Origin: Acidiphilium acidophilum
Lineage (GTDB): Bacteria; Pseudomonadota; Alphaproteobacteria; Acetobacterales; Acetobacteraceae
Length of the DNA: 64,000 nt
Assembly: GCF_033842475.1 (NCBI RefSeq)
Contig: NZ_JAWXYB010000018.1
Coordinates: 2,339,501 to 2,403,500 of the forward strand
Direction: 5' to 3'
Shown here: positions 1 to 64,000 of the stretch, one piece after another
Layout of the letters: each line of letters begins with the position of its first letter
How positions within the stretch are numbered: the stretch's first letter is position 1
The notes under the pieces: model-generated
What the model saw: the letters and a program-made list of their open reading frames with translations, nothing else
The model's database searches: none
Told to the model about the DNA's origin: nothing
Position numbers and translations under genes: made by a program

Positions 1-516
1 GCCGTCGATCAGCAGCAGCAACTGGCGTGCGAGGACCGCAGGTTCGGCAGATCCTGCCATTGTTGCGATCGTTGCGAGCCGTGCGAGGATTTCGCGGTGA
101 TGGGCCGCGGCCATTTCGCGGAGCCAGACCTCGTCCTTGCGATGCTCGGAGACCGCGTTCATGAAGGCGCATCCGTAGAACTTGCCGCCGCTGAACCAGT
201 CGCCGAGCGCGGGGACGATGGCGCGCAGTTGTGCCAGCGGGTCGGCGCCGGCGGCGTCGAGCCGGGCGAAGAAGCGCTGACGCCAATCGGTGCCTTCCTC
301 GGTCAGCACGGCGCGGAGAAGGGCATCTTTCGAGCCATAACGGGCATAGAGCGTCATTTTCGAGGCTCCGGCGGCGGCCAGGATGCGATCGATCCCGGTG
401 GCGTGGATACCATCGCGGCAGAATAATTCGCGGGCGACATCGAGGATGCGGGATTGCGGCGAGGCAGCTATCGGTTCTGCTGACTTCAGTAGCAGTGCCG
501 CCTTCATCTTGCTCAT
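1..516 (-). CDS. TetR/AcrR family transcriptional regulator (3' end outside window)
   Basis: Reading the minus strand from the ATG at 516 gives 172 uninterrupted codons running off the left edge. The N-terminal part carries a TetR-type helix-turn-helix (around GIDRILAAAGASKMTLYARYG, residues about 36-56) followed by a ligand-binding-domain-like helical region. A purine-rich stretch (AAGGAA) lies upstream of the ATG, and a TATAAT hexamer at 550-555 on the minus strand is a possible -10 box. It is divergent from the OsmC-like gene at 801, with a perfect palindrome at 744-765 between them. By analogy with other divergently placed TetR genes it probably represses that operon; the ligand cannot be guessed. 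The C-terminus is not in the window. Confidence 0.9.
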   Translation of the reverse strand, partial: MSKMKAALLLKSAEPIAASPQSRILDVARELFCRDGIHATGIDRILAAAGASKMTLYARYGSKDALLRAVLTEEGTDWRQRFFARLDAAGADPLAQLRAIVPALGDWFSGGKFYGCAFMNAVSEHRKDEVWLREMAAAHHREILARLATIATMAGSAEPAVLARQLLLLIDG

Positions 517-743
517 GAACTCATCAATTCCTTAGGCAAATGATTAATAATTATACAAACGAACGCGGCGGCGACTCCGGGATGGGCCTTCGGGTCTCTT
601 GTTCTACACAAATCGTGCCAGGAAAGCGCGAAGAAAAATCAACAGCGATTTCCTGTCTCAAACGGGGCCGCGCTGGGGGTGCAGAGCGTGCTGCACGACC
701 TTGCGATGGATTTGGCATACGAATTGCATTGTTCTGGTTACGA

Positions 744-765
744 CAAGACAGACCGTTCTGTCTTG
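744..765. promoter_or_regulatory. Palindromic candidate operator between tetR-type gene and OsmC-like operon
   Basis: CAAGACAGA (744-752), spacer CCGT, TCTGTCTTG (757-765): a perfect 9-bp inverted repeat with a 4-bp spacer, 36 bp before the GTG of the OsmC-like gene. Size and position fit a TetR-dimer operator; binding is inferred. Confidence 0.5.
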
Positions 766-800
766 CTCTCGCCAACCGGACCAGCCCGAAAGGATCCACC

Positions 801-1346
801 GTGAGCCAGCCCGCCAGCGCACCGACCGCCATGATTTCCTGCCTGCAGCCGATCGACCGCACCGGTCTCGAAGCCCTGATCGCCAAAGGCAAGGCGGATC
901 CCACCGCGATCCGCACGCTCAAGTGCAAGACCATTGCCGAAGGCCGGTTCCGCCATCTTAACATGATCCGCAACCTGCCGCCTTATATCGTCGATGAACC
1001 GCCCGGACTGCTCGGCGATGATACCGCGCCCAACCCGTCCGAAGCCTCGCTCGCGGCACTCGGCTCCTGCCTTGCCGTCGGCATTCATGCCAATGCGGTC
1101 GCGCAGAACATCACGATTCAGTCGCTCGAACTTGAGCTTGAAGCGGATATCAACATCACCGCCGTCTGGGGCACCGGGGACGTATCGCCCAAGCCGGTCG
1201 GCTTCGATGCGGTGCGGGTCAAGGTCAATCTGCGCGCCGATGCGCCGCAGGACCGGATCGATGCGCTGATCGCCCACGCGACCAAATGGTCGCCGGTCGC
1301 CAATACGTTCATCAAGCCCGTGGCGCTCGATGTGAAGGCCGTCTGA
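801..1346 (+). CDS. OsmC/Ohr-like family protein lacking the second cysteine
   Basis: 181 residues from a GTG preceded by AAAGGA at 6-10 nt; the reading frame is open further upstream but without a supported start. The protein has the OsmC core with the N-terminal peroxidatic-type cysteine in GSCLAVG (C90) and the C-terminal PVANTF segment. In canonical Ohr/OsmC thiol peroxidases that segment begins Cys-Pro-Val; here it reads S164-P-V, so the second redox cysteine is a serine. It may therefore not be a normal hydroperoxide reductase. It is the first gene of a plus-strand operon; its stop is 1 nt before the ATG of the flavoprotein gene. The divergent TetR gene probably controls it. Confidence 0.88.
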   Translation: MSQPASAPTAMISCLQPIDRTGLEALIAKGKADPTAIRTLKCKTIAEGRFRHLNMIRNLPPYIVDEPPGLLGDDTAPNPSEASLAALGSCLAVGIHANAVAQNITIQSLELELEADINITAVWGTGDVSPKPVGFDAVRVKVNLRADAPQDRIDALIAHATKWSPVANTFIKPVALDVKAV

Positions 1347-1347
1347 T

Positions 1348-2478
1348 ATGGATGGCGGCATCGGACTGATCAACCGGCGTTCCACCCTCACCAGCGGCGA
1401 GGCGCGCGATGCCGTGGCGGCGGAAACGGCTTCGTTGGTTTCGCTCGCCGCCGCCATCGACCAGGACGGTGTTTACCCGGAGATGCAGTTGCGCGGTCTG
1501 GGCGAGGCCGGTGCCTACGGGCTGCACCTTGCCGCACACAGCAAGCTCGGCCGCCCTTCGCTGCTCGATGCGATCGAGGCGATGGCCGTGGTTTCGGCCA
1601 CCTGCATGTCCAGCGGCTTCTGCGTCTGGTGCCAGGATTCGGCGGGGTGGTATCTGGAACAGACTGAAAACGCGGAGCTGCGCGCGCGGTTGCAGCCGGG
1701 CATCGCGAGCGGTGAGGTCATGGCCGGCACCGGCCTGTCCAACGCGATGAAGGCGCTCTCCGGCACCGAAGACTTCCGCCTGCGGGGCAAGCGGGTCGCG
1801 GGGGGTTATGTGGTTTCGGGCATTCTGCCCTGGGTGTCGAACCTCGGCGAGGGCCATTGGTTCGGCACCATGTTCGAAGACGTCGATGATGCCAGCCACC
1901 GCGCGATGGCGATGGTGCGGATCGGGCAGGACGGTGTGTCGATCAAGCAGAATGCGCATTTCGTGGCACTCGAAGGCACCGGCACCTATGCCGTGCTGTT
2001 CCGCCGTGCCTTTATCGCCGATGAACAACTGCTGGCCGATCCGCTTGGCGAGATGGTTGCGCGCATCCGGCCCGGCTTCGTGATGCTGCAGACCGGCATG
2101 GGGCTCGGGGTGGTCGATGCCGCGATCGGGCTGATGCATGAGGCCGATCGGACCCAGGGGCATTGCAATACCCATCTGCGCCTCGGGGCGCGCGAGGCGG
2201 AAGACAAGGCGGGGGCGCTCCGCGAACGCCTCGCCGCCCTTGCCGCGACGCCGCTGGAACGCGGGCGTGGTTATCTCCGCACCGTTCTCCAGGCCCGGGT
2301 CGATGTTTCGGAACTCAGTCTCGAAGCGACCCAGTCGGCCATGCTGCACTGGGGTGCCTGCGGCTATATTCACGGCTCGCCGGTCGGTCGCCGGCTGCGC
2401 GAGGCCTGGTTCGTCGCGATCATCACCCCCTCGATCCGCCAGCTGCGCCGTGAAATCGCGGCTCTTTCGGACTGCTGA
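1348..2478 (+). CDS. Acyl-CoA dehydrogenase-like flavoprotein (atypical C-terminus)
   Basis: 376 residues, in the size range of the acyl-CoA dehydrogenase (ACAD) superfamily. Visible family features are the N-terminal helical domain, the middle-domain AGTGLSNAM and GYVVSGILPWVSN segments (residues about 130-165), and a C-terminal helical domain with a WGACGY turn replacing the usual HGGxGY. The final EGTxEI-type flavin/substrate motif of true ACADs is absent; the chain ends in SIRQLRREIA. This points to the ACAD-like group that includes flavin monooxygenases and desulfurisation enzymes as well as dehydrogenases, so the substrate is uncertain. It lies 5 nt before a ferredoxin gene, which could supply or accept its electrons. 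Confidence 0.8.
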   Translation: MDGGIGLINRRSTLTSGEARDAVAAETASLVSLAAAIDQDGVYPEMQLRGLGEAGAYGLHLAAHSKLGRPSLLDAIEAMAVVSATCMSSGFCVWCQDSAGWYLEQTENAELRARLQPGIASGEVMAGTGLSNAMKALSGTEDFRLRGKRVAGGYVVSGILPWVSNLGEGHWFGTMFEDVDDASHRAMAMVRIGQDGVSIKQNAHFVALEGTGTYAVLFRRAFIADEQLLADPLGEMVARIRPGFVMLQTGMGLGVVDAAIGLMHEADRTQGHCNTHLRLGAREAEDKAGALRERLAALAATPLERGRGYLRTVLQARVDVSELSLEATQSAMLHWGACGYIHGSPVGRRLREAWFVAIITPSIRQLRREIAALSDC

Positions 2479-2483
2479 ACACC

Positions 2484-2795
2484 ATGCCCATGATCGTCAT
2501 CAGCGACCTCGACGGCACCGAACACCGGCTTTCGGCACAAGCCGGCGAGACCGTGATGCAGGTCGGCCGCGCCGCCGGGCTGCCGATCATTGGCGAATGC
2601 AATGGCTCGATGGCCTGCGCCACCTGCCATGTCATCGTCGCGCCCGCGTGGGCCGACCGCCTGCCGCCGATCGGCGAGGACGAGGACGCGACGCTCGACA
2701 CTTTGTTCAACCTCACCGCCACATCCCGCCTCGGCTGCCAGATCGCGATCACCGCGGCGCTGGACGGGCTGGAACTACGCCTGCCCCAACGCTGA
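2484..2795 (+). CDS. [2Fe-2S] ferredoxin, adrenodoxin/putidaredoxin type
   Basis: 103 residues. Four cysteines C39-x5-C45-x2-C48-x36-C85 (in ECNGSMACATC and RLGCQ) match the vertebrate-type/adrenodoxin [2Fe-2S] ligand pattern rather than the plant type. The DLDGTEHRLSAQAGETVMQ start and acidic EDEDATLD region are also typical. It sits 5 nt after the ACAD-like flavoprotein and 32 nt before the rhodanese, so the likely role is one-electron transfer for the flavoprotein. No ferredoxin reductase is present nearby. Confidence 0.93.
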   Translation: MPMIVISDLDGTEHRLSAQAGETVMQVGRAAGLPIIGECNGSMACATCHVIVAPAWADRLPPIGEDEDATLDTLFNLTATSRLGCQIAITAALDGLELRLPQR

Positions 2796-2827
2796 CCTGC
2801 TGCACCCAACCCCAAGGAGGCCAGACC

Positions 2828-3706
2828 ATGACCGTGCTCATTTCTCCCGCCGAACTCGACACCGCGATGAAAGCCGGCGGCATCGTCGTTATCGATACCC
2901 GCAACCCTGCCGCCTTCGCCGAAGGACATATTCCGGGCGCGGTGAACCTGCATGATATCTTTACCTACCTCGCGACATCGACGCCGGAGGGCATGGCCGA
3001 ATTGCGCAGCAAATTCGCGGCGGCGTTCGGCGACCTTGGCCTATCCGGGCGCGAAACCGCCGTGCTCTATGAGGGTTCGATGAATTCGGGTTTCGGCCAG
3101 TCCTGCCGGGGCTACTTCCTGCTGCAATATCTCGGCTACAAGAACGCCAAAATCCTGCACGGCGGCCTCGCGGCCTGGATTGCGGCGGGCATGGCTGTGA
3201 GCACCGAGGCTGCATCCCCGACGCCCGCAACCTTCCCCGTGACCGACGCAGGCAAGGGCCTGATTCTGACCAAGGAGGATGTTCTCGCGGCACTCGATGA
3301 TCCTTCAGTCGTGCTACTCGATGTTCGGGATGTGGATGAATGGGTGGGCGAAAGCTCCTCGCCCTACGGGCCCGATTTCTGCCCGCGCAAGGGCCGCCTG
3401 CCCGGTGCCCGCTGGATCGAGTGGTACCGGATGATGAAGCCCACCGCCGCCGGCCCGATGCTGAAATCGAAAAACGAGATCCTGGCCGAATGCGCTACCG
3501 CCGGTATCACCCCGGCCTCGAAAGTGTATATCTACTGCTTCAAAGGGGCGCGCGCCTCGAACAGCTATGTTGCCCTCGCGGAAGCCGGTATTACCAACAC
3601 CGCGATCTATTTCGGGTCGTGGAACGAGTGGAGCCGCGATCCGGCACTGCCGATCGAGGAAGGGCTGCCGTTCGCTTCAGCCGTTCTGGCGGAGGCGGCG
3701 GAGTGA
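2828..3706 (+). CDS. Tandem-rhodanese sulfurtransferase
   Basis: 292 residues starting at an ATG 9 nt after AAGGAGG; a longer open frame upstream overlaps the ferredoxin gene and is not used. Two rhodanese folds are visible: residues 1-125 (VIDTRNPAAFAEGHIPGAVN) and 140-285 (VVLLDVRDVDEW). The C-terminal domain carries the active-site loop C237-F-K-G-A-R-A; this is the catalytic cysteine. The family moves sulfane sulfur from thiosulfate or 3-mercaptopyruvate to an acceptor such as cyanide or a thiol. Neighbours (OsmC-like protein, flavoprotein, ferredoxin, and cyanase after a repeat) suggest sulfur or cyanide/cyanate chemistry. No signal peptide is seen, so it is probably cytoplasmic. Confidence 0.92.
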   Translation: MTVLISPAELDTAMKAGGIVVIDTRNPAAFAEGHIPGAVNLHDIFTYLATSTPEGMAELRSKFAAAFGDLGLSGRETAVLYEGSMNSGFGQSCRGYFLLQYLGYKNAKILHGGLAAWIAAGMAVSTEAASPTPATFPVTDAGKGLILTKEDVLAALDDPSVVLLDVRDVDEWVGESSSPYGPDFCPRKGRLPGARWIEWYRMMKPTAAGPMLKSKNEILAECATAGITPASKVYIYCFKGARASNSYVALAEAGITNTAIYFGSWNEWSRDPALPIEEGLPFASAVLAEAAE

Positions 3707-3717
3707 AGGGGAAGAAG

Positions 3718-3837
3718 GGTTCTTTTTTGTAAAAAAGAACCAAAAAACTTTCATTTGCGGGTTCTGAGGCGCTCGGTCAAAGTGCCTCGGACCCAGATTC
3801 AAAAAAGTTTTTTGCTTCTTTTTTTCAAAAAAGAAGC
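3718..3837. repeat. Paired-hairpin (REPIN-like) element, copy 1
   Basis: Two near-identical hairpins in inverted orientation. Left: 3718-3741, an 11-bp perfect stem GGTTCTTTTTT/AAAAAAGAACC with loop GT, followed by AAAAAACTTT. Right: 3814-3837, stem GCTTCTTTTTT/AAAAAAGAAGC with loop TC, preceded by AAAGTTTTTT. The arms are mirror copies around a spacer of about 60 bp. A second copy lies at 63031-63147. Position between the rhodanese stop and cyanase start would allow a terminator or processing role, but a dispersed repeat is the better explanation. Confidence 0.8.
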
Positions 3838-3862
3838 GCTTGCTTAACTCTACAGGACCAAC

Positions 3863-4312
3863 ATGAACGACGAAAAAGCCGCTCTCGGCCAGAAGATCCT
3901 CAAGATCAAGAAGTCCAAAGGCCTGACCTGGACCGATATCGCCGCCCGGCTTGGCCATGCGCCGGTCTGGGTTTGCGCCGCCTGTATGGGTCAGATGTCG
4001 ATGACGTTGGAAACCGCCGAAAAGGCCGCTGCCCTGTTCGGCCTCGATGATGAGGAGACCGCCCTGCTCGCCGAGCCGCCCTATCGCGGTTCGCTGCCGA
4101 CGGCCGTGCCGACCGATCCGCTGATCTACCGTTTTTACGAGCTTGTCTCGGTTTATGGCACGACCTGGAAGGAAATGATCCAGGAGGAGTTCGGCGACGG
4201 GATCATGAGTGCGATCGATTTCGACATGACCATGGAACGCCAGCCTGACCAGAAGGGCGATCGGGTCAAAATCACCATGAGCGGCAAGTTCCTGCCCTAC
4301 AAGCGGTATTGA
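3863..4312 (+). CDS. cynS: Cyanate hydratase (cyanase)
   Basis: 149 residues, close to the 156 of E. coli CynS. An N-terminal helix-turn-helix-like helical domain (LTWTDIAARLGH, residues 21-32) is followed by the catalytic domain. The three catalytic residues known from E. coli (R96, E99, S122) appear here with a shift of six as R90, E93 (YRFYE) and S116 (MSAIDF). The C-terminal GKFLPYKRY is a family hallmark. The enzyme converts cyanate and bicarbonate to ammonia and CO2 in the cytoplasm as a decamer. It is separated from the sulfurtransferase gene by the paired-hairpin repeat, so it may be transcribed on its own. No carbonic anhydrase (cynT) or cynX is adjacent. Confidence 0.97.
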   Translation: MNDEKAALGQKILKIKKSKGLTWTDIAARLGHAPVWVCAACMGQMSMTLETAEKAAALFGLDDEETALLAEPPYRGSLPTAVPTDPLIYRFYELVSVYGTTWKEMIQEEFGDGIMSAIDFDMTMERQPDQKGDRVKITMSGKFLPYKRY

Positions 4313-4325
4313 AGGCGGGGGCGGG

Positions 4326-4823
4326 TTAGCGGCGGCCCCCGCCGCGGTTGCGGCGCCAGATTTCGGCATCGAGGATGCTGGCAAAGGCGAGCCATCCGAT
4401 CAGCGGCACGCTCGCAACGCCGGCCTTACGATCGACTTTTGCCGCTGCCGCTGCTGCCGCAGCCGCAACCGCGCTCATTCCGACTGCGGTGGCGACACTG
4501 CCGGGAAGATCCTTGCGACCGAAGAATACAGCGGGCCATAGCGCAATGCCGACCACATTGGCGGTCCACAGCGCGACCGCCGTGCGTTTCCCGGGTTTGG
4601 GCTTCGCCATCAGCAACCTGCTGCCGGAATAGATCAACAGCCCGCCAAGGGCGGACCATGCAATACCGTAAACCAGGCCGGGTGGGGTGAAATCCGGCTT
4701 GCGCAACCGCGCATACCACGCCGTGGTGCGCGGATGGCCCGGGCCGGGGCCAAACCGCCCGCCGGCCACCAGCGCCGCCACCACGGCACCCGCGCTCACG
4801 CTCAATGCTTCCGCCTGACGCAT
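4326..4823 (-). CDS. TspO/MBR family membrane protein
   Basis: 165 residues with five hydrophobic segments. The family pattern WYARLRKPDFTPPGLVYGI (residues about 36-54) and the fifth-helix motif PLIGWLAFASILDAEIWRRN match TspO, an inner- or outer-membrane porphyrin/sterol-binding protein that modulates oxygen or stress responses in alphaproteobacteria. An alanine run lies in the fourth helix. The gene is convergent with cynS, with only 13 bp between the stops. No obvious operon partner. Confidence 0.85.
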   Translation of the reverse strand: MRQAEALSVSAGAVVAALVAGGRFGPGPGHPRTTAWYARLRKPDFTPPGLVYGIAWSALGGLLIYSGSRLLMAKPKPGKRTAVALWTANVVGIALWPAVFFGRKDLPGSVATAVGMSAVAAAAAAAAAKVDRKAGVASVPLIGWLAFASILDAEIWRRNRGGGRR

Positions 4824-4968
4824 TTCAATCTCTCCCCCATGTCATGTCTCATCCCTATGTGGCGCGTCGTCGCTCGCACCGCACCCTGGCCGCACGCGGG
4901 TTGATAAGTATTAATGATGGGGAGCACGAACCGTCAGGCGGCGACCGGGTTTCCGCAGGCCGATGGTA

Positions 4969-5850
4969 TCAGCGCCTCGGGCGACCCGCCTGCTGCTGCG
5001 CCGCGCCGTTCACCTCGGCCCCAAGGACGACGAGATAGATTGAAAACCACATCCAGGACAGAAAAATCATGACCGCGCCCAGCGACCCGTAGATCCGGTT
5101 GTAATCGCCGAAATGAACCACGTATTCGTAGGTGGCGACGGTGGTGACCGACCATAACAGTGCGGCCAGGATCGCCCCCGGCGAGGCCCATTCCCAGTCG
5201 CTGTCCGCGCGGTCCGGGCCGTACCGGTACAACAGGGCGAGCAGGGCGATCATGTACACGGTCAGCGCGGGCCATCCGGCGAGCAGCAGCAGGGAGGTTG
5301 CCGCCGGCTTCACGCCCAGTCCGACCACCACGACCACGAGTGCCACGACCAGCGCAAGCGAGATCATGCCGCCCGCCACCAGTGCGATCGCGGTTGCGTA
5401 GAACCGGATCAGGCTGCGCCGCTCCTTCCGCCCGTAGGCGATGTTCAGGGCATCGATCATGCCGCCCATGCCTCTGCCCATCGTGTAGATCGCGACCACG
5501 ATCCCGGCCACGATGCCGAAACTGAGACTGCGCGGATCGGCGGAGACGATCTGGTGCAGTTGATGAGTGATCAGGGTCTGCGCGGACGGCAGCAGCCACC
5601 CGGCCAGTATGTGCACCTGTTGCTCGATCCGGTGCGGCTGGGCCAGCAACCCATACACCGAGAGCAGCGCGGCCAGTGCCGGGACCACCGCGATCAGGAT
5701 ATAGAACGTCACACCTCCCGCCACGAGCGCGATGTTTTTGTCGTTACTGTCATGCCAGACGTTCAGTAGGATCGCCCGCCAGTCGCGCACCGAGAGTTTT
5801 TGGGGAGGTCTGCCGGGTTCGCCCGGATCATCGGTTGCCGCAGCCGCCAT
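4969..5850 (-). CDS. YihY/virulence factor BrkB family membrane protein
   Basis: 293 residues. Conserved family segments are NIALVAGGVTFYILIAVVPAL, the IYTMGRGMGGMIDALNIAYG stretch and the C-terminal GSLGAVMIFLSWMWFSIYLV, with about six membrane helices. The family (formerly misnamed RNase BN) is an inner-membrane protein of poorly defined transport function. It starts after an N-terminal cytoplasmic stretch of about 35 residues and is followed downstream by the TspO gene on the same strand after 145 bp. Confidence 0.9.
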   Translation of the reverse strand: MAAAATDDPGEPGRPPQKLSVRDWRAILLNVWHDSNDKNIALVAGGVTFYILIAVVPALAALLSVYGLLAQPHRIEQQVHILAGWLLPSAQTLITHQLHQIVSADPRSLSFGIVAGIVVAIYTMGRGMGGMIDALNIAYGRKERRSLIRFYATAIALVAGGMISLALVVALVVVVVGLGVKPAATSLLLLAGWPALTVYMIALLALLYRYGPDRADSDWEWASPGAILAALLWSVTTVATYEYVVHFGDYNRIYGSLGAVMIFLSWMWFSIYLVVLGAEVNGAAQQQAGRPRR

Positions 5851-6097
5851 CGGGAACTTCTTTCAAGGTATCTCGCGTTTTCGCTCGCGACGGGTGAGGA
5901 CGACGATGTGATGGCATGTGGGGTGGCCGGGCGCGCAAATCGACCGGCAACCCGGCGCGAGCGTATCCTCCGGCCCCGCAGGCCGCGCCGGAACCATGGC
6001 CTGCCGTTTTATGTCTCGGAAACGTGAAATTTTTTCCTACATCTAAAGCGACGGCGCGAATGGGCGACGCCGGTATAGCGTGCGGAGACGATCGACC

Positions 6098-7531
6098 ATG
6101 GCCGAAGCGAACAACGTACCGATCGAGCATGTCGTTGTCCTGATGATGGAAAACAATGGTTTCGACCGCATGCTCGGGGCGATGTCAGCGGTTCATCGAG
6201 GACTCGACGGGATCGATCCCGCCCGACCCCATCACAATCCTGCGGCGACCCCGGGCAAGCCCGTTTTGACGCAGCGGGAAACCCGATCGCGCAATATCGA
6301 CCGCGATCCGAAACACTACCTCGCGAACTCCCTCGCTCAATACGCCGACGGCACGAATAGCGGATTCGTCGCGGATTTCGTGCGGACCCATCCGAACAGT
6401 ACGGATGAGGAACGTCAGGAAATCATGGGATATTTCCCGCGCGGTTTTCTCCCCGGGCTGCATACGCTGGCCGAGAATTTCGTGGTGTGCGACCACTGGT
6501 TTTCATCATTGCCCGGCCCGACCTGGATCAACCGGCTGTTCGCCCACAGCGGCACGTCCAACGGCCACGTCAATGAACCGGGCGGCCTGTTCAGCTCCAA
6601 GCTGCACATGTACGACCAGCGGACCCTCTACGATGAACTGACCGAGGCCGGGGTTCCCTGGCGGATCTATTTCGGCGATGTGCCGCAGACGCTCGTGCTC
6701 AGTCATCAGTGGTCGCATCTTGACCATTACCGGAGGTTCGGCCGATGGCACGCGGATATCGCACGCGGTGACCTGCCGGCGTATACCTTCATCGAACCGA
6801 GCTATTTCGGTCCCGAGCAGAACGATCAGCATCCACCCCACGACATCATGCGCGGCGATGCGCTGATCGCGGATGTCTACAACACTTTGCTGAAAAACCC
6901 GGCGCTGTTCGCGAAAACCCTTCTGATCGTCCTGTACGATGAACATGGCGGGTTCTTCGACCATGTCATTCCCCCGGCCACAGTGCCGCCGGACGATCAC
7001 ACCGAGCATTTCGGGTTCGATCTTCTCGGATTTCGGGTTCCGGCGGTGTTCGTCTCTCCGATGCTCGATCCGGGGGTGATATCGACCGTGTTCGACCACA
7101 CCAGCCTGTTGAAAATGGCAAGTTCGCTCTGGCCCGGGGTTGAACCGCTCGGCCGGCGCGCCACGCAATCGAACGACCCGCTTGCGGCGCTGACCTGGCG
7201 GGCCACGCCGCGCGCGGATCTCCCCGAAGCGGGCGTCGCGCAGGATATTCAGCCGGTTCGTTCACTCGCGGCGCTCGAAGGTTTCAAGGCCTCGCTGTTC
7301 GGGTTCAGCCATCACCTGGAGAGCCAGATCCGCCACGAAACCCACAAATCCCTGCTGATGCAGCGGGCGCATGAAGCCCTGATCGATGGCATGAGTCAGG
7401 CCAAACTCGCGACCGACCGGTTCGACACCTTCCTCGGTGAGCGGCAGACCTCAGGTGGTCTGCTCGGGAAGCTGGAGGAAGGCTTCGAATTCGTTGCGAA
7501 ACGGATCGGCCTCGGCCACCGTTCGCCCTGA
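6098..7531 (+). CDS. Phosphoesterase family protein (phospholipase C/acid phosphatase type)
   Basis: 477 residues from the ATG at 6098 (GGAG 10 nt upstream); a GTG at 6080 is an alternative. It belongs to the alkaline-phosphatase-like phosphoesterase family that includes bacterial phospholipase C and AcpA. Visible metal-site motifs are HVVVLMMENNGFDRMLG (residues 11-27), DHWFSSLPGPTWINRLF, YDEHGGFFDHV and GFRVPAVFVSP. Unlike secreted relatives there is no signal or Tat peptide, so it may act inside the cell. The upstream 247 bp (5851-6097) has no gene. It is convergent with the SDR gene at 7561. Confidence 0.88.
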   Translation: MAEANNVPIEHVVVLMMENNGFDRMLGAMSAVHRGLDGIDPARPHHNPAATPGKPVLTQRETRSRNIDRDPKHYLANSLAQYADGTNSGFVADFVRTHPNSTDEERQEIMGYFPRGFLPGLHTLAENFVVCDHWFSSLPGPTWINRLFAHSGTSNGHVNEPGGLFSSKLHMYDQRTLYDELTEAGVPWRIYFGDVPQTLVLSHQWSHLDHYRRFGRWHADIARGDLPAYTFIEPSYFGPEQNDQHPPHDIMRGDALIADVYNTLLKNPALFAKTLLIVLYDEHGGFFDHVIPPATVPPDDHTEHFGFDLLGFRVPAVFVSPMLDPGVISTVFDHTSLLKMASSLWPGVEPLGRRATQSNDPLAALTWRATPRADLPEAGVAQDIQPVRSLAALEGFKASLFGFSHHLESQIRHETHKSLLMQRAHEALIDGMSQAKLATDRFDTFLGERQTSGGLLGKLEEGFEFVAKRIGLGHRSP

Positions 7532-7560
7532 CCGGCGACCGTCCGGCGCTGCTGCCGGCG

Positions 7561-8451
7561 CTATTGATAGTGCGCGCTATCCCCGCCTGTGACATCGAAG
7601 GTTGCCCCGCTGATCATTCGCGCCGCATCGGAGGCGAGGAAGGCGATGAGCGGGGCGACATCCTGGGGTTCGATCCACGGAACCCCAAGCGGGGTTTTCG
7701 CGGTCAGCGCCTTGCGCGCACCGGCTTCGTCGTGGTGCTCCTCGCCTTCCGGCGTCTTGCCGCCTTCCTGCAATGCCTGGGCGTAGCGGCTTTCGTGCCG
7801 GGTCAACGGCGTGTCGATCAGCCCGGGAATCACGGCGTTGACCGTGATGCCGTGCGTGCCGAGTTCGAGCGCTGCCGATTTCATCAGCCCGATGATCCCC
7901 CATTTCGAGGCGGAATACGCCGCGCCGAATTTCGTGCCGTGACGCCCCTGGGTCGATGACGAGACGATGATCCGCCCCCGACTGTGTCCGCTGGTATGGG
8001 CCACGATTGCGGGGCCGAATGCGCGTATCGCATTGGCGGTGCCGGTCAGGTTGACGTCGATCTGGTCGTGCCAGTCGGCGTCGTCCATTTCCAGCAGGGG
8101 CTTGAACGCCTGGATGCCGGCGTTGGCGAACAGGATATCGATCCCGCCGAACTGAGCCACCGCATCGTCCGCGCAGCGGCGCAGTGCGGCCAGATCGCGC
8201 TGATCGGCTGTCATTGCGAGAAACCGCCGTCCGAGCGCCTCAACCGCGGCGCCGGTTGCCGCAAGGTCCTCGCTCGTCGCGACCTTCACCTCCAGCGTTG
8301 GGCTGACTGGGCCGGCGATGTCGATCCCGACGATATCCGCGCCCGCCGCCGCCAGCGCTACCGCTGCCGCCCGCCCGATTCCCCGCGCCGCCCCGGTTAC
8401 CACGGCGACAAGGCCATCGAGCTGCAGACGATCAAGATAAGACGGCTCCAT
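7561..8451 (-). CDS. Short-chain dehydrogenase/reductase, carveol-dehydrogenase-like
   Basis: 296 residues from an ATG with GGAG 8 nt upstream; the open frame extends further 5' but that part is not protein-like. The NAD(P)-binding motif TGAARGIG is at residues 19-26, the NAG motif (FANAGIQ) follows, and the catalytic S-Y-x3-K is in SSSTQG and YSASK. A longer than usual loop before the C-terminus (RHESRYAQALQEGG region) resembles the subfamily of carveol/mycofactocin-coupled dehydrogenases. Substrate unknown; no mycofactocin genes are in the window. It is divergent from the porin gene. Confidence 0.85.
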   Translation of the reverse strand: MEPSYLDRLQLDGLVAVVTGAARGIGRAAAVALAAAGADIVGIDIAGPVSPTLEVKVATSEDLAATGAAVEALGRRFLAMTADQRDLAALRRCADDAVAQFGGIDILFANAGIQAFKPLLEMDDADWHDQIDVNLTGTANAIRAFGPAIVAHTSGHSRGRIIVSSSTQGRHGTKFGAAYSASKWGIIGLMKSAALELGTHGITVNAVIPGLIDTPLTRHESRYAQALQEGGKTPEGEEHHDEAGARKALTAKTPLGVPWIEPQDVAPLIAFLASDAARMISGATFDVTGGDSAHYQ

Positions 8452-8829
8452 TTCGAAAACTCCACCGATGCTGGACGCGTAGATGGCGAGCCCTCGCCCG
8501 CCGATCAACGGAACCCGGACCGGCGCGCGTTTCATCCGGCAGGGTGTGGTGATCATGCTTCGGGCGATCGGGGGGGCTGTCGCTGATCGCGGAAGGATCA
8601 GGCGGAGCATGGTCCCGTTGCAGCCAGGATCATCCGGTAAGCGATCGGATATGGCGATCACTTCCATTTGATTTGTAGATAAGTTTATGTGTTCTCGTAT
8701 TCGTGAAGTTCTGTTATTGAAAACAGAACAGAACGAAGAGGGATCAATCAAATCGGAAAAGAAAAATAAATTATGTGACTTATAGTCTATAATTTGAAAT
8801 TATCAAAAAAAAATCGGGGGAAATTACTT
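8452..8829. other. AT-rich intergenic region upstream of porin gene
   Basis: 378 bp between the divergent SDR and porin genes. The right half (about 8665-8829) is markedly AT-rich compared with flanking coding DNA and should contain the porin promoter and 5' leader. No convincing ORF or RNA motif is seen. Confidence 0.6.
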
Positions 8830-10179
8830 ATGCGTCTCGCCAAATACGGCTTCACAGTGTCGATGCTCGGGCTCGGGCTCGGGCTGATCGGCAGCCCAGC
8901 CATTTCATCTGCGGCGAACTGGGTGAAATTGCAGGACGTTTCGCCAGCATCCGCGCCGGCTGTGCATATTTCCGGTTTCATCGAGCCGATCTACTCCAGC
9001 ACGTCAGGTACCGCGACCATCAATGGTGCCACTCCGAACGAGAATCTGATCGGACCGGGGCTCAATTCAAGCAGTGATTTCAACATCTTGCGTGCCCGCC
9101 TGATAGTACGCGGCTACATCAATCGTTATTTCTCGTATTTTTTCGCGGGCGAATTCGGCAACAACTCCTTCAGCAACCCCGGGACCGGCTATGCCCCCCG
9201 CCTGCAGGACGGCCACGTCACCCTGAGCTATCTGCCCGGCGTGCGCGTTACCGCCGGCATCATTCGTGCGCCCGGCCCGGAAAACGCGATGCAGGGCTAC
9301 ATGGCGTATGATTTTACCGCGTTCCCTGCCGTCATTCAGCAACTGATGTTCCAGACTTTCTATAATCCGCGCCCGACCAAAGGTTATGTTGCGAGCGCGG
9401 GGGGCTATCTTGTGCCGGCATCGGGGGTGCAGGGAACGAATGCGTTCCGCTATACCGGAATTGCCGCCGAGGATTGGTTTCGCAACGGACCGTGGGAATT
9501 CACCTACGATACGATGCTTGGCAGTTTCGCGCCGTTGACCGCCATCGGTCAGCCCGGGGACGGACCGATCTTCGCGGCGCGGCTGCAGGAATCCTACATT
9601 TTCGGCGGTCACGGCCCTTACCGCAGCGACCTGACCGGCTTCGTCTGGGCGCAATATGCCCATCCTCAGTTCGATGACCGGTTCTATGCGCTCAGCCGGC
9701 AAGGGCTCGGCGTGACGTATATGCAGAACGAGTTCCATACCGGTGGCCGCTGGTTCAAGGCGGAATACATGCAGGGGTCCGGCATGATCGATACCTCGCC
9801 GGCCTTCGGAATTCAGTTGGCCACGATCAGATCACCCACGCTGACCCAGGCGCAGGTTTATCCGGGTGTCGGCAACCGGGCCTATGGCTATTACGTCGGG
9901 GGCGGCGTTTTCGTGACCCCCAAGCTCGAACTCGACCTGCGCTACGATTATTATAACCGTCTGCCGAACAACCATGCGCAGAACCGCGTGTTTCATACGG
10001 TCACTGCCGGTATTCAGTACCACCTCGCCCCGCTCGACAAGATCATGGTCGATTACGCGATCCGCAGCCTCGATGTCCCTTATCCAACCGCGGCACCACC
10101 CGCGAGCCGACCGATCGTCGCCAGTATTTCCCGCTCGATCGACAACCAGATCACCGCCGAGCTCGTCCTGAGCTTCTGA
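8830..10179 (+). CDS. Outer-membrane porin-like beta-barrel protein
   Basis: 449 residues from the ATG at 8830, chosen over an in-frame TTG at 8794 because GGGGGA precedes it at 8-9 nt and it begins directly with a signal peptide (MRLAKYGFTVSMLGLGLGLIG, cleavage likely after ISSAA). The mature chain has alternating aromatic/polar strands and ends in ITAELVLSF with a terminal phenylalanine, as outer-membrane barrels do. Overall pattern (HISGFIEPIYSS, LRARLIVRGYINRYFSYFF) resembles phosphate-selective OprO/OprP-type porins. The next gene, 34 nt downstream, encodes a Tat-exported DsrE-like protein. Confidence 0.85.
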   Translation: MRLAKYGFTVSMLGLGLGLIGSPAISSAANWVKLQDVSPASAPAVHISGFIEPIYSSTSGTATINGATPNENLIGPGLNSSSDFNILRARLIVRGYINRYFSYFFAGEFGNNSFSNPGTGYAPRLQDGHVTLSYLPGVRVTAGIIRAPGPENAMQGYMAYDFTAFPAVIQQLMFQTFYNPRPTKGYVASAGGYLVPASGVQGTNAFRYTGIAAEDWFRNGPWEFTYDTMLGSFAPLTAIGQPGDGPIFAARLQESYIFGGHGPYRSDLTGFVWAQYAHPQFDDRFYALSRQGLGVTYMQNEFHTGGRWFKAEYMQGSGMIDTSPAFGIQLATIRSPTLTQAQVYPGVGNRAYGYYVGGGVFVTPKLELDLRYDYYNRLPNNHAQNRVFHTVTAGIQYHLAPLDKIMVDYAIRSLDVPYPTAAPPASRPIVASISRSIDNQITAELVLSF

Positions 10180-10213
10180 TCCCGCACCATTTGCCTCAAC
10201 TGAAGGAAACGCC

Positions 10214-11026
10214 ATGAACCTCAACACTCCAACTCTGCCCGCCACGCCGCGTCGTGCCATGATGCGTAACATCGGACTGACGGCCGGTGCCGCCGGGCTG
10301 ATCGCGGCATCGGGACCATCCGTTCATGCGGCTGCCGATGACGCCAGCCTGATCAACCCGGGGGCAAAGACCCTTCAGGATCTGCACGCCAGACTAGCCA
10401 AAGCCCCTCATCGCCGGGATTTTAAAACCGTGCCGATGATCCTGACCGATCCCGCCGACTGGGATGCCCAGGCCATCAAGGAACTGGTGGCTTATCAGGG
10501 TGATCCGAAGCAGGTTTGGGACAACACCGACCTGACCGGTCCCTGGATCAACCTGATGCGCAATGCGGTCAATGTGCAGACCTACTCGTTCCGCAAGCCG
10601 GACTTCCTTGCGGTATCGATCACCCATGCGCTCGCCCACCTCGCGCTGTTCGATCAGGAATTGTGGGATAAATATCAGCTCGCAAAATTTGCGGGCGGGA
10701 GGCTGGCACGGAATACCCTGATCGACACCCCGAAAGCCGCGTCGACCGATCCGAAGGATTTCAACAACATCAACGGTGTCTTCTCGCCGAACGATAATTC
10801 GATCACCGTGCTGCAACGGCGTGGCGTTGTGTTCATGGGCTGTCACAACGCGATCTGGGAAATGACCGGCGGTCTTTTGAAAAAGGGCATCAATCCGGAC
10901 AAGCTCACTCATCATCAGATTGCCGCGGAATTCACCAACCACCTGATCCCCGGTGTCGTCCTCACGCCCGGCGTGGTCGCCACCATGATCTATCTGCAAA
11001 AAGCGGGCTACGAATACGCAAAGTGA
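10214..11026 (+). CDS. Tat-exported DsrE-like protein
   Basis: 270 residues; SD AAGGAA precedes the ATG. The N-terminus has a twin-arginine signal (PRRAMMRN, then the hydrophobic GLTAGAAGLIAAS and VHAAA cleavage region). The C-terminal half resembles the DsrE/YchN sulfur-relay fold: VVFMGCHNAIWE with one cysteine, then GVVLTPGVVATMIYLQKAGYEYAK, as in DsrE-like proteins whose cysteine carries sulfur. Export to the periplasm is predicted from the Tat signal. It probably shares a transcript with the porin. Function unknown; sulfur handling is inference from the fold and the single conserved-looking cysteine. Confidence 0.75.
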   Translation: MNLNTPTLPATPRRAMMRNIGLTAGAAGLIAASGPSVHAAADDASLINPGAKTLQDLHARLAKAPHRRDFKTVPMILTDPADWDAQAIKELVAYQGDPKQVWDNTDLTGPWINLMRNAVNVQTYSFRKPDFLAVSITHALAHLALFDQELWDKYQLAKFAGGRLARNTLIDTPKAASTDPKDFNNINGVFSPNDNSITVLQRRGVVFMGCHNAIWEMTGGLLKKGINPDKLTHHQIAAEFTNHLIPGVVLTPGVVATMIYLQKAGYEYAK

Positions 11027-11032
11027 CTCCGG

Positions 11033-11058
11033 CAGCCGGCGGCACAGTCCGCCGGCTG
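11033..11058 (+). terminator. Strong GC hairpin after the DsrE-like gene
   Basis: Perfect 10-bp stem CAGCCGGCGG/CCGCCGGCTG with loop CACAGT, starting 7 nt after the stop. There is no U-run, so it is either a non-canonical terminator or a 3'-end stabiliser. Confidence 0.45.
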
Positions 11059-11213
11059 GTTGGGCGGTCTTCGTGAGCACCAGTTGTTGTGGCAAGAACG
11101 CGATGAGGTGGCCAGACCCATATCTTGCGATGGGGCACGATCCGGAACTTCAGGAAAATGAAAAAGGGCGGGGCCAGACTTCCGGTTAACTGCTTGTATT
11201 CTCGTCGGAAATC

Positions 11214-11288
11214 TGGTGGGCGCGACAGGGATTGAACCTGTGACCCCCGCCATGTCAAGGCGATGCTCTACCGCTGAGCTACGCGCCC
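11214..11288 (-). tRNA. tRNA-Val (anticodon GAC)
   Basis: 75 nt including an encoded CCA. The acceptor stem GGGCGCG/CGCGCCC pairs perfectly; the D arm GCTC/GAGC, anticodon loop TTGACAT with anticodon GAC, and T arm ACAGG-TTCAATC-CCTGT are all present. GAC reads valine GUC/GUU codons. It stands alone, downstream of the minus-strand catabolic block. Confidence 0.97.
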
Positions 11289-11336
11289 ACTGCTGGCGCG
11301 GTCATAGCTTCGGATGCGACGATACGCAAGCGGGGG

Positions 11337-12086
11337 TCAGCGTGGCGGCAGGCGTAGGGCGCCATCGAGGCGGATGGTTTCGCCGTTCAGCATCTCGTTC
11401 TCGCAGATGTGGCGAACCAGGGCGGCGAATTCGGCAGGTTGACCGAGCCGGGGCGGAAACGGCACCGTGTTGCCGAGACTGTCCTGCACCGCTGCGGGAA
11501 GGCCTGCCATCATCGGCGTGGCGAACAGGCCGGGGGCGATGGTCATGACCCGGATCGCCGAGCGGGCCAGCTCACGGGCGATCGGCAAGGTCATGCCGAC
11601 GACGCCGGCTTTCGATGCCGCATAGGCGGCCTGGCCGATCTGCCCGTCGAACGCCGCGATCGAGGCGGTATTGACGATGACACCGCGGCTGCCTGTGTCA
11701 TCCGGCGCGTTCCCGGCCATGGCAGCCGCGGCGAGGCGGATCATGTTGAACGTACCGACCAGATTGACCATGACCGCGCGGGTGAATCGCGCGAGGTCGT
11801 GCGGTGCCTCGCGGCCGAGAACGCGTTCGCCCGGCGCAATGCCGGCGCAATTGATCAGGACATGCACCGATCCGAATGCCGTAATCGTGGCTGCGATCGC
11901 GCTTGCGCCATCCGATTCGCTGGTGACATCCGTGCGATGGAACCGGGCAGTGGTAACGCTCGCCTTCGGCGGCTCGATATCCGCGATCATCACTGCTGCA
12001 CCGGCCTCGACGAGCATCGCGACGGTTGCGGCACCGAGTCCCGAACCCCCGCCGGTAACCAGGGCCGTCTTGCCTGCAAGATTCAT
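11337..12086 (-). CDS. SDR family 3-hydroxyacyl-CoA dehydrogenase (HSD10-like)
   Basis: 249 residues. NAD-binding TGGGSGLG (residues 10-17), NCAG, catalytic S (NTASIAA), Y-x3-K (YAASK) and the [13 protein letters not shown] segment are characteristic of type-10 17beta-HSD/2-methyl-3-hydroxybutyryl-CoA dehydrogenases. The start ATG overlaps the stop of mmsB (ATGA), so it is translationally coupled. In the family this NAD-dependent oxidation serves isoleucine or short-chain fatty-acid degradation, which fits the branched-chain and propionate genes upstream in the same block. It is the last gene of the block. Confidence 0.88.
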
Positions 12087-12985
12087 GTGCGATCTCCACG
12101 GTGCCCGGAGGCGATCATCCGGAAGATCGCGGAAAAATCCTCGCCTCCATGTCCCGCATCGGCGAAGGCCTGATACATGCGTGCGGCGTGCGCGCCCAGT
12201 TCGGTCTCCGCACCGGTCTGCGCCGCCGCCGCCTGGGAGAGCAGCAGATCCTTCAGCATCAAAGCGGCGGCAAAGCCTGGCGCGTAGCCGTGATTGGCCG
12301 GGCTCTCCGGGACCGGGCCTGGAACCGGGCAATAGCTGGTCAGCGACCAACACTGGCCCGACGACGTGGATGCCACATCGAACAGCGCCTGACGTGCAAG
12401 GCCGAGGCGGTCGGCCAGGGCGAAGGCTTCGCTGACGCCGATCATCGAAATGCCGAGGATCATGTTGTTGCAGATCTTCGCGGCTTGGCCGGCACCGGCA
12501 TCGCCGCAATGAACCACGCGGGCGCCCATTACCTCAAACAGGGGACGGGCGCGGTCGAACGCCTGTGCCGTGCCACCGGCCATGAAGGTAAGGCGCGCCG
12601 CGACCGCGCCGCCGACACCGCCCGAAACTGGAGCGTCGATCGCCTGCTTGCCGGCGCGCTCTGCGGCGGCGTGGGCGTAGCGGGCGGTGTCGACATCGAT
12701 GGTCGAACAGTCGATCATCAGGCAATCATTCTGCGCCGTCAGGATGCCCGCAGGATCGTCATACAAAGCGCGCACCGCTGCGCCGGAGGGCAGCATGGTG
12801 ATCACTGCCTCGCTTCCCGCCGCTGCGGCGACGGCATCGGCCACGATGGTTACGCCGTGCGCGGCTGCGGCGTCACATAGAGGGGCGACCAGATCGTAGC
12901 CGCGCACCGCATGGCCGGCGCGCACGAGATTGGCCGCCATCGGCCCCCCCATGTTGCCCAGGCCGATGAATCCGATGGTTGCCAT
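12083..12985 (-). CDS. mmsB: 3-hydroxyisobutyrate dehydrogenase
   Basis: 300 residues from the ATG at 12985, preceded by GGGGAGGGGAG; a longer frame is open upstream. The N-terminal [16 protein letters not shown] Rossmann motif, the substrate loop [10 protein letters not shown] and the catalytic lysine in [13 protein letters not shown] are those of MmsB-type beta-hydroxyacid dehydrogenases. The enzyme oxidises 3-hydroxyisobutyrate to methylmalonate semialdehyde in valine degradation. It lies 22 nt after the gene for the hydrolase that makes its substrate. No mmsA is present in the window. Confidence 0.92.
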
Positions 12986-13007
12986 GCTCCCCTCCCCCGC
13001 TGGTCTG

Positions 13008-14057
13008 TCAGTCGAACCGCAACTCCCCGGTGCCGAGCGAGGCGAAGTAGCCATCGAGCGCGGCATCGTCGATTTCGGAAAGCCCTTTGGGGTTCCATTG
13101 CGGGTTGCGGTCCTTGTCGACGACCGCGGCGCGGATGCCTTCGATGAAATCGTGGGACCGAACGCGGCGGAGCGCGATACGATATTCCAGCGCCAGACAG
13201 GGTTCGAGCGAGCCGAGACGGCGCGCTTCGCGCAGGACGCGCAAGGCGAGGTTTACCGAGGTGGGCGATTGGCGGGTGATGATTGATGCCGCCTCGCTCG
13301 CGGCAGGGCCGGATGCGCGAAGCGCTTTCAGGATATCGGTGATCGCCTCGAACGCGTAGCATTGCGCGATCCATGATGTCTGCGCGATCAGGGCGCTCGG
13401 GCCAGGCGGCATTGCGTAGCGCCGGAGGAGGGCGCCGATTTCGCCGGGGTGGGTTATTTCAAGGAGATCGCGGCGGAGCTGGTCGAGCGAGGCCGATGCG
13501 ACGTGATAATCGGCAAGGTCGATGGCAAGGGCATCGGCGGCGGTCAATCGCATCGCCGTCAATGCGACATGGATGCCGAGATTGTCGGGCGCGCGGCCGA
13601 GCAGATGGCTCGCCCCGACATCCGGGATGAAGCCGATCCCGACTTCCGGCATGGCGAGCGTGGTGCGTTCGGTGACGACCCGGTGCGACCCATGGGCGGA
13701 AAGCCCGACGCCGCCGCCCATCGTGATGCCGTCCATCAAGGCGACATAAGGTTTGGGGAACGATGCGATACGCGCGTTCAACCGGTATTCGCGCGCAAAG
13801 AAAGTGGCGATGGCATCGACATTGCCGTCACGCGCCGCATCGTACAGTGCCCGGATATCGCCGCCGGCACAGAAACCGCGTTCCCCTTCCCCATCGATCA
13901 GGACGCCGATGATCGCGGGATCGGACGCGAATGTGGCGAGCGCATCGTCGATCGCGCAGCACATCGGATAGCTCAGGGCGTTCAGGGCGCGGGGACGGTT
14001 GAGGGTGATGTGGCCCCAGCTGCCGACCGGGCGGATCAGGACGTCGTTGGTGCTCAC
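13008..14057 (-). CDS. 3-hydroxyisobutyryl-CoA hydrolase-like enoyl-CoA hydratase family protein
   Basis: 349 residues, the length of 3-hydroxyisobutyryl-CoA hydrolases (HIBCH) rather than the roughly 260 of ordinary enoyl-CoA hydratases. The crotonase oxyanion-hole segments (FCAGGDIRAL; ITMGGGVGLSAHG), the EVGIGFIPDVGASHLL region, and the C-terminal HDFIEGIRAAVVDKDRNPQW signature are visible. It would release 3-hydroxyisobutyrate from its CoA ester in valine catabolism. Start overlaps the stop of the preceding acyl-CoA dehydrogenase by 4 bp (ATGA); mmsB follows. Confidence 0.9.
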   Translation of the reverse strand: MSTNDVLIRPVGSWGHITLNRPRALNALSYPMCCAIDDALATFASDPAIIGVLIDGEGERGFCAGGDIRALYDAARDGNVDAIATFFAREYRLNARIASFPKPYVALMDGITMGGGVGLSAHGSHRVVTERTTLAMPEVGIGFIPDVGASHLLGRAPDNLGIHVALTAMRLTAADALAIDLADYHVASASLDQLRRDLLEITHPGEIGALLRRYAMPPGPSALIAQTSWIAQCYAFEAITDILKALRASGPAASEAASIITRQSPTSVNLALRVLREARRLGSLEPCLALEYRIALRRVRSHDFIEGIRAAVVDKDRNPQWNPKGLSEIDDAALDGYFASLGTGELRFD

Positions 14058-15232
14058 CTCTCGCGCCCGATCAGGCTGCGCGCGACGATCATGCGCATGA
14101 TTTCGTTGGTGCCTTCAAGGATCTGGTGCACCCGGAGGTCGCGGAGGATCTTTTCGATGCCGTAATCGGCCAGATAGCCGTAGCCGCCATGGAGTTGCAG
14201 GGCCTGATTGGCGACGTCGAACCCGGTATCGGTGGCGATGCGCTTCGCCATCGCGCAGAGGCGCGTTGCATCGGGGGCGCTGCGGTCGAGCGCGGCGGCG
14301 GCGTACCACAACATCACCCGCGCGGCTTCGAGCGTGGTCGCCATGTCGGCGAGGCGGAATTGCAGCGCCTGGAAGGCATCGAGCGGTTTACCGAAGGCGG
14401 TGCGCTGCTTCGTGTAGGCGAGCGTGGCCTCCAGCGCTTTCTGCGCGCCGCCGAGGGAGCAGGCACCGATGTTGAGCCGCCCGCCGTCGAGGCCGCTCAT
14501 CGCGATCCGGAACCCCTCGCCTTCGGCACCGAGCCGATGGCTTGCCGGTATGCGGACGCCGTCGAACACCACCTGACGGGTAGGTTGTGCGTTCCACCCC
14601 ATTTTGCGCTCGTTCGGGCCGAACGACAGTCCGGTCGCATCGCGCTCCACCACGAAACAGGAGACGCCGCCGGGCCCTGTCCCGCCGGTACGCGCCATCA
14701 CCAGATAGAGATCGGTGGCACCGGCACCGGAGATGAACTGCTTGGTGCCGTCGAGCACGTAATCGTCGCCATCGCGGCGGGCGCGGCAGGTGAGCGCGGC
14801 GGCATCCGACCCGCAGCCCGGTTCGGTCAGGCAATAGCTCGCCAGCGTGGCCATGCTCACGAGATCGGGGAGAAAGCGCGTGCGCTGCTGATCGTTGCCA
14901 TAGCGGTCGATCATCCAGGCGACCATGTTATGGATCGAGATATAAGCGGCGATCGCCGGACATCCGGTGGCGAGCGCCTCGAAAATCAGCGCGGCATCGA
15001 GCCGGCTCAGCCCGCTGCCGCCGCTGGAGTCGCGAACATAAATGCCCCCCATGCCGAGCGGTGCGGTGGCGCGGATGACATCGAGCGGGAAGTGACGGCG
15101 TTCGTCCCAGTCGAGCGCATGCGGGGCGATGGACCGATCGGCGAAGTCGCGCGCCATTTCCGCGATGGCCCGCTGCGCCTCGGACAATTGGAAAGGGTGC
15201 ATCGGGTCGGTCGCGGTCACGGCGTCCATCAT
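14054..15232 (-). CDS. Acyl-CoA dehydrogenase, probably isobutyryl-CoA or short branched-chain type
   Basis: 392 residues from tandem ATGs at 15232/15229 after GAGGA. All ACAD hallmarks are present: YCLTEPGCGSDAA, GTKQFISGAG, the C-terminal LQLHGGYGYLADYGIEKILRD and EGTNEIMRMIVAR. The context in front of HIBCH and mmsB suggests the first oxidation of isobutyryl-CoA (valine). The sequence alone cannot exclude 2-methylbutyryl-CoA. It starts 7 nt after prpB, tying valine breakdown to the methylcitrate genes. Confidence 0.9.
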   Translation of the reverse strand: MMDAVTATDPMHPFQLSEAQRAIAEMARDFADRSIAPHALDWDERRHFPLDVIRATAPLGMGGIYVRDSSGGSGLSRLDAALIFEALATGCPAIAAYISIHNMVAWMIDRYGNDQQRTRFLPDLVSMATLASYCLTEPGCGSDAAALTCRARRDGDDYVLDGTKQFISGAGATDLYLVMARTGGTGPGGVSCFVVERDATGLSFGPNERKMGWNAQPTRQVVFDGVRIPASHRLGAEGEGFRIAMSGLDGGRLNIGACSLGGAQKALEATLAYTKQRTAFGKPLDAFQALQFRLADMATTLEAARVMLWYAAAALDRSAPDATRLCAMAKRIATDTGFDVANQALQLHGGYGYLADYGIEKILRDLRVHQILEGTNEIMRMIVARSLIGRER

Positions 15233-15239
15233 GGCGTCC

Positions 15240-16160
15240 TCAGCCTTGCGGCATTCCGTGGGGGACGATGGTTTTGACGATGGTGGCGTCCAGTGCCTCG
15301 AACCCTGCGTAGTCGATGGTCTCGTAAAGCTCGGCGCGGGTCTGCATCGCCTCGACGCAGTTCTGCGCCCCGTCATCCTCGCGGATGGCATCGTAAAGCC
15401 GGGCGACTGCCTTGGCCGCGACCCGCAGCGAGGTGACCGGCCACATCACCATGCGAAATCCCATTGCCTCGAATTCCGTGGCGGTGAAGAACGGGGTGTT
15501 GCCGAATTCGGTCATGTTGGCGAGGAGCGGCACACCCGGCATCCGCCGCGCGAACTCCCGGAACATCTCGGCGTTGTGCAGGGCTTCGGGAAAGATCGCA
15601 TCGGCACCGGATTCGACATAAAGTTTCGCGCGCGCGACGGCGCCATCGATCCCCTCGCTCGCCGCCGCATCGGTACGGGCGATAATGTACAGATGCCGGC
15701 GGGCATGGGCGGCAGCGGCGACCTTGGCGGCCATATCGTGCGGGCTCGCCAGTTTTTTATCGTTCAGATGGCCGCATTTTTTGGGCAGCACCTGATCTTC
15801 GATATGCACCGCCCCTGCTCCGGCATCCTCGAAACTGCGCACCATGTGCATTACGTTCAGCGCCTCGCCGTACCCGGTATCGCCGTCGACCAGGACCGGA
15901 AGGCCCGAGGCGCGCGCGGCCTGGCGGATGAAGAAGCAGACTTCATCGACCGTGATGATGCCAAGGTCGGGCAGGCCCATCGACGCCGTCATCGCCGCGC
16001 CGGACAGGTAGCAGGCTTCGAACCCCGCACGCATCGCCTGCCGCGCGGCAAGGCCGTTATGCGCGCCGGGAATCCGCAGGATGCCGGGGCGGTTCACGAG
16101 GGCGCGAAACCGCTCGCCGGCCGGCAGGATCGCCATATCGTCGCCGCGCAGATAGGTCAT
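15240..16160 (-). CDS. prpB: 2-methylisocitrate lyase
   Basis: 306 residues of the isocitrate lyase/PEP mutase superfamily. The active-site loop PKKCGHLNDKKL (residues about 126-137) has the KKCGH catalytic-cysteine motif of PrpB; GDTGYGEALNV is the metal-binding segment. It cleaves 2-methylisocitrate to pyruvate and succinate, the last step of the methylcitrate cycle. It lies 11 nt downstream of prpC on the same transcript. Confidence 0.95.
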   Translation of the reverse strand: MTYLRGDDMAILPAGERFRALVNRPGILRIPGAHNGLAARQAMRAGFEACYLSGAAMTASMGLPDLGIITVDEVCFFIRQAARASGLPVLVDGDTGYGEALNVMHMVRSFEDAGAGAVHIEDQVLPKKCGHLNDKKLASPHDMAAKVAAAAHARRHLYIIARTDAAASEGIDGAVARAKLYVESGADAIFPEALHNAEMFREFARRMPGVPLLANMTEFGNTPFFTATEFEAMGFRMVMWPVTSLRVAAKAVARLYDAIREDDGAQNCVEAMQTRAELYETIDYAGFEALDATIVKTIVPHGMPQG

Positions 16161-16171
16161 GGTGTCATCCT

Positions 16172-17320
16172 TCAGGCGCGCCGCTCGATCGGCACGAATT
16201 GCAGATCCTCCGGGCCGATGTAGTTGGCCGAGGGGCGGATGATCTTGTTGTCGATGCGTTGCTCAATCACATGCGCCCCCCAGCCGGAGGTGCGGGAGAT
16301 CACGAACAGGGGCGTGAACAGCGCGGTCGGCACGCCCATCATGTGGTAGGAGACCGCGCTGAACCAGTCGAGATTGGGGAACATGCGTTTGGCGTCGTGC
16401 ATCACGGTCTCGATCCGTTCGGCGATCGAAAACATCCGGGGAGATCCGGCCTGATCGGACAGCGCCTTCGCGACCCGCTTGATCACGACGTTGCGCGGGT
16501 CAGACACGGTATAGACCGGGTGCCCGAACCCGATGATGACCTCGCGCGCCTCGATCCGGCGGCGGATATCCGCCTCCGCCTCATCCGGCGTCGCATAGCG
16601 CTTCTGCACCTCGAACGCCGCCTCGTTGGCGCCGCCGTGCTTCGGACCGCGCAGAGCGGCGATACCGGCGGTGATCGCGGAATACATGTCCGATCCGGTG
16701 CCGGCAACGACCCGGGCCGCGAAGGTCGAGGCGTTGAACTCGTGTTCGGCATACAGGATCAGCGAGGTATGCATCGCGCGCACCCAGTCATCGCTCGGGG
16801 CATGGCCGTGCAGCAGATGCAGAAAATGGCCGCCGATCGTCGTATCGTCGGTCTCGACGTCGATCCGTTTGCCGTTGGTTGCGTAGTGATACCAGTAGAG
16901 CAGCATGGAGCCGAGCGAGGCCATCAACCGGTCGGTGATGTCGCGTGCGCCGGCGATGCCGTGATCGTGCCCTTCCGGCACCACGCAGCCGAGGGCGGAG
17001 ACCGCGCTGCGCATCACATCCATCGGGTGGGCCGCAGCCGGCAGGGCTTCGAGCACACGCTTGACCGCGCCCGGAATGCCGCGCAGCCGGATGAGCTTTT
17101 GCTGGTAGGCCGCAAGCTCGACCTGATTGGGCAGCGTGCCGTGCACCAGCAGATGGGCGATCTCCTCGAAACTGCAGTGCTCGGCAACATCGAGAATATC
17201 ATAGCCACGATAATGCAGATCGTTGCCGGTGCGCCCGACGCTGCACAACGCGGTGTTGCCGGCGGTCACCCCGGACAGGGCAACCGATTTTTTCGGCTTC
17301 GGCAGAACGACCTCGTTCAT
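16172..17320 (-). CDS. prpC: 2-methylcitrate synthase
   Basis: 382 residues, citrate-synthase fold of the short bacterial type. Recognisable are [20 protein letters not shown] at the N-terminus, GPKHGGANE, the catalytic-histidine segment [14 protein letters not shown] and the catalytic-aspartate region [16 protein letters not shown]. It joins propionyl-CoA to oxaloacetate. Being located between prpD and prpB supports methylcitrate rather than citrate synthase. Confidence 0.93.
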
Positions 17321-17341
17321 CGCAACCTCCTTTGTCCGTCC

Positions 17342-18841
17342 TCAGAAGATGCCCGGCTTGCCCACGTGCAGGGCGCCGCCCGGCAGCGCCACGTTCAACC
17401 GGTCGAGTTCCCCGGCCGGCAGCTTCGCCAGATCCTGAACCGAATCGAGGAACCGTGCGGATTCCCGGGCCGAGACGATGCCGGCGGTGAGCGTTTCGAA
17501 CTTGGCGATGTACTCGGCCCGCCCGAACGGGCGTGCGCCGAGCGAGTGGGCATTGGCAACCGCAAGTTCGTCGATCAGGGTCGAGCCATCCTTGAACTGG
17601 ATTTCGATACGTCCGCCGAAGGCCTTTTCATTGGCATCGGCGGTGTGGTAGCGCCGCGTCCATTCCGGGTCTTCGCGCGTCTCGATCTTGTGCCAGAGCG
17701 TGACGGTATCCGCCCGCTGCGCGCGCTGCGGCGCGTAGCTGTCGACATGATTCCACGCCCCGTCCTGCAGCGCGACGGCGACGATATACATGATCGAATG
17801 ATCGAGGGTTTCGCGCGAGGCCTTCGGGTCCATCTTCTGCGGATCGTTCGCCCCGGTCCCGATCACGTAATGGGTGTGGTGCGAGGTATGGATAATGATT
17901 TTACTGATCGCACCGAAATCCTCGATGCTCTCCCGCATCCGGAATGCGAGGTCGATCAGGGCCTGACTCTGGTATTCCGCCGAATGTTCCTTGGTGTAGC
18001 TGTCCATGATCGCGCGTTTGGCTTCGCCCTTTTCGGGCAGCGCCACCTGATAGGAGGCATCCTTGCCGCCGAGCATCCACGCGATCACGCTGTCCTCGCC
18101 TTCATAGATCGGGCTCGGTGCCCCCTCGCCGCGCATCGCGCGGTCGACCGCCTCGATCGCGAGCTTGCCGGCATGGGCGGGGGCGAACGCCTTCCATGAG
18201 CTGATTTCGCCCTTGCGTGATTGACGCGTGGTGAAACTGACATGCACCGCCTGCTGCACGGCCTGAAAGATCACCTCCTGCTTCAGGCCGAGCAATGCGC
18301 CGATGCCGGCGGCCTGGGCCGGTGCGAGATGGGCGATATGGTCCTTTTTCCACTCGTGCAGGCAGATCGCGCGAACCAGATCGATCTGGATTTCATAGCC
18401 GGTGGCGATGCCGCGTATCAGATCGCGGCCGGTGCGCCCCATTGCCTGTGCCGCCGCGAGGATCGGCGGAATATTGTCGCCGGGGTGGGAATAATCGGCG
18501 GCGAGAAATGTGTCGTGATAATCGAGTTCGCGCACAGCCGTGCCATTGGCCCAGGCTGCCCATTCCGGACTGACGGTCTTGCGCCCGGGCAGGCCGAACA
18601 AGGTGGCGCCGCCGCGTTTGGTATGGCCCAGCGCCATGCCGCGTGCCGCAATCACCGGATCACGATTGATCGACGCGATGGCGACCGCCGCATTGTCGAT
18701 GATCCGGTTTATGATCATGGCGGTCACGTCTTTTTCGACCGCGACCTTGTCCGCCGCGACGCCGGCAATCTTCCAGGCCAGCTGGTCCTCGCGCTTGAGC
18801 AACGATTTCGACGGATGGACGCGGACCTCATGCAGTTTCAT
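17342..18841 (-). CDS. prpD: 2-methylcitrate dehydratase
   Basis: 499 residues of the MmgE/PrpD family, the length of PrpD (about 480-500). Characteristic segments include [35 protein letters not shown] and [19 protein letters not shown]. It dehydrates 2-methylcitrate to 2-methylaconitate. No acnD or prpF is nearby, consistent with the PrpBCD form of the pathway that relies on a housekeeping aconitase. prpC follows after 21 nt. Confidence 0.94.
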
Positions 18842-18954
18842 GCGTTTCCGGCTTTCATTCCTGTTTCGTTATGATTAATCCGTTGGCTTCGAGATTTGTC
18901 CTCGGGCGGGTAAAACGCAACCCCCGCAGGTGGAACGCAGCGATGCGGCGGCGA

Positions 18955-20610
18955 TCAGGCCATGGCTGCCCCCAGCAAAGCCGTCGCGCGGTTGCGCATC
19001 AGCTTCTTGTCGAGTTTGCCGACCGAGGTTTTGTCGAGCGTCTCGACCACGATGATCCGATCCGGCACGGCGTAGCGCGAGATCGCGCCGGTATCGGCAT
19101 GGGCACGGACATGGTCGCGCACCGCGTCCTCATCGACCGTCACGCCGGGTCGCGCCACCACGAAGGCAACCGGGCGTTCGCCCCAGCGCTCATCCGCCAC
19201 GCCGACCACGGCGACCTCGAATACCGCAGGATGGGTCAGGATGATGTCCTCAAGCCCGATCGAGGAGATCCACTCACCGCCCGTCTTGATGACATCCTTG
19301 ACCCGATCGACGATGCGGAGGAACCCGTCGGCATCCATCGTGCCGATGTCTCCGGTATGGAGCCAGCCGCCGCGCCACAACGCTGCCGAGGCTTCGGCAT
19401 TGCCGGCGTAGCCGGGGGTCAGGCAGGGTGACCGGGCGACCACCTCGCCGACCGCGATGCCATCGTGCGGCACGTCGTTCATCACCTCGTCGACCACCCG
19501 CACCTCGCACAGCACCGCCGGCATGCCCGCCGCGAGCCGGAGGCGGATTTCGGCCTCCTTGCGGTCGGGCTCGGCGTCGAGAATATCGCCGCGCAGCTGC
19601 GTCATCGTCATGATCGGGCAGGTTTCCGACATGCCGTAGGCGGCATAGATATCGACGCCGCGTTTCAACCCTGCCTCGCACAGCGCCCTCGGCAGGGCCG
19701 AGCCGCCGATGATCACCCGCCAGCCGGTGAAATCGATATCCTTCGCCGCCGCCGCGTTCAGGATCATGTGCATGATGGTCGGCACGCAATGCGACACGGT
19801 GACGCCTTCGGTGCGCAGCAGATGGCACACCACGTCGGGCAGGAAACGCCCGACATAGACCTGCTGCATCCCCATCATGGTCGCCACGTAGGGAAAGCCC
19901 CAGGCATGGACATGAAACATCGGGGTGAGCGGCATATAGACATCTTCGCGCGAAATCCGTCCGTTCAGCCCGGCCATCATCAGGGTCGACATCAGCGCCA
20001 GCGTGTGGAGCACCAGTTGACGGTGGCTGAACATCACGCCCTTGGGCAGGCCGGTGGTCCCGGTGGTGTAGAACGTGGTGGCCTGGGTGTTTTCGTTGAA
20101 ATCGGGAAACTCCTTGTGGGCGGATGCAGCGGCGAGCAGGGCTTCGTAGCCGCCGACGCTGCCGGGCACCGCCGGGGTTTCACCATTGTCGCTCAGAACG
20201 ACGATCGCACGGAGCTTTGGTAGCCGATCGCGGATCGCATCCAGCACCGGCAGGAAATCGGTATTGATCAGCAGGATTTCAGCGCCCGAATGGTCGATCG
20301 TATACGCGATCTGGTCCGGACTGAGCCGGATATTGACCATCATCAGCACCGAACCCAGCATCGGCACGGCGAAATAGGCTTCGAGATAGCGGTGACTGTC
20401 CCAATCCATTACCGCGATCCGGGTCCCGATTTCCGCGCCCAGCGCATCGAGCGCGTTGCCAAGCCGGTTCACCCGCTCGACGAATTGGGGATAGGTGAAA
20501 CGCTCCACCCCGCGGTAGACGATCTGCCGCCGGCTGGCCTGAGCCAACGGCATTTTCAGGATCTGCTTGATCAGAAGCTGATACTCGAACGGCCGGTCGA
20601 TGTCGTTCAT
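18955..20610 (-). CDS. AMP-dependent fatty acyl-CoA synthetase
   Basis: 551 residues. Adenylate-forming motifs: phosphate loop FYTTGTTGLPKGVMFSHRQ, YGMSETCP, the hinge-region GWLHTGDIG and RIVDRVKDVIKTGGEWIS, and a C-terminal lysine in KTSVGKLDKKLM. The profile resembles medium/long-chain or DMSP-lyase-associated acyl-CoA ligases. It is the first gene of the minus-strand prp/valine block, with a 113-bp gap before prpD that may hold its own promoter. It could activate a short or branched acid for that pathway; the acid is not known. Confidence 0.9.
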   Translation of the reverse strand: MNDIDRPFEYQLLIKQILKMPLAQASRRQIVYRGVERFTYPQFVERVNRLGNALDALGAEIGTRIAVMDWDSHRYLEAYFAVPMLGSVLMMVNIRLSPDQIAYTIDHSGAEILLINTDFLPVLDAIRDRLPKLRAIVVLSDNGETPAVPGSVGGYEALLAAASAHKEFPDFNENTQATTFYTTGTTGLPKGVMFSHRQLVLHTLALMSTLMMAGLNGRISREDVYMPLTPMFHVHAWGFPYVATMMGMQQVYVGRFLPDVVCHLLRTEGVTVSHCVPTIMHMILNAAAAKDIDFTGWRVIIGGSALPRALCEAGLKRGVDIYAAYGMSETCPIMTMTQLRGDILDAEPDRKEAEIRLRLAAGMPAVLCEVRVVDEVMNDVPHDGIAVGEVVARSPCLTPGYAGNAEASAALWRGGWLHTGDIGTMDADGFLRIVDRVKDVIKTGGEWISSIGLEDIILTHPAVFEVAVVGVADERWGERPVAFVVARPGVTVDEDAVRDHVRAHADTGAISRYAVPDRIIVVETLDKTSVGKLDKKLMRNRATALLGAAMA

Positions 20611-20724
20611 GCTGCGTCTCCTCGTTACTCTTCCGGTCCAGCCGGGGCTTGCCCGGCATAGGATAGGAGCGTATCGCGCGCGTCAATATCCCGCGCCAGC
20701 GGACACATGAAACGGGGGAATGGA

Positions 20725-21504
20725 ATGACCGAGTTGAAATCGCTGTTCGACCTCACCGGCAAGCGTGCCCTGATCACCGGCGGCTCACGCGGGCTCGGGC
20801 TTCAGATTGCCGAAGCGCTCGGCGAATACGGCGCCACAATCGCGATATCTGCCCGCAAGCGCGACGAACTCGACGAGGCGGTGCGTTATCTGGCAGGGCT
20901 GGGGATCACCGCCACCGCCCATGTCGCCGATCTCGGCAAATTGGAAACTGTGCCGGGCCTGGCCGATGACGTGCTCGGCGCGCACGGCACGATCGATATT
21001 CTGGTCAATAATGCCGGCGCCACCTGGGGTGCGCCGGCCGCCGATGTCACCCCGGACGCCTGGGCGCGGGTGATGAACCTCAACGTCAACAACCTGTTCT
21101 TTCTGACCCAGGAGATTGCCCGGCGCACGATGATCCCGCGGCGCGCCGGCAAGATCCTCAACATCGCCTCGATCGCCGGGCTACGTGGGCATCATCCGGA
21201 TATCACCGGCACGATCCCTTACAATGCGTCGAAAGGCGCGGTGGTGAACCTGACCCGCGCGCTCGCCGCCGAATGGGGACCGCACAACATCACGGTCAAC
21301 GCGATCGCGCCGGGATTTTTTCCCTCGAAAATGACCAAAGGCATCCTCGGTCAGTTCGAGGCGCAGGTGCTCCATCACACCCCGCTCGGCAAGCTGGGCA
21401 ATAACGACGATCTGAAAGGCGCGGCCCTGCTGTTCTGCTCTGCCGCCTCCGGCCACATCACCGGCCAGATCCTTGCGATCGACGGCGGTACGATGGTGAT
21501 CTGA
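20725..21504 (+). CDS. Short-chain dehydrogenase/reductase (gluconate 5-dehydrogenase-like)
   Basis: 259 residues from the ATG at 20725 (GGGGGA at 6 nt upstream); an in-frame ATG at 20707 lacks a ribosome-binding site. NAD(P) motif TGGSRGLG, NNAGATWG, catalytic serine in NIASIAG, YNASK and the C-terminal GQILAIDGGTMVI are classical SDR features. It is divergent from the acyl-CoA synthetase gene. Its last 47 bp overlap the 3' end of the GH5-Hint gene tail to tail. Substrate unresolved. Confidence 0.88.
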   Translation: MTELKSLFDLTGKRALITGGSRGLGLQIAEALGEYGATIAISARKRDELDEAVRYLAGLGITATAHVADLGKLETVPGLADDVLGAHGTIDILVNNAGATWGAPAADVTPDAWARVMNLNVNNLFFLTQEIARRTMIPRRAGKILNIASIAGLRGHHPDITGTIPYNASKGAVVNLTRALAAEWGPHNITVNAIAPGFFPSKMTKGILGQFEAQVLHHTPLGKLGNNDDLKGAALLFCSAASGHITGQILAIDGGTMVI

Positions 21505-23497
21505 CCAGATCCGCGCCGCTGAGCGGGTAGCGCAGACTCGCCGCGACGACCACAGTGACGTGAAGACCGCCCTTCAGCAGACAGGACGGGATCGAAGCGG
21601 CACCATCGGTCCACCGTCCATCCGGTTCCATGCCGTGCCAACCTTCGCTCAGCGCTGGATGGTCGAGGGGGATGGCGGTGCCGTCCACCGCGAGGGCGGC
21701 AAGCTTCACCCCCAACCGGCGCCGGTCTCGCGGGTCCGCCGTGATTTCGCCGGGGATTGCGGAACGGCTGGCGATCACCGCGCCTTCCGGCCCGTGCCGT
21801 ACCGAAACCGCCGGATCGTCGGTCGTCTCGATCGCCGCCCGACCGAGCAATCGCCGTCGTACCGCCTCGACCACTGGCCCCGCCTCGGCGAAGGGCGCGC
21901 ACCCCGACGCGATCCGCCGGGCCTGATCGAACATGCAATGCAGCACCACCGGCGTATCGGCGTTGTCGAAGACGCCCCGATTGCCGGTATCGAGGTAGGA
22001 TTCTGCCGGCGTCCCCTCGGCGGAGAGCACCGCGTGCCTCGGCAATTCGATGTGGTAGTAGGTCACCTGACGGGGCATCGCCATTCTGATCGATGCCCCG
22101 TTGACCAGCGCCTTGGCGGGAATCAGGTGGCCATCGAGCCATAGCGCATGATCGGGGGATAGCAGCAGCGGTCGATGGGGCACGCCGTCGGCGATCGAGC
22201 CAGCTTCGAAGCGGATCGGATTTGCCCGCTCCGGGCTCGGGTGGCGGGTCAGATCGACATGGCGCCGCCCGATCCAGCGGATCGGTGCCAGCGTGCCGTC
22301 ATGACACACCACCATCTCGCCGATTTCGAGCCGCTCGACGGGAATTTCACCGCGCCGCGTCATGATCAGGGTGCCGGTGACGAAGCAGGTCATCGGGAGC
22401 AACTGGCTCCAGACCGCTTTTTGCGCTGCATTGAGGCTGCCATTGGCATTCAATGTGCCATCCGGCGCCTCGCCGGGGAGGTAGCCCCAAACCCACCAGT
22501 CGCCGCTGACCGGCTGCTGCTTGCCCGTGAAAACCGGGCCGCCCTGTGTGCCGTCCTGGCCGTTCATGTAAGCGGTCATGGTCGCGGCCCAAGCCTGGGA
22601 GTTCGCGGTGATCATGCTGCTGCCCATCTCGCCGACCCAGACCGGGGCGGTGTTCGTGGTCTCCAGATAGCCCCAGGCCTGGTTCATCCGCGCGACCGCC
22701 GCTGCCCCCGAATCGTTCGGGATGTTCGAAATCTCGGTCGGGTATTCGTGGACCGAGTAGACCACCTTGTTGGGGTCGGTCAGAACCACCGGGTCCTTGG
22801 CGGCGACGCTGAGATCACCCTCGGGCGCTGTGCCGGTGCCGGCGAAATCGCCGCCATAATTCTGCGGTCCTTCCGCGATGATCAGCGCTCCGGGGTCGAC
22901 CGCCTGGATCGCATCGCCCACGGTCTGATACATCGCATGAATGTCGGTCGGGCCGCCGACCACGCCGTTATTGGTGCCGGTTGCGGTATAGGGGCCCCAG
23001 GTGATGCCGGTCGGGCCCGCTGAGCCGTACATCAAGGGCTCGTTGTCGAGGTCGAATCCGATGACGGTGGGATTGCCGGCGAACGCCTTGGCGACCGTGA
23101 CCCAATCGGCCTGGAATTGCGCCTGCGTCACCGTGCCCGGCACGCCGACACCATTGGTGTTGTTGGTGCCCGGACCGGAATCGTACCAGAGCCCGTTCTG
23201 CTGCTGCGCGCCATAGCCGTCGCCTGCGGTTCCCGCCTCGTCGGTGTGATGGTCGATGATGACCTTCATTCCGACCGCACCGGCGGCGGTCACGATCTGC
23301 TCGATCGTGTTGAGATTGATCGAATCGACCGGATTGGCCTGAAACAGCGTTGCATCGACCCAGTCGAGCCGGATCGTGTTGAATCCCGCCGCGGCCATTG
23401 CGGCAACGGTACCTGGAATATTCGTGAAATTCTGATTCCATCCGACACTGGCAATCCGGACCGCCGTTCCTGTTGGCGGCGGTGAGAATCCGCGCAT
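21458..23497 (-). CDS. GH5-type endoglucanase domain fused to a Hint domain
   Basis: 679 residues. Residues about 11-368 form a glycoside hydrolase family 5 (clan A) barrel: VGWNQNFTN, IDHHTDE, acid/base E153 in GFDLDNEP, VHEYP, nucleophile E290 in VGEMGSS. Directly after SQLLPMT comes C371-FVTGTLIMTRRGEIPVERL, a Hint (hedgehog/intein-like) module of the Hint_2 type, with SPDHALWLDGHLIPA (H450) and ending near residue 515; a further 160 residues follow. The family's Hint modules can self-cleave at the N-terminal cysteine. No signal peptide is found; the frame is closed by a stop 17 codons upstream of the ATG, and the ATG lies in a 38-bp inverted repeat, so the native N-terminus may have been lost. 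A GH5 paralogue without Hint lies at 38481. Confidence 0.85.
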   Translation of the reverse strand: MRGFSPPPTGTAVRIASVGWNQNFTNIPGTVAAMAAAGFNTIRLDWVDATLFQANPVDSINLNTIEQIVTAAGAVGMKVIIDHHTDEAGTAGDGYGAQQQNGLWYDSGPGTNNTNGVGVPGTVTQAQFQADWVTVAKAFAGNPTVIGFDLDNEPLMYGSAGPTGITWGPYTATGTNNGVVGGPTDIHAMYQTVGDAIQAVDPGALIIAEGPQNYGGDFAGTGTAPEGDLSVAAKDPVVLTDPNKVVYSVHEYPTEISNIPNDSGAAAVARMNQAWGYLETTNTAPVWVGEMGSSMITANSQAWAATMTAYMNGQDGTQGGPVFTGKQQPVSGDWWVWGYLPGEAPDGTLNANGSLNAAQKAVWSQLLPMTCFVTGTLIMTRRGEIPVERLEIGEMVVCHDGTLAPIRWIGRRHVDLTRHPSPERANPIRFEAGSIADGVPHRPLLLSPDHALWLDGHLIPAKALVNGASIRMAMPRQVTYYHIELPRHAVLSAEGTPAESYLDTGNRGVFDNADTPVVLHCMFDQARRIASGCAPFAEAGPVVEAVRRRLLGRAAIETTDDPAVSVRHGPEGAVIASRSAIPGEITADPRDRRRLGVKLAALAVDGTAIPLDHPALSEGWHGMEPDGRWTDGAASIPSCLLKGGLHVTVVVAASLRYPLSGADLVRSPSYRRRSQGSGR

Positions 23498-23507
23498 AAA
23501 CGGCGCG
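23470..23507 (-). repeat. 38-bp inverted repeat, left copy (5' end of GH5-Hint gene)
   Basis: The reverse complement of this segment is identical over 38 bp to 24472-24509. It includes the ATG of the GH5-Hint gene and codes for APFMRGFSPPPT in that frame. Confidence 0.9.
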
Positions 23508-23663
23508 TAGCTGCCGAGTCCATTTAAATGGACGGCACTGACCGGCCTTTACGGCAACCTGGACCCGGCGCCTAAATCACACGAGAACCAGATCGGCCGG
23601 GTACGAGGTCCGTCAGGAAACGCAGAACGTTCGAGGATTTGAATCAGCTGGGGAAGTGAGCAG

Positions 23664-24185
23664 TTGTTGGACCAGATGACCAAAGACAGTGTGAATTGCG
23701 TCAGCAGGTCATGCTCGGCCGCAGGCGTTGATGGAATAATCTGCAGAATGTTCGTTTGCAGTCGCTGTCTGTGCCAAGTGCTTGTCTGCCCACAGTGCGA
23801 CCGAGGTCAGATCTACTGCATGCGAACTTGCGCCCGGGAAGCTCGTCGTGAACGGCAAAGAGAAGCTCGCCGACGTTATCAGGCAACCCCGCGAGGACGT
23901 GTCATGCATGCGGCGAGAAATCGCCATTACCGCGCTCGGGCGGTCCGCGTGACGGATCATGGTCCTGCTAAGCAACCGGAAACCGCGCTTTCGCGTGGAT
24001 TGGCAATCGCCGGGGCTTCGCGAAAGCCCTGGACCAGCAGTACTCCCCCAGGACATCACCTCTGTCATCGTTGCGGTCGCTCCGTTTCACCTTTCGTGCG
24101 CTTGACAGGTCTCCGGCCTCAACGTCGCCCGAGCCGGATTGCCAGGATTGATCAAAACGACACCGGCGCGCGACGCCCACCCTGA
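23664..24185 (+). CDS. Cysteine-rich putative mobile-element-associated protein
   Basis: 173 residues from an ATG at 23664; a later start at 23748 (MFVCSRCLCQ) is equally possible. It has zinc-binding-like cysteine pairs (CSRCLCQVLVCPQCDRGQIYC...C) followed by a very arginine-rich stretch (REARRERQREARRRYQ) and a second C-x2-C (CHRCG) near residue 135. From memory, proteins with the CPQCDRGQIYC...REARRRYQ pattern occur next to IS transposase genes in many proteobacteria. Here no transposase adjoins it, so this looks like a leftover. Codon use is less GC-biased than neighbours at its 5' end. Confidence 0.5.
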   Translation: MLDQMTKDSVNCVSRSCSAAGVDGIICRMFVCSRCLCQVLVCPQCDRGQIYCMRTCAREARRERQREARRRYQATPRGRVMHAARNRHYRARAVRVTDHGPAKQPETALSRGLAIAGASRKPWTSSTPPGHHLCHRCGRSVSPFVRLTGLRPQRRPSRIARIDQNDTGARRPP

Positions 24186-24978
24186 AAGCGCCAGCGCCAC
24201 TGATACAACACCAATCCTGTAGTTCGATCAGCACGGCCATCCTGTCGTCCCGACCTGCGAATTCCGACGCTGTCGCGCGCAGCGGCGGTCAAGGATGGCC
24301 GAAGGCCACCGCGCTCTTGCGCGGCGCGAAGCGTCCTTGACGGCTGCGAGCACGGCAGCAGCCTCAGAGCAGAGGGACAGCTACCCACTGCCACTGCCTC
24401 CTCCGCCAACTCTCCCACACCGTGTCAAACTGCCCCGCACTCATTAAGTCAATTCACTATGGTAACTATCCCGCGCCGTTTATGCGCGGATTCTCACCGC
24501 CGCCAACAGTTCCCGCAGCATCGACGATCTGGTTGCCGTTCGTGCTCAGAAAACCCGCCGGCAGCAGCATGGACGGCTCGGTCGCCGGCGGCGTTGCGGT
24601 CGTCACGAGGACACGCCGGGGTTCGATCGACCCCGCGATTGATTCGATTGCATCACGTCATGCCTTTTGATTAGAGATTGCGTTATAGTAGAAAACGCAA
24701 CTACCAATTGCAGCATGACAAGATGAGAGCAACAGTTTTTTAGCTAATCGTCTCTAAAACTATATTGATATACGAAAACGCTGTGTTTTTCCCATAATGT
24801 GACGCAAAGAATTGTATACCTTGTCAGCACCGACGCGCGAAACGTTAGGCGCGGCACATCTCTGGATTGTTAGATGGGGGATGATTACGCGTGAATTAGA
24901 CTCGAAAGTCGGCGACCGACCTCCGGGCCGCTCGCCGCTCGCTTCGGGACGATCGCATTCGGCCCGGTGGCCGCCAGA
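24186..24978. other. Gene-poor region, probable mobile-element remnant
   Basis: 793 bp between the cysteine-rich ORF and the end of the Wza-like gene. It holds the second copy of the 38-bp inverted repeat, an open frame of 82 codons (24422-24670, GTG start) that shares APFMRGFSPPPT with the GH5-Hint gene and then diverges, and an AT-rich stretch (24660-24830) with a 7-bp inverted repeat TTGCGTT/AACGCAA at 24678-24700. No intact gene is recognised. Confidence 0.6.
24472..24509 (+). repeat. 38-bp inverted repeat, right copy
   Basis: Identical over 38 bp to the reverse complement of 23470-23507. The two copies bound 964 bp. Flanking sequences of the two copies differ. Confidence 0.9.
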
Positions 24979-25743
24979 TCAGTGACCGGGAATGACGCTC
25001 GTCGTCCCGTTGGAATTGACCTGATAGTTCACGCTCGCACTCGTCGCGATGAACTGCTGGAAATACTGATTGAAATACCCGTAGACCCGCGCGATGGCGG
25101 TGCGCGGCACGAATATCTCGTCCGAAGTCGCCAAGGGCACATTCGCAGCGGGGTCGCGTGCCGATTGCAGCGCCGCAAAATTCGTCCCGAAAAACTGCTG
25201 CTTGCCATCCGGCAAATGACGCAGAATGTAAATCTGGTCCGGATTGGCACCGAGTTTCAATCCGCCTGCGGCGGCAATGGCTTGAGCAAGGCGCGGCACG
25301 GGCCCCTCGAAACTATATACGCCTGGCTTCTCGACATAGCCGAGCACATACACGACAGTCGGTGCCGATTTGATCACGATCGCCGAAATCACCGGATTTT
25401 TCAGCACTTTGGTGTAATCGCCCCATAATGCGGTATCGAGCTGTGGCAGCGTCAACCCCGCCGCCATCTGCCGTTGCACCACGCTGGTCGATATGCTGCC
25501 ATCGGGCAGGACGGTCGCCGTTTCGTTCAACTCGGCATCGAGCGGCAGGCGGATCGAAAGCACGTCCCCCACCGCGATACGATAGGGTTGGCTGGTTGGC
25601 GGCGTGACGGCCGATCCCGCCTGAAGCACCGTTGGTGCCGGTTGCAGCGGCGGCAATTGAGTGCACCCGCCGAGCAGAGCGACACCCAGAATACCAATCC
25701 GCCGCAACGACGAAACGGCAACGCCCGTATGGTCAGAAAACAT
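24979..25743 (-). CDS. Wza/GumB-like polysaccharide export lipoprotein (first copy)
   Basis: 254 residues with a lipoprotein signal (ILGVALLGGC, lipobox cysteine at residue 27) after a short basic N-terminus. The Poly_export domain (YRIAVGDVLSIRLPLDAELNETATVLPDGSIS) and an SLBB-like segment (VVYVLGYVEKPGVYSFEGPVPRLAQAIAAAGGL) identify the outer-membrane polysaccharide export family. It is a single gene, about 14 kb away from the main EPS operon; a shorter homologue is at 62428. Confidence 0.9.
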   Translation of the reverse strand: MFSDHTGVAVSSLRRIGILGVALLGGCTQLPPLQPAPTVLQAGSAVTPPTSQPYRIAVGDVLSIRLPLDAELNETATVLPDGSISTSVVQRQMAAGLTLPQLDTALWGDYTKVLKNPVISAIVIKSAPTVVYVLGYVEKPGVYSFEGPVPRLAQAIAAAGGLKLGANPDQIYILRHLPDGKQQFFGTNFAALQSARDPAANVPLATSDEIFVPRTAIARVYGYFNQYFQQFIATSASVNYQVNSNGTTSVIPGH

Positions 25744-25817
25744 TCTCTAATCCTAATGATATCAAATGAACCGAATTGAAATGCGCGACGTCACGATCTG
25801 AAAAAACCGTGAGGGAA

Positions 25818-26813
25818 TTACCCGGTTCCCACCCTCGACCTTCGCCCGACCATTACGGCATCGAGCCAGTTACGGTACGACCGCACCGCGTGATCGCGCC
25901 ACACCGGGCGCGCGGCCGCCCCCTCGTTCGGCAGGGGTAGACTGTCAAATCCGGTCGGATCGCGTTGCCGGCGCAGCGCGCGCTGCAACCCGAACAGGGC
26001 CGCGCGGGTCGGTGCATCGAAATATCCCACCGGCATTGTGGGATAATCGGGTGCGGCTCCGGTCAGATAGCGCCGGACATCCCGGCGATATTCCAGCGCC
26101 AGGCTGGCGCTTTCGTATTCCGGATGTCCCTGCAGGAACAGGCAACCGGGCGCATGGTCATGCACGAAGCGATCGACCCCGCCACGGGCGGAGGCGGCGA
26201 GCACCCGGTAACCCCGCCTGGTCAGCGGCCCTTCATCCAGGCTGTTCCAGCGCGAATGCGGCACGGCGATCCTTCCCATCGTATCCGCCAGCAGCGGATG
26301 TTCGCCCATGACGTCGAACCGCAGCACGCCGTGGCATTTACGGGCCAGCCGCCGCCGCGCCACACCGCTCAGATGCAATACCGCGACATGCGAGGCGAGG
26401 CAGGAAAACAGCATTGGTATCCGCCGCGCGATCGCGTGATCGATCAGCCGGGTCAATGCCGGGTAATAGGCTTCATCGCGCAAATCCTCTGTGCTCGGCT
26501 CGGCGCCCGTCACGATCAGCCCGTCCGGCTGCTCGTCCGCGATCGCTGCCGCCGGGCGATAGCGCGATCCTGCAACATCCGGACCGTCATCGGTCATGAC
26601 GTACCCTTGAACGATCAGTTCCGGCATCGACTCCGCGGCTGCGGCGTGGAGGATCGCCCGAAACTGCCGATCGGCATCGCGAAACCCGGCCCCGTGCATA
26701 TTGTTGACCAGCCCGATCTTGAGCGCCTCGCCTCCGGCGGCGGATAACGCGCGCACCGGTGCGCCGGGCGGGGTCCATGCCGAAATCCGGGGCGCGCGCT
26801 GAACGTCCGACAT
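25818..26813 (-). CDS. Homoserine O-acyltransferase, MetA-type
   Basis: 331 residues from the ATG at 26813; an ATG at 26834 would overlap the preceding gene. The class-I glutamine-amidotransferase-like MetA fold shows KIGLVNNM, GLIVTGAEPSTEDLRDE, the catalytic cysteine in MLFSCLASHVAVLHL, PHSRWN, the catalytic histidine in LQGHPEYESASLALEYRRDV. Family members acylate homoserine with succinyl- or acetyl-CoA in methionine synthesis. The next gene upstream encodes the sulfhydrylase, whose stop is 2 nt before this ATG. Acyl specificity cannot be read reliably from sequence. Confidence 0.88.
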   Translation of the reverse strand: MSDVQRAPRISAWTPPGAPVRALSAAGGEALKIGLVNNMHGAGFRDADRQFRAILHAAAAESMPELIVQGYVMTDDGPDVAGSRYRPAAAIADEQPDGLIVTGAEPSTEDLRDEAYYPALTRLIDHAIARRIPMLFSCLASHVAVLHLSGVARRRLARKCHGVLRFDVMGEHPLLADTMGRIAVPHSRWNSLDEGPLTRRGYRVLAASARGGVDRFVHDHAPGCLFLQGHPEYESASLALEYRRDVRRYLTGAAPDYPTMPVGYFDAPTRAALFGLQRALRRQRDPTGFDSLPLPNEGAAARPVWRDHAVRSYRNWLDAVMVGRRSRVGTG

Positions 26814-26815
26814 TC

Positions 26816-28117
26816 TCAGGCCGCCGTCGCGCAATTGGCGTGTCCAGCCGCGACGGTCAGCGCCTGATCGAGGTCGGCGATGATATCATCGATATGCTCG
26901 ATCCCGATGCTCAGCCGGATCATCTCGGGCGTCACGCCGGTCTGCGCCAGTTCGGCCTCGTTCAACTGGCGATGCGTCGTCGAGGCCGGGTGCGTCGCCA
27001 GCGATTTCGCGTCACCCAGATTGACTAGGCGTTTGAATAGCGTGAGGGCGTCGAAAAAGCGCCGCCCGACCTCGAACCCGCCTTGCACGCCGAACGTCAT
27101 CAGCGAACAGAACTGACCACCGAGGTAACGCAAGCCAAGATCATGATAGGGATTTTCCGAGAATCCGGCATAATTCACCCAGGCGACGCGCGGATCGGCG
27201 CGGAGAAACCCGGCGACCGCACGGGCGTTGGCGACATGCCGCTCCATCCGCAGCGGCAGGGTCTCCAATCCCTGCAACAGCAGAAACGCACTTAGCGGTG
27301 CCAGCGTGGCACCGCCGTTCCGCAGGCATACGCTGCGGCAATGCGCGACGAAGGCCGAGACCCCGAACTGCTCGGTGAACACCACATCGTGATAGGCCGG
27401 TTCGGGCGCGTTCAGCATGGCGAATCGCGGGCCCTGCGCCGCCCAGTCGAACCGCCCGCCATCGATGATCGCCCCTCCCATCGTGGTGCCGTGGCCACTG
27501 ACGAATTTGGTGAGCGAATGAACCACCACATCGGCCCCATGCTCGATCGGGCGCAGCAACATCGGCGTCGCGACGGTATTGTCCACGATCAGCGGCACCC
27601 CGTTCGCGTGCGCCACGGCCGCAAGCCCGGCAATGTCCGAAATATTGCCGGCCGGGTTACCGACGCTCTCGCAATAGACCGCACGGGTCCGCTCATCGAT
27701 CATTGCCGCCACTGCTGCCGGCGTATCGTCCTGCGCCATCCGGACATCGACGCCCTGGCGCTTGAACACATGGGCGAACAACGTATAGGTCGCCCCATAT
27801 AGTTGCGGGTACGTCACGATATTCGTACCGACTTCGGTCACGTTCTGAATGGCGTACTGGATCGCCGCCATGCCGGTGGCCGTGGTCAGTGCCGCGACAC
27901 CCCCTTCGAGCGCCGCCATGCGTCGTTCCAGCACATCGTTGGTCGGGTTGCTCAACCGGCAATAAATGTTCCCCGGTACTGTGAGATCGAACAGCGCCGC
28001 GCCATGGTCCGCGCTGTCAAATGCGTATGCCGCAGTTTGATATATCGGGACCGCGACGGCCCTGCTCGTCGGGTCGGTCTGGTAACCGGCGTGGATCGCC
28101 ATGGTTTCCCGCTTCAT
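26816..28117 (-). CDS. metY: O-acetyl/O-succinylhomoserine sulfhydrylase (Cys/Met metabolism PLP enzyme)
   Basis: 433 residues, the length of MetY-type enzymes. PLP lysine is in VVHSLTKFVSGHG; other family marks are ETMAIHAGYQTDPTSRAVAVPIYQT, YCRLSNPTNDVLERRMAALEGG and the C-terminal RLSIGIEHIDDIIADLDQAL. It makes homocysteine from acylhomoserine and sulfide. It forms a two-gene operon with the MetA-type gene. The 251-bp leader upstream carries a direct repeat at 28260-28278 and a TATAAT hexamer on the minus strand (28220-28225). Confidence 0.92.
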   Translation of the reverse strand: MKRETMAIHAGYQTDPTSRAVAVPIYQTAAYAFDSADHGAALFDLTVPGNIYCRLSNPTNDVLERRMAALEGGVAALTTATGMAAIQYAIQNVTEVGTNIVTYPQLYGATYTLFAHVFKRQGVDVRMAQDDTPAAVAAMIDERTRAVYCESVGNPAGNISDIAGLAAVAHANGVPLIVDNTVATPMLLRPIEHGADVVVHSLTKFVSGHGTTMGGAIIDGGRFDWAAQGPRFAMLNAPEPAYHDVVFTEQFGVSAFVAHCRSVCLRNGGATLAPLSAFLLLQGLETLPLRMERHVANARAVAGFLRADPRVAWVNYAGFSENPYHDLGLRYLGGQFCSLMTFGVQGGFEVGRRFFDALTLFKRLVNLGDAKSLATHPASTTHRQLNEAELAQTGVTPEMIRLSIGIEHIDDIIADLDQALTVAAGHANCATAA

Positions 28118-28259
28118 CGGGCGGTTCCAGCCAAACGAGCGTCTTTCGTGACGAATCCGACCATCCAGAACAAGCTTCCATCAAATACGAGATCAAGTCT
28201 CAGAAATAACAATCAGTCGATTATAAAAAAATTAGATCCATTTATGATAAAAACACGGC

Positions 28260-28278
28260 TTGGTACAATATTGGTACA
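28260..28278. promoter_or_regulatory. Direct repeat TTGGTACA-ATA-TTGGTACA upstream of metY
   Basis: Two perfect 8-bp repeats spaced 11 bp apart, i.e. on the same DNA face, about 145 bp before the metY start in an otherwise AT-rich leader. Candidate regulator site; the regulator is unknown. Confidence 0.4.
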
Positions 28279-28368
28279 GCGTCACCTACCACTAGAATAG
28301 ATCCGTTACGAATTCAACAATTTTCGTGAATGTGGTCTTGGCGCGTCACGGTTCCTTCACCCCTTTGT

Positions 28369-29409
28369 TCAGGCGCGTGCTTGGGTTTGGCGGTCATAGT
28401 AGGTCACCATATCCTTCGGTTGAACGCTCTGCCGATCGCTGCGCCGGCCCAGAAAATAATGGCCGCTCGCCGCATCGGCGTTCGGTGCGGCACGGGCAAA
28501 TCGCTCCAGCCATCGCAGCCCGAAAAAGGGTGCCACGCAGATTGTCGCAACCGGATTCCGGACCCCGAACGCGCGCAGATAATACCGCATCGACCATAGC
28601 AACGCGGTGCCGGCTCCACCCACCGTGCCCGACTCGATTTCGTCGAACCGCCGGAACAACCAGCGGTGACCGCTTCGGGTAAAGCGGGTGAAATCGAATG
28701 CCGCCTCGTGGACCTGCTGCATGAACGGCGTATCGGCATAAACCAGCCCCTCAGGGTGCAGCACGCGGTGAATTTCGTTCACGACGGCCTGCGGCTCCAA
28801 CACGTGTTCGAGGACCGCCTGAACGATCACCGCATCGAACACGCCGTCCTGAAATGGCAAGGCATGACCATCCGCCACCAATTGCGTGTTTACCGACGCA
28901 TAAACATCGGTTCCGACCACCTCAATGGAGGGATCTTCGTAGAGCGCGGTGATTCCCGATCCGATCGCGCCGCCGCCCAGCACGAGAACGCGCGGGCGAG
29001 ACGCTTGGCGGCGCAAATGGTGCAACAGTGTGCCGCACATCCGCGCCGCCTCGGTGTTGTGGCCCAGAACCGCGCGGCGCAGCATCGTTCGAAGGCCCCG
29101 GCCACTATCGTCTCGCGGCAGAACCGAACCACGCCCGGCTTCGTAACTCGCCCGATCGAAAATGCTCGTCTCGAAATCGACCAGCACGGGTTGGCCCTGC
29201 GTCACCGGAAATCCAACGGTTGCATAAAGGCAGGTCACCTCGCGGCAGACCCATCGCGCGCTCGCCGGCTCGACCGCGCCATGGCAGCGCGGGCAGCACA
29301 GGATGGTCCGCAAATCGGTGCGCAGCGGGTCGGCGGGGCAGTTAGGATCGGAATCGATCAGCGGGTGGTCGGGATCAAGCCGGTCGGCGGTGCTGGCGTT
29401 GCTGAGCAT
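28369..29409 (-). CDS. SAM-dependent methyltransferase with N-terminal zinc ribbon
   Basis: 346 residues. Residues 38-60 hold a zinc-ribbon-like set (C39-x2-C42 and C55-x4-C60, from CCPRC and VCREVTC). The class-I methyltransferase domain follows: motif I VLVLGGGAIGSGI, acidic GTDVYASV, ADGHALPFQDGVFDAVIVQAVLEHV and HRVLHPEGLVYADTPF. The arrangement resembles methyltransferases of cell-surface sugar or natural-product clusters. The substrate is unknown. It is on the minus strand, separated from metY by 251 bp and from the IS4-type element by 251 bp (29410-29660, AT-rich, no gene). Confidence 0.85.
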   Translation of the reverse strand: MLSNASTADRLDPDHPLIDSDPNCPADPLRTDLRTILCCPRCHGAVEPASARWVCREVTCLYATVGFPVTQGQPVLVDFETSIFDRASYEAGRGSVLPRDDSGRGLRTMLRRAVLGHNTEAARMCGTLLHHLRRQASRPRVLVLGGGAIGSGITALYEDPSIEVVGTDVYASVNTQLVADGHALPFQDGVFDAVIVQAVLEHVLEPQAVVNEIHRVLHPEGLVYADTPFMQQVHEAAFDFTRFTRSGHRWLFRRFDEIESGTVGGAGTALLWSMRYYLRAFGVRNPVATICVAPFFGLRWLERFARAAPNADAASGHYFLGRRSDRQSVQPKDMVTYYDRQTQARA

Positions 29410-29651
29410 GGATCAGACCCCGTACGTGCAAATAAAATTAGAGAAGATCACGAAATCAGCCACCCAACTCGCAGCGACCAGCCTCTAAAGACAAAAAATA
29501 TCAAAAACGAAACATAAACTCAGAAAATAAAACAAAACAGCGTCAGTTCCCACACATCATGGAGGTGCAAGTCAACATCAACCCTGCTATACTGCAAGTA
29601 TTCAAGGATGGCACCATCTAAATTCAGGTGTCAAAATAAATTTTACTACTT

Positions 29652-29660
29652 CCGCGTAAG
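29652..29660. repeat. Target-site duplication, left (CCGCGTAAG)
   Basis: Nine bases identical to 30944-30952, immediately outside the IS4-type element. IS4-family elements commonly make 9-12 bp duplications. Confidence 0.9.
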
Positions 29661-30943
29661 CTCACTCATCCCCTCATTACGTAGCCGGCATGGAATTGCC
29701 GAATATGCCGCTGCTGCGCAGCATTTCCGTGAACCGCCGCATCAGGGGCAGTAGCCGGTGCTTCGGCATGTTCGGGATCAATTCATAGAGCATGCACCCC
29801 TGACGGAACAACGAGTGTGAGCGGGTCTTCGAAGTGTTGGACTTGAGCTGTCGATCCATTCCCAGGCTCTCGCCTGCCGTCCCGAGCATGGTCAGCAGCG
29901 CCATCGCAAACGCGCTGATGAGCAGCAGCCGATCGCGCCGCTCTGGTTCGGCGATGCGGATCTCAGCCATCCCCATCCCAAAACGCAAATCCTTGACGTC
30001 CCTGAAGCTGGGTTCGATCGTCCAGCGCCGGGAATATTGCTTGATCAATGTCCCTGCAGACGCCACGGCGTCACTGCTCGCCAGGCACCACGGCTCCTTC
30101 ATGTCACGCGCATGTACGCACACCACGGCACCGACCTGATAGGCGTGCGAGGCGGTGACGCGCGCACCACGCAGTTTGCGCGCCCGGCCCGATTTGCCGA
30201 CCCAGTCCGCCGCGGTTCGCGTCTCGCCTGCGGCATCGGTGACATGGATGTTGCCGCGGAAGCGAATGATATAGGCAAAGCCAAGCTCCGTAAGATACGC
30301 GAACAGCTTGTGGTCACCGAAGCCGCGGTCGGCCAGGATGGTCACGCGGCAGCCGGGCGGGACAACCTCCGACAGGCGGCGCAGGCAAGTATCCTCGATG
30401 GCGTTGCGCTGATCTTTCAATTCCTCTTTCCACATCGACAGCCACAACAGAGGCATCGCCCGGCCATGCTTGCTCACCAGGTTGAGCGCCAACGTTGCCT
30501 GATCGTCGCCGTCGAAATCCGTCCAGTCCATGGCAACGACGATGTCGGTCTGCGAACCCACCAGATGCGGTACCCAACGGGCGAAGCTTTCCCAGACGTC
30601 GATACTCTCGTTACTGAGCATGCGATCAACCTGCTTGATCGCGTGCTTGGTCACCAGCCCGCGCGCCTGTGCCAACGCCTGACCGATCATCGCGACGGCG
30701 AGCGACGCGCCGGTCATCACGCCCAGTGTCGCAGCAGACAGGGAGTCAACGCGTTTGGCGTGGAGATCGTGGGCATACAACTCGTCAATGAATGCGCGGA
30801 TGTCCTTCAACCGCCCACCATCACGCTTTTTCGATGCTGCAATTCCCATGATCCACCCTCATCCATGCATTCCAACGCTTGGTAGAGAATCGCAGCGAAT
30901 CGGCGCAATACCTGGACCTATGGAAAATGGGGGGATTCCTGAG
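29661..30943 (-). mobile_element. Complete IS4-family insertion sequence
   Basis: 1283 bp with one transposase gene. Imperfect terminal inverted repeats: left end CTCACTCATCCCCTCATTA, right end (reverse complement) CTCAGGAATCCCCCCATTT, about 14 of 19 matching. A perfect 9-bp duplication CCGCGTAAG flanks both ends, showing a simple and relatively recent insertion. It lies between the methyltransferase gene and the carrier-thioesterase operon. Confidence 0.9.
29677..30849 (-). CDS. IS4-family DDE transposase
   Basis: 390 residues, full length. Catalytic DDE residues are in VVAMDWTDF, TILADRGFG and the YSRRWTIEPSFRDVKD segment (Y-x2-R-x3-E-x6-K signature of IS4). The stop is 16 bp inside the left end of the element and the start 94 bp inside the right end. 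No frameshift or stop is seen, so it is probably functional. Confidence 0.94.
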   Translation of the reverse strand: MGIAASKKRDGGRLKDIRAFIDELYAHDLHAKRVDSLSAATLGVMTGASLAVAMIGQALAQARGLVTKHAIKQVDRMLSNESIDVWESFARWVPHLVGSQTDIVVAMDWTDFDGDDQATLALNLVSKHGRAMPLLWLSMWKEELKDQRNAIEDTCLRRLSEVVPPGCRVTILADRGFGDHKLFAYLTELGFAYIIRFRGNIHVTDAAGETRTAADWVGKSGRARKLRGARVTASHAYQVGAVVCVHARDMKEPWCLASSDAVASAGTLIKQYSRRWTIEPSFRDVKDLRFGMGMAEIRIAEPERRDRLLLISAFAMALLTMLGTAGESLGMDRQLKSNTSKTRSHSLFRQGCMLYELIPNMPKHRLLPLMRRFTEMLRSSGIFGNSMPAT

Positions 30944-30952
30944 CCGCGTAAG
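30944..30952. repeat. Target-site duplication, right (CCGCGTAAG)
   Basis: Partner of 29652-29660. Its last two bases are part of the AGAGGA ribosome-binding site of the small leader ORF at 30965. Confidence 0.9.
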
Positions 30953-30964
30953 AGGAATCGCATT

Positions 30965-31063
30965 ATGCAACTTCTGATTACAAGACCCCACTCATGCAGG
31001 GGACGATCGGTCGCCACGTTGATTACCGTGACCACGAAAGTATCCGCTTATGCCGGGCGTTGA
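30965..31063 (+). CDS. Possible 32-residue leader peptide overlapping the carrier-thioesterase start
   Basis: ATG with a strong AGAGGA site at 8 nt; 32 codons (MQLLITRPHSCRGRSVATL...) ending at TGA 31061-31063, 11 bp past the ATG of the carrier-thioesterase gene. That downstream ATG has only a weak site of its own, so translation could be coupled. No homologue is recognised and it may be a chance ORF. Confidence 0.3.
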   Translation: MQLLITRPHSCRGRSVATLITVTTKVSAYAGR

Positions 31064-32174
31064 ATTGTCCTGCCGAACCGCGTCCCAACCGGCACCGCAG
31101 CACGCCGATGTCATCGATCCCATCGTGAACTGGCTGATTGCGCAAGTTCAATCGATATTACGTGGCCCGGCACCCCACCCGGATGACGATTTCTTTGATC
31201 TCGGCGGCGATTCCATGAGCGCTCTGGCCCTGTTCGATGCCATCGAACAACGTTACGCCTGCGCGCTGCCGCTCACCACCATTTACGATGCGCCGACCAT
31301 GACCGATCTCGCAGCCCGGATCGTAGCCATCCGACCCACCGAGACGTCCCCCTCGTGCCTGATCCCGCTCAAGGCCGCCACCCAGCCACAAGCGCGCCAC
31401 GGCGCCGTCATTCTCATCCACGGGATCGGCGGCCATGTGTTCGATCTGCTGCGCCTCGGGGCGATGATCGAGTCGCCCCACAGCATCGCGGCTCTCCGGG
31501 CGCGCGGCCTCGCCGCAGGCGAAACACCGGTCGACCGGATCGAAACCATGGCGGACAACGCCTTCACCCTGATCCGCGCGACATATCCCGACCAGACGAT
31601 TCATCTGGCCGGCTATTCGTTCGGCGGGATGCTTGCGATCGAAATCGGCCGCCGCCTGCGCACCGCCGGACTCAAGTTCTGCAGCATCACCCTGCTGGAC
31701 ACCTATCCCCAGCCCCGGTGCTGGCCGCGCGCGCAGGCGCTCGATGTCCGCCTCCGCCGCATGCGCAATCAACTCACCACCCTCCGCACGTCCGACTGGC
31801 CCACCCGGATCGCCTACGTGCGCCACCGACTCGGCTTGTGGGGCGACGCGGTTTCCGCGAAATCCTCGCGTGCCGGCTGGCTCGCCGCCCCCGACGGCGC
31901 CACCCCGGAGATTCGCGCCGTGTTCGAGGCCGCTTCCGTCGCGATCGACCAGTACCAGCCGACGATGTTCGAGGAGCCGGTCACTTTCATCAAACCGGAG
32001 ACCGCCTCGGTGTTTCTCCCCACAAGGCCACGCGCCGTCTGGCAAAAATTCATGCCGCAACTCGATGTCCAGACGGTCCCGGGTGATCACATCACGATGC
32101 TCGACGAGTACGCACCCGATCTTGCCGTCCTGCTGTCACGCATTATCGCGCGGGCGGATGGCCGCCCGGCATGA
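31050..32174 (+). CDS. Peptidyl/acyl carrier protein fused to thioesterase
   Basis: 374 residues. Residues 22-95 form a carrier domain with the phosphopantetheine site DDFFDLGGDSMSAL (S55). Residues about 112-370 are an alpha/beta-hydrolase type-I thioesterase: IHGIGG oxyanion region, nucleophile S190 in LAGYSFGGML, probable acid D217 in LLDTYP and H347 in PGDHITML. Such C-PCP-TE pieces normally end NRPS assembly lines; here it is a free two-domain protein. An in-frame stop lies just upstream, so 31050 is the start. It overlaps the adenylating ligase gene by 4 bp, and the pair looks like one operon. It would hold and release an acyl or aminoacyl group activated by the ligase. Confidence 0.9.
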   Translation: MPGVELSCRTASQPAPQHADVIDPIVNWLIAQVQSILRGPAPHPDDDFFDLGGDSMSALALFDAIEQRYACALPLTTIYDAPTMTDLAARIVAIRPTETSPSCLIPLKAATQPQARHGAVILIHGIGGHVFDLLRLGAMIESPHSIAALRARGLAAGETPVDRIETMADNAFTLIRATYPDQTIHLAGYSFGGMLAIEIGRRLRTAGLKFCSITLLDTYPQPRCWPRAQALDVRLRRMRNQLTTLRTSDWPTRIAYVRHRLGLWGDAVSAKSSRAGWLAAPDGATPEIRAVFEAASVAIDQYQPTMFEEPVTFIKPETASVFLPTRPRAVWQKFMPQLDVQTVPGDHITMLDEYAPDLAVLLSRIIARADGRPA

Positions 32175-33655
32175 ATCCCCCAGTTCTGCCCGAATTCGAG
32201 CACATCGCTGCCCCGCTCGCCCATTGGGCCGCTCGCACACCCGAGCATCCCGCGCTGATCGAGGGCACCAGGGTCTGGACCTATGCAGACTTGAACGAAG
32301 CCGTCATGGCGGCGCGAAACATCCTCCTCGCGCAGGGTGTCATCCCCGGCGATCGCGTCGCCATCATGGGCGATAACACCGCCGCCATGATCATCCTGCT
32401 CCTTGGCGCAAGCCATGCGGGGGCCTGGATCGTGCCGCTCAACCCCCGTTTGTCAGAGCGCGAAATCGACGAGGTCGGCCATCACGCCACGCCGACCTGC
32501 CTGTTGTTCGCCACCTCTGCTTCCGCGAAAACGCGCCAGCACGCCGAACGCTGCAACGCCGACCCCCTCGTCATCGCCGGTCTCGGCGGCGTGGCGGTCA
32601 TCAGGACCGACCACCCGGCCCGCCCCGAACCCGACCGAAACATCGCTGCCCTCATCTACACCTCCGGCACGACCGGTCGCCCCAAGGGTGTGATGCTCAC
32701 CCATCGCAACCTCACCGTCTCGGCGCGCACCTCCGGTGCCATCAGGGCGATCGGCCCTGACGATCTCGTGTATTCCCCGCTGCCGGTCAGCCATATCCTC
32801 GGGTTCACCGGCGTCATGCTCGGCACGCTGACCTACGGCGCAACCCTCATGCTCGCCCCGCGATTCGATCCGCCCGGGGCTCTGCGCGCCATTCTGCACC
32901 ACCACATCACGCTCATGATCGGCGCGCCGTCGATGTTCGCATTGCTTACCGAATATGCTGCCCTGCAAGGCATGAAGACCCTGCCGCCGCATCGCCTGCG
33001 CCTGATCGCCAGCGCCGGCGCCCCCCTCGACGAGACGGTGAAGTCCACGGTCGAAGCCTGCTTCGGCATCGTCCTGAACAATGGTTACGGCATCACCGAA
33101 TGTGCCCCCACCATCGCCCAAACCCGGATCGACCGCCCGCGCCGGGATTGCTCGGTCGGCATGCTCCTCCCCGGGCTCGAAGCCCGCCTTGCCGGCGAGT
33201 CGAACGGAATCGGCGCCCTGCACCTACGCGGCCCCACGATCATGGCCGGCTACTACCGCGACGATGCCGCCACCGCTTCCGTGCTCGACCACGAGGGCTG
33301 GTTTGACACCGGCGACCTCGCACGCTTTCACGATGATCATCTGTTCATCGTCGGCCGCAGCAAGGAGCAGATCATCCGCTACGGCTTCAAAATCTATCCG
33401 GTCGAAATCGAAGCGGTGCTCAATGCCCACCCCGGCGTCCGGCAATCCGCCGTGATCGGACGGGGCACCGGCGCGCATCAGGACGTCATTGCCTTCGTCG
33501 AACCCGCCGCCGATGCCAAGATCGAAATCGCCGAGCTGCTCGATTATGCGGCTCGCTCCCTGGCCGATTACAAGCGCCCCACCGAAATTCATCTGAGCCC
33601 GGCCCTGCCGATGGGCGCCACCGGTAAAATCCAGAAATCCGCCCTGATCGCGTGA
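32171..33655 (+). CDS. Stand-alone adenylate-forming ligase (AMP-binding)
   Basis: 494 residues. ANL-superfamily motifs are intact: ALIYTSGTTGRPKGVMLTHRN, NNGYGITECAPT, EGWFDTGDLARF, GRSKEQIIRYGFKIYPVEIE and the catalytic lysine in MGATGKIQKSALI. It resembles acyl/aryl-CoA ligases and loading ligases more than NRPS adenylation domains. With a carrier-thioesterase gene overlapping upstream (ATGA) it probably charges S55 of that protein. The carboxylate substrate cannot be named. Confidence 0.9.
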   Translation: MNPPVLPEFEHIAAPLAHWAARTPEHPALIEGTRVWTYADLNEAVMAARNILLAQGVIPGDRVAIMGDNTAAMIILLLGASHAGAWIVPLNPRLSEREIDEVGHHATPTCLLFATSASAKTRQHAERCNADPLVIAGLGGVAVIRTDHPARPEPDRNIAALIYTSGTTGRPKGVMLTHRNLTVSARTSGAIRAIGPDDLVYSPLPVSHILGFTGVMLGTLTYGATLMLAPRFDPPGALRAILHHHITLMIGAPSMFALLTEYAALQGMKTLPPHRLRLIASAGAPLDETVKSTVEACFGIVLNNGYGITECAPTIAQTRIDRPRRDCSVGMLLPGLEARLAGESNGIGALHLRGPTIMAGYYRDDAATASVLDHEGWFDTGDLARFHDDHLFIVGRSKEQIIRYGFKIYPVEIEAVLNAHPGVRQSAVIGRGTGAHQDVIAFVEPAADAKIEIAELLDYAARSLADYKRPTEIHLSPALPMGATGKIQKSALIA

Positions 33656-33734
33656 CGCGAGCCCGGTTCATCTGACCGGAATTGCGCGCAAGCCGCCTTG
33701 TCGGCTACCTGCCGAATTCATCCCGTCTCACGCG

Positions 33735-34901
33735 TCAATACGACCGATCTTCCCAATCGAGCCGGAGATTTTCCCGAATGTAGGGCACCGGATCGGACAG
33801 GACATAGCCGAGCATGGCAACATCGCGGCGCCCCAGCCGCCAGGGCGTCGGCAACGCCGCCAGAATCGCTTTGATCGAACGCACGGCATCGCCCGGCTTC
33901 GGCGCAACCGGCGGTTCGTCAGTCGGGATATTGGCCATCACCGCCAGTCCCAGTGCCGGGAAATTCACCCCGAGCAGCATCGACAGCGGCATTTTGTAAA
34001 ACACGCGCGGATTGCATTCCAGGAAATGCACCTGCCCCGCCGGATCGAGGCGCATGTCGAAATTCAGGATACCGGAAGCGGAGGTTGCCGCAACGATCCG
34101 GGTCAGCGCATCCAGCACCACCGGCAGATCGAGGGCGCTATAGGTCGCCCGCCGCAGCCGGTGGCAGATATACCCGATCACCCGGCCGCGATCGGCAAAC
34201 ACGGTCGCTCCGATGTCATCCCCATCGATGAAACGCTGCACCAGCACCGGCTGGTAATCGATCGTGGCGGCGATCGCCTCGGCCTCGGTCGCGACCACAC
34301 TCACCCCCCGGTTGCCATCGAGCGACAAGGGTTTGATCACGGCCGGGATCGGAGTTTCATCCTGCGCGATGCTTGCCAGCAGTTCCGCACGATCTCCAAA
34401 AACCCGGGTCGGCGGACATAATATCCCGAGCGTCTGGCACAAGGCAGTGAAGCGCGCCTTGTCGTTCAGCACATCGAACGTCGCGAGGTCGGGCATCGGA
34501 AAGCAGTGCGTGCGAAGATATGGCGCCATCGCGATCAACCAGCGCGTGCTCGGCTGATCGCCCGCGAACACGAAATCGATGTCGTCCCGCACGATCAGCT
34601 CGTTCACCGCCGCGATCATCGCATCATCGCAGGTGCCATCGAAGGTGTGTGAGGTTTCGGTATAGCGTGCGCAGAACCGCGACCGGCGCAGGCCGTCCGA
34701 TCCGGTATTTCCCAACACATGCACCGTAACGCCCGCGGCGGTGAAGCAGCGCAGCGCGCGATAAGGCAGGGTGAACAACCCGCATACCAGCAGGCCGCGC
34801 AACGGGCGTGCCTCCATGATTGAGGGTCGCGCCTGCTGGTCGGCCACCGGTGGGGCCGGTGTCGCTGCCAGCGCAACCTCGCGAAACGCAACGTCACTCA
34901 T
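33735..34901 (-). CDS. ATP-grasp domain ligase
   Basis: 388 residues. An N-terminal preATP-grasp fold (LLVCGLFTLPYRALRCF, FVFAGDQPSTRWL) leads into the ATP-grasp domain: IPAVIKPLSLDGNRGVSVV, VLVQRFIDGDDIGATVFAD, ILNFDMRLDPAGQVHFLECNPR with the Mg-binding E and N. The family makes acyl-phosphate-linked amide, thioester or ester bonds. Start overlaps the stop of the monooxygenase gene by 4 bp. It converges on the adenylating ligase gene with 79 bp between stops. Confidence 0.87.
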   Translation of the reverse strand: MSDVAFREVALAATPAPPVADQQARPSIMEARPLRGLLVCGLFTLPYRALRCFTAAGVTVHVLGNTGSDGLRRSRFCARYTETSHTFDGTCDDAMIAAVNELIVRDDIDFVFAGDQPSTRWLIAMAPYLRTHCFPMPDLATFDVLNDKARFTALCQTLGILCPPTRVFGDRAELLASIAQDETPIPAVIKPLSLDGNRGVSVVATEAEAIAATIDYQPVLVQRFIDGDDIGATVFADRGRVIGYICHRLRRATYSALDLPVVLDALTRIVAATSASGILNFDMRLDPAGQVHFLECNPRVFYKMPLSMLLGVNFPALGLAVMANIPTDEPPVAPKPGDAVRSIKAILAALPTPWRLGRRDVAMLGYVLSDPVPYIRENLRLDWEDRSY

Positions 34902-36151
34902 TCGCCAGCCTGACCGTAAGCCGCCGCCGGGGGGCCGAGCGGCACGGTAGTGCTTGCTGCACGGGGGAATCGGCGAGCGAGATGCCGGCCAAGCACCGGC
35001 GTGGTGGTACCCGCGCCGAACACGAAGCGCATCACCGGGCCGAAACTCGGCGCGGCGACCGGCCCGATCATGTAGAGCCCCGGCACCGAGGTTTCGAATT
35101 TGCGCGACAGCGCCGGTGCCGTGCCACAGGTGCGGATCGCACTCGCCAGCGCCGGGTCCAGCATCGCGATCCGCGCGACATCGGGCCGAAACCCGGTTGC
35201 CGCCACCACGTGATCGACCTCAATCCGGTGCGCCGCGCCATGCCGGTCCTTCAACGCGAACGTCACCACACCGTCATCGGCGGACACCGCCATGGTGGTC
35301 ATGCCGGAAAGGATCGGCACCTTGCCTTCAATGCGGTCGCGCATGAACCAGCCCGGCGCGGGGCCCAGTGTCGTCTCGACGACGCGCAGCCGGACCGCTT
35401 CGGGCAGTGCATGAAACAAGGCCGGAAAATTCACGTAAAACCACAAATCCCAGCCGCCGCCGATCCCGGTATCGGGCCTTCGGATGCGGTGGCGCAGCGG
35501 TCGGCGATGCGACGGCGGATGATGAAACGCCACGCTTTCGCGGCGTGTAATGATCCTGGTATCGGCCCCGGCCTCATGCAGCGCGGCGGCGACATCGATT
35601 GCCGACGCGCCCGAGCCGACCACCGCCACGCGCTTGCCCGCGAGCGCCGCGACCGGCCCGTGCTCGACGCTGTGGGTGATGCAGTCCGCCGGGAGTGCCG
35701 CAAGATGACGCGGCAGATAGGTGAACGATCTCACGCCGACCGCAACGACCACGGCACGCGCACCGACCTCCTCGCCATCCTCAAGCGTCAGGGAAAACCC
35801 GTTGCCGTCGCGGCGGATCGTGGCAACAGTCCGGGGATCGGCGTGCGACACCATGCGATCGCGAAACCGCGTGCCATACGCATGGAATTCCTCCACTGTG
35901 ATCGGCTGTGTCACCACGAAGCTGCCGGTCGTTTCGATCTGATACCGGCTGATCGGAAATCCCGATCCCGGTGCCGGCAGATCGGACGATTGGCCATCCG
36001 ATTTCAGCTTGGTGCCGGGCGGCATGTTGTCCTGCCAGAACGACATTGCCGGGCCGAACACGCAATGATCGATATCGCTTGATTTCAGAAAGGCGGCTAG
36101 AGACAGGCCATATGGCCCGGCTCCGACAATGGCTACATCAAGTTTTTTCAT
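34898..36151 (-). CDS. FAD/NAD(P)-binding monooxygenase-like oxidoreductase
   Basis: 417 residues. FAD motif VAIVGAGPYGLSLAAF (residues 6-21), NADP motif VAVVGSGASAIDVAAAL, and the ATGFRPDV segment place it among flavin-containing/N-hydroxylating monooxygenase relatives. The N-terminal MPPGTKLKSDGQSSDLPAPG region matches the family part that shapes the active site. It precedes and overlaps the ATP-grasp gene. Before the IS1595-type insertion it lay about 80 bp downstream of the GT4 gene on the same strand, so the three probably formed one operon. Confidence 0.87.
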   Translation of the reverse strand: MKKLDVAIVGAGPYGLSLAAFLKSSDIDHCVFGPAMSFWQDNMPPGTKLKSDGQSSDLPAPGSGFPISRYQIETTGSFVVTQPITVEEFHAYGTRFRDRMVSHADPRTVATIRRDGNGFSLTLEDGEEVGARAVVVAVGVRSFTYLPRHLAALPADCITHSVEHGPVAALAGKRVAVVGSGASAIDVAAALHEAGADTRIITRRESVAFHHPPSHRRPLRHRIRRPDTGIGGGWDLWFYVNFPALFHALPEAVRLRVVETTLGPAPGWFMRDRIEGKVPILSGMTTMAVSADDGVVTFALKDRHGAAHRIEVDHVVAATGFRPDVARIAMLDPALASAIRTCGTAPALSRKFETSVPGLYMIGPVAAPSFGPVMRFVFGAGTTTPVLGRHLARRFPRAASTTVPLGPPAAAYGQAGE

Positions 36152-36229
36152 GTCATATTACCTGCTATTTCATAATATATTATTACGTCGTATCAATTCT
36201 TCTGAGCCAGTTTCTGGAAATATTTCATT

Positions 36230-36237
36230 TATGCATT
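36230..36237. repeat. Target-site duplication, left (TATGCATT)
   Basis: Eight bases identical to 37267-37274, just outside the IS1595-type element; 8 bp is the usual length for that family. Confidence 0.9.
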
Positions 36238-37266
36238 CCTGCTTACCCATCTTGATCCGCCGATTTCTCTGCGGTACGAAACGGGAACATAGCGATATGA
36301 TCTGGAGGTTTCGATGGCGCGCAACGCTGTGCAATTTCAGAAAGGGCTGAGCGAGGCTGAATTCGACGGGCTTTACGGCACGGAGGAGCAATGCCGGGCG
36401 GTGGTGATCAAGCTGCGGTGGCCGAACGGCTTTTCCTGTCCGGTCTGCGGTGGGACGTCGCACAGCATCCACACATCGCGGGGGCTGTTTCAATGCACGC
36501 GCTGCCGTCGGCAGACCTCGCCGACCGCGGGAACGATCTTCGCTGCGACGAAATTGCCGCTGCGTACGTGGTTCCGGGCGATGTACCACATGACGCAGAG
36601 CAAACAGGGGATCTCCTCGATCGAGCTCGGCCGACGCCTCGGTGTCCGCCAGACGACGGCGTGGATGCTCAAGCACAAGCTGCAGCAGGCGATGATGGAG
36701 CGTGACGGACGCAAACGTCTGAAAGGGCGGATCGAGATCGACGACGCGGTTCTCGGCGGTCAGCGCTCCGGTGGTAAGCGAGGACGCGGCGCGCCAGGCA
36801 AAACCCCGTTTGTCGCGGCGGTCGAGACGACCGAAGACGGCAAGGCGGTCCAGTTGAAACTGCGCCGGGTCGCGGGGTTCACCGGCCAGGAGATTTCGCG
36901 TTTCGCGTTGCGCAGTCTCGATCCCGCCTGCAATGTGGTCAGTGACGGGTTGGCCTGCTTTCATCGGGTCACCGACGCCGGGTGTGCGCATCAGGCAATC
37001 GTCACCGGAGGCGGTGCCGAAGCCGCGCGTCACCCGGTGTTCCGATGGGTCAACACAACCCTTGGGAACATCAAGTCCGCGATCGTCGGCACCTACCGGG
37101 CCATCAGCAGCAAACACACGCCGCGATATCTCGCCGAATTCGAGTACCGCTATAATCGCCGATACGATCTCGCCAGCATGATCCCAAGGCTCGGATACGC
37201 CGTCGTCCACGCCCCGCCAATGCCATACAGACTGCTGAAACTGGCGGAGGTTTATGGGTAAGCAGG
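36238..37266 (+). mobile_element. Complete IS1595-family insertion sequence
   Basis: 1029 bp with perfect 13-bp terminal inverted repeats CCTGCTTACCCAT/ATGGGTAAGCAGG and a perfect 8-bp target duplication TATGCATT. It carries one transposase gene whose TAA lies in the right inverted repeat. It was inserted into the stop codon of the GT4 gene. Confidence 0.93.
36314..37261 (+). CDS. IS1595-family transposase
   Basis: 315 residues. An N-terminal zinc ribbon (CPVCGG and CTRC, C-x2-C ... C-x2-C) is followed by an HTH-like segment and a DDE-type (ISXO2-like) domain with IEIDDAVLGGQ, VVSDGLACF and the EFEYRYNRRYDL end, where N replaces E as is usual in much of this family. Start preceded by GGAGG. 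Intact and probably functional. Confidence 0.94.
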   Translation: MARNAVQFQKGLSEAEFDGLYGTEEQCRAVVIKLRWPNGFSCPVCGGTSHSIHTSRGLFQCTRCRRQTSPTAGTIFAATKLPLRTWFRAMYHMTQSKQGISSIELGRRLGVRQTTAWMLKHKLQQAMMERDGRKRLKGRIEIDDAVLGGQRSGGKRGRGAPGKTPFVAAVETTEDGKAVQLKLRRVAGFTGQEISRFALRSLDPACNVVSDGLACFHRVTDAGCAHQAIVTGGGAEAARHPVFRWVNTTLGNIKSAIVGTYRAISSKHTPRYLAEFEYRYNRRYDLASMIPRLGYAVVHAPPMPYRLLKLAEVYG

Positions 37267-38348
37267 TATGCATTTGCAATCGCCAGGCGGCGATAGAGAG
37301 CCGCGATACGATCAACAAAAATCTCCATGGTGAATTCCTGGCGGTACAAACAGCGCCCTCCCGCCGCGAGTCGCTCGGCCAGCGCGGCATCGTCGATCAG
37401 ACGACGCAGCGCGCTTGCAATCTCGCGGCTGCCGCCGGGCGGCACGAACAGGGCGGTCGAATCATCGTCCAGCACCTCGGGAATACTGCCGACCGGCGTG
37501 CAGATCACGGGTGTGCCTGCTCCCAGTGCTTCCAGAACGACCAAAGGCAGACCTTCATGATAGGAGGGCAGCACCAGCACATGCGCGCTCGCGGTCAGTT
37601 CGGCGGCGCGCGTCCGGTCGATCCAGCCGGTGAACGAAACGCGGTCGTCCAGCCCCAGTTCCCCGGCCTGCCGGCGATAGGTTTCGATGGCGCCGCCACC
37701 GGCGAAGATCGCCTCGAAACGGCATCCGGCGAGCATCTGATCAGCGAGCGCCACCAACAGGTCGCCCACGCCCTTGCGGGGTGTCAGGTTGCCGAGAAAC
37801 AGGATTCGGAATATCGGCCCCCGGGCGGTCGGCTCTCCCAGGGCAATCACCGGCACCCCGTTGCGGATGACCGCGATCCGGTCGGGTGCCACTCCGATCG
37901 TGTTCACCAGCCAATCGCGCCAACCGGTCCCGAGAACCACGCACAAATCCGCCTGCCGAAAGACACCGCGGGCAAGCCAGCGGCCCCAGCCGGGCAAGCC
38001 GTCATAGAACGGCCGGATTTCAGCCGCGTGCAGATGCAGCAGCACCGGCACGCCGACCAGCCGGGCGGCAAACGCCACCACCCCCTTCCGGACCAGGCTG
38101 GCGCGTTCCGCGACATGGATATGCACAAGACCGAGCCGCCCGCGCGCCGCACCGAGCATAACGCGCACAAGTACGACCATCAGGTACCAGGGCGACCAAA
38201 CCACAGAGCCCGGCCCCCGCGCATCGACCGGGATCAGACGCAGCGGCAGATCCGCCGGGGCATATGCCATAAGATAAGACACGACCTGCCCCATTCCTCC
38301 TCCGACGGCGGCGACTGGACAGACCAGAAAACAATCTTTTCGTCGCAT
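37104..38348 (-). CDS. GT4-family glycosyltransferase with IS-derived C-terminal extension
   Basis: 414 residues from the ATG at 38348 (a TTG at 38375 would add nine). GT-B fold: GGGMGQVVSYL near the N-terminus, LFLGNLTPRKGVGDLL hinge, and the EX7E-like HEGLPLVVLEALGAGTPVI. The natural protein ended ...RRLAIANA followed by TAA; the IS1595-type insertion split that TAA, so the frame now reads through the inverted repeat and 54 residues of antisense transposase sequence (YLLTHKPPPVSA...) to a stop at 37104. The catalytic core is intact. Retaining transferase for EPS assembly is likely; sugar unknown. Confidence 0.88.
   Translation of the reverse strand: MRRKDCFLVCPVAAVGGGMGQVVSYLMAYAPADLPLRLIPVDARGPGSVVWSPWYLMVVLVRVMLGAARGRLGLVHIHVAERASLVRKGVVAFAARLVGVPVLLHLHAAEIRPFYDGLPGWGRWLARGVFRQADLCVVLGTGWRDWLVNTIGVAPDRIAVIRNGVPVIALGEPTARGPIFRILFLGNLTPRKGVGDLLVALADQMLAGCRFEAIFAGGGAIETYRRQAGELGLDDRVSFTGWIDRTRAAELTASAHVLVLPSYHEGLPLVVLEALGAGTPVICTPVGSIPEVLDDDSTALFVPPGGSREIASALRRLIDDAALAERLAAGGRCLYRQEFTMEIFVDRIAALYRRLAIANAYLLTHKPPPVSAVCMALAGRGRRRIRALGSCWRDRIGDYSGTRIRRDIAACVCC
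37267..37274. repeat. Target-site duplication, right (TATGCATT)
   Basis: Partner of 36230-36237. On the minus strand it holds the last alanine codon of the native GT4 protein and the first two bases of its lost stop codon. Confidence 0.9.
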
Positions 38349-38480
38349 CGATTTGCGCACTGGAAAAAATCTCAATAATTATAATAAAGTATAAAAATAA
38401 ATATACTGTTTTTCGCTTTATTGGTTTGCTAGCATGATTAAAATGAAACACGCAATTGATTTCGATGACGACGTTTCCGC

Positions 38481-39626
38481 ATGGCTGCCGCGCCAGTGAT
38501 TGCGGCGCTGCCCACCGTCGTCGCGGCCGCCAGTCGACTGCCACCTGGATATCTTCATACGTCGGGCAGTCAGATCGTGGATGCGGCGGGTCGCCCGGTG
38601 CGGATAGCAAGCGTCGGGTGGAACCAGCATTTCGGTGACGTTCCAGCCACGGTGAACGCGATCGCGGCCTCGGGGTTCAACACCATCCGGGTTTCGTGGG
38701 ACGACGCCGATCTGGCTGCCGACCGCGTTCTGCTCGCCCATATCGTAGCGGCGGCCACCAGATCGGGGCTGAAGGTGATCATCGATCACCATAACAACGA
38801 AGGCTTCACCAACCCGCGTGACGGTTACGGCGCCCAGCAACGCAACGGGCTCTGGTTCGATCGCGGGCCGGGCACCAACAACACCAATGGCGCGGGCGTC
38901 CCCGGCACCGTCAGCGCGGCACGCTTCGAGGCTGACTGGCTCACCATCGCGCGGGTTTTCGCCGGTAATCCGACCGTCATCGGCTTCGATCTCGATAATG
39001 AACCGACCGCCAACGGTCACATCACCTGGGGCGGTGGCGGCCCGACCGACATTCACGCGATGTACCAGACCGTGGGCGACGCGATCCAGCGCATCGATCC
39101 CGGCGTGCTGATCATCGCCGAAGGTCCGCAGAATTATCGAACGTCCTTCGCCCATCGCGGCCCGGCACCGGTCGGGGATCTGACCGTGGCCGGCTCGATG
39201 CCGGTGGTGCTCACGATCCCCGACCACGTGGTTTATTCAGTTCACGATTATCCAACCGGGATTTCGAATTTCCGCCCCGATTCGGGCCCGGCAGCGATTG
39301 CGCAGATGAACCGTGTCTGGGGTTATCTGGTGACCGGTCATATCGCACCGGTCTGGATCGGCGAGATGGGCAGCAGCATGAAAACCGCCAATGACCGCGC
39401 CTGGGCGGCGACGCTTCTGGGGTACATGAACGGGCAGGATGGTGCCGAAGGCGGCCCGGTGTTCACCGCCGGGCAACAGCCCGTGCCGGGTGACTGGTGG
39501 GCCTGGGGCTATTTGCCGGGTCAGGCGCCCGATGGCACGCTCAACGCCGCCGGAGGTTTGCGACGTTCACAATATCGCGTTTGGCAACAACTCCTGCCGA
39601 TTGATCCGGCGCGTCAGCCAGGATAA
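38481..39626 (+). CDS. GH5-type glycoside hydrolase (cellulase-like)
   Basis: 381 residues. VGWNQHFGD, IDHHNNE, acid/base E174 in GFDLDNEP, VHDYP and nucleophile E295 in IGEMGSS are the clan-A catalytic set. Highly similar along its length to the GH5 half of the protein at 21458, but with an extra N-terminal strand (GYLHTSGSQIVDAAGRPVRI) and no Hint domain. The first 20 residues are hydrophobic and alanine-rich without basic residues, a weak signal peptide at best; an in-frame stop lies five codons upstream. Divergent from the GT4 gene and upstream of the EPS operon, it may trim or edit the polysaccharide, as cellulases do in cellulose operons. Confidence 0.88.
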   Translation: MAAAPVIAALPTVVAAASRLPPGYLHTSGSQIVDAAGRPVRIASVGWNQHFGDVPATVNAIAASGFNTIRVSWDDADLAADRVLLAHIVAAATRSGLKVIIDHHNNEGFTNPRDGYGAQQRNGLWFDRGPGTNNTNGAGVPGTVSAARFEADWLTIARVFAGNPTVIGFDLDNEPTANGHITWGGGGPTDIHAMYQTVGDAIQRIDPGVLIIAEGPQNYRTSFAHRGPAPVGDLTVAGSMPVVLTIPDHVVYSVHDYPTGISNFRPDSGPAAIAQMNRVWGYLVTGHIAPVWIGEMGSSMKTANDRAWAATLLGYMNGQDGAEGGPVFTAGQQPVPGDWWAWGYLPGQAPDGTLNAAGGLRRSQYRVWQQLLPIDPARQPG

Positions 39627-39915
39627 ATCAGCCCAAATCATGCTTATTAAATAGAAAACGCTCAGAAAGAGATTTCGATACCTATAAATTACCAATTGTA
39701 TTTGTTTTTAAAGTTTCAGTTCTATTTATTTACATTTTTTTCTGTTGTTTTGGGAGCGCAATTTAGCTAGTAATTAATCCATTGCTGCGCTGCACCTTTC
39801 AACTGTTACAATGATTTTCTGCAGAATTTTCTTGGCTGTCGTGCCGATCTTTTCATGAACGTGACCCTCGCGGGTCGAAGAATCCGGCAGATTATTTCAA
39901 AACGAGGCGACTGCA

Positions 39916-41436
39916 TTGTCTTCGGATCATTATTCCAGCCCGACCAGCCTATTTCAGCAGACGCATTCTGGCAGGCCGGTTGCCGGGCGGCTCTCGCCCG
40001 GCACCGGCTTCTCGCTTCTGGCAGCCTTCGGCGAAGCCGCGATCATCGCCGGGGCCGTCGCCGCCGCCCTCCTGTTGTTCCGGTCCACCAGTTCTCTCGG
40101 CTGGGCAAGCTGGGTCGCCCTGATCGGTCTGCCGCTGTCCACCGTGGCTATTCTCGCCCAGCGGCAGTTCTATGCCGCTCACAATCTCCTGTTCGCGCGA
40201 TTCCAGCCACTGCGTCTGACCGGTGCCTGGATCGGGGCGTTCGCGACCACCATCGTGCTGGCCACGCTCGCCCGGAGCATCGAGCCGGTGCGCCTGCACG
40301 AAATCGGCATGGTGCCGCCGGAACTCGCCGTCCTGTTCGGGGCCGGGCTCGGCGCGCTGTTCGCGGGCCGGGTTGCATGGGCGGTCGTTCGCCCGCGATT
40401 CGCGATTCATGCCGTGCCGCGGGTCCTGTTCATCGGCGCGCTCGACGCGAGCCGCCGTCTGCTCGCCCAGTTGCACGAGGAGGACACGATCCATCTCGTC
40501 GCCACGCTCGACTATCGCGACGACACGATCGCTCGATCCGCCACGGCGGATTTGGCTTCCGTGGAACCCACTCTATCGGGTCACGACCGGCTTGCCGCAA
40601 TGCTGGAGCGCGAGGCGATCGATGCAATCCTGATCGCGCTGCCGCACACGCCGCAGGATGCAACCGCCGCGATCGCCGCCGCCGCGCAGAGTTGCGGGGT
40701 CACCACGGTGGCCCTCCCCGGCCGGTCGCTGCGGCGCAACCCCGCCGCCGGCTTCACCACCCTCGGCGGTGTGCCAGTCCTGCAACGCGAGACGACGGGC
40801 CTGCCGCCCGGCTTCATGGTGCAGAAGCGCCTGTTCGATCTCCTGCTCGGTGGGCTGGTCCTGCTCGTCATCGCCCCGGTCATGGCGATCATCGCGGTCC
40901 TGATCCGGCTCGATTCGTCGGGTCCGGTGCTGTTTCGCCAGCTGCGGGTCGGTCGCGGCGGTGCGCTGTTTGAAATCCTGAAGTTCCGCACCATGCACCA
41001 TCAGGTCCCCCGTGATCCGGGCCAGGATCACGGGGCGGTGCCAGATCAATTACAAACCGCGCGCAACGATCGGCGCATCACCCGCCTCGGCGCGGTATTA
41101 CGCCGGCACAGCCTCGATGAACTGCCCCAGATTTTCAACGTGCTGCGCGGCGATATGTCGATCATCGGCCCCCGCCCGCACGCGGCCGACATGACGGTCG
41201 AGGGCATGCGCCTCGAAGCACTGGTACCCGACTACACCGCGCGCTTCGCGGTCCCGCCCGGGATCACCGGATGGGCCCAGATCAATGGCCGTCGCGGCAT
41301 TCTCGACACCGCCATCGCCCTGCAGAACCGGGTCGACCACGACCTCTATTATATCGAAAACTGGTCACTCGGCTTCGATGTTTCGATTCTGCTGCGCACC
41401 ATCCTGTGCGTAATCCGCGACGATCAGGCGTTCTGA
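39916..41436 (+). CDS. Undecaprenyl-phosphate glycosyl-1-phosphate transferase (GumD/WbaP-like)
   Basis: 506 residues from a TTG with GAGG about 9 nt upstream. Four or so membrane helices and a CoA-binding-like middle domain (VLFIGALDASRRL) precede the bacterial sugar transferase domain: MVQKRLFDLLLGGLVLL, GPVLFRQLRVGR, FEILKFRTMH, HSLDELPQIFNVLRGDMSIIGPRPH, GITGWAQINGRRG. It loads the first sugar phosphate on undecaprenyl phosphate to start each repeat unit. First gene of the main EPS operon; the 289-bp AT-rich stretch before it (39627-39915) should hold the promoter. Confidence 0.93.
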   Translation: MSSDHYSSPTSLFQQTHSGRPVAGRLSPGTGFSLLAAFGEAAIIAGAVAAALLLFRSTSSLGWASWVALIGLPLSTVAILAQRQFYAAHNLLFARFQPLRLTGAWIGAFATTIVLATLARSIEPVRLHEIGMVPPELAVLFGAGLGALFAGRVAWAVVRPRFAIHAVPRVLFIGALDASRRLLAQLHEEDTIHLVATLDYRDDTIARSATADLASVEPTLSGHDRLAAMLEREAIDAILIALPHTPQDATAAIAAAAQSCGVTTVALPGRSLRRNPAAGFTTLGGVPVLQRETTGLPPGFMVQKRLFDLLLGGLVLLVIAPVMAIIAVLIRLDSSGPVLFRQLRVGRGGALFEILKFRTMHHQVPRDPGQDHGAVPDQLQTARNDRRITRLGAVLRRHSLDELPQIFNVLRGDMSIIGPRPHAADMTVEGMRLEALVPDYTARFAVPPGITGWAQINGRRGILDTAIALQNRVDHDLYYIENWSLGFDVSILLRTILCVIRDDQAF

Positions 41437-41466
41437 ACCGCCCCTTTCCCGAGAGTGTCGAACAGC

Positions 41467-42129
41467 ATGAACACCCATTTCCGTCCCGTCCAAAGTGAAC
41501 ACCCCGTTCGGGATCACCTCGGCGACTCCACGACCGCGCGCCCGCTGACCACCACGACAGCAATCCATACCGAACCGCTGCCATACGGGTTCATCGCGCT
41601 GTTTCAGACGATCGAAACCCTGAGGGTGCCGGATCGCAGCTTCATCATCCAGTTCGTGGCACCGCACCCCGGTGCCGGCACCTCCACGGTCGCAGCCGGC
41701 TTCGCCATCGCCGCAGCGCAATCCTACCGTCGTCCGGTCCTGCTCATCGATGCCGGTGCCGCTTATGCCGCCGGCCCGTTGGAGCCGGTTCCGACCGATA
41801 CGGCCTATCTCATGAAATCCACCCTCCGGCCCCGGGCCGAGCCTTTCATCGATCCGGCGGAAACCAGCCTCGAAAACCGCCTCGCCGATCTGCGCCGCCA
41901 TTACCATGCCATCGTGATCGACTGCCCCGCCCTCGGCCGTTCCGCCGAAGCCGTCACCATCGCCCGCCATTGCGATGGAACCGCACTGATCGCCGCCGCC
42001 GCGCGGTCTTCAGCCCGCGAAATGCTTGCCGCGCGTGATGCCATCACGCAGGTCGGCGGTCAGATCCTTGGTGCGGTGTTCAACCGCGAGCGCAGCTATC
42101 GCCCGCGCTGGCTGGGGGGACAAGGTTGA
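41467..42129 (+). CDS. BY-kinase/ParA-like protein with degenerate Walker A
   Basis: 220 residues. The layout is that of the cytoplasmic domain of bacterial tyrosine kinases (CpsD/Wzc C-terminal part): FIIQFVAPHPGAGTSTVAAG in the P-loop position, Walker A' VLLIDAG, Walker B AIVIDCPAL. The P-loop reads G-A-G-T-S-T: the essential lysine is replaced by threonine. There is no C-terminal tyrosine cluster (ends RSYRPRWLGGQG). It is therefore unlikely to hydrolyse ATP normally, and may be a structural or regulatory partner of the Wzz-like protein at 49147. A GTG at 41455 is an alternative start; it overlaps the flippase gene by 4 bp. Confidence 0.8.
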   Translation: MNTHFRPVQSEHPVRDHLGDSTTARPLTTTTAIHTEPLPYGFIALFQTIETLRVPDRSFIIQFVAPHPGAGTSTVAAGFAIAAAQSYRRPVLLIDAGAAYAAGPLEPVPTDTAYLMKSTLRPRAEPFIDPAETSLENRLADLRRHYHAIVIDCPALGRSAEAVTIARHCDGTALIAAAARSSAREMLAARDAITQVGGQILGAVFNRERSYRPRWLGGQG

Positions 42130-43616
42130 CGTCGCGACCCTGCGCCGAACCGCAACGCCGCAACCTCCACCGCCTGATCGCGGGCTATCTGCCGGCCACG
42201 ATCATTCCTGCCGTGGTCTCGCTCGGCGTCGTGCTCGCGTTCACCCGCCTGTTGTCCCCCGCCGAATACGGCCGGTACAGTCTAGCATTCACCGCGCTGA
42301 CGGTCATGCAGGTCTCGTTGTTCTACACGTTGAGCCTCGCGATCGTACGGTTCTACCCGATAGCGGCGCGAAACGGCACCACGTCGGATCTGGTGCGAAC
42401 CAGCTATATCGGCATCCTGGTTGTAGGCCTGGTTGCAGCGGGTGCGACGGTTGCGGTTCTGCTGTTCGTTCCGCTCCCGCCCCGGCTGGTTCCGGTGCTC
42501 TGGCTGGCGGTGCCGCTCCTGTTGCTGCGCGCCACCGTCTCGGCCGGGCAGGCGGTGCGCCGCGCCAGCGATTCGGTCCGCGCTTATTCGATCGTCGAAT
42601 GCGGGCAGTCGATCATCGGCTTCAGCGCGGGTGTCGTGCTGGTGATCCTGCGCGGCCCCACGGCCATCAATGTCATGCTCGGCCTCATCATCGGCGCCGC
42701 GACCATGCTGGCGATCGGCGCGCGGGATTTCTGGCGCGCCTTCCTCGCAGGGCGGTTCGACGCCACCCTGCGGCGCGATGCCTGGGTGTTCTGCGCGCCG
42801 CTCGCCGCGACCTACGCCGTCAGTGCCGCGCTGCAATACGGCGACCGCTTCATGGTCGCCGGGCTTGCCGGGGTTCAGGCGCTGGGCATCTATACCGTAG
42901 CGACGGTCCTGGTCGACCGCCCGACCTCGCTTGCGGGCATGGCCATCACCACGGCGACATTCCCGCGCGTCGTGCACATCATGGAAAACGAGGGGGTCGA
43001 AACCGCGCGCACGCAGCTCGGGTTCAACGGCATCCTCCTGCTCGCGGTCGCCGCACCGGCCTGCCTCGGCCTCATGCTGATCGCCCCGCAACTCGCGTTC
43101 ATTTCGGTTGGCTCCGCGTTCCGCACCGGGCTGGTGAAACTGCTGCCGATCGTGGCCGCGACCGCGCTGGTCCGCATGATGTCGGCCCATTTCATCGATC
43201 ATGCCTATCACCTCGCCCGCCGGTCCGACCTGATGCTGCTGGCTTACGGCCCGCTCGCGGTGCTCAATCTCGGTATCGATGTCGTGCTGATCCCCCGCTA
43301 CGGCGTACTCGGTGCCGCCTGGGCCGCGTTCGGCTGCCTCAGCCTGCAATGCCTGCTCAGCGCGATCCTGGCCCGCCGGGTTTTTCCGCTTCTGCTGCCG
43401 TTGGCCGATATCGTGCGTGTCGCGGTCGCCATGATCCCGATGGTGGTGCTCGCGCGCATGATCACGCTCTCCAACCCGTGGCTTCATCTCGCCGTGATCA
43501 TGCTCGGAAGCATCCTCACCTACGCGGTCATGCTGGTCGCCGTGGATCTCGGCGGCCTGCGCGGAATGCTCGCCACACGGCTTCGTCGCGGTGTCACCGT
43601 TCAGGGGCGGGCATGA
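42126..43616 (+). CDS. Polysaccharide flippase (Wzx/MATE-like)
   Basis: 496 residues from a TTG that overlaps the previous stop. About 12-14 hydrophobic helices with the N-terminal TRLLSPAEYGRYSLAFTALTV motif of the oligosaccharide flippase family. It would move the lipid-linked repeat unit to the periplasmic face. Overlaps the beta-propeller gene by 4 bp (ATGA), so tightly coupled within the EPS operon. Confidence 0.9.
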   Translation: MTSRPCAEPQRRNLHRLIAGYLPATIIPAVVSLGVVLAFTRLLSPAEYGRYSLAFTALTVMQVSLFYTLSLAIVRFYPIAARNGTTSDLVRTSYIGILVVGLVAAGATVAVLLFVPLPPRLVPVLWLAVPLLLLRATVSAGQAVRRASDSVRAYSIVECGQSIIGFSAGVVLVILRGPTAINVMLGLIIGAATMLAIGARDFWRAFLAGRFDATLRRDAWVFCAPLAATYAVSAALQYGDRFMVAGLAGVQALGIYTVATVLVDRPTSLAGMAITTATFPRVVHIMENEGVETARTQLGFNGILLLAVAAPACLGLMLIAPQLAFISVGSAFRTGLVKLLPIVAATALVRMMSAHFIDHAYHLARRSDLMLLAYGPLAVLNLGIDVVLIPRYGVLGAAWAAFGCLSLQCLLSAILARRVFPLLLPLADIVRVAVAMIPMVVLARMITLSNPWLHLAVIMLGSILTYAVMLVAVDLGGLRGMLATRLRRGVTVQGRA

Positions 43617-44557
43617 GCGCGGCCTACACCTCGATCGATCCTCCGCGCAGCTTCCGCCGCGTCTGGCGCGACCGGCTCCTCTGCGAATGGTGGTCGATCG
43701 GCATCTGCGCGCGTTCGATCGGTGAGGTGCTGGATCACGGTGCCTTGGGGCCGGTGCACTGGCTGGAACCCGCGCGCGGTGCCGCCTACCGGGCCGATCC
43801 GTTCGTCCTGCCCGGCACCGGGCTGCTATTGTGCGAGGAGGTGCCGCTCGCAAGCGGCATCGGGCGTATCGTGGCCTTGCGCGCGCATGATGGAAGCTTC
43901 GCGCCGGTGCGCACCTTGCTCGACGACGGTATCCACCGGTCGTACCCGTTTATCTGGCAGGACGGCGGCGAGAGTTTTCTGCTCCCCGAATCTTCTGCCG
44001 GCGGGCCGACCATACTCTATCGCATCACGCCCGATCTGCGTCTCCAAACCGTCACCACCATCGCTCCCGGCCGCCGGCTGGTCGATGCCACAATGTTTCG
44101 GGCCGGCACGCGTCTCTGGATCGCGGCGACCGATCTCGAATACGGCACCAACGACAATCTCTGCCTTTATCACGCCGATCATCCGGCCGGCCCCTGGCTG
44201 GCCCATGCGTTGAACCCGGTCGTGACCCACCGCCGCACCGCCCGAAGCGGCGGCACGCCCTTTCATCACGCGGGCCGCTTCTTCCGCCCGGCACAGGACT
44301 GTAGCGAAACCTATGGCGGCGCGCTGATCATCACCGAAATCACCGCATTGACGCCGGATGTTTTCGCCGAACGCATCGTCTGCCGGCTCGCCCCCGACCG
44401 GAACGGTCCGTTTCCCGACGGGCTGCACACTTTGTCCTCGGACGGCGAACGCTGCTTCGTCGACGGCAAGCGCATGGTGTTCGACCCGCGTGTAGTCGCG
44501 GGCAAAATCGCGCGCCGCCTGACCACGCGCCCCCGTACACTGAGGCTGGTGGCATGA
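43613..44557 (+). CDS. Beta-propeller glycosyl-transfer/hydrolase-like protein
   Basis: 314 residues. Repeated blade-like segments (YRADPFVLPG, HRSYPFIWQDGGESFLLPES, VDATMFRAGTRLWIAATD, GGTPFHHAGRFFRPAQD) resemble the GH43-like five-bladed fold seen in glucosamine-inositolphosphorylceramide-transferase-like (GINT1) N-terminal domains and similar proteins of EPS loci. Whether it hydrolyses or transfers a sugar cannot be decided. It overlaps its neighbours by 4 bp on both sides. Confidence 0.7.
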   Translation: MSAAYTSIDPPRSFRRVWRDRLLCEWWSIGICARSIGEVLDHGALGPVHWLEPARGAAYRADPFVLPGTGLLLCEEVPLASGIGRIVALRAHDGSFAPVRTLLDDGIHRSYPFIWQDGGESFLLPESSAGGPTILYRITPDLRLQTVTTIAPGRRLVDATMFRAGTRLWIAATDLEYGTNDNLCLYHADHPAGPWLAHALNPVVTHRRTARSGGTPFHHAGRFFRPAQDCSETYGGALIITEITALTPDVFAERIVCRLAPDRNGPFPDGLHTLSSDGERCFVDGKRMVFDPRVVAGKIARRLTTRPRTLRLVA

Positions 44558-46869
44558 ACCCGCCCCTCGACCATACCGCGTTCGACCGGATCACCACCGG
44601 GTCCGACACAGCCGAAGTACCCTCTGGCGCTTCACCCCCGCCGCCAGCCTCGATCGTGATCTTCCTGCCGTCATTGACCATCGGCGGCGCTGAAATATCT
44701 CTCATCCGCCTTGCCGGAGGGTTCGCCGCCACCGGAGATCGCGTTGCGGTCGTGGTGCAGACATCGGTTACCGGCGAGACTATCCCCCTGCCGCCAGAGG
44801 TCGAACTGATCGTGCTCGGCATCCGGCGCACCTGGGCCAGCCCGTTCGCATTGGCGCGTTTCGCCGTCGCCTGGGGTGCGGATGTGATGATCGCGGCGCT
44901 GCCCCACAACAATCTCGCCGCCATTTTCGCAGGCCGGATCGCCCACCTCCGCTATCGCAGACATCTGCGCGTGGTCGTGACCGAACACGCCCCGATCGGC
45001 GCTCTGATCGCCGCCAACCGCGGATTTCGTTATCGTATCCTGCCGCTCATGCAACGGTGGCTCTACCCGATGGCCGACGCGGTGGTCTGCGCCTCCAGCG
45101 GCATCGCGACCGAGCTTCGCGCCACCCTGCCGGTTCGCACCCCGATCCACACGATCTTCAACCCGATCGTCTCCAAAGTTCTTTCATCCGCCGAACCAAC
45201 CCCGCCGCCTGAGCCCGATCCGGCGCGGTCCGTGCTGATCGTCGCGGCAGGGCGGCTGGCGCCCGAGAAGGATTTCGCGACCCTGCTTCGCGCCTTCGCC
45301 CTGCTGCGCGTGCAAATCCCCGCCCGCCTCGTCATCGCCGGGGAAGGAACCGAGCGCCCCCGCCTCATGGCCCTCGCCGCCGCTCTCGGTATCACGAGCG
45401 ATGTCGAAATGCCTGGGTTCGTGACCGGTCTGCCCGCCCTGCTCGCCCGTGCCGATGTATTCGTCAGTACCTCCCGCTTCGAAGGATTCGGCAATGTCAT
45501 CGCCGAAGCGCTTGCCTGCGGCACCAGGATCGTCGCAACCGACTGCCCGGTCGGCCCACGGGAAATCCTGGCTGGCGGCGCTTTCGGCACGTTAGTACCG
45601 GTCGGCGACGCCCCGGCGATCGCCGGCGCGATCTCTCACGCGCTCGATCACGATCACGACCGCGCCGCACTGCGTCATCGCGCGGCGGATTTCACGGTCG
45701 AGGCCAGCATGGCGGCCTATCGCGCGGTGATTACCCCTGCCGGTCGGCCGTTGTCGCTGGCGATCTACATGCACGACTTCAGCAGCGGCGGGGTCGAACA
45801 CGCGGTTCTCAGCCTGATCGGCGCCTTCCGCGCCGGAGGCATCGATGTCACCCTTCTGGTCCATTCCGATGCCGGGGAACTGCGCGGGAGGCTTCCACCC
45901 GACCTGCCGGTGGTGAATTTCGCCACCGGCCGGACCATCGCGGACCTGCCGCCGCTCATCCGCTATCTGCGCCGAAACCGGCCTGATATCCTGCTCGCCA
46001 ACCTCGACCACAACAATCTGATCGCCACCTTGGCAAGCCTGATCGCGCGAACCGGCACGCGGCTGGTCATCGTCCAGCACAATGCGTTGAGCGCCGAAGC
46101 CTCTGCCATGCCGAGCCTGAAATACCGCCTGCTGCCGCTGGCCTACCGCATTCTCGCTCCCCGCGCCGCCGGAATCGTTGCGGTATCGGCAGGGGTTGCC
46201 GACGATCTGGCCCATTGCGCCGGGCTCGACCGCGCGGCCATCAGCGTCATCAACAATCCCGTCGTCGACGACGGTTTCGCCGCCCGCACCGCTGCCCCGG
46301 GCCAACACCCGTGGATCAGCGAGGCCGCGACAATACCCCTGTTCGTCACCGCCGGTCGCCTGGTCGCCCAGAAAGACCCCGAAACCCTGATCCGCGCCTT
46401 CGCCATCGCCCGCGCCAGACATCAAATGCGCCTGATCATGCTCGGCGAAGGCCCGTTGCGCCCGAGGCTCGAAGCCCTGATCGCCGAGCATGGTCTCGCT
46501 GATGCCGTGCAGATGCCGGGCTACGTCGCCAACCCGCTCCCCTGGTTCGCCGCCGCCACCGGCTTCGTGCTCGCATCGCGCTACGAAGGGTTCGGCAACG
46601 TGCTGGTCGAAGCCATGGCCTGCGGCACGCCGGTAATCAGCACCGATTGTCCCCACGGCCCTGCCGAAATCCTCGATAACGGCACTTACGGAACACTGGT
46701 CCCGCCCGGCGATATCGAAGCGCTGGCCGACGCACTGGACCCCGACCTCCGGCGGCATTGGCCCGCGGCAGCCCTGCGCGCGCGGGCCGATCATTACACG
46801 CTCGCCGCATCCGCTTGCTGCTACCGTTCCCTGTTCGCCCGCCTGATGGACCGGCGGGCGGTATCATGA
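44554..46869 (+). CDS. Double-domain GT4 glycosyltransferase
   Basis: 771 residues composed of two complete GT4 units: residues about 30-400 and 405-770. Each has its own donor-binding region: ADVFVSTSRFEGFGNVIAEALACGTRIVATDCPVG in pieces STSRFEGFGNVIAEALACG, and LASRYEGFGNVLVEAMACG; each has an ILVAAGRLAPEKDF / FVTAGRLVAQKDPE hinge. The two halves are clearly similar, so the gene arose by tandem duplication and fusion. Two active centres suggest two sequential sugar additions. No membrane anchor. Confidence 0.9.
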   Translation: MNPPLDHTAFDRITTGSDTAEVPSGASPPPPASIVIFLPSLTIGGAEISLIRLAGGFAATGDRVAVVVQTSVTGETIPLPPEVELIVLGIRRTWASPFALARFAVAWGADVMIAALPHNNLAAIFAGRIAHLRYRRHLRVVVTEHAPIGALIAANRGFRYRILPLMQRWLYPMADAVVCASSGIATELRATLPVRTPIHTIFNPIVSKVLSSAEPTPPPEPDPARSVLIVAAGRLAPEKDFATLLRAFALLRVQIPARLVIAGEGTERPRLMALAAALGITSDVEMPGFVTGLPALLARADVFVSTSRFEGFGNVIAEALACGTRIVATDCPVGPREILAGGAFGTLVPVGDAPAIAGAISHALDHDHDRAALRHRAADFTVEASMAAYRAVITPAGRPLSLAIYMHDFSSGGVEHAVLSLIGAFRAGGIDVTLLVHSDAGELRGRLPPDLPVVNFATGRTIADLPPLIRYLRRNRPDILLANLDHNNLIATLASLIARTGTRLVIVQHNALSAEASAMPSLKYRLLPLAYRILAPRAAGIVAVSAGVADDLAHCAGLDRAAISVINNPVVDDGFAARTAAPGQHPWISEAATIPLFVTAGRLVAQKDPETLIRAFAIARARHQMRLIMLGEGPLRPRLEALIAEHGLADAVQMPGYVANPLPWFAAATGFVLASRYEGFGNVLVEAMACGTPVISTDCPHGPAEILDNGTYGTLVPPGDIEALADALDPDLRRHWPAAALRARADHYTLAASACCYRSLFARLMDRRAVS

Positions 46870-46997
46870 AGGACATGATGGCGAATCCCGATTTTCGTTC
46901 GCGGGACTCGCGCGCGCGGTGCCCGATCCAGCCTCGATCCCGCAGAATTTTCCGCTTCCATTTTGCGCACAGGCGGCCTTTCCTTTGTCTGCCATGA
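46866..46997 (+). CDS. Possible 43-residue ORF coupling two EPS genes
   Basis: ATG overlaps the stop of the double GT4 gene (ATGA) and its TGA overlaps the ATG of the WecG-type gene (ATGA). The product (MKDMMANPDFRSRDSRARC...) is basic and unlike known proteins. It may serve only to carry ribosomes across the 124-bp gap; the coding reality is uncertain. Confidence 0.3.
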   Translation: MKDMMANPDFRSRDSRARCPIQPRSRRIFRFHFAHRRPFLCLP

Positions 46998-47740
46998 CCG
47001 CACACCCTATTTTCGGACTGATCCCCAGCACGCTCGATGAAGCCGGCGTCACCTTGCGCCTCGCCACATCCTCTCCGGCAGGCGCAGGTGCCTGCCTCAT
47101 CGTGACCCCCAATCTGGACCATATCGTGCAACTCCGTCGCAATGCCGCGTTTCGCGCCGCCTATCGCCGCGCCGTCCTCATTCTGTGCGATGGATTTCCA
47201 GTGCAGTATTATGCACGCCTGCGGGGTCACCATGCGCACCGGGTCACCGGTTCCGGGCTGATCGCGCGAGTGATGCAGCATCCCGACCCCCCCATGCGTC
47301 TGATGTTCGTGGTCGATCGCCCGGAAACCGCCGAGGCGGTAGCCGCCTGGGCGCGCGCGCACGGCATGATCGATCAGGTGGCCACCGCGATTCCGCCCGT
47401 CGGCTTCATCGCCCAGCCCGCCGCATGCAGTGCGCTCGCAACCGCCATCGCGCACCATCGGCCAGGCCTCCTGATCATGGGCGTCGGCGCGCCCCAGAGT
47501 GAAATCTTCATCGACCGGTATCATCGTGACCTGCCCGATTGCTGGGCGCTCTGCATCGGCCAGGGCGTCAAAATGGCACTCGGCCTGGTGCGCCGCGCAC
47601 CGCCGGCGGTGCGGACCCTGCATGCCGAATGGCTCTGGCGACTGCTGCAGGAACCGCGCCGACTCGCCGGCCGCTACGGCCTCGGTGCCTTCCGGTTTGC
47701 CGGCGCGATTGCCGCCGATCTGCGAGGCTCCCGCTCATGA
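46994..47740 (+). CDS. WecG/TagA/CpsF-family glycosyltransferase (GT26)
   Basis: 248 residues from the ATG at 46994; a GTG at 46919 would add 25 residues. GT26 hallmarks are CLIVTPNLDHIVQLRRN, the catalytic-region VLILCDGFPVQYYARLRG and RVTGSGLI, then LLIMGVGAPQSEIFI and IGQGVKMALG. In xanthan and acetan pathways the homologue (GumM) adds glucuronic acid; UDP-ManNAcA is used by WecG. The donor here is not known. Overlaps the polymerase gene by 4 bp. Confidence 0.9.
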   Translation: MTAHPIFGLIPSTLDEAGVTLRLATSSPAGAGACLIVTPNLDHIVQLRRNAAFRAAYRRAVLILCDGFPVQYYARLRGHHAHRVTGSGLIARVMQHPDPPMRLMFVVDRPETAEAVAAWARAHGMIDQVATAIPPVGFIAQPAACSALATAIAHHRPGLLIMGVGAPQSEIFIDRYHRDLPDCWALCIGQGVKMALGLVRRAPPAVRTLHAEWLWRLLQEPRRLAGRYGLGAFRFAGAIAADLRGSRS

Positions 47741-49140
47741 CGCCTCCTGCGTCCCGCGCCCTGCGCCCGCTGATCCCCTCCCGCCGGCCGCCTTACGCGC
47801 CGCCCGTGGCCCCGCGCCTCAGTGTCGCGCTGGCCATGCTCTCGCTCGCGATGCAGCTGACCATCTCGGCCAACCTGCTGATGATCATGGGCATTCACTA
47901 CGACATTCCCGGCGGCAGCCCGATCGTCAAAATCAACCCGGCGACCTATGTGGCGGTCCTTGCCCTCGCGATCCGCCTGTTCGAAGGCGGCGACCCGTTC
48001 GGCACCCTGATGCGCCTGTTCGCCGCCAACCGCCTGATCGCCACCTTCGTCATCGCATTCATATCCTGCATCGCCTATTCGCTGATCACGATCGGCGTCA
48101 CCGGTTCCGCCGCCCTGATCGACAGCTACCTCTCGGCGGGCATCCTGCTCCTCGTGCTCTGCGACATCTCGATCGCCGAACGCCGCGTCCTCGGTGCGGT
48201 CATGCTCTCGCTCTACATGCTCAACGTGGTCATCGCGATCACCGAGAGCCTCACCCGCCACCTACTGGTCGGACTCTATATCGGCACCTATCAGTATAAA
48301 GCGCCGTTCCAGGTGTTCCGGGGCGTCGCCCTGTACGACCATCCGCTGACCGGCGCGATGATGACGTCGATGGCGATCTTCCTGCTGCTCCAGATGCGCC
48401 TGCGCCCGCTATTCACCACCGTCCTGCTCGGCCTTTCACTGGTCGGTCTGTTCGCCTTCGGAGGCCGTGCGGCGCTGGTTGCCACCGTCGCCGCTCTCCT
48501 CGCGCTCGGCGCGTGGTTCCTGGCGCTCGATCTGCTGAACCGCCGCCTCACGGCGCTGAAACTCGCCGCGATCCTCGGCGGCCTGGTGCTCAGTTTCGCC
48601 CTCGCCTGGTTCGTCATCACCCAGACATCGATCGCCGATCGCATCGTCAGCCAGGATTACGTCGATACCAGCGCCAAAGTCCGCGAGATTCAGTTTCTGG
48701 TCCCCGGATTGATGGATTTTCGTGAAATCCTGCTCGGCATCGAGGTCAACCGCATGCCGCAACTCCTGTCAGAGGTCGGGCTGCACCCGCCCTTCACCGG
48801 CATCGAAAATTTCTGGCTGGTCGCCTTCGTCAATCTCGGGCTGATCGGCTTCTCGGTCTATCTGCTCGGCTTCATGTCCCTGATGATCGATCTTTGGCGG
48901 CGCTCGCCCTTGTTCGGGCGCGTGATGCTCGTGGTGGTCATCATGGTCGCCTCGACCAGCAACTCCCTTGGGGCGAAAAGCAACGTGCTGTTCGTGCTCA
49001 CCGGCGCCCTGGTCGCCTGCTCGGGCTACGCCGAACCACGCCGCGCCCCGATCGCGGCCAAGCCCCGCTCCGCCGGTTTCGCCCGTCCCGTTCCGCCGCA
49101 CCGCGCGCTCACCCCGCTCGCGTCCCTGTCCCGAAAGTAA
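47737..49140 (+). CDS. Polysaccharide polymerase, Wzy/O-antigen ligase-like
   Basis: 467 residues, about 10-12 membrane helices. A long periplasmic loop (residues about 300-370: QTSIADRIVSQDYVDTSAK) is followed by the FTGIENFWLVAFVNLGLIGF segment seen in O-antigen ligase/polymerase (Wzy_C) proteins; GGRAALVAT lies in an earlier helix. Start overlaps the WecG-type gene. It would join repeat units in the periplasm. Confidence 0.85.
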   Translation: MTPPASRALRPLIPSRRPPYAPPVAPRLSVALAMLSLAMQLTISANLLMIMGIHYDIPGGSPIVKINPATYVAVLALAIRLFEGGDPFGTLMRLFAANRLIATFVIAFISCIAYSLITIGVTGSAALIDSYLSAGILLLVLCDISIAERRVLGAVMLSLYMLNVVIAITESLTRHLLVGLYIGTYQYKAPFQVFRGVALYDHPLTGAMMTSMAIFLLLQMRLRPLFTTVLLGLSLVGLFAFGGRAALVATVAALLALGAWFLALDLLNRRLTALKLAAILGGLVLSFALAWFVITQTSIADRIVSQDYVDTSAKVREIQFLVPGLMDFREILLGIEVNRMPQLLSEVGLHPPFTGIENFWLVAFVNLGLIGFSVYLLGFMSLMIDLWRRSPLFGRVMLVVVIMVASTSNSLGAKSNVLFVLTGALVACSGYAEPRRAPIAAKPRSAGFARPVPPHRALTPLASLSRK

Positions 49141-49146
49141 ACCGCC

Positions 49147-50703
49147 ATGTCGTCCACGACCCACCGCTTCACCTCCGCCGACAATCTTCACGAACTGGTC
49201 GAAACCGGGTTCATGCTGCGGCGGCGTCTGCTGAAATTCGCGTTGCTGATCTTGGCGATCGGCCTCGGTTTCGCGCTCTACGTCAAACCCAGCTACATCG
49301 CGACATCGCAGATGGTCGTGCTGCCGAGCACCGAATACACGTTCCGCCCCACCGCCGGATCGCGCTCTCTCGCCAACGAGGCCCTGTCGCTCCAGAACAT
49401 GATGGATTCCGAAGTCGCGATCATCCGTTCGGCCGATCTGGCGCATCAGGTGATCGCCACGATCGGCGTCAGGACGCTCTACCCCGCCCTCGCCCGCAAG
49501 CCCGGCCTGCTCGACCGCCTGATCACCACCATTCACAATCTGGTCGTCCCCCCGAAACCATCGAGCGGCTCCGGCGCGCTCATCGAACGCGCCATCCCCG
49601 TATTCGAAAGCCATCTCGATGTCATCGCCGGGGCGGATAACGACGTGATCACCATCCGCTTTGGCAACCCCAGGCCCGAGGTCGCGCGTCAGGTCGTCGC
49701 AACCCTCCAGAAACTCTATCTCGAACGCCGCCGCGCGATCTTCACGGATCGTCAGTCCCGCGCCGTCGCCGCTGCCGTCGCCGTCCAGCGCCGCGCGCTC
49801 GCGACCGCCGAAGACAATCTCACCGCATTCCAGTCCGCCCACAACGTAACCCAGTTCCAGACCCGCGAATCCATCCTGCTCAGCCAGCAGGGCGGGATGG
49901 AACAGGACCTGATGGCAACCCGTTCGAAAGTCGCGCAGCTCTCAACCAGCCTTGCCGCGCTGCGCCGAGCCCATTCCTCGGTGCCCCGCTCGATCCCGCT
50001 CCGGCAGAGCACCAATATCGGCGAACGCACCATGGCCCTGCGTTCGAGCCTCGATGCGCTGCGGACCAAACTTGCCACCATGCTGTCCAACTACCGCCCC
50101 AGCAGCCCGGAAGCACAAGACCTCCGCGCCCAGATCGCCACCGAAACCGCCCTGCTCGCCCACGCCACCGCCAATGGCGCGCCATCCAGTCTGGAAAGCG
50201 GCCAGAACCCGGTCTTCGGCCAGATCGACCTCGATCTGATGCAGGATACGGCATCCCTGGCCGCCGCCCGCACCCGCGCCCAACAGGACAGCGCGGGCCT
50301 TGCCCATATCGGAACCCAACTGACGAGGCTCGATGCGCTCAAGGCTAAGCTCGGCAATCTTGAACGCCAGAAGGATCTCGCCGCCGCCAACTACGCCAAT
50401 GCCGCCAAAACCCTCAGCGAACGGCAGCTCGTCGAACAGGTCGATGCCGAAAAACGCGCCAATGTCCGCGTCCTCTCACCGCCGGTCGTGCCCCTCAACC
50501 CCGCACCGCTGCGCAAGCTGATCATGCTGGCCGCCGTGATCCTCGCGCTGTTCGGTGCCGTTCTCATCGTCATCCTCGGCAACTTCTTCCGCAAGGGCGC
50601 CCTGTTCGGACGCGTCCTCGAAGCCGATACCGACATCCCGCTCCTTGGCATCATCCCGGAACTCGGCCTCACCCAGATGCACCAGATCAAGGTCAGCCGC
50701 TGA
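49147..50703 (+). CDS. Wzz/GumC-like chain-length determinant without kinase domain
   Basis: 518 residues. An N-terminal membrane helix (LLKFALLILAIGLGFALYV), a Wzz-type periplasmic region with coiled-coil stretches (about 200-440), and a second helix (LIMLAAVILALFGAVLIVIL) near 470 define the polysaccharide co-polymerase family. No ATP-binding domain follows. Its cognate kinase partner could be the P-loop-degenerate protein at 41467 or the Wzc-like protein at 60111. Last gene of the main EPS operon; 27 bp separate its stop from the convergent mccA. Confidence 0.88.
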   Translation: MSSTTHRFTSADNLHELVETGFMLRRRLLKFALLILAIGLGFALYVKPSYIATSQMVVLPSTEYTFRPTAGSRSLANEALSLQNMMDSEVAIIRSADLAHQVIATIGVRTLYPALARKPGLLDRLITTIHNLVVPPKPSSGSGALIERAIPVFESHLDVIAGADNDVITIRFGNPRPEVARQVVATLQKLYLERRRAIFTDRQSRAVAAAVAVQRRALATAEDNLTAFQSAHNVTQFQTRESILLSQQGGMEQDLMATRSKVAQLSTSLAALRRAHSSVPRSIPLRQSTNIGERTMALRSSLDALRTKLATMLSNYRPSSPEAQDLRAQIATETALLAHATANGAPSSLESGQNPVFGQIDLDLMQDTASLAAARTRAQQDSAGLAHIGTQLTRLDALKAKLGNLERQKDLAAANYANAAKTLSERQLVEQVDAEKRANVRVLSPPVVPLNPAPLRKLIMLAAVILALFGAVLIVILGNFFRKGALFGRVLEADTDIPLLGIIPELGLTQMHQIKVSR

Positions 50704-50730
50704 CGAACGGAGGGCGCGGCTTGCCGCAGG

Positions 50731-52713
<1,983 letters not shown>

Positions 52714-52723
52714 CATGCCTCGT

Positions 52724-53512
52724 TCAATCGATCCGCCAGGACGGCGCGCGTTTTTCCAGAAATGCCGCCAGCCCTTCGCGCCCCTCGGGCGATGCACGAT
52801 GCGCTGAAATCAACTGCGCGGTGGCACTCATCAGGCCGGTCTCGATCGGTCGGTTGGCAACATCGGCCACCAGAGTTTTCGCCGCCCGCATCGCCGAGGG
52901 TCCACCCTGTCGCAGCGCATCGATGATCCGCGCCCGTGTGGCCGCCACCGCGCCCGATGGCACGACCTCATGCACCAGACCGAGCCGCAACGCCGTCGCG
53001 GCATCGATCACCTCGCCGGTCTGAAAATACCGCCGTGCCTGCCGCGCCCCGATCGCCCGGACCACGTAGGGGCTGATCACCGCCGGGATCAGCCCCAACC
53101 GCACCTCGGAAAAACCGAACCGCGCGCCCTCCGCCGCGATCGCGATGTCGCAGCACGCGACGAGCCCGACCCCGCCGCCGAACGCCGCCCCCTGCACCAG
53201 CGCGATGGTCGGAATCTCCAACCGGTCGAGCGCCGCCATCAGCCGCGCCAGATCCTCGGCATCGGCGAGATTTTCCGCTGGCGAGTAGTCGGAACTCCGG
53301 CGCATCCAGTTCAGATCCGCACCAGCGGAAAAACTCCGCCCCCGCCCTTCCAGACACATCATCCGGATCGAGCGGTCCGCGGCGATGCGGGCGAACACCT
53401 CGTTCAACGCACCGATCATGGTATCGTCGAACGCATTGTGAATTTCCGGCCGGTCGAGCATCACGGTTGCGATACCAGCACCATCGATCGTCAGTTCCAC
53501 GGGACCATTCAT
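52724..53512 (-). CDS. Methylglutaconyl-CoA hydratase-type enoyl-CoA hydratase
   Basis: 262 residues from the ATG at 53512 (AGGA upstream); a GTG at 53521 overlapping mccB is an alternative. Crotonase motifs: SFSAGADLNWM and VQGAAFGGGVGLVACCDIA. Position between mccB and mccA fits 3-methylglutaconyl-CoA hydratase (LiuC/AUH type), the step after the carboxylase. 10 nt separate it from mccA. Confidence 0.9.
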   Translation of the reverse strand: MNGPVELTIDGAGIATVMLDRPEIHNAFDDTMIGALNEVFARIAADRSIRMMCLEGRGRSFSAGADLNWMRRSSDYSPAENLADAEDLARLMAALDRLEIPTIALVQGAAFGGGVGLVACCDIAIAAEGARFGFSEVRLGLIPAVISPYVVRAIGARQARRYFQTGEVIDAATALRLGLVHEVVPSGAVAATRARIIDALRQGGPSAMRAAKTLVADVANRPIETGLMSATAQLISAHRASPEGREGLAAFLEKRAPSWRID

Positions 53513-53517
53513 GAGCG

Positions 53518-55125
53518 TCACATCCTGAACAGGCCGAACCGCGTCGGCCGCGCCTCGGTATTCCGGCTTGCCGAAAGCCCGAGACCCAGCACCATGCGGG
53601 TATCGGCGGGATCGATGATCCCATCATCCCACAGTCTGGCACTCGCGTAATAGGGATGTCCCTGGCTCTCGTACTGCGCCGCGATCGGTGCCTTGAACAC
53701 CGCCTCGTCTTCCGCGCTCCAGGCCCCGCCTTTCGCCTCGATATTGTCGCGCCGGACCTGCGCGAGCACCGAAGCCGCCTGAAAGCCGCCCATCACCGAA
53801 ATCCGCGCATTCGGCCACATCCACAGGAAATGCGGATCATAGGCCCGTCCGCACATGCCGTAATTCCCCGCCCCGAACGAACCGCCGATGATCACGGTGA
53901 ATTTCGGCACTGCGGCGGTCGCAACCGCCGTCACCAGTTTCGCGCCGTCCTTGGCAATCCCACCCGCCTCGTATTTCCGCCCGACCATGAAGCCCGTGAT
54001 GTTCTGCAGAAACACCAGCGGAATCCCGCGCTGCGCGCATAATTCGATGAAATGCGCCCCCTTGAGCGCCGATTCCGAAAACAGCACCCCGTTATTGGCG
54101 ACGATCCCGACCGGATAGCCCCAGACATGGGCGAAACCGGTCACCAGCGTGGTGCCGTAACGCTGCTTGAACTCGTCGAATTCCCCGGCATCGACGATCA
54201 GCCGGATCACCTCGCGCACATCGTATTGCGCGCGCGGATCAGCGGGCACCACGCCATAGATATCCTCGGGCTCGCCCAGGGCCGCACGCGGCGGGCGCGT
54301 CTCACCCGCCGCAACCGTCCCCGCGTTCAGCGCTGTCACGATCCGCCGCGCAATCCCGAGCGCATGGGCGTCGCTCTCGGCAAAGTGATCCGCGACACCC
54401 GAGAGCCGGGTATGCACATCCGCCCCTCCGAGATCCTCCGCCGTCACGATTTCGCCGGTCGCGGCCTTGACCAGCGGCGGTCCCCCGAGAAAAATCGTGC
54501 CCTGATCCCGCACGATGATGCTTTCATCGGCCATTGCCGGCACGTAGGCACCGCCCGCCGTGCAGGAGCCCATCACCACCGCGATCTGCGGAATTCCAGC
54601 CGCCGACATCTGCGCCTGATTATAGAAAATCCGGCCAAAATGCTCGCGATCGGGAAACACCTCGTCCTGACGAGGCAGATTGGCCCCGCCGGAATCGACG
54701 AGATAAATGCACGGCAGCCGGTTCTGCGCCGCAATCGCCTGCGCCCGCAGATGCTTCTTGACCGTGACCGGAAAATACGTCCCGCCCTTCACCGTCGCGT
54801 CATTGGCGACGATCACGCATTCCCGTCCGCTAACTCGGCCGATCCCGGTAATGATGCCGCCGGCAGGCACGTCCTCGTCATACATGCCGTGCCCGGCGAA
54901 TTGCGAAAACTCCAGAAACGGCGAGGCCGGATCGAGCAGCAGCCGCACCCGGTCGCGCGGCAGCAGCTTGCCCCGGCCGACATGCCGCGCCCGCGCCGCT
55001 TCGCCGCCACCGGTGCTGATCATCGCGACATCGGCGCGCAATCGTTCGACCAACCCCCGCATCGCCGTCCGATTTTCCGTGAAATCCGCCGAACGCCGAT
55101 CGATCGCCGAGCGCAACCCGCTCAT
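53518..55125 (-). CDS. mccB: Methylcrotonoyl-CoA carboxylase beta subunit
   Basis: 535 residues, the standard MccB length. Carboxyltransferase domain with [19 protein letters not shown] at the start, [62 protein letters not shown] and [18 protein letters not shown]. Transfers carboxyl from biotin to 3-methylcrotonyl-CoA. First gene of the leucine block. No isovaleryl-CoA dehydrogenase or HMG-CoA lyase is beside it. Confidence 0.95.
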
Positions 55126-55217
55126 GCCGTTCCCCCGTTTTGGTCGTCGCGTTATTTTATTACGCAGATACCGATGATCGGCAAGGCGACGACCGCACGA
55201 TCATCGCCGCCGGAAGC

Positions 55218-56486
55218 CTACCGCGACCAGATCAGCAGCAGCATCACCCGCGCCTCGCGCGGCGCCGACCCCGGCAGATCGTGCCGACGCGCCACCAGCA
55301 GCGACGGCGCGATCGTCAGGCTGCGCGAGAGTTGAAGGTGCGCCGCCACGGTCGCGTCGATCTCCGTCGCCGTCCGGTTCGCCACCACACCGCTGCGCGC
55401 ATCAAGGCCGAAGGTGAACAGCAGATTGCGCGCATAAGCCTCGGCAATCGCGAGCCGGGCGGTATTTACCGCCGTTCCCGGCGTCCCGAGCGTGGTGGCC
55501 AGCCCGGCATCGCGCGTCACGTCGAGTTCGAGCGAAACCAGACCATCCGGCGCCCAGCCCAACCCCGCCGATACCACCGGACTCGTCACATCCCGCACGG
55601 TTCCGGCAGCGAATGCCTGACGCACCACGCCCGCGAGCAGCCGCACCCGTGTCACCGCAGCCGGTTCGGTCTCGACCCCGGCGATCAGCGCCAGATCATC
55701 GCCATCGGCAAATCCCGCGCCCGCCACCGCATCGCGATAGCGCACCACATCGACATGTCCGGTCACCAGCCAGCGCAGCACCGCATCATCGGCGGTCTCG
55801 ATCGTGGCACCGGTCGTCAACGAGGTGCGTGCGCGAAACCCCGGCGGCACCGCCCCGCCGATCACGCTCAACCCCGCCTGCGTCGCGGCAATCCGCGCCG
55901 TGACATCGAATGCCCCCACCGGGCGGCGGACCGCCAGCCGCACCGCATCGACCACCACGCCGAAGGGCGCGCTGCCGCCGCTCTGCGTCAGACCGAGCGC
56001 CGAATCCTGCGTCGCCACCCGCGCCGCCCCGAGGGTCAGGGTCTCCGGCCCGAGCGGGATCTCCATCCCGGCCCCGGCGGAGATATCGTTGGAATCAGCA
56101 GCGCCATCGTGACCATAGCGCGTCAGATCGGCCCCGGCATACATCACCAGCCCCAGCGCCGCATCGTCGAGCCGCACCGCCGGCTGGATCTGCCCGACAA
56201 CCGAAGCCGCCTGCCCGGCGCCCGGCGCGCTGTCGCCCCCGATGCCCGCGCCCAGCGACGGATAGACGTCAACATCCGGCGGAAAACCCGGCAACGCGAT
56301 CCCCGCGGGCAGATCGTCGCGATGCAGCCGCGAGAGCGCGGTCACGCCCGGTGCCACCGCAAACCCCGGCACGGCCAGCGGCAATGCATCCCCGATCGAC
56401 TGCGCCACACCAATGCGCACCGAGCCGATCAACCCGATCAGCAGCACCAGAGACGAAATATCCCGCAAGCGATCCGATAGCGACAT
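55218..56486 (-). CDS. Outer-membrane beta-barrel protein of the EPS locus
   Basis: 422 residues from the ATG at 56486, chosen because a signal peptide follows (LVLLIGLIGSVRIGVAQS). The mature protein is rich in alternating hydrophobic/polar strands (VVVDAVRLAVRRPVGAFDVTARIAATQ, VSLELDVTRDAGL) and ends in ARVMLLLIWSR, typical of outer-membrane barrels of the OMP_b-brl_2 kind found in EPS operons. Suggested role: outer-membrane passage or anchoring of EPS. Divergent from the GT2 gene with 81 bp between starts. Confidence 0.78.
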   Translation of the reverse strand: MSLSDRLRDISSLVLLIGLIGSVRIGVAQSIGDALPLAVPGFAVAPGVTALSRLHRDDLPAGIALPGFPPDVDVYPSLGAGIGGDSAPGAGQAASVVGQIQPAVRLDDAALGLVMYAGADLTRYGHDGAADSNDISAGAGMEIPLGPETLTLGAARVATQDSALGLTQSGGSAPFGVVVDAVRLAVRRPVGAFDVTARIAATQAGLSVIGGAVPPGFRARTSLTTGATIETADDAVLRWLVTGHVDVVRYRDAVAGAGFADGDDLALIAGVETEPAAVTRVRLLAGVVRQAFAAGTVRDVTSPVVSAGLGWAPDGLVSLELDVTRDAGLATTLGTPGTAVNTARLAIAEAYARNLLFTFGLDARSGVVANRTATEIDATVAAHLQLSRSLTIAPSLLVARRHDLPGSAPREARVMLLLIWSR

Positions 56487-56567
56487 GATTTCAATTGCAA
56501 TTCGGTTGCATTTCAGGCCATCATACACAACCTTTAATTGAATGTCGCCGGTCAACAGGATGTTGCG

Positions 56568-57530
56568 ATGCCCGCAAGCCACCCCGATCCATCGACCAGC
56601 CCCCGGTCATCGCAGCCCCCGCGCCCCCTGCTCAGCGTGGCGATCTGCACCCATAACCGCAGCCTCGCCACAGCCCGCTGCCTCGCCGGGCTCGGTGCCC
56701 CCCGGTCCGACATCGACATTCTGATCATCGATTCCGGGTCGAACGCCACCGAGGCCGAAGCGATCGAGCGCATCAGTACCCGGTTCGGTGCGCAGCACAT
56801 CCGCCTCGCGGCCATGGGGCTGAGCGCCGCCCGCAACGCCGCCCTCGCCGCATCCCACGGCACCTGGATCGCCTATCTCGACGACGATGCCACCCCCGCG
56901 CCGGACTGGGTCGAGGTCCTCACCCGCTCGATCGCGCAGGATCCCGACATCGCGGCGATGGGCGGCAGCATCCTGCCGCAATTCCAGTCCCGCCTGCCAT
57001 CCTGGTGGCCGCCGTCGCTGCGCGCGGTGCTCACCATCATCGACACGGTCAAGCCCGACGACCCCGGCGCTGCCGACACCGAACCCTATGCCGCGAACAT
57101 CGCCTTCCGCCGCGACATCCTCACAAGGTTCGGCGGTTTCCCGGCCTGCCTCGGCCGGCACGGCGTCCGCCTGCTGTCGAACGAGGAAACCTACATCATC
57201 CGCCGCCTGCGCCGCGCCCGCCTGAAAGTCCGGTTCAATCCGCATCTGGTGGTGCACCACGAAATCGCCCGCGAACGCCTGCAGCCCGCCTGGCTGATCG
57301 ACCGTCAGTACTGGAGCGGGGTTTCCGAAGCCGTGATGCTCGGCGCGCTCGCCGAACCCCGGGCGCGCAAGGCATGGCGCATGGCGGCCCACACCATCCT
57401 GCTGGCGCCTTTGCTGTTCTGGCCAAAATCGAGCACCGCCCTTCTCACCCTGCGCTGCACCGCCGCCTTCGCCGCCGGCTTCGTCCACGGCATCCTGACC
57501 GACGCGCCGGACCGCGTTCCCTCCGCCTGA
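56568..57530 (+). CDS. GT2-family glycosyltransferase
   Basis: 320 residues from the ATG at 56568 (AGGA 8 nt upstream); a TTG at 56538 is unsupported. GT-A fold: LLSVAICTHNRSL, IDILIIDSGS, LSAARNAALAASHGTWIAYLDDDATP with the metal-binding DDD, and a C-terminal LVVHHEIARERLQPAW. Inverting, probably adds a sugar to the lipid-linked unit. Its stop TGA overlaps the ATG of the acyltransferase (TGATG). Confidence 0.9.
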   Translation: MPASHPDPSTSPRSSQPPRPLLSVAICTHNRSLATARCLAGLGAPRSDIDILIIDSGSNATEAEAIERISTRFGAQHIRLAAMGLSAARNAALAASHGTWIAYLDDDATPAPDWVEVLTRSIAQDPDIAAMGGSILPQFQSRLPSWWPPSLRAVLTIIDTVKPDDPGAADTEPYAANIAFRRDILTRFGGFPACLGRHGVRLLSNEETYIIRRLRRARLKVRFNPHLVVHHEIARERLQPAWLIDRQYWSGVSEAVMLGALAEPRARKAWRMAAHTILLAPLLFWPKSSTALLTLRCTAAFAAGFVHGILTDAPDRVPSA

Positions 57531-58522
57531 TGCGACGGCTCGACATCGATCGCGCCAAAGGCCTCGCGATCATGCTCGTGGTGTTCGGCCATATCGTCGC
57601 CCGCCAGGACCCCGCCCACGTCGCCTGGTACCCGCCGCTGCGCCGTGGAATCTACGGGTTTCACATGCCGTTCTTCTTCTATCTGAGCGGCATGGTCGCC
57701 TCCCTCGCCAGTCACGTCCGGGTCCCGCCACGCGCATGGGCTGGCCTGCTGAAATCCCGCGCGCGCCGCCTCCTGCTGCCTTTCGCCGTGATGGGTCTGC
57801 TGATCATCGCGGGCAAACTCGCCGCCGCCCGGTTCATGTATGTCGACAATCCCCCCCACAGCGTGCTCGCCGGCATGATCGACCTCGTGTGGAACCCGGG
57901 GCGCAGCCCCGCTTACTCGCTATGGTACCTCGCGGTGCTCTTCGTCCTCGGCATCACCACCCCCGTCGCGGTCTGGCTCGCCCGCAACCGGCTGTGGCTG
58001 GTCCTGCTCGGGTTTGTCGCTCTCGAATGGGCCACGCCGCCATGGCATCTCTACCTCGCCGATATCTGCCGCTACGGCCTGTTCTACGTCATCGGCATCG
58101 GCGCCGGAGCCGCCGGGGCACGCTGGACCGACTGGATCGATCGCTGGCATCGCCCCCTGATGGCCGTCTTCGCCACCGGCTTCGTCCTCGTCGCCCGGTT
58201 CGGCCACGCCTGGCCGTTCGACCTCCGGTTACTCGCGCTCGGCATCATTTCGATGCCGGCCGTTCATTCTTTGGTAAGACGTCCGTGGTTATCCTCCGAT
58301 CGTATCCTGGTCACGATGGGGCGATATTCACTCATGATCTACCTGTTCAACACGATCTTCATCGGCTTCACCAAAGGGGTGTTGCTGCACCTGACCTCCT
58401 GGAACGGCGATCATTTTCTCCTGTTCCTGGTCGCGATGATGACCACCGGCATGATCGGCCCGATCGTGCTGAAACGCACGGTGCTGCGCGCCATCCCCCC
58501 GCTCGACCGGATGACCGGATGA
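57530..58522 (+). CDS. Acyltransferase-3 family membrane protein
   Basis: 330 residues, about ten membrane helices. RLDIDRAKGLAIMLVVFGHIV (catalytic-type histidine at residue 21) and FHMPFFFYLSGMV are the N-terminal family motifs shared with fucose 4-O-acetylases and GumF/G acetyltransferases. Likely adds acetyl groups to EPS sugars. Coupled to the GT2 gene. Confidence 0.88.
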   Translation: MRRLDIDRAKGLAIMLVVFGHIVARQDPAHVAWYPPLRRGIYGFHMPFFFYLSGMVASLASHVRVPPRAWAGLLKSRARRLLLPFAVMGLLIIAGKLAAARFMYVDNPPHSVLAGMIDLVWNPGRSPAYSLWYLAVLFVLGITTPVAVWLARNRLWLVLLGFVALEWATPPWHLYLADICRYGLFYVIGIGAGAAGARWTDWIDRWHRPLMAVFATGFVLVARFGHAWPFDLRLLALGIISMPAVHSLVRRPWLSSDRILVTMGRYSLMIYLFNTIFIGFTKGVLLHLTSWNGDHFLLFLVAMMTTGMIGPIVLKRTVLRAIPPLDRMTG

Positions 58523-58529
58523 TCGGGCC

Positions 58530-58754
58530 ATGTCCGGTTTCATGTCTCGTTCCAGCGCGGTCGCGCGCTTCCTCGACCGTCTGCCGACCGATCTCGCCGG
58601 CAGTTTCTCCGATGCCCAGCTCGCCGCGATCGATCTGCATTTCGGCATGCGCTACCGCGCCCGCCACCTGATCGACTGGCGGCACCGCTTCGGCATCGCC
58701 CGCTTCAGGCTCTACGCCGTTCTCCTGATCGGGCGGGATCGCAATCCTGCCTGA
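58530..58754 (+). CDS. Small conserved-looking protein of unknown function
   Basis: 74 residues, 7 nt after the acyltransferase stop. The sequence has a coherent amphipathic pattern (FSDAQLAAIDLHFGMRYRARHLIDWR, broken here as AIDLHFGMRYRARHLIDWR) and codon usage like its neighbours. The last 43 bp overlap the 3' end of the convergent membrane-protein gene. I do not recognise the family. Confidence 0.5.
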   Translation: MSGFMSRSSAVARFLDRLPTDLAGSFSDAQLAAIDLHFGMRYRARHLIDWRHRFGIARFRLYAVLLIGRDRNPA

Positions 58755-60133
58755 ACCCTCTGGGCGATCAACATCCCCACCATCACGGCCAGCCAGACGA
58801 TCCGGCTCTGATAGCGGTCATGCGGTCCGGAAAGCGCGCCGGTGACCGCGGCATTGCCGATCAGCGCAAGGCCGACGATCCAGGCCAACGCAACCAGCCG
58901 GCCGCCCCGCCCGAAGGTCGCGGGCCACCACCCGGCACCGCAAAACCCTGCCACTGGAAAAGCGAGCGCCACCGCCCCGGTCAGCGCCATCCCGATCACC
59001 GCAAGCCCCTGCACCACCGACATCAGCAAGTCCGGAACCCTCAGCCTGCCATGCGCCTGCAGGCTTCCGATGAACGCGCGCACGTCGGGTCGCGCCATAT
59101 CGCGCGCGATCGTCTGCCACGCCGTGGCATACCAGGGCCGCAGGCCGCTCCCGGGCGCGAACGTCATCATCTGGCGCAGAAAATCCCGCCCCGCATCCCG
59201 CGCCACCCATCCGGGCTCGGCGACCAGGGTCGCCGTAACGATCGCCTTGGTCTGCCCGATCAACCGGACCGGCCCGCCGGCGCGATACAGCGGACTGCCC
59301 GCCCGCCACAGAAACGCATCCGCAGTATGTGGAATCTCATGCCGATACGCGCACAACGCCCAATCCCGCGCCGCACAATCCCGCGCAAGCACCACACGCG
59401 CCGGCCCATCCCCAAGCAGCCGCGCCAGAATGAACGTCGCGCCATACGGCGAGGGCGATGGCCGGCCCGAAGCGATCAGATTGACCCCGATCAGCGCCGC
59501 CGTACCGATCACCACCGGCAGCAGCAACGCCCGCCACCGCACCCAGCCGCGCCGCAAAACGCGCGCCGCCAGCACGGTGAGGCACAAGCCCGCATAGATC
59601 GGCAGGTTGCTCAGATGCACCATCAGCGCCAGCGTCACGATCCCCGCCAACACCCGGATTTCGACGTTCGACAGGTCCGCTTCCAGCACCAGCAGCGCAA
59701 AGGCCAGCACCATCATCGGGGTGAAAATATCCGGCATGATCTGCGCCGCCGTCCACGGCAGCGACGTCACCAGCGACAGCCCGCCCAGCAGCACCGCCCC
59801 GGCCCCCAATCCCGCACCGGGAACCACCATCAACTGCGTCCGCCGGATCAGCCAGGATGTCGCGAGGCACTGCGCCAGAACCGGCGGCCACAGGCTGCGC
59901 CCCCAATCCAGCGCAAGAATGAAAAAGCTATAAAACGGGGGCCGGTCCCAGCCGAGATGAAACTCCATCGCCTGCGAAATATACGTGCCGGTATCCGAGA
60001 AAATCAGCGGAAAGCCGTTATGGAGCGCCGGCCACAGCATCAGCGCCGCGCCCGCCGCGATCAGTCCGGCCTCGCCGAACCCAGCAGCCGCGTCACCGCC
60101 CGCGCGGGCGTCAAGACCTGAAATAGCCGCCAT
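58712..60133 (-). CDS. Polytopic membrane protein of unknown function
   Basis: 473 residues from the ATG at 60133, overlapping the end of the Wzc-like gene by 23 bp; an ATG at 60187 is an alternative. About ten to eleven hydrophobic helices and a large loop (residues about 245-350). The early NGFPLIFSDTGTYISQAMEFHLGWDRPPFY segment, seen here in the pieces FSDTGTYISQAMEF and WDRPPFYSFF, recalls GT-C/PMT-like glycosyltransferases in which acidic residues sit in the first loop, but this is only a resemblance. Coupled to the tyrosine kinase gene, so an EPS role is likely. Confidence 0.7.
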   Translation of the reverse strand: MAAISGLDARAGGDAAAGFGEAGLIAAGAALMLWPALHNGFPLIFSDTGTYISQAMEFHLGWDRPPFYSFFILALDWGRSLWPPVLAQCLATSWLIRRTQLMVVPGAGLGAGAVLLGGLSLVTSLPWTAAQIMPDIFTPMMVLAFALLVLEADLSNVEIRVLAGIVTLALMVHLSNLPIYAGLCLTVLAARVLRRGWVRWRALLLPVVIGTAALIGVNLIASGRPSPSPYGATFILARLLGDGPARVVLARDCAARDWALCAYRHEIPHTADAFLWRAGSPLYRAGGPVRLIGQTKAIVTATLVAEPGWVARDAGRDFLRQMMTFAPGSGLRPWYATAWQTIARDMARPDVRAFIGSLQAHGRLRVPDLLMSVVQGLAVIGMALTGAVALAFPVAGFCGAGWWPATFGRGGRLVALAWIVGLALIGNAAVTGALSGPHDRYQSRIVWLAVMVGMLIAQRVQAGLRSRPIRRTA

Positions 60134-62282
60134 AGCGTGGATGATAGAGTTCGGAATCGTCAAAACCTGCCTTTGCATGGCGCGCACCGTCCACCCGCGT
60201 CAGCACCGTACCGGCGAGCCGGATACCCGCCTGATCGAGCAGCCCGATCGCCGCCGCCACAACCCGCCGCGGCGTGTCCGACCAACGGACGCACAGCAGC
60301 GTCGCATCCGCGACCCGCGCGAGCACCTGCGCCTCGGCGAGCGCGAAGACCGGCGGCAGATCGAGAATGACCAGGTCATACCGCTGCCCCAGCGCCGTCA
60401 TCAAAAGCGGCAACCGCTGCGACATGAACAGCGAAAGCGCATCGGTCGCGACCGATCCTGCCGGCATCACATCGAGTCCCAGTTCGGTCATCGCGTGAAT
60501 CGCCCCATCGAGTTCGACCCGCGCGGATAAATGATCGGTCAGGCCCGGCATCCCGCCGAGGTCGAAGACCGCATCGAAACTCGGCTGGCGAATATCGCAA
60601 TCGATCACCAGAATCCGCATCCCCCCCGCCGCCAGCGACACCGCGAGACTGACCGCGAGCGTGGTCTTGCCCTCCCCGGGTCGCGCGGCGGTGATCGCGA
60701 GGCTGCGCGGCCCGGTGGGATCGAGCCACAGGCTGGTCCGCAACGCCCGCATCTGCTCGCTGAACGGCGAAAACGGATGCAGCCGCGCATAATCCGCCAC
60801 GCTCAGCCCACGCCGGGTCCTGCGGGTCAATTCGGGAATGAGCGCCACGCAGGGCAGGCCGAGATCGGCGCGGACATCCCCGCCGGTCCTGAACGTCGCA
60901 TCGAGCGCATCCGCCGCCAGAGCCGCCACGCCCCCGAGGCAGAGCCCGAGCAGCACCGCCCCCGCCACGATCAGCACGCTATGAGGCGCGCTCGGGCTTC
61001 CGGGCGGGGTGGCCGGTGAAATCACCCGCGCATCCGGCCGGGTCAGCACACTCTGGCTTTCCAGCGTGCCGATCTGTTCGGTCTGCGCGCGCAGCAGGCT
61101 GCGTTCGGCGCTGCGCTGCTCTTCAAGGCTCGCGAGCGGCGCGGCACGGATCGATTCCGTCGCGGTCCGATGGCGCAGCGCGGCCAGAGCGGATTCCAGC
61201 GTCGCGACCCGCGCCTCATCGGCCCGCACCGCGAGGCGGGACGCCGTCATCTGCCGGGCGGTCGCCGCCGCGATCTGCCCCCGCAAAGCCGCCAGCGCAT
61301 CCCGCGCCGCGCGCACCGCCGGATAATTCGGCCCCTCGGTGCCCGACAATGACGCGAGTTGTGACGCAAGTTCCGCCGCCCGCGCGCGCATCGGCGCAAC
61401 ATTCGCCGCAATCGCCGCCTGCGCCGCCGCTGCCGGCATGCCGCCCTTGCCACGTTCCATCGCGGCGCGCGCCGTCGCCAGATCGGTCTCGGCGACCGCC
61501 AGGCTGTCGGTCAGTTGCCCCGCCTCCTGATCGGTCAGCGGCGCGGCACCGCTGCCATGCTCGGTGCCCGCCCGCGCCCGCGCCCGCGCGATTTCGACAT
61601 CGAGCACCTCGACCGACCGTGCCGTCGCCGCCGCCCGCCGGGTCAACCAGGCCTGCGCATGATCGAGCACGGCCAGATTGGCGTCACGCTGCCGCGCGAG
61701 ATAGACCCGCATCGCCGCATTGGCCGCCGCCGCCGAAAGCGCCGGACTGCGGCTGTCAAAACTGACATCGAGCAGTTGCGACCCGTCCGGCACGCTCACC
61801 CGCAGCGATGCCCGCACCCGCTCGATCAGATCCCGCCGCGTGAGCGGCTTCGGATGCCACGCCGGCAGGCCGAACAACCGTCCGAACCATCGCCGCCACA
61901 GCGGTGCCCGCCCCGCCTGCGGGTTGAACACCGGATCACCCCGAAAATCGACCAACCCGACCATCTGATCGATCGCCGGCAGGCTGCGCACCACCTCGCT
62001 CTGGCTCGCCATCAGCGAATCGGTGACCTGGCTGGTCTCCAGCACGCCACGGAGCAATTTCGGATTGAAATCGACCGGGGCGTACAACAGCGTACCGGTC
62101 GCGGTATAAACCGGTGCCACGCGCGACAACGCCAATCCCGTCAACAGCGGCAGCCCGATCGCCACACTGCACGCCAGCCGCCAATGGCGGCGCACCGCCC
62201 GCAACGGCACCAACGGGTCGGCACGCTCGGCCCTCCCCGCCGATAACGCCAGCCCATGCATGCGCGGGACCGCTTCGGACAT
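60111..62282 (-). CDS. Wzc/GumC-like polysaccharide co-polymerase with tyrosine autokinase domain
   Basis: 723 residues. N-terminal Wzz domain with a helix near residue 40 and a coiled-coil region to about 410; second helix SVLIVAGAVLLGLCLGGVAAL; then the BY-kinase domain with intact Walker A AARPGEGKTT, Walker A' ILVIDCDIRQP and Walker B LVILDLPP. Three tyrosines in the C-terminal YHPRYGGYFRS form the autophosphorylation cluster. Controls EPS length and export with the Wza-like lipoprotein, whose gene is divergent. A TTGACT-17 bp-AATAAT promoter precedes it. Confidence 0.93.
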   Translation of the reverse strand: MSEAVPRMHGLALSAGRAERADPLVPLRAVRRHWRLACSVAIGLPLLTGLALSRVAPVYTATGTLLYAPVDFNPKLLRGVLETSQVTDSLMASQSEVVRSLPAIDQMVGLVDFRGDPVFNPQAGRAPLWRRWFGRLFGLPAWHPKPLTRRDLIERVRASLRVSVPDGSQLLDVSFDSRSPALSAAAANAAMRVYLARQRDANLAVLDHAQAWLTRRAAATARSVEVLDVEIARARARAGTEHGSGAAPLTDQEAGQLTDSLAVAETDLATARAAMERGKGGMPAAAAQAAIAANVAPMRARAAELASQLASLSGTEGPNYPAVRAARDALAALRGQIAAATARQMTASRLAVRADEARVATLESALAALRHRTATESIRAAPLASLEEQRSAERSLLRAQTEQIGTLESQSVLTRPDARVISPATPPGSPSAPHSVLIVAGAVLLGLCLGGVAALAADALDATFRTGGDVRADLGLPCVALIPELTRRTRRGLSVADYARLHPFSPFSEQMRALRTSLWLDPTGPRSLAITAARPGEGKTTLAVSLAVSLAAGGMRILVIDCDIRQPSFDAVFDLGGMPGLTDHLSARVELDGAIHAMTELGLDVMPAGSVATDALSLFMSQRLPLLMTALGQRYDLVILDLPPVFALAEAQVLARVADATLLCVRWSDTPRRVVAAAIGLLDQAGIRLAGTVLTRVDGARHAKAGFDDSELYHPRYGGYFRS

Positions 62283-62323
62283 TCAGATCGGGCGCGAATT
62301 CGGATCGGGCATTGGTTGACCTC

Positions 62324-62336
62324 CGCATAATATGCG
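62324..62336. promoter_or_regulatory. Palindrome CGCATAATATGCG between wzc- and wza-like genes
   Basis: Perfect 13-bp palindrome (6-bp arms, 1-bp centre) between the divergent genes and just downstream of the wzc-like promoter. Possible regulator site or short hairpin in the leader. Confidence 0.35.
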
Positions 62337-62353
62337 ATGCACGCAGTGGCTCG

Positions 62354-62382
62354 ATTATTCTGTCATTTCGCCCAAGAGTCAA
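62354..62382 (-). promoter_or_regulatory. Sigma-70-like promoter for the Wzc-like gene
   Basis: On the minus strand: -35 TTGACT (62382-62377), 17-bp spacer, -10 AATAAT (62359-62354), about 70 bp before the ATG at 62282. Good match to the sigma-70 consensus. Confidence 0.55.
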
Positions 62383-62427
62383 TCTAAAGTTGTGTGTCAC
62401 CGCAATCGCCCGAGGGTTGAGTTCACC

Positions 62428-63006
62428 ATGCCATCCCAGCCGCGACGCCGCCTTCTGCTCCGCGCCACCTCCCTGGTCGGCATCGCCGCCATCGCGGGCT
62501 GTGCCGACGGTGCCGACCTGCCGCCTTTGCCGCCCGGTGCCACGCATTCCTACCGGCTCGGCACCGGCGACGATATCAGGGTCATCGTGTTCGATCAGAA
62601 ACAACTGAGCGCCGATTATCGGATCGGCGATTCCGGCACGATCGACCTTCCGCTGCTCGGCCCGGTCACCGCAGCCGGTCACACCACCAGCGGCGTCGCC
62701 CATGCCATCACGGCAGGCCTGATCCGGCGCGGTTTCCTGCGCGACCCGAAAGTCGCGGTCGAGGTAAAATCCTACCGGCCCTTCTCGATCCTCGGCGAAG
62801 TCAACAAACCCGGCCAATACCCGTTCCAGCCCGGCATGACCGTGCTCACCGCCGTCTCGATCGCCGGCGGCTTCACCTACCGCGCCATCGAGTCACGCTT
62901 CGGCGTCATCCGGGTCAGTCATGGAGTCTCGCGCGAATACCGCGCGTCACCGACCACGCTGATCGCGCCGGGCGATGTGGTCAAGGTGATGGAGCGGCAT
63001 TTTTAG
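62428..63006 (+). CDS. Wza/GumB-like polysaccharide export lipoprotein (second copy)
   Basis: 192 residues from the ATG at 62428. A basic start (PSQPRRRLLLRA) and lipobox (GIAAIAGC, cysteine about residue 25) indicate an outer-membrane lipoprotein. The Poly_export domain (YRLGTGDDIRVIVFDQKQLS, IGDSGTIDLPLLGPV) is followed by one SLBB-like segment (SILGEVNKPGQYPFQPGMTVLTAVSIAGG). At 192 residues it is the GumB size, shorter than Wza. Divergent partner of the Wzc-like gene. The paired-hairpin repeat begins 24 bp after its stop. Confidence 0.92.
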   Translation: MPSQPRRRLLLRATSLVGIAAIAGCADGADLPPLPPGATHSYRLGTGDDIRVIVFDQKQLSADYRIGDSGTIDLPLLGPVTAAGHTTSGVAHAITAGLIRRGFLRDPKVAVEVKSYRPFSILGEVNKPGQYPFQPGMTVLTAVSIAGGFTYRAIESRFGVIRVSHGVSREYRASPTTLIAPGDVVKVMERHF

Positions 63007-63030
63007 GGTCAGTTCAAGTTTAGGATAAGA

Positions 63031-63147
63031 CTTCTTTTTGTGAACAAAAAGAAGCAAAAAAACTTTATTAATCTTGGCCGATATCGTTAAAAGCGCCCGT
63101 GCCTCAACTCATAGAAGTTTTTTGCTTCTTTTTTACAAAAAAGAAGC
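63031..63147. repeat. Paired-hairpin (REPIN-like) element, copy 2
   Basis: Left hairpin 63031-63054 (10-bp stem CTTCTTTTTG/CAAAAAGAAG, loop TGAA) then CAAAAAAACTTT; right hairpin 63124-63147 (11-bp stem GCTTCTTTTTT/AAAAAAGAAGC, loop AC) preceded by GAAGTTTTTT. Same inverted two-hairpin layout and spacing as 3718-3837, with different spacer sequence. Lies between convergent genes. Confidence 0.8.
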
Positions 63148-63175
63148 CCTTTCTCCCCTTTCCTTATCTTACCTT

Positions 63176-63478
63176 TCAGGAATGGCCACCCTTGGCAAAC
63201 GCCTCCTGCTGCGCGGGCGATGCCGCCTTCTGATGCAGGGCCTGCCACTCCTTGTAGGGCATCCCATACACGATTTCGCGGGCCTCCGGGTCGGACATCG
63301 CCACGCCCTGCGCGTCGGCGGCTTCGCGATACCAGCGCGAAAGGCAATTGCGGCAAAATCCCGCCAAATTCATCAGATCGATGTTCTGCACGTCGCTCCG
63401 CTCGCGCAGATGCGCGACCAAAGTGCGGAATGCCGCCGCTTCGAGTTCGGTGCGCTGCGCGTCATTTATCTCTGTCAT
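63176..63478 (-). CDS. DUF1244 family protein
   Basis: 100 residues from the ATG at 63478; the frame is open for 33 more codons upstream but that part is not conserved-looking. The family core is very clear: RTLVAHLRERSDVQNIDLMN, LAGFCRNCLSRWYREAA, and EIVYGMPYKEWQALHQKAA. The FCRNC cysteine pair might bind metal. Function unknown. Convergent with the Wza-like gene across the hairpin repeat. Confidence 0.92.
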   Translation of the reverse strand: MTEINDAQRTELEAAAFRTLVAHLRERSDVQNIDLMNLAGFCRNCLSRWYREAADAQGVAMSDPEAREIVYGMPYKEWQALHQKAASPAQQEAFAKGGHS

Positions 63479-63588
63479 GTCGTTTGCGTCCACTTCCTCT
63501 CCGGCGCGACCACGCAGCCGCGCCGCACTTGTTTGCGATGCCGGATTGTAGCACGACGCCCCCGCACACGCGATCAAAGGATACGGAC

Positions 63589-64000
63589 ATGGCCTCTCGG
63601 CTCAGGCGTCACCGGCGCACCAAGATCATCGCCACTCTCGGTCCGGCAAGCGCCACCCCGGACATGCTGGCACAATTGTTCGAGGCGGGGGCCGACGTGT
63701 TCCGCCTCAATTTCAGCCACGGCACGCATGAGGATCACCTCAGCCGTATCGAGATGATCCGCGCCCTGGAACGCAAGTTCGATCGCCCGATCGGCATTCT
63801 GGCCGACATTCAGGGACCGAAGCTGCGGGTCGGCCAGTTTCGCGGCGGCCGCATCCAGTTGCAGACCGGCGCCGAATTCCAGCTCGACCTCAATCCCGCC
63901 CCCGGCGACACCCGCCGCGTCAACCTGCCGCACCCCGAGATCATCGAAGCCGCCAGCATCGGCGCCACACTCCTGCTCGACGACGGCAAACTCCGTCTGC
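63589..64000 (+). CDS. pyk: Pyruvate kinase (5' part; continues beyond window)
   Basis: 137 codons to the window edge from an ATG with AAAGGA 7 nt upstream. RRTKIIATLGPAS, the FRLNFSHGTHEDH substrate region and ILADIQGPKLRVG are the N-terminal signature of pyruvate kinase, followed by the start of the B domain (VNLPHPEIIEAA, LLLDDGKLRL). Converts phosphoenolpyruvate and ADP to pyruvate and ATP. Divergent from the DUF1244 gene. Confidence 0.97.
   Translation, partial: MASRLRRHRRTKIIATLGPASATPDMLAQLFEAGADVFRLNFSHGTHEDHLSRIEMIRALERKFDRPIGILADIQGPKLRVGQFRGGRIQLQTGAEFQLDLNPAPGDTRRVNLPHPEIIEAASIGATLLLDDGKLRL

Follow-up and report, generated by a model that had tools for sequence, protein, structure and literature searches.

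Four genes within a 64,000-nucleotide stretch of the Acidiphilium acidophilum genome (contig NZ_JAWXYB010000018.1; referred to here as the window) appear to represent two modules placed side by side in an EPS locus, i.e. a carrier-thioesterase with an adenylating ligase and an FMO-like oxidoreductase with an ATP-grasp enzyme. The FMO and ATP-grasp genes are a recurrent pair, observed as a module of its own in other polysaccharide loci. The gene content, order, conservation, intact motifs and recurrent partners of this block are presented below as observed, alongside a proposed function (probability of roughly 0.4), in which the locus would encode an EPS side pathway by which a small substituent, oxidised and amide-linked, is made and attached.

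Gene content, order and conservation of the block

All four ORFs were confirmed. A carrier domain fused to a thioesterase (31050-32174, plus strand, 374 aa) is followed by a stand-alone adenylating ligase of the acyl/aryl-acid type (32171-33655, plus strand, 494 aa), and an ATP-grasp ligase-like enzyme (33735-34901, minus strand, 388 aa) is paired with an FMO-like FAD/NAD(P) oxidoreductase (34898-36151, minus strand, 417 aa). The genes of each pair overlap by 4 bases, and 79 bases separate the two pairs. An earlier note on this DNA had described two overlapping, convergent pairs with these functions, with which both ORFs and Pfam matches agree. Its placement of the genes inside an EPS locus was borne out by profile matches of the flanking genes, which encode a Wza-type export protein (24979-25743), a GT4 glycosyltransferase (37104-38375, minus strand; PF13692 above cut-off), an EPS polyprenyl glycosylphosphotransferase (39916-41436, plus strand; TIGR03025, 330.6 bits, cut-off 295.6) and a glycosyltransferase (44554-46869). 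Consistent with the same note, no condensation or ketosynthase domain was matched among the 10 non-transposase proteins scanned between 25.8 and 41.4 kb, where HTS, OAHS and the sugar-phosphate transferase were scanned by NCBIfam only.

Upstream of the carrier-thioesterase, the block encodes HTS, a divergent MetA-like homoserine O-acyltransferase (25818-26834, minus strand; PF04204 above cut-off; PRK05368 283 bits, below the cut-off of 358), OAHS, an O-acetylhomoserine sulfhydrylase-like PLP enzyme (26816-28117, minus strand; TIGR01326 596 bits, cut-off 495), a class I SAM methyltransferase (28369-29409, minus strand; Methyltransf_11 above cut-off) and a DDE_Tnp_1 transposase (29677-30849, minus strand; PF01609 above cut-off). 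The block holds a second IS transposase gene (36314-37261; PF12762/PF12760) in an IS1595-family element (36238-37266, plus strand). This element, with 37-nt ends (78 % complementary) and a flanking 8-base direct repeat, both read by eye, is located at the last codons of the GT4 gene, at its 3' end, and the C-terminal tail of GT4 extends into it.

A. rubrum and Acidiphilium sp. PA, both sister species, carry the four genes and GT4 in the order seen in the window. In their loci (L066 and L067), which gave no match to the methyltransferase, the GT4 gene (73-76 % identical to that of the window) is co-directional with the FMO and ATP-grasp genes; there is no IS, and 219 bases (L066) or 211 bases (L067) separate GT4 from FMO. 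The suggestion of a former operon with GT4 would fit this co-directional, IS-free arrangement in both species, but the L066 gap is AT-rich, so the FMO gene may have its own promoter. Comparison of the window with the two sister species yielded pN/pS values of 0.26-0.47 for the four genes, which are rough because dS (0.79-1.25) is near saturation. These comparisons support the view that the four genes and GT4 travel together under purifying selection in three Acidiphilium genomes. The ligase was found in 3 of 13 Acidiphilium genomes, and was not seen in G810, an assembly labelled as the same species (83 % complete).

Predicted enzymes of the two pairs

The carrier-thioesterase was shown to contain PP-binding (PF00550, residues 28-91) and Thioesterase (PF00975, residues 120-353) domains, both above curated Pfam cut-offs, with Ser55 (in FFDLGGDS), S190 (in GYS(F/I)GG) and His347 invariant in an alignment of five rows. 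Relatives at 31-32 % occur, without annotation, on Caballeronia and Paraburkholderia replicons; at one such replicon locus (L215), no other window protein was matched.

The ligase matched AMP-binding (PF00501, 267 bits) and AMP-binding_C (PF13193) above curated cut-offs and carries a C-terminal lysine (Lys486, invariant in five rows), the combination that marks acyl/aryl-acid members of the ANL superfamily. It scored 194 bits against feruloyl-CoA synthetase, compared with 98 bits against the best single gramicidin synthase adenylation domain, and its score stayed below the curated cut-off of each of the 25 NCBIfam models listed. In alpha-amino-acid adenylation domains, the amino group is held by Asp235. 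The corresponding ligase segment, SHILGFTG in the window, contains no acidic residue in any of the five rows (the gramicidin synthase alignment is gapped there), making an alpha-amino acid an unlikely cargo. In a tree of 15 rows, the window and sister ligases formed one clade, and the grouping of all OAHS/TE-linked ligases was weak, at 2 changes in the tree and 1 in 49 % of the bootstrap trees.

The ATP-grasp enzyme matched ATPgrasp_Ter (PF15632) above cut-off and PRK06849 with 69 bits, below its cut-off of 406. A fold search with its structure model (pLDDT 81) recovered the ATP-grasp fold, with 2pn1 (Z 25.5, rmsd 3.1 over 286), PylC (Z 25.4) and biotin carboxylase (Z 24.9) as matches; amide ligases and biotin carboxylases are thus alike in Z, and the search does not decide the substrate.

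The FMO-like enzyme matched Pyr_redox_3 (PF13738), Pyr_redox_2 (PF07992) and Lys_Orn_oxgnase (PF13434), all above curated cut-offs. Class B flavin monooxygenases and N-hydroxylases are recognised by an FAD motif (GxGxxG), an NAD(P) motif (GxGxSA), an ATG motif and the fingerprint FxGxxxHxxx(W/F/Y). In an alignment of five rows, GAGPYG was present in four (the coordinates of the fifth excluded the site), and G179, G181, S183, A184 and A318-T319-G320 were invariant; at the fingerprint site, His160 was invariant, the Phe was missing and the Gly was variable. Scores were higher against YpdA- and ferredoxin-NADP-reductase-type proteins than against N-hydroxylases, and the structure model (pLDDT 58) was too poor for a fold search.

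Partners of the two pairs in other genomes

Seven loci found through the FMO outside Streptomyces were opened, six of which adjoin a Pfam-confirmed ATP-grasp gene: L104, L105 and L106 (all three opened from the class search, in whose query profile two of five rows had been found via ATP-grasp) and L212, L213 and L214 (plasmid search). At L210 (plasmid search), an annotated carboxylate-amine ligase lacking a Pfam match lies one gene from the FMO. L077, L078 and L207 were reached via ATP-grasp or thioesterase and are not independent support for the pair. A polysaccharide context was evident by annotation for L210, L213 and L214, and by our own reading for L077 and L104. The window ATP-grasp matched just L105 and L106 among the seven loci (tblastn, 1e-6), so the FMO partner is often from another ATP-grasp subfamily. 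On two Streptomyces plasmids, the FMO has no annotated ATP-grasp within 8 kb. As side observations, the listing of plasmid record H6 (plasmid search) names an ATP-grasp, and G463 yielded a partial FMO match. The genome searches with FMO and ligase scored four or five candidates per genome, and absences in them are not firm.

The two pairs were mostly found apart. The FMO and ATP-grasp loci L077, L078, L104-L106, L210 and L212-L214 matched neither the ligase nor the thioesterase, and the ligase loci L071, L072 and L107-L109 matched neither the FMO nor the ATP-grasp enzyme (tblastn, 1e-6). In the latter group, the ligase is present and the carrier-thioesterase may or may not be: it is frame-broken in G058 (L108) and missing from L107 (G134) and L109 (G253). 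At L071 and L107-L109, a DUF3050 gene stands with the ligase, OAHS and HTS; no EPS gene was seen in the 6-14 kb covered for each, which would suit a diffusible product. In G080 (L207), ATP-grasp and thioesterase genes are adjacent, the thioesterase lacking a carrier domain.

OAHS and HTS (25818-28117), outside the gene set of the earlier note, are the steadiest partners of the ligase. Both occur in all eight close-ligase genomes, in seven on the same contig as the ligase. In G012, the three genes lie on separate contigs. Among 17 genomes checked, HTS was present in nine, the same nine that have an OAHS relative of at least 64 % identity. Divergent HTS (<250 bits) was found in 8/8 genomes with a ligase of at least 660 bits, compared with 16/291 others (Fisher P=5e-10), and by genus in 4/4 compared with 13/98 (P=6e-4), using cut-offs set after the scores were known and genomes that are related. 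When all 13 ligase genomes are counted, including the ligase relatives with other neighbours (L110-L115) excluded from the eight, HTS occurs in 9/13. Elsewhere, OAHS/HTS pairs accompany other AMP-ligases. A MetX-type match was present in 15 of the 17 genomes, all seven Acidiphilium included (none above the strict model cut-off of 500 bits); within Acidiphilium, HTS and close OAHS were confined to the three genomes with the block.

The expectation that the four genes co-occur with GT4 held in three Acidiphilium genomes, but the strict set was seen in no other genus; beyond Acidiphilium, co-occurrence fails in its strict form, not in a looser one. The looser set was seen in one more genome, G041, where FMO, ATP-grasp, thioesterase, OAHS, HTS and GT4 share one EPS locus. 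This set spans three contigs, the ends of which overlap by 147 bp (100 %) and 254 bp (98.4 %). The G041 thioesterase (L163), near FMO and ATP-grasp, lacks a carrier domain, the adenylases are two weakly matching CapK/PaaK-like proteins that differ in type from the window ligase, and an AsnB-like amidotransferase matches TIGR01536 above cut-off and TIGR03108 (XrtA amidotransferase) below. The reading as one compact pathway, as originally put forward, is partly supported: the FMO/ATP-grasp recurrence, the co-travel in Acidiphilium and the looser G041 set speak for it, the separation of the pairs elsewhere does not.

Related systems, proposed pathway and alternatives

Exosortase A (XrtA) EPS loci contain an acyl-CoA ligase, an acyl carrier protein, hydrolases and an amidotransferase. 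They resemble the Acidiphilium locus in having acid-activating and carrier genes without an NRPS in an EPS locus, and no XrtA-labelled ligase model was among the best 25 of 109 models for the window ligase. ATP-grasp proteins of polysaccharide loci (PRK06849/PF15632 kin, and PF14397, 'sugar-transfer associated ATP-grasp') share the locus type of the window ATP-grasp. PF14397 gave no match to the latter at E 0.001, and matches the FMO neighbour of L105 above cut-off. We know of no description of an FMO partner for such an ATP-grasp.

Adenylation/carrier/thioesterase genes without a condensation domain are described as 'NRPS-like' in two Komagataeibacter strains and Roseomonas vastitatis in the available part of a published study, the authors of which allow for 'other biosynthesis reactions' (PMC8776678). 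The likeness lies in this domain combination; there, the domains form one NRPS gene, whereas the Acidiphilium adenylase is separate, lacks the amino-acid Asp and lies near OAHS/HTS and EPS genes. In the accessible portions of the pvf/ham/mgo literature, an adenylation-carrier core occurs with DUF3050 (the family of MgoB, encoded in the mangotoxin operon; PMC3298696), as at L071 and L107-L109, together with an AurF-like N-oxygenase and a valine-loading NRPS, and in ham a reductase replaces the thioesterase (PMC10194917, PMC11659414, PMC3298696). Acidiphilium differs in adenylase type and in lacking DUF3050. As a candidate for the missing oxygenase of Acidiphilium, DUF3050 was rejected, being absent from 7/7 and, in a second search, 9/9 Acidiphilium genomes; as the N-oxygenase itself it was also dismissed, since the published N-oxygenase is, in those portions, the AurF-like protein (PMC10194917, PMC11659414, PMC3298696). 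An order search detected DUF3050 in 7/326 genomes, and its loci L157-L160, from two other genera, gave no match to nine window proteins (three are low-GC, with unusable ORF calls). A literature search, most subscription papers being outside it, returned no four-gene set, FMO and ATP-grasp pair in EPS loci or OAHS/HTS set, and the main text of a study of Acidiphilium sp. C61 aggregation (PMC7142476) mentions neither ATP-grasp nor thioesterase nor acyl carrier.

In the proposed side pathway, the ligase would adenylate a non-alpha-amino carboxylic acid and load it onto Ser55 of the carrier, from which the fused thioesterase would release or transfer it. HTS and OAHS, besides the MetX-type gene, may turn homoserine into a gamma-substituted 2-aminobutyrate as second building block. 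The FMO would then oxidise one of the partners at a nitrogen (or carbon), and the ATP-grasp enzyme would form an amide bond, the other component of which is probably a sugar acid or an aminoacyl group in the repeat unit; GT4 may then place the modified sugar into the EPS. Oxidation and amide formation would represent one module and the preceding steps a second, joined in Acidiphilium and presumably also in G041, where the adenylase is of another type and the thioesterase has no carrier domain.

It is quite conceivable, if somewhat doubtful, that two unrelated modules merely lie tail to tail, with FMO, ATP-grasp and GT4 decorating the EPS and ligase, carrier-thioesterase, OAHS and HTS yielding a diffusible metabolite. 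The separate loci of the pairs (tblastn, 1e-6) favour this, as does the presence of DUF3050 beside ligase and OAHS in 4/4 genomes carrying it (17 checked), given its MgoB family membership (PMC3298696, as far as available); however, the constant tail-to-tail order in three Acidiphilium genomes, the G041 locus, the adjacent G080 genes and the lack of DUF3050 in Acidiphilium (0/7 and 0/9 genomes) argue against it. A single small glycosylated secreted metabolite (e.g. a metal chelator) made via GT4, with a coincidental EPS setting, is unlikely: the enzyme set could yield a hydroxamate-like compound and the FMO matches the L-lysine/L-ornithine oxygenase family (PF13434), but polysaccharide loci of other taxa also hold FMO and ATP-grasp, no siderophore-type transporter or receptor was among the 10 scanned proteins, and the FMO is closer in score to YpdA- and reductase-type proteins. 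A decaying or house-keeping remnant, i.e. an IS-broken operon unused in this strain with OAHS/HTS serving methionine synthesis only, seems least probable; the two transposase genes and the ligase-less G810 would fit, but the frames are open, motifs intact and pN/pS low, and all seven Acidiphilium genomes have a MetX-type match, compared with three for HTS and close OAHS.

Returning to the proposed EPS side pathway, a more specific and rather improbable extension is that FMO and ATP-grasp represent an undescribed, phylum-crossing pair placing N-oxidised, amide-linked (hydroxamate-like) groups on polysaccharide, to which Acidiphilium would supply acids bound to the carrier, along with an amino acid derived from homoserine; the resulting slime would bind metals and suit acid mine waters. 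If the pathway is correct, carrier-protein acid activation would become tied to polysaccharide modification, and FMO with ATP-grasp would be a marker pair for such loci in Alphaproteobacteria and Acidobacteriota. Present in addition to the MetX-type gene, the dedicated OAHS/HTS pair would in turn mark a pathway for which the literature search returned no description.

Four-gene block and its counterparts in sister species

The open reading frames of the window bear out the four genes that an earlier note had described: a carrier-thioesterase (31050-32174, +) and a ligase (32171-33655, +) form one pair, an ATP-grasp gene (33735-34901, -) and an FMO gene (34898-36151, -) the other, each pair with a 4-base overlap and the two pairs convergent. 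The families claimed were likewise recovered by family scans, which identified a carrier fused to a thioesterase, an AMP-binding ligase that stands alone and an ATP-grasp protein; FMO came out as an FAD/NAD(P) oxidoreductase related to flavin monooxygenases and thioredoxin reductases.

The genome of the window measures 4.16 Mb, and its nearest named relatives are Acidiphilium. In the loci of two sister species, A. rubrum ATCC 35905 (L066) and Acidiphilium sp. PA (L067), the gene order is glycosylphosphotransferase, GH5, PAP2-like phosphatase, glycosyltransferase GT4, FMO, ATP-grasp, the convergent ligase and carrier-thioesterase, an O-acetylhomoserine sulfhydrylase-like gene (OAHS; window 26816-28117, -) and a MetA-like homoserine O-acyltransferase gene (HTS; window 25818-26834, -). 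These loci are taken to come from genomes G096 and G263, respectively, because their contig coordinates agree with those of the matches in G096 and G263. The phosphatase, identified by reading, is missing from the equivalent spot in the window. FMO, ATP-grasp, ligase and GT4 are 71-76% identical between window and sister loci, the carrier-thioesterase 63%, with pN/pS values of 0.26-0.47 at a dS near 1. Within the genus Acidiphilium, 3 of 13 genomes have the ligase (3 of 9 at completeness of at least 90% and contamination of at most 5%). The four-gene system is real and conserved, and no description of it was found in the literature searched.

GT4 (37104-38375, -) is separated from FMO by an insertion at its last codons, an IS1595-family element that has inverted ends and an 8-base direct repeat. 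L066 and L067 lack this element, so GT4, FMO and ATP-grasp already pointed the same way before the insertion. The earlier proposal was of a former operon with the glycosyltransferase; in the sister species, however, GT4 and FMO are 219 and 211 bases apart, far enough for a promoter to lie between them. A second transposase gene is located upstream of the carrier-thioesterase; between it and OAHS lies a methyltransferase gene (28369-29409) with no match in the L066 and L067 loci.

Several other features were observed. A single protein (21458-23497, -) fuses a GH5 cellulase domain to a hedgehog/intein-like Hint_2 domain, and a similar ORF was recognized by reading in A. rubrum (L066, 17879-20017). 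The C-terminal part of an 843-aa protein (42026-44557, +) matches GINT1_N, a family named after a glucosamine inositolphosphorylceramide transferase. All three Acidiphilium genomes with the block also encode a further carrier-thioesterase-like protein, a paralogue with 27-31% identity to the one in the window (L068, 8657-9790; L069, 8893-10014; L070, about 8177-9097), around which no related cluster was seen in L068 and L069.

Distribution of the two gene sets

A profile search with FMO (E 1e-40) across 385 genomes of the class matched five: the window's own, three with long matches and one with a partial match. Excluding the partial-match genome, an ATP-grasp gene adjoins FMO in all three loci opened (L104, L105 and L106). 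FMO also matched seven plasmid records. Among the four plasmid loci opened outside Streptomyces (Mesorhizobium L210, Granulicella L212 and L213, Bradyrhizobium L214), a Pfam-confirmed ATP-grasp gene lies next to FMO in L212, L213 and L214, while L210 carries an annotated 'carboxylate--amine ligase' one gene away, with no Pfam match at 0.001. On two Streptomyces plasmids with FMO, no ATP-grasp gene is annotated within 8 kb. By annotation, L210, L213 and L214 are polysaccharide loci. Three further pairs were encountered, two through ATP-grasp (L077 and L078, which are not independent for that reason) and one through the thioesterase (L207). Given this recurrence, FMO and ATP-grasp form a separate unit that is not tied to the carrier genes. 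Among the seven loci found through FMO, only the ATP-grasps of L105 and L106 resemble that of the window by sequence, and the partner of FMO thus often belongs to another ATP-grasp subfamily. Methyltransf_24 proteins occur near the pair in two genera (L207, 2099-2956; L106, 10540-11394).

The closest ligases outside Acidiphilium (47-51% identity) are encoded in L071, L072, L107, L108 and L109; in L071, L107, L108 and L109, the ligase is found together with a DUF3050 gene and OAHS (68-71% identity), followed by HTS. The carrier-thioesterase is an open frame in L071 and L072 and frame-broken in L108; none was seen in L107 and L109. Among 17 genomes picked on account of earlier matches, HTS and OAHS relatives of at least 64% identity occur in the same nine, and a MetX-type match in 15. 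HTS and these OAHS relatives are present in all three Acidiphilium genomes with the block and in none of the four without it. In a 299-genome family sample, HTS was found in 40 genomes, 24 of which score below 250 bits; all eight genomes with a ligase of at least 660 bits fall among these 24. P-values for this association serve only as a guide, since cut-offs were chosen post hoc, the genomes are related and the 17 were preselected. Ligase and HTS/OAHS genes lie on one contig in seven of the eight genomes and on separate contigs in the eighth, G012.

The surroundings of HTS were inspected in 15 genomes, 16 regions in all; the set comprised G012 and 14 of the 16 other low-scoring-HTS genomes. 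An adjoining OAHS is present in 14 of these 15 genomes, with 57-68% identity in 11 and 47-53% in three; in G128, HTS is at the end of a contig with no OAHS within view. Weak ligase matches (25-32%) occur in seven HTS regions. In L199, L200 and L202-L206, OAHS and/or HTS stand alongside other AMP-ligases, and this set may represent a second, larger undescribed pathway; L204 additionally encodes an SDR and a PLP decarboxylase, assigned by Pfam, along with a protein of 213 aa that has no match in Pfam.

Predicted chemistry and a possible joint pathway

In an alignment, the ligase lacks the acidic residue used by amino-acid adenylation domains, and it scores higher with single acyl/aryl-CoA ligases than with single adenylation domains; for both reasons, the acid that serves as its cargo probably has no alpha-amino group. 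A fold search with the ATP-grasp model (pLDDT 81) found it equally like 2pn1, PylC, biotin carboxylases and an L-amino acid ligase. FMO exceeds the cut-off for PF13434, has an incomplete class-B fingerprint and scores better with reductases; judged from its sequence, it could be an N-hydroxylase, or it could not.

The idea of one joint pathway, as opposed to chance neighbours, draws its chief support from genomes besides those of Acidiphilium in which genes of both sets occur, G041 and G080. G041 encodes, on three contigs with overlapping ends, HTS, OAHS, ATP-grasp, a glycosylphosphotransferase, GT4, two CapK/PaaK-like adenylases (weak matches), an AsnB-like amidotransferase, FMO and a carrier-less thioesterase. 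In G080, FMO, ATP-grasp and a carrier-less thioesterase are adjacent, with OAHS and HTS on a different contig.

The system looks like two modules, one of which, FMO with ATP-grasp, is widespread. Its kind is already known, both from acid-activating accessory genes in exopolysaccharide loci and from adenylation/carrier/thioesterase sets without a C domain. The latter have a precedent in PMC8776678, whose sets share with the window this combination and the absence of a C domain.
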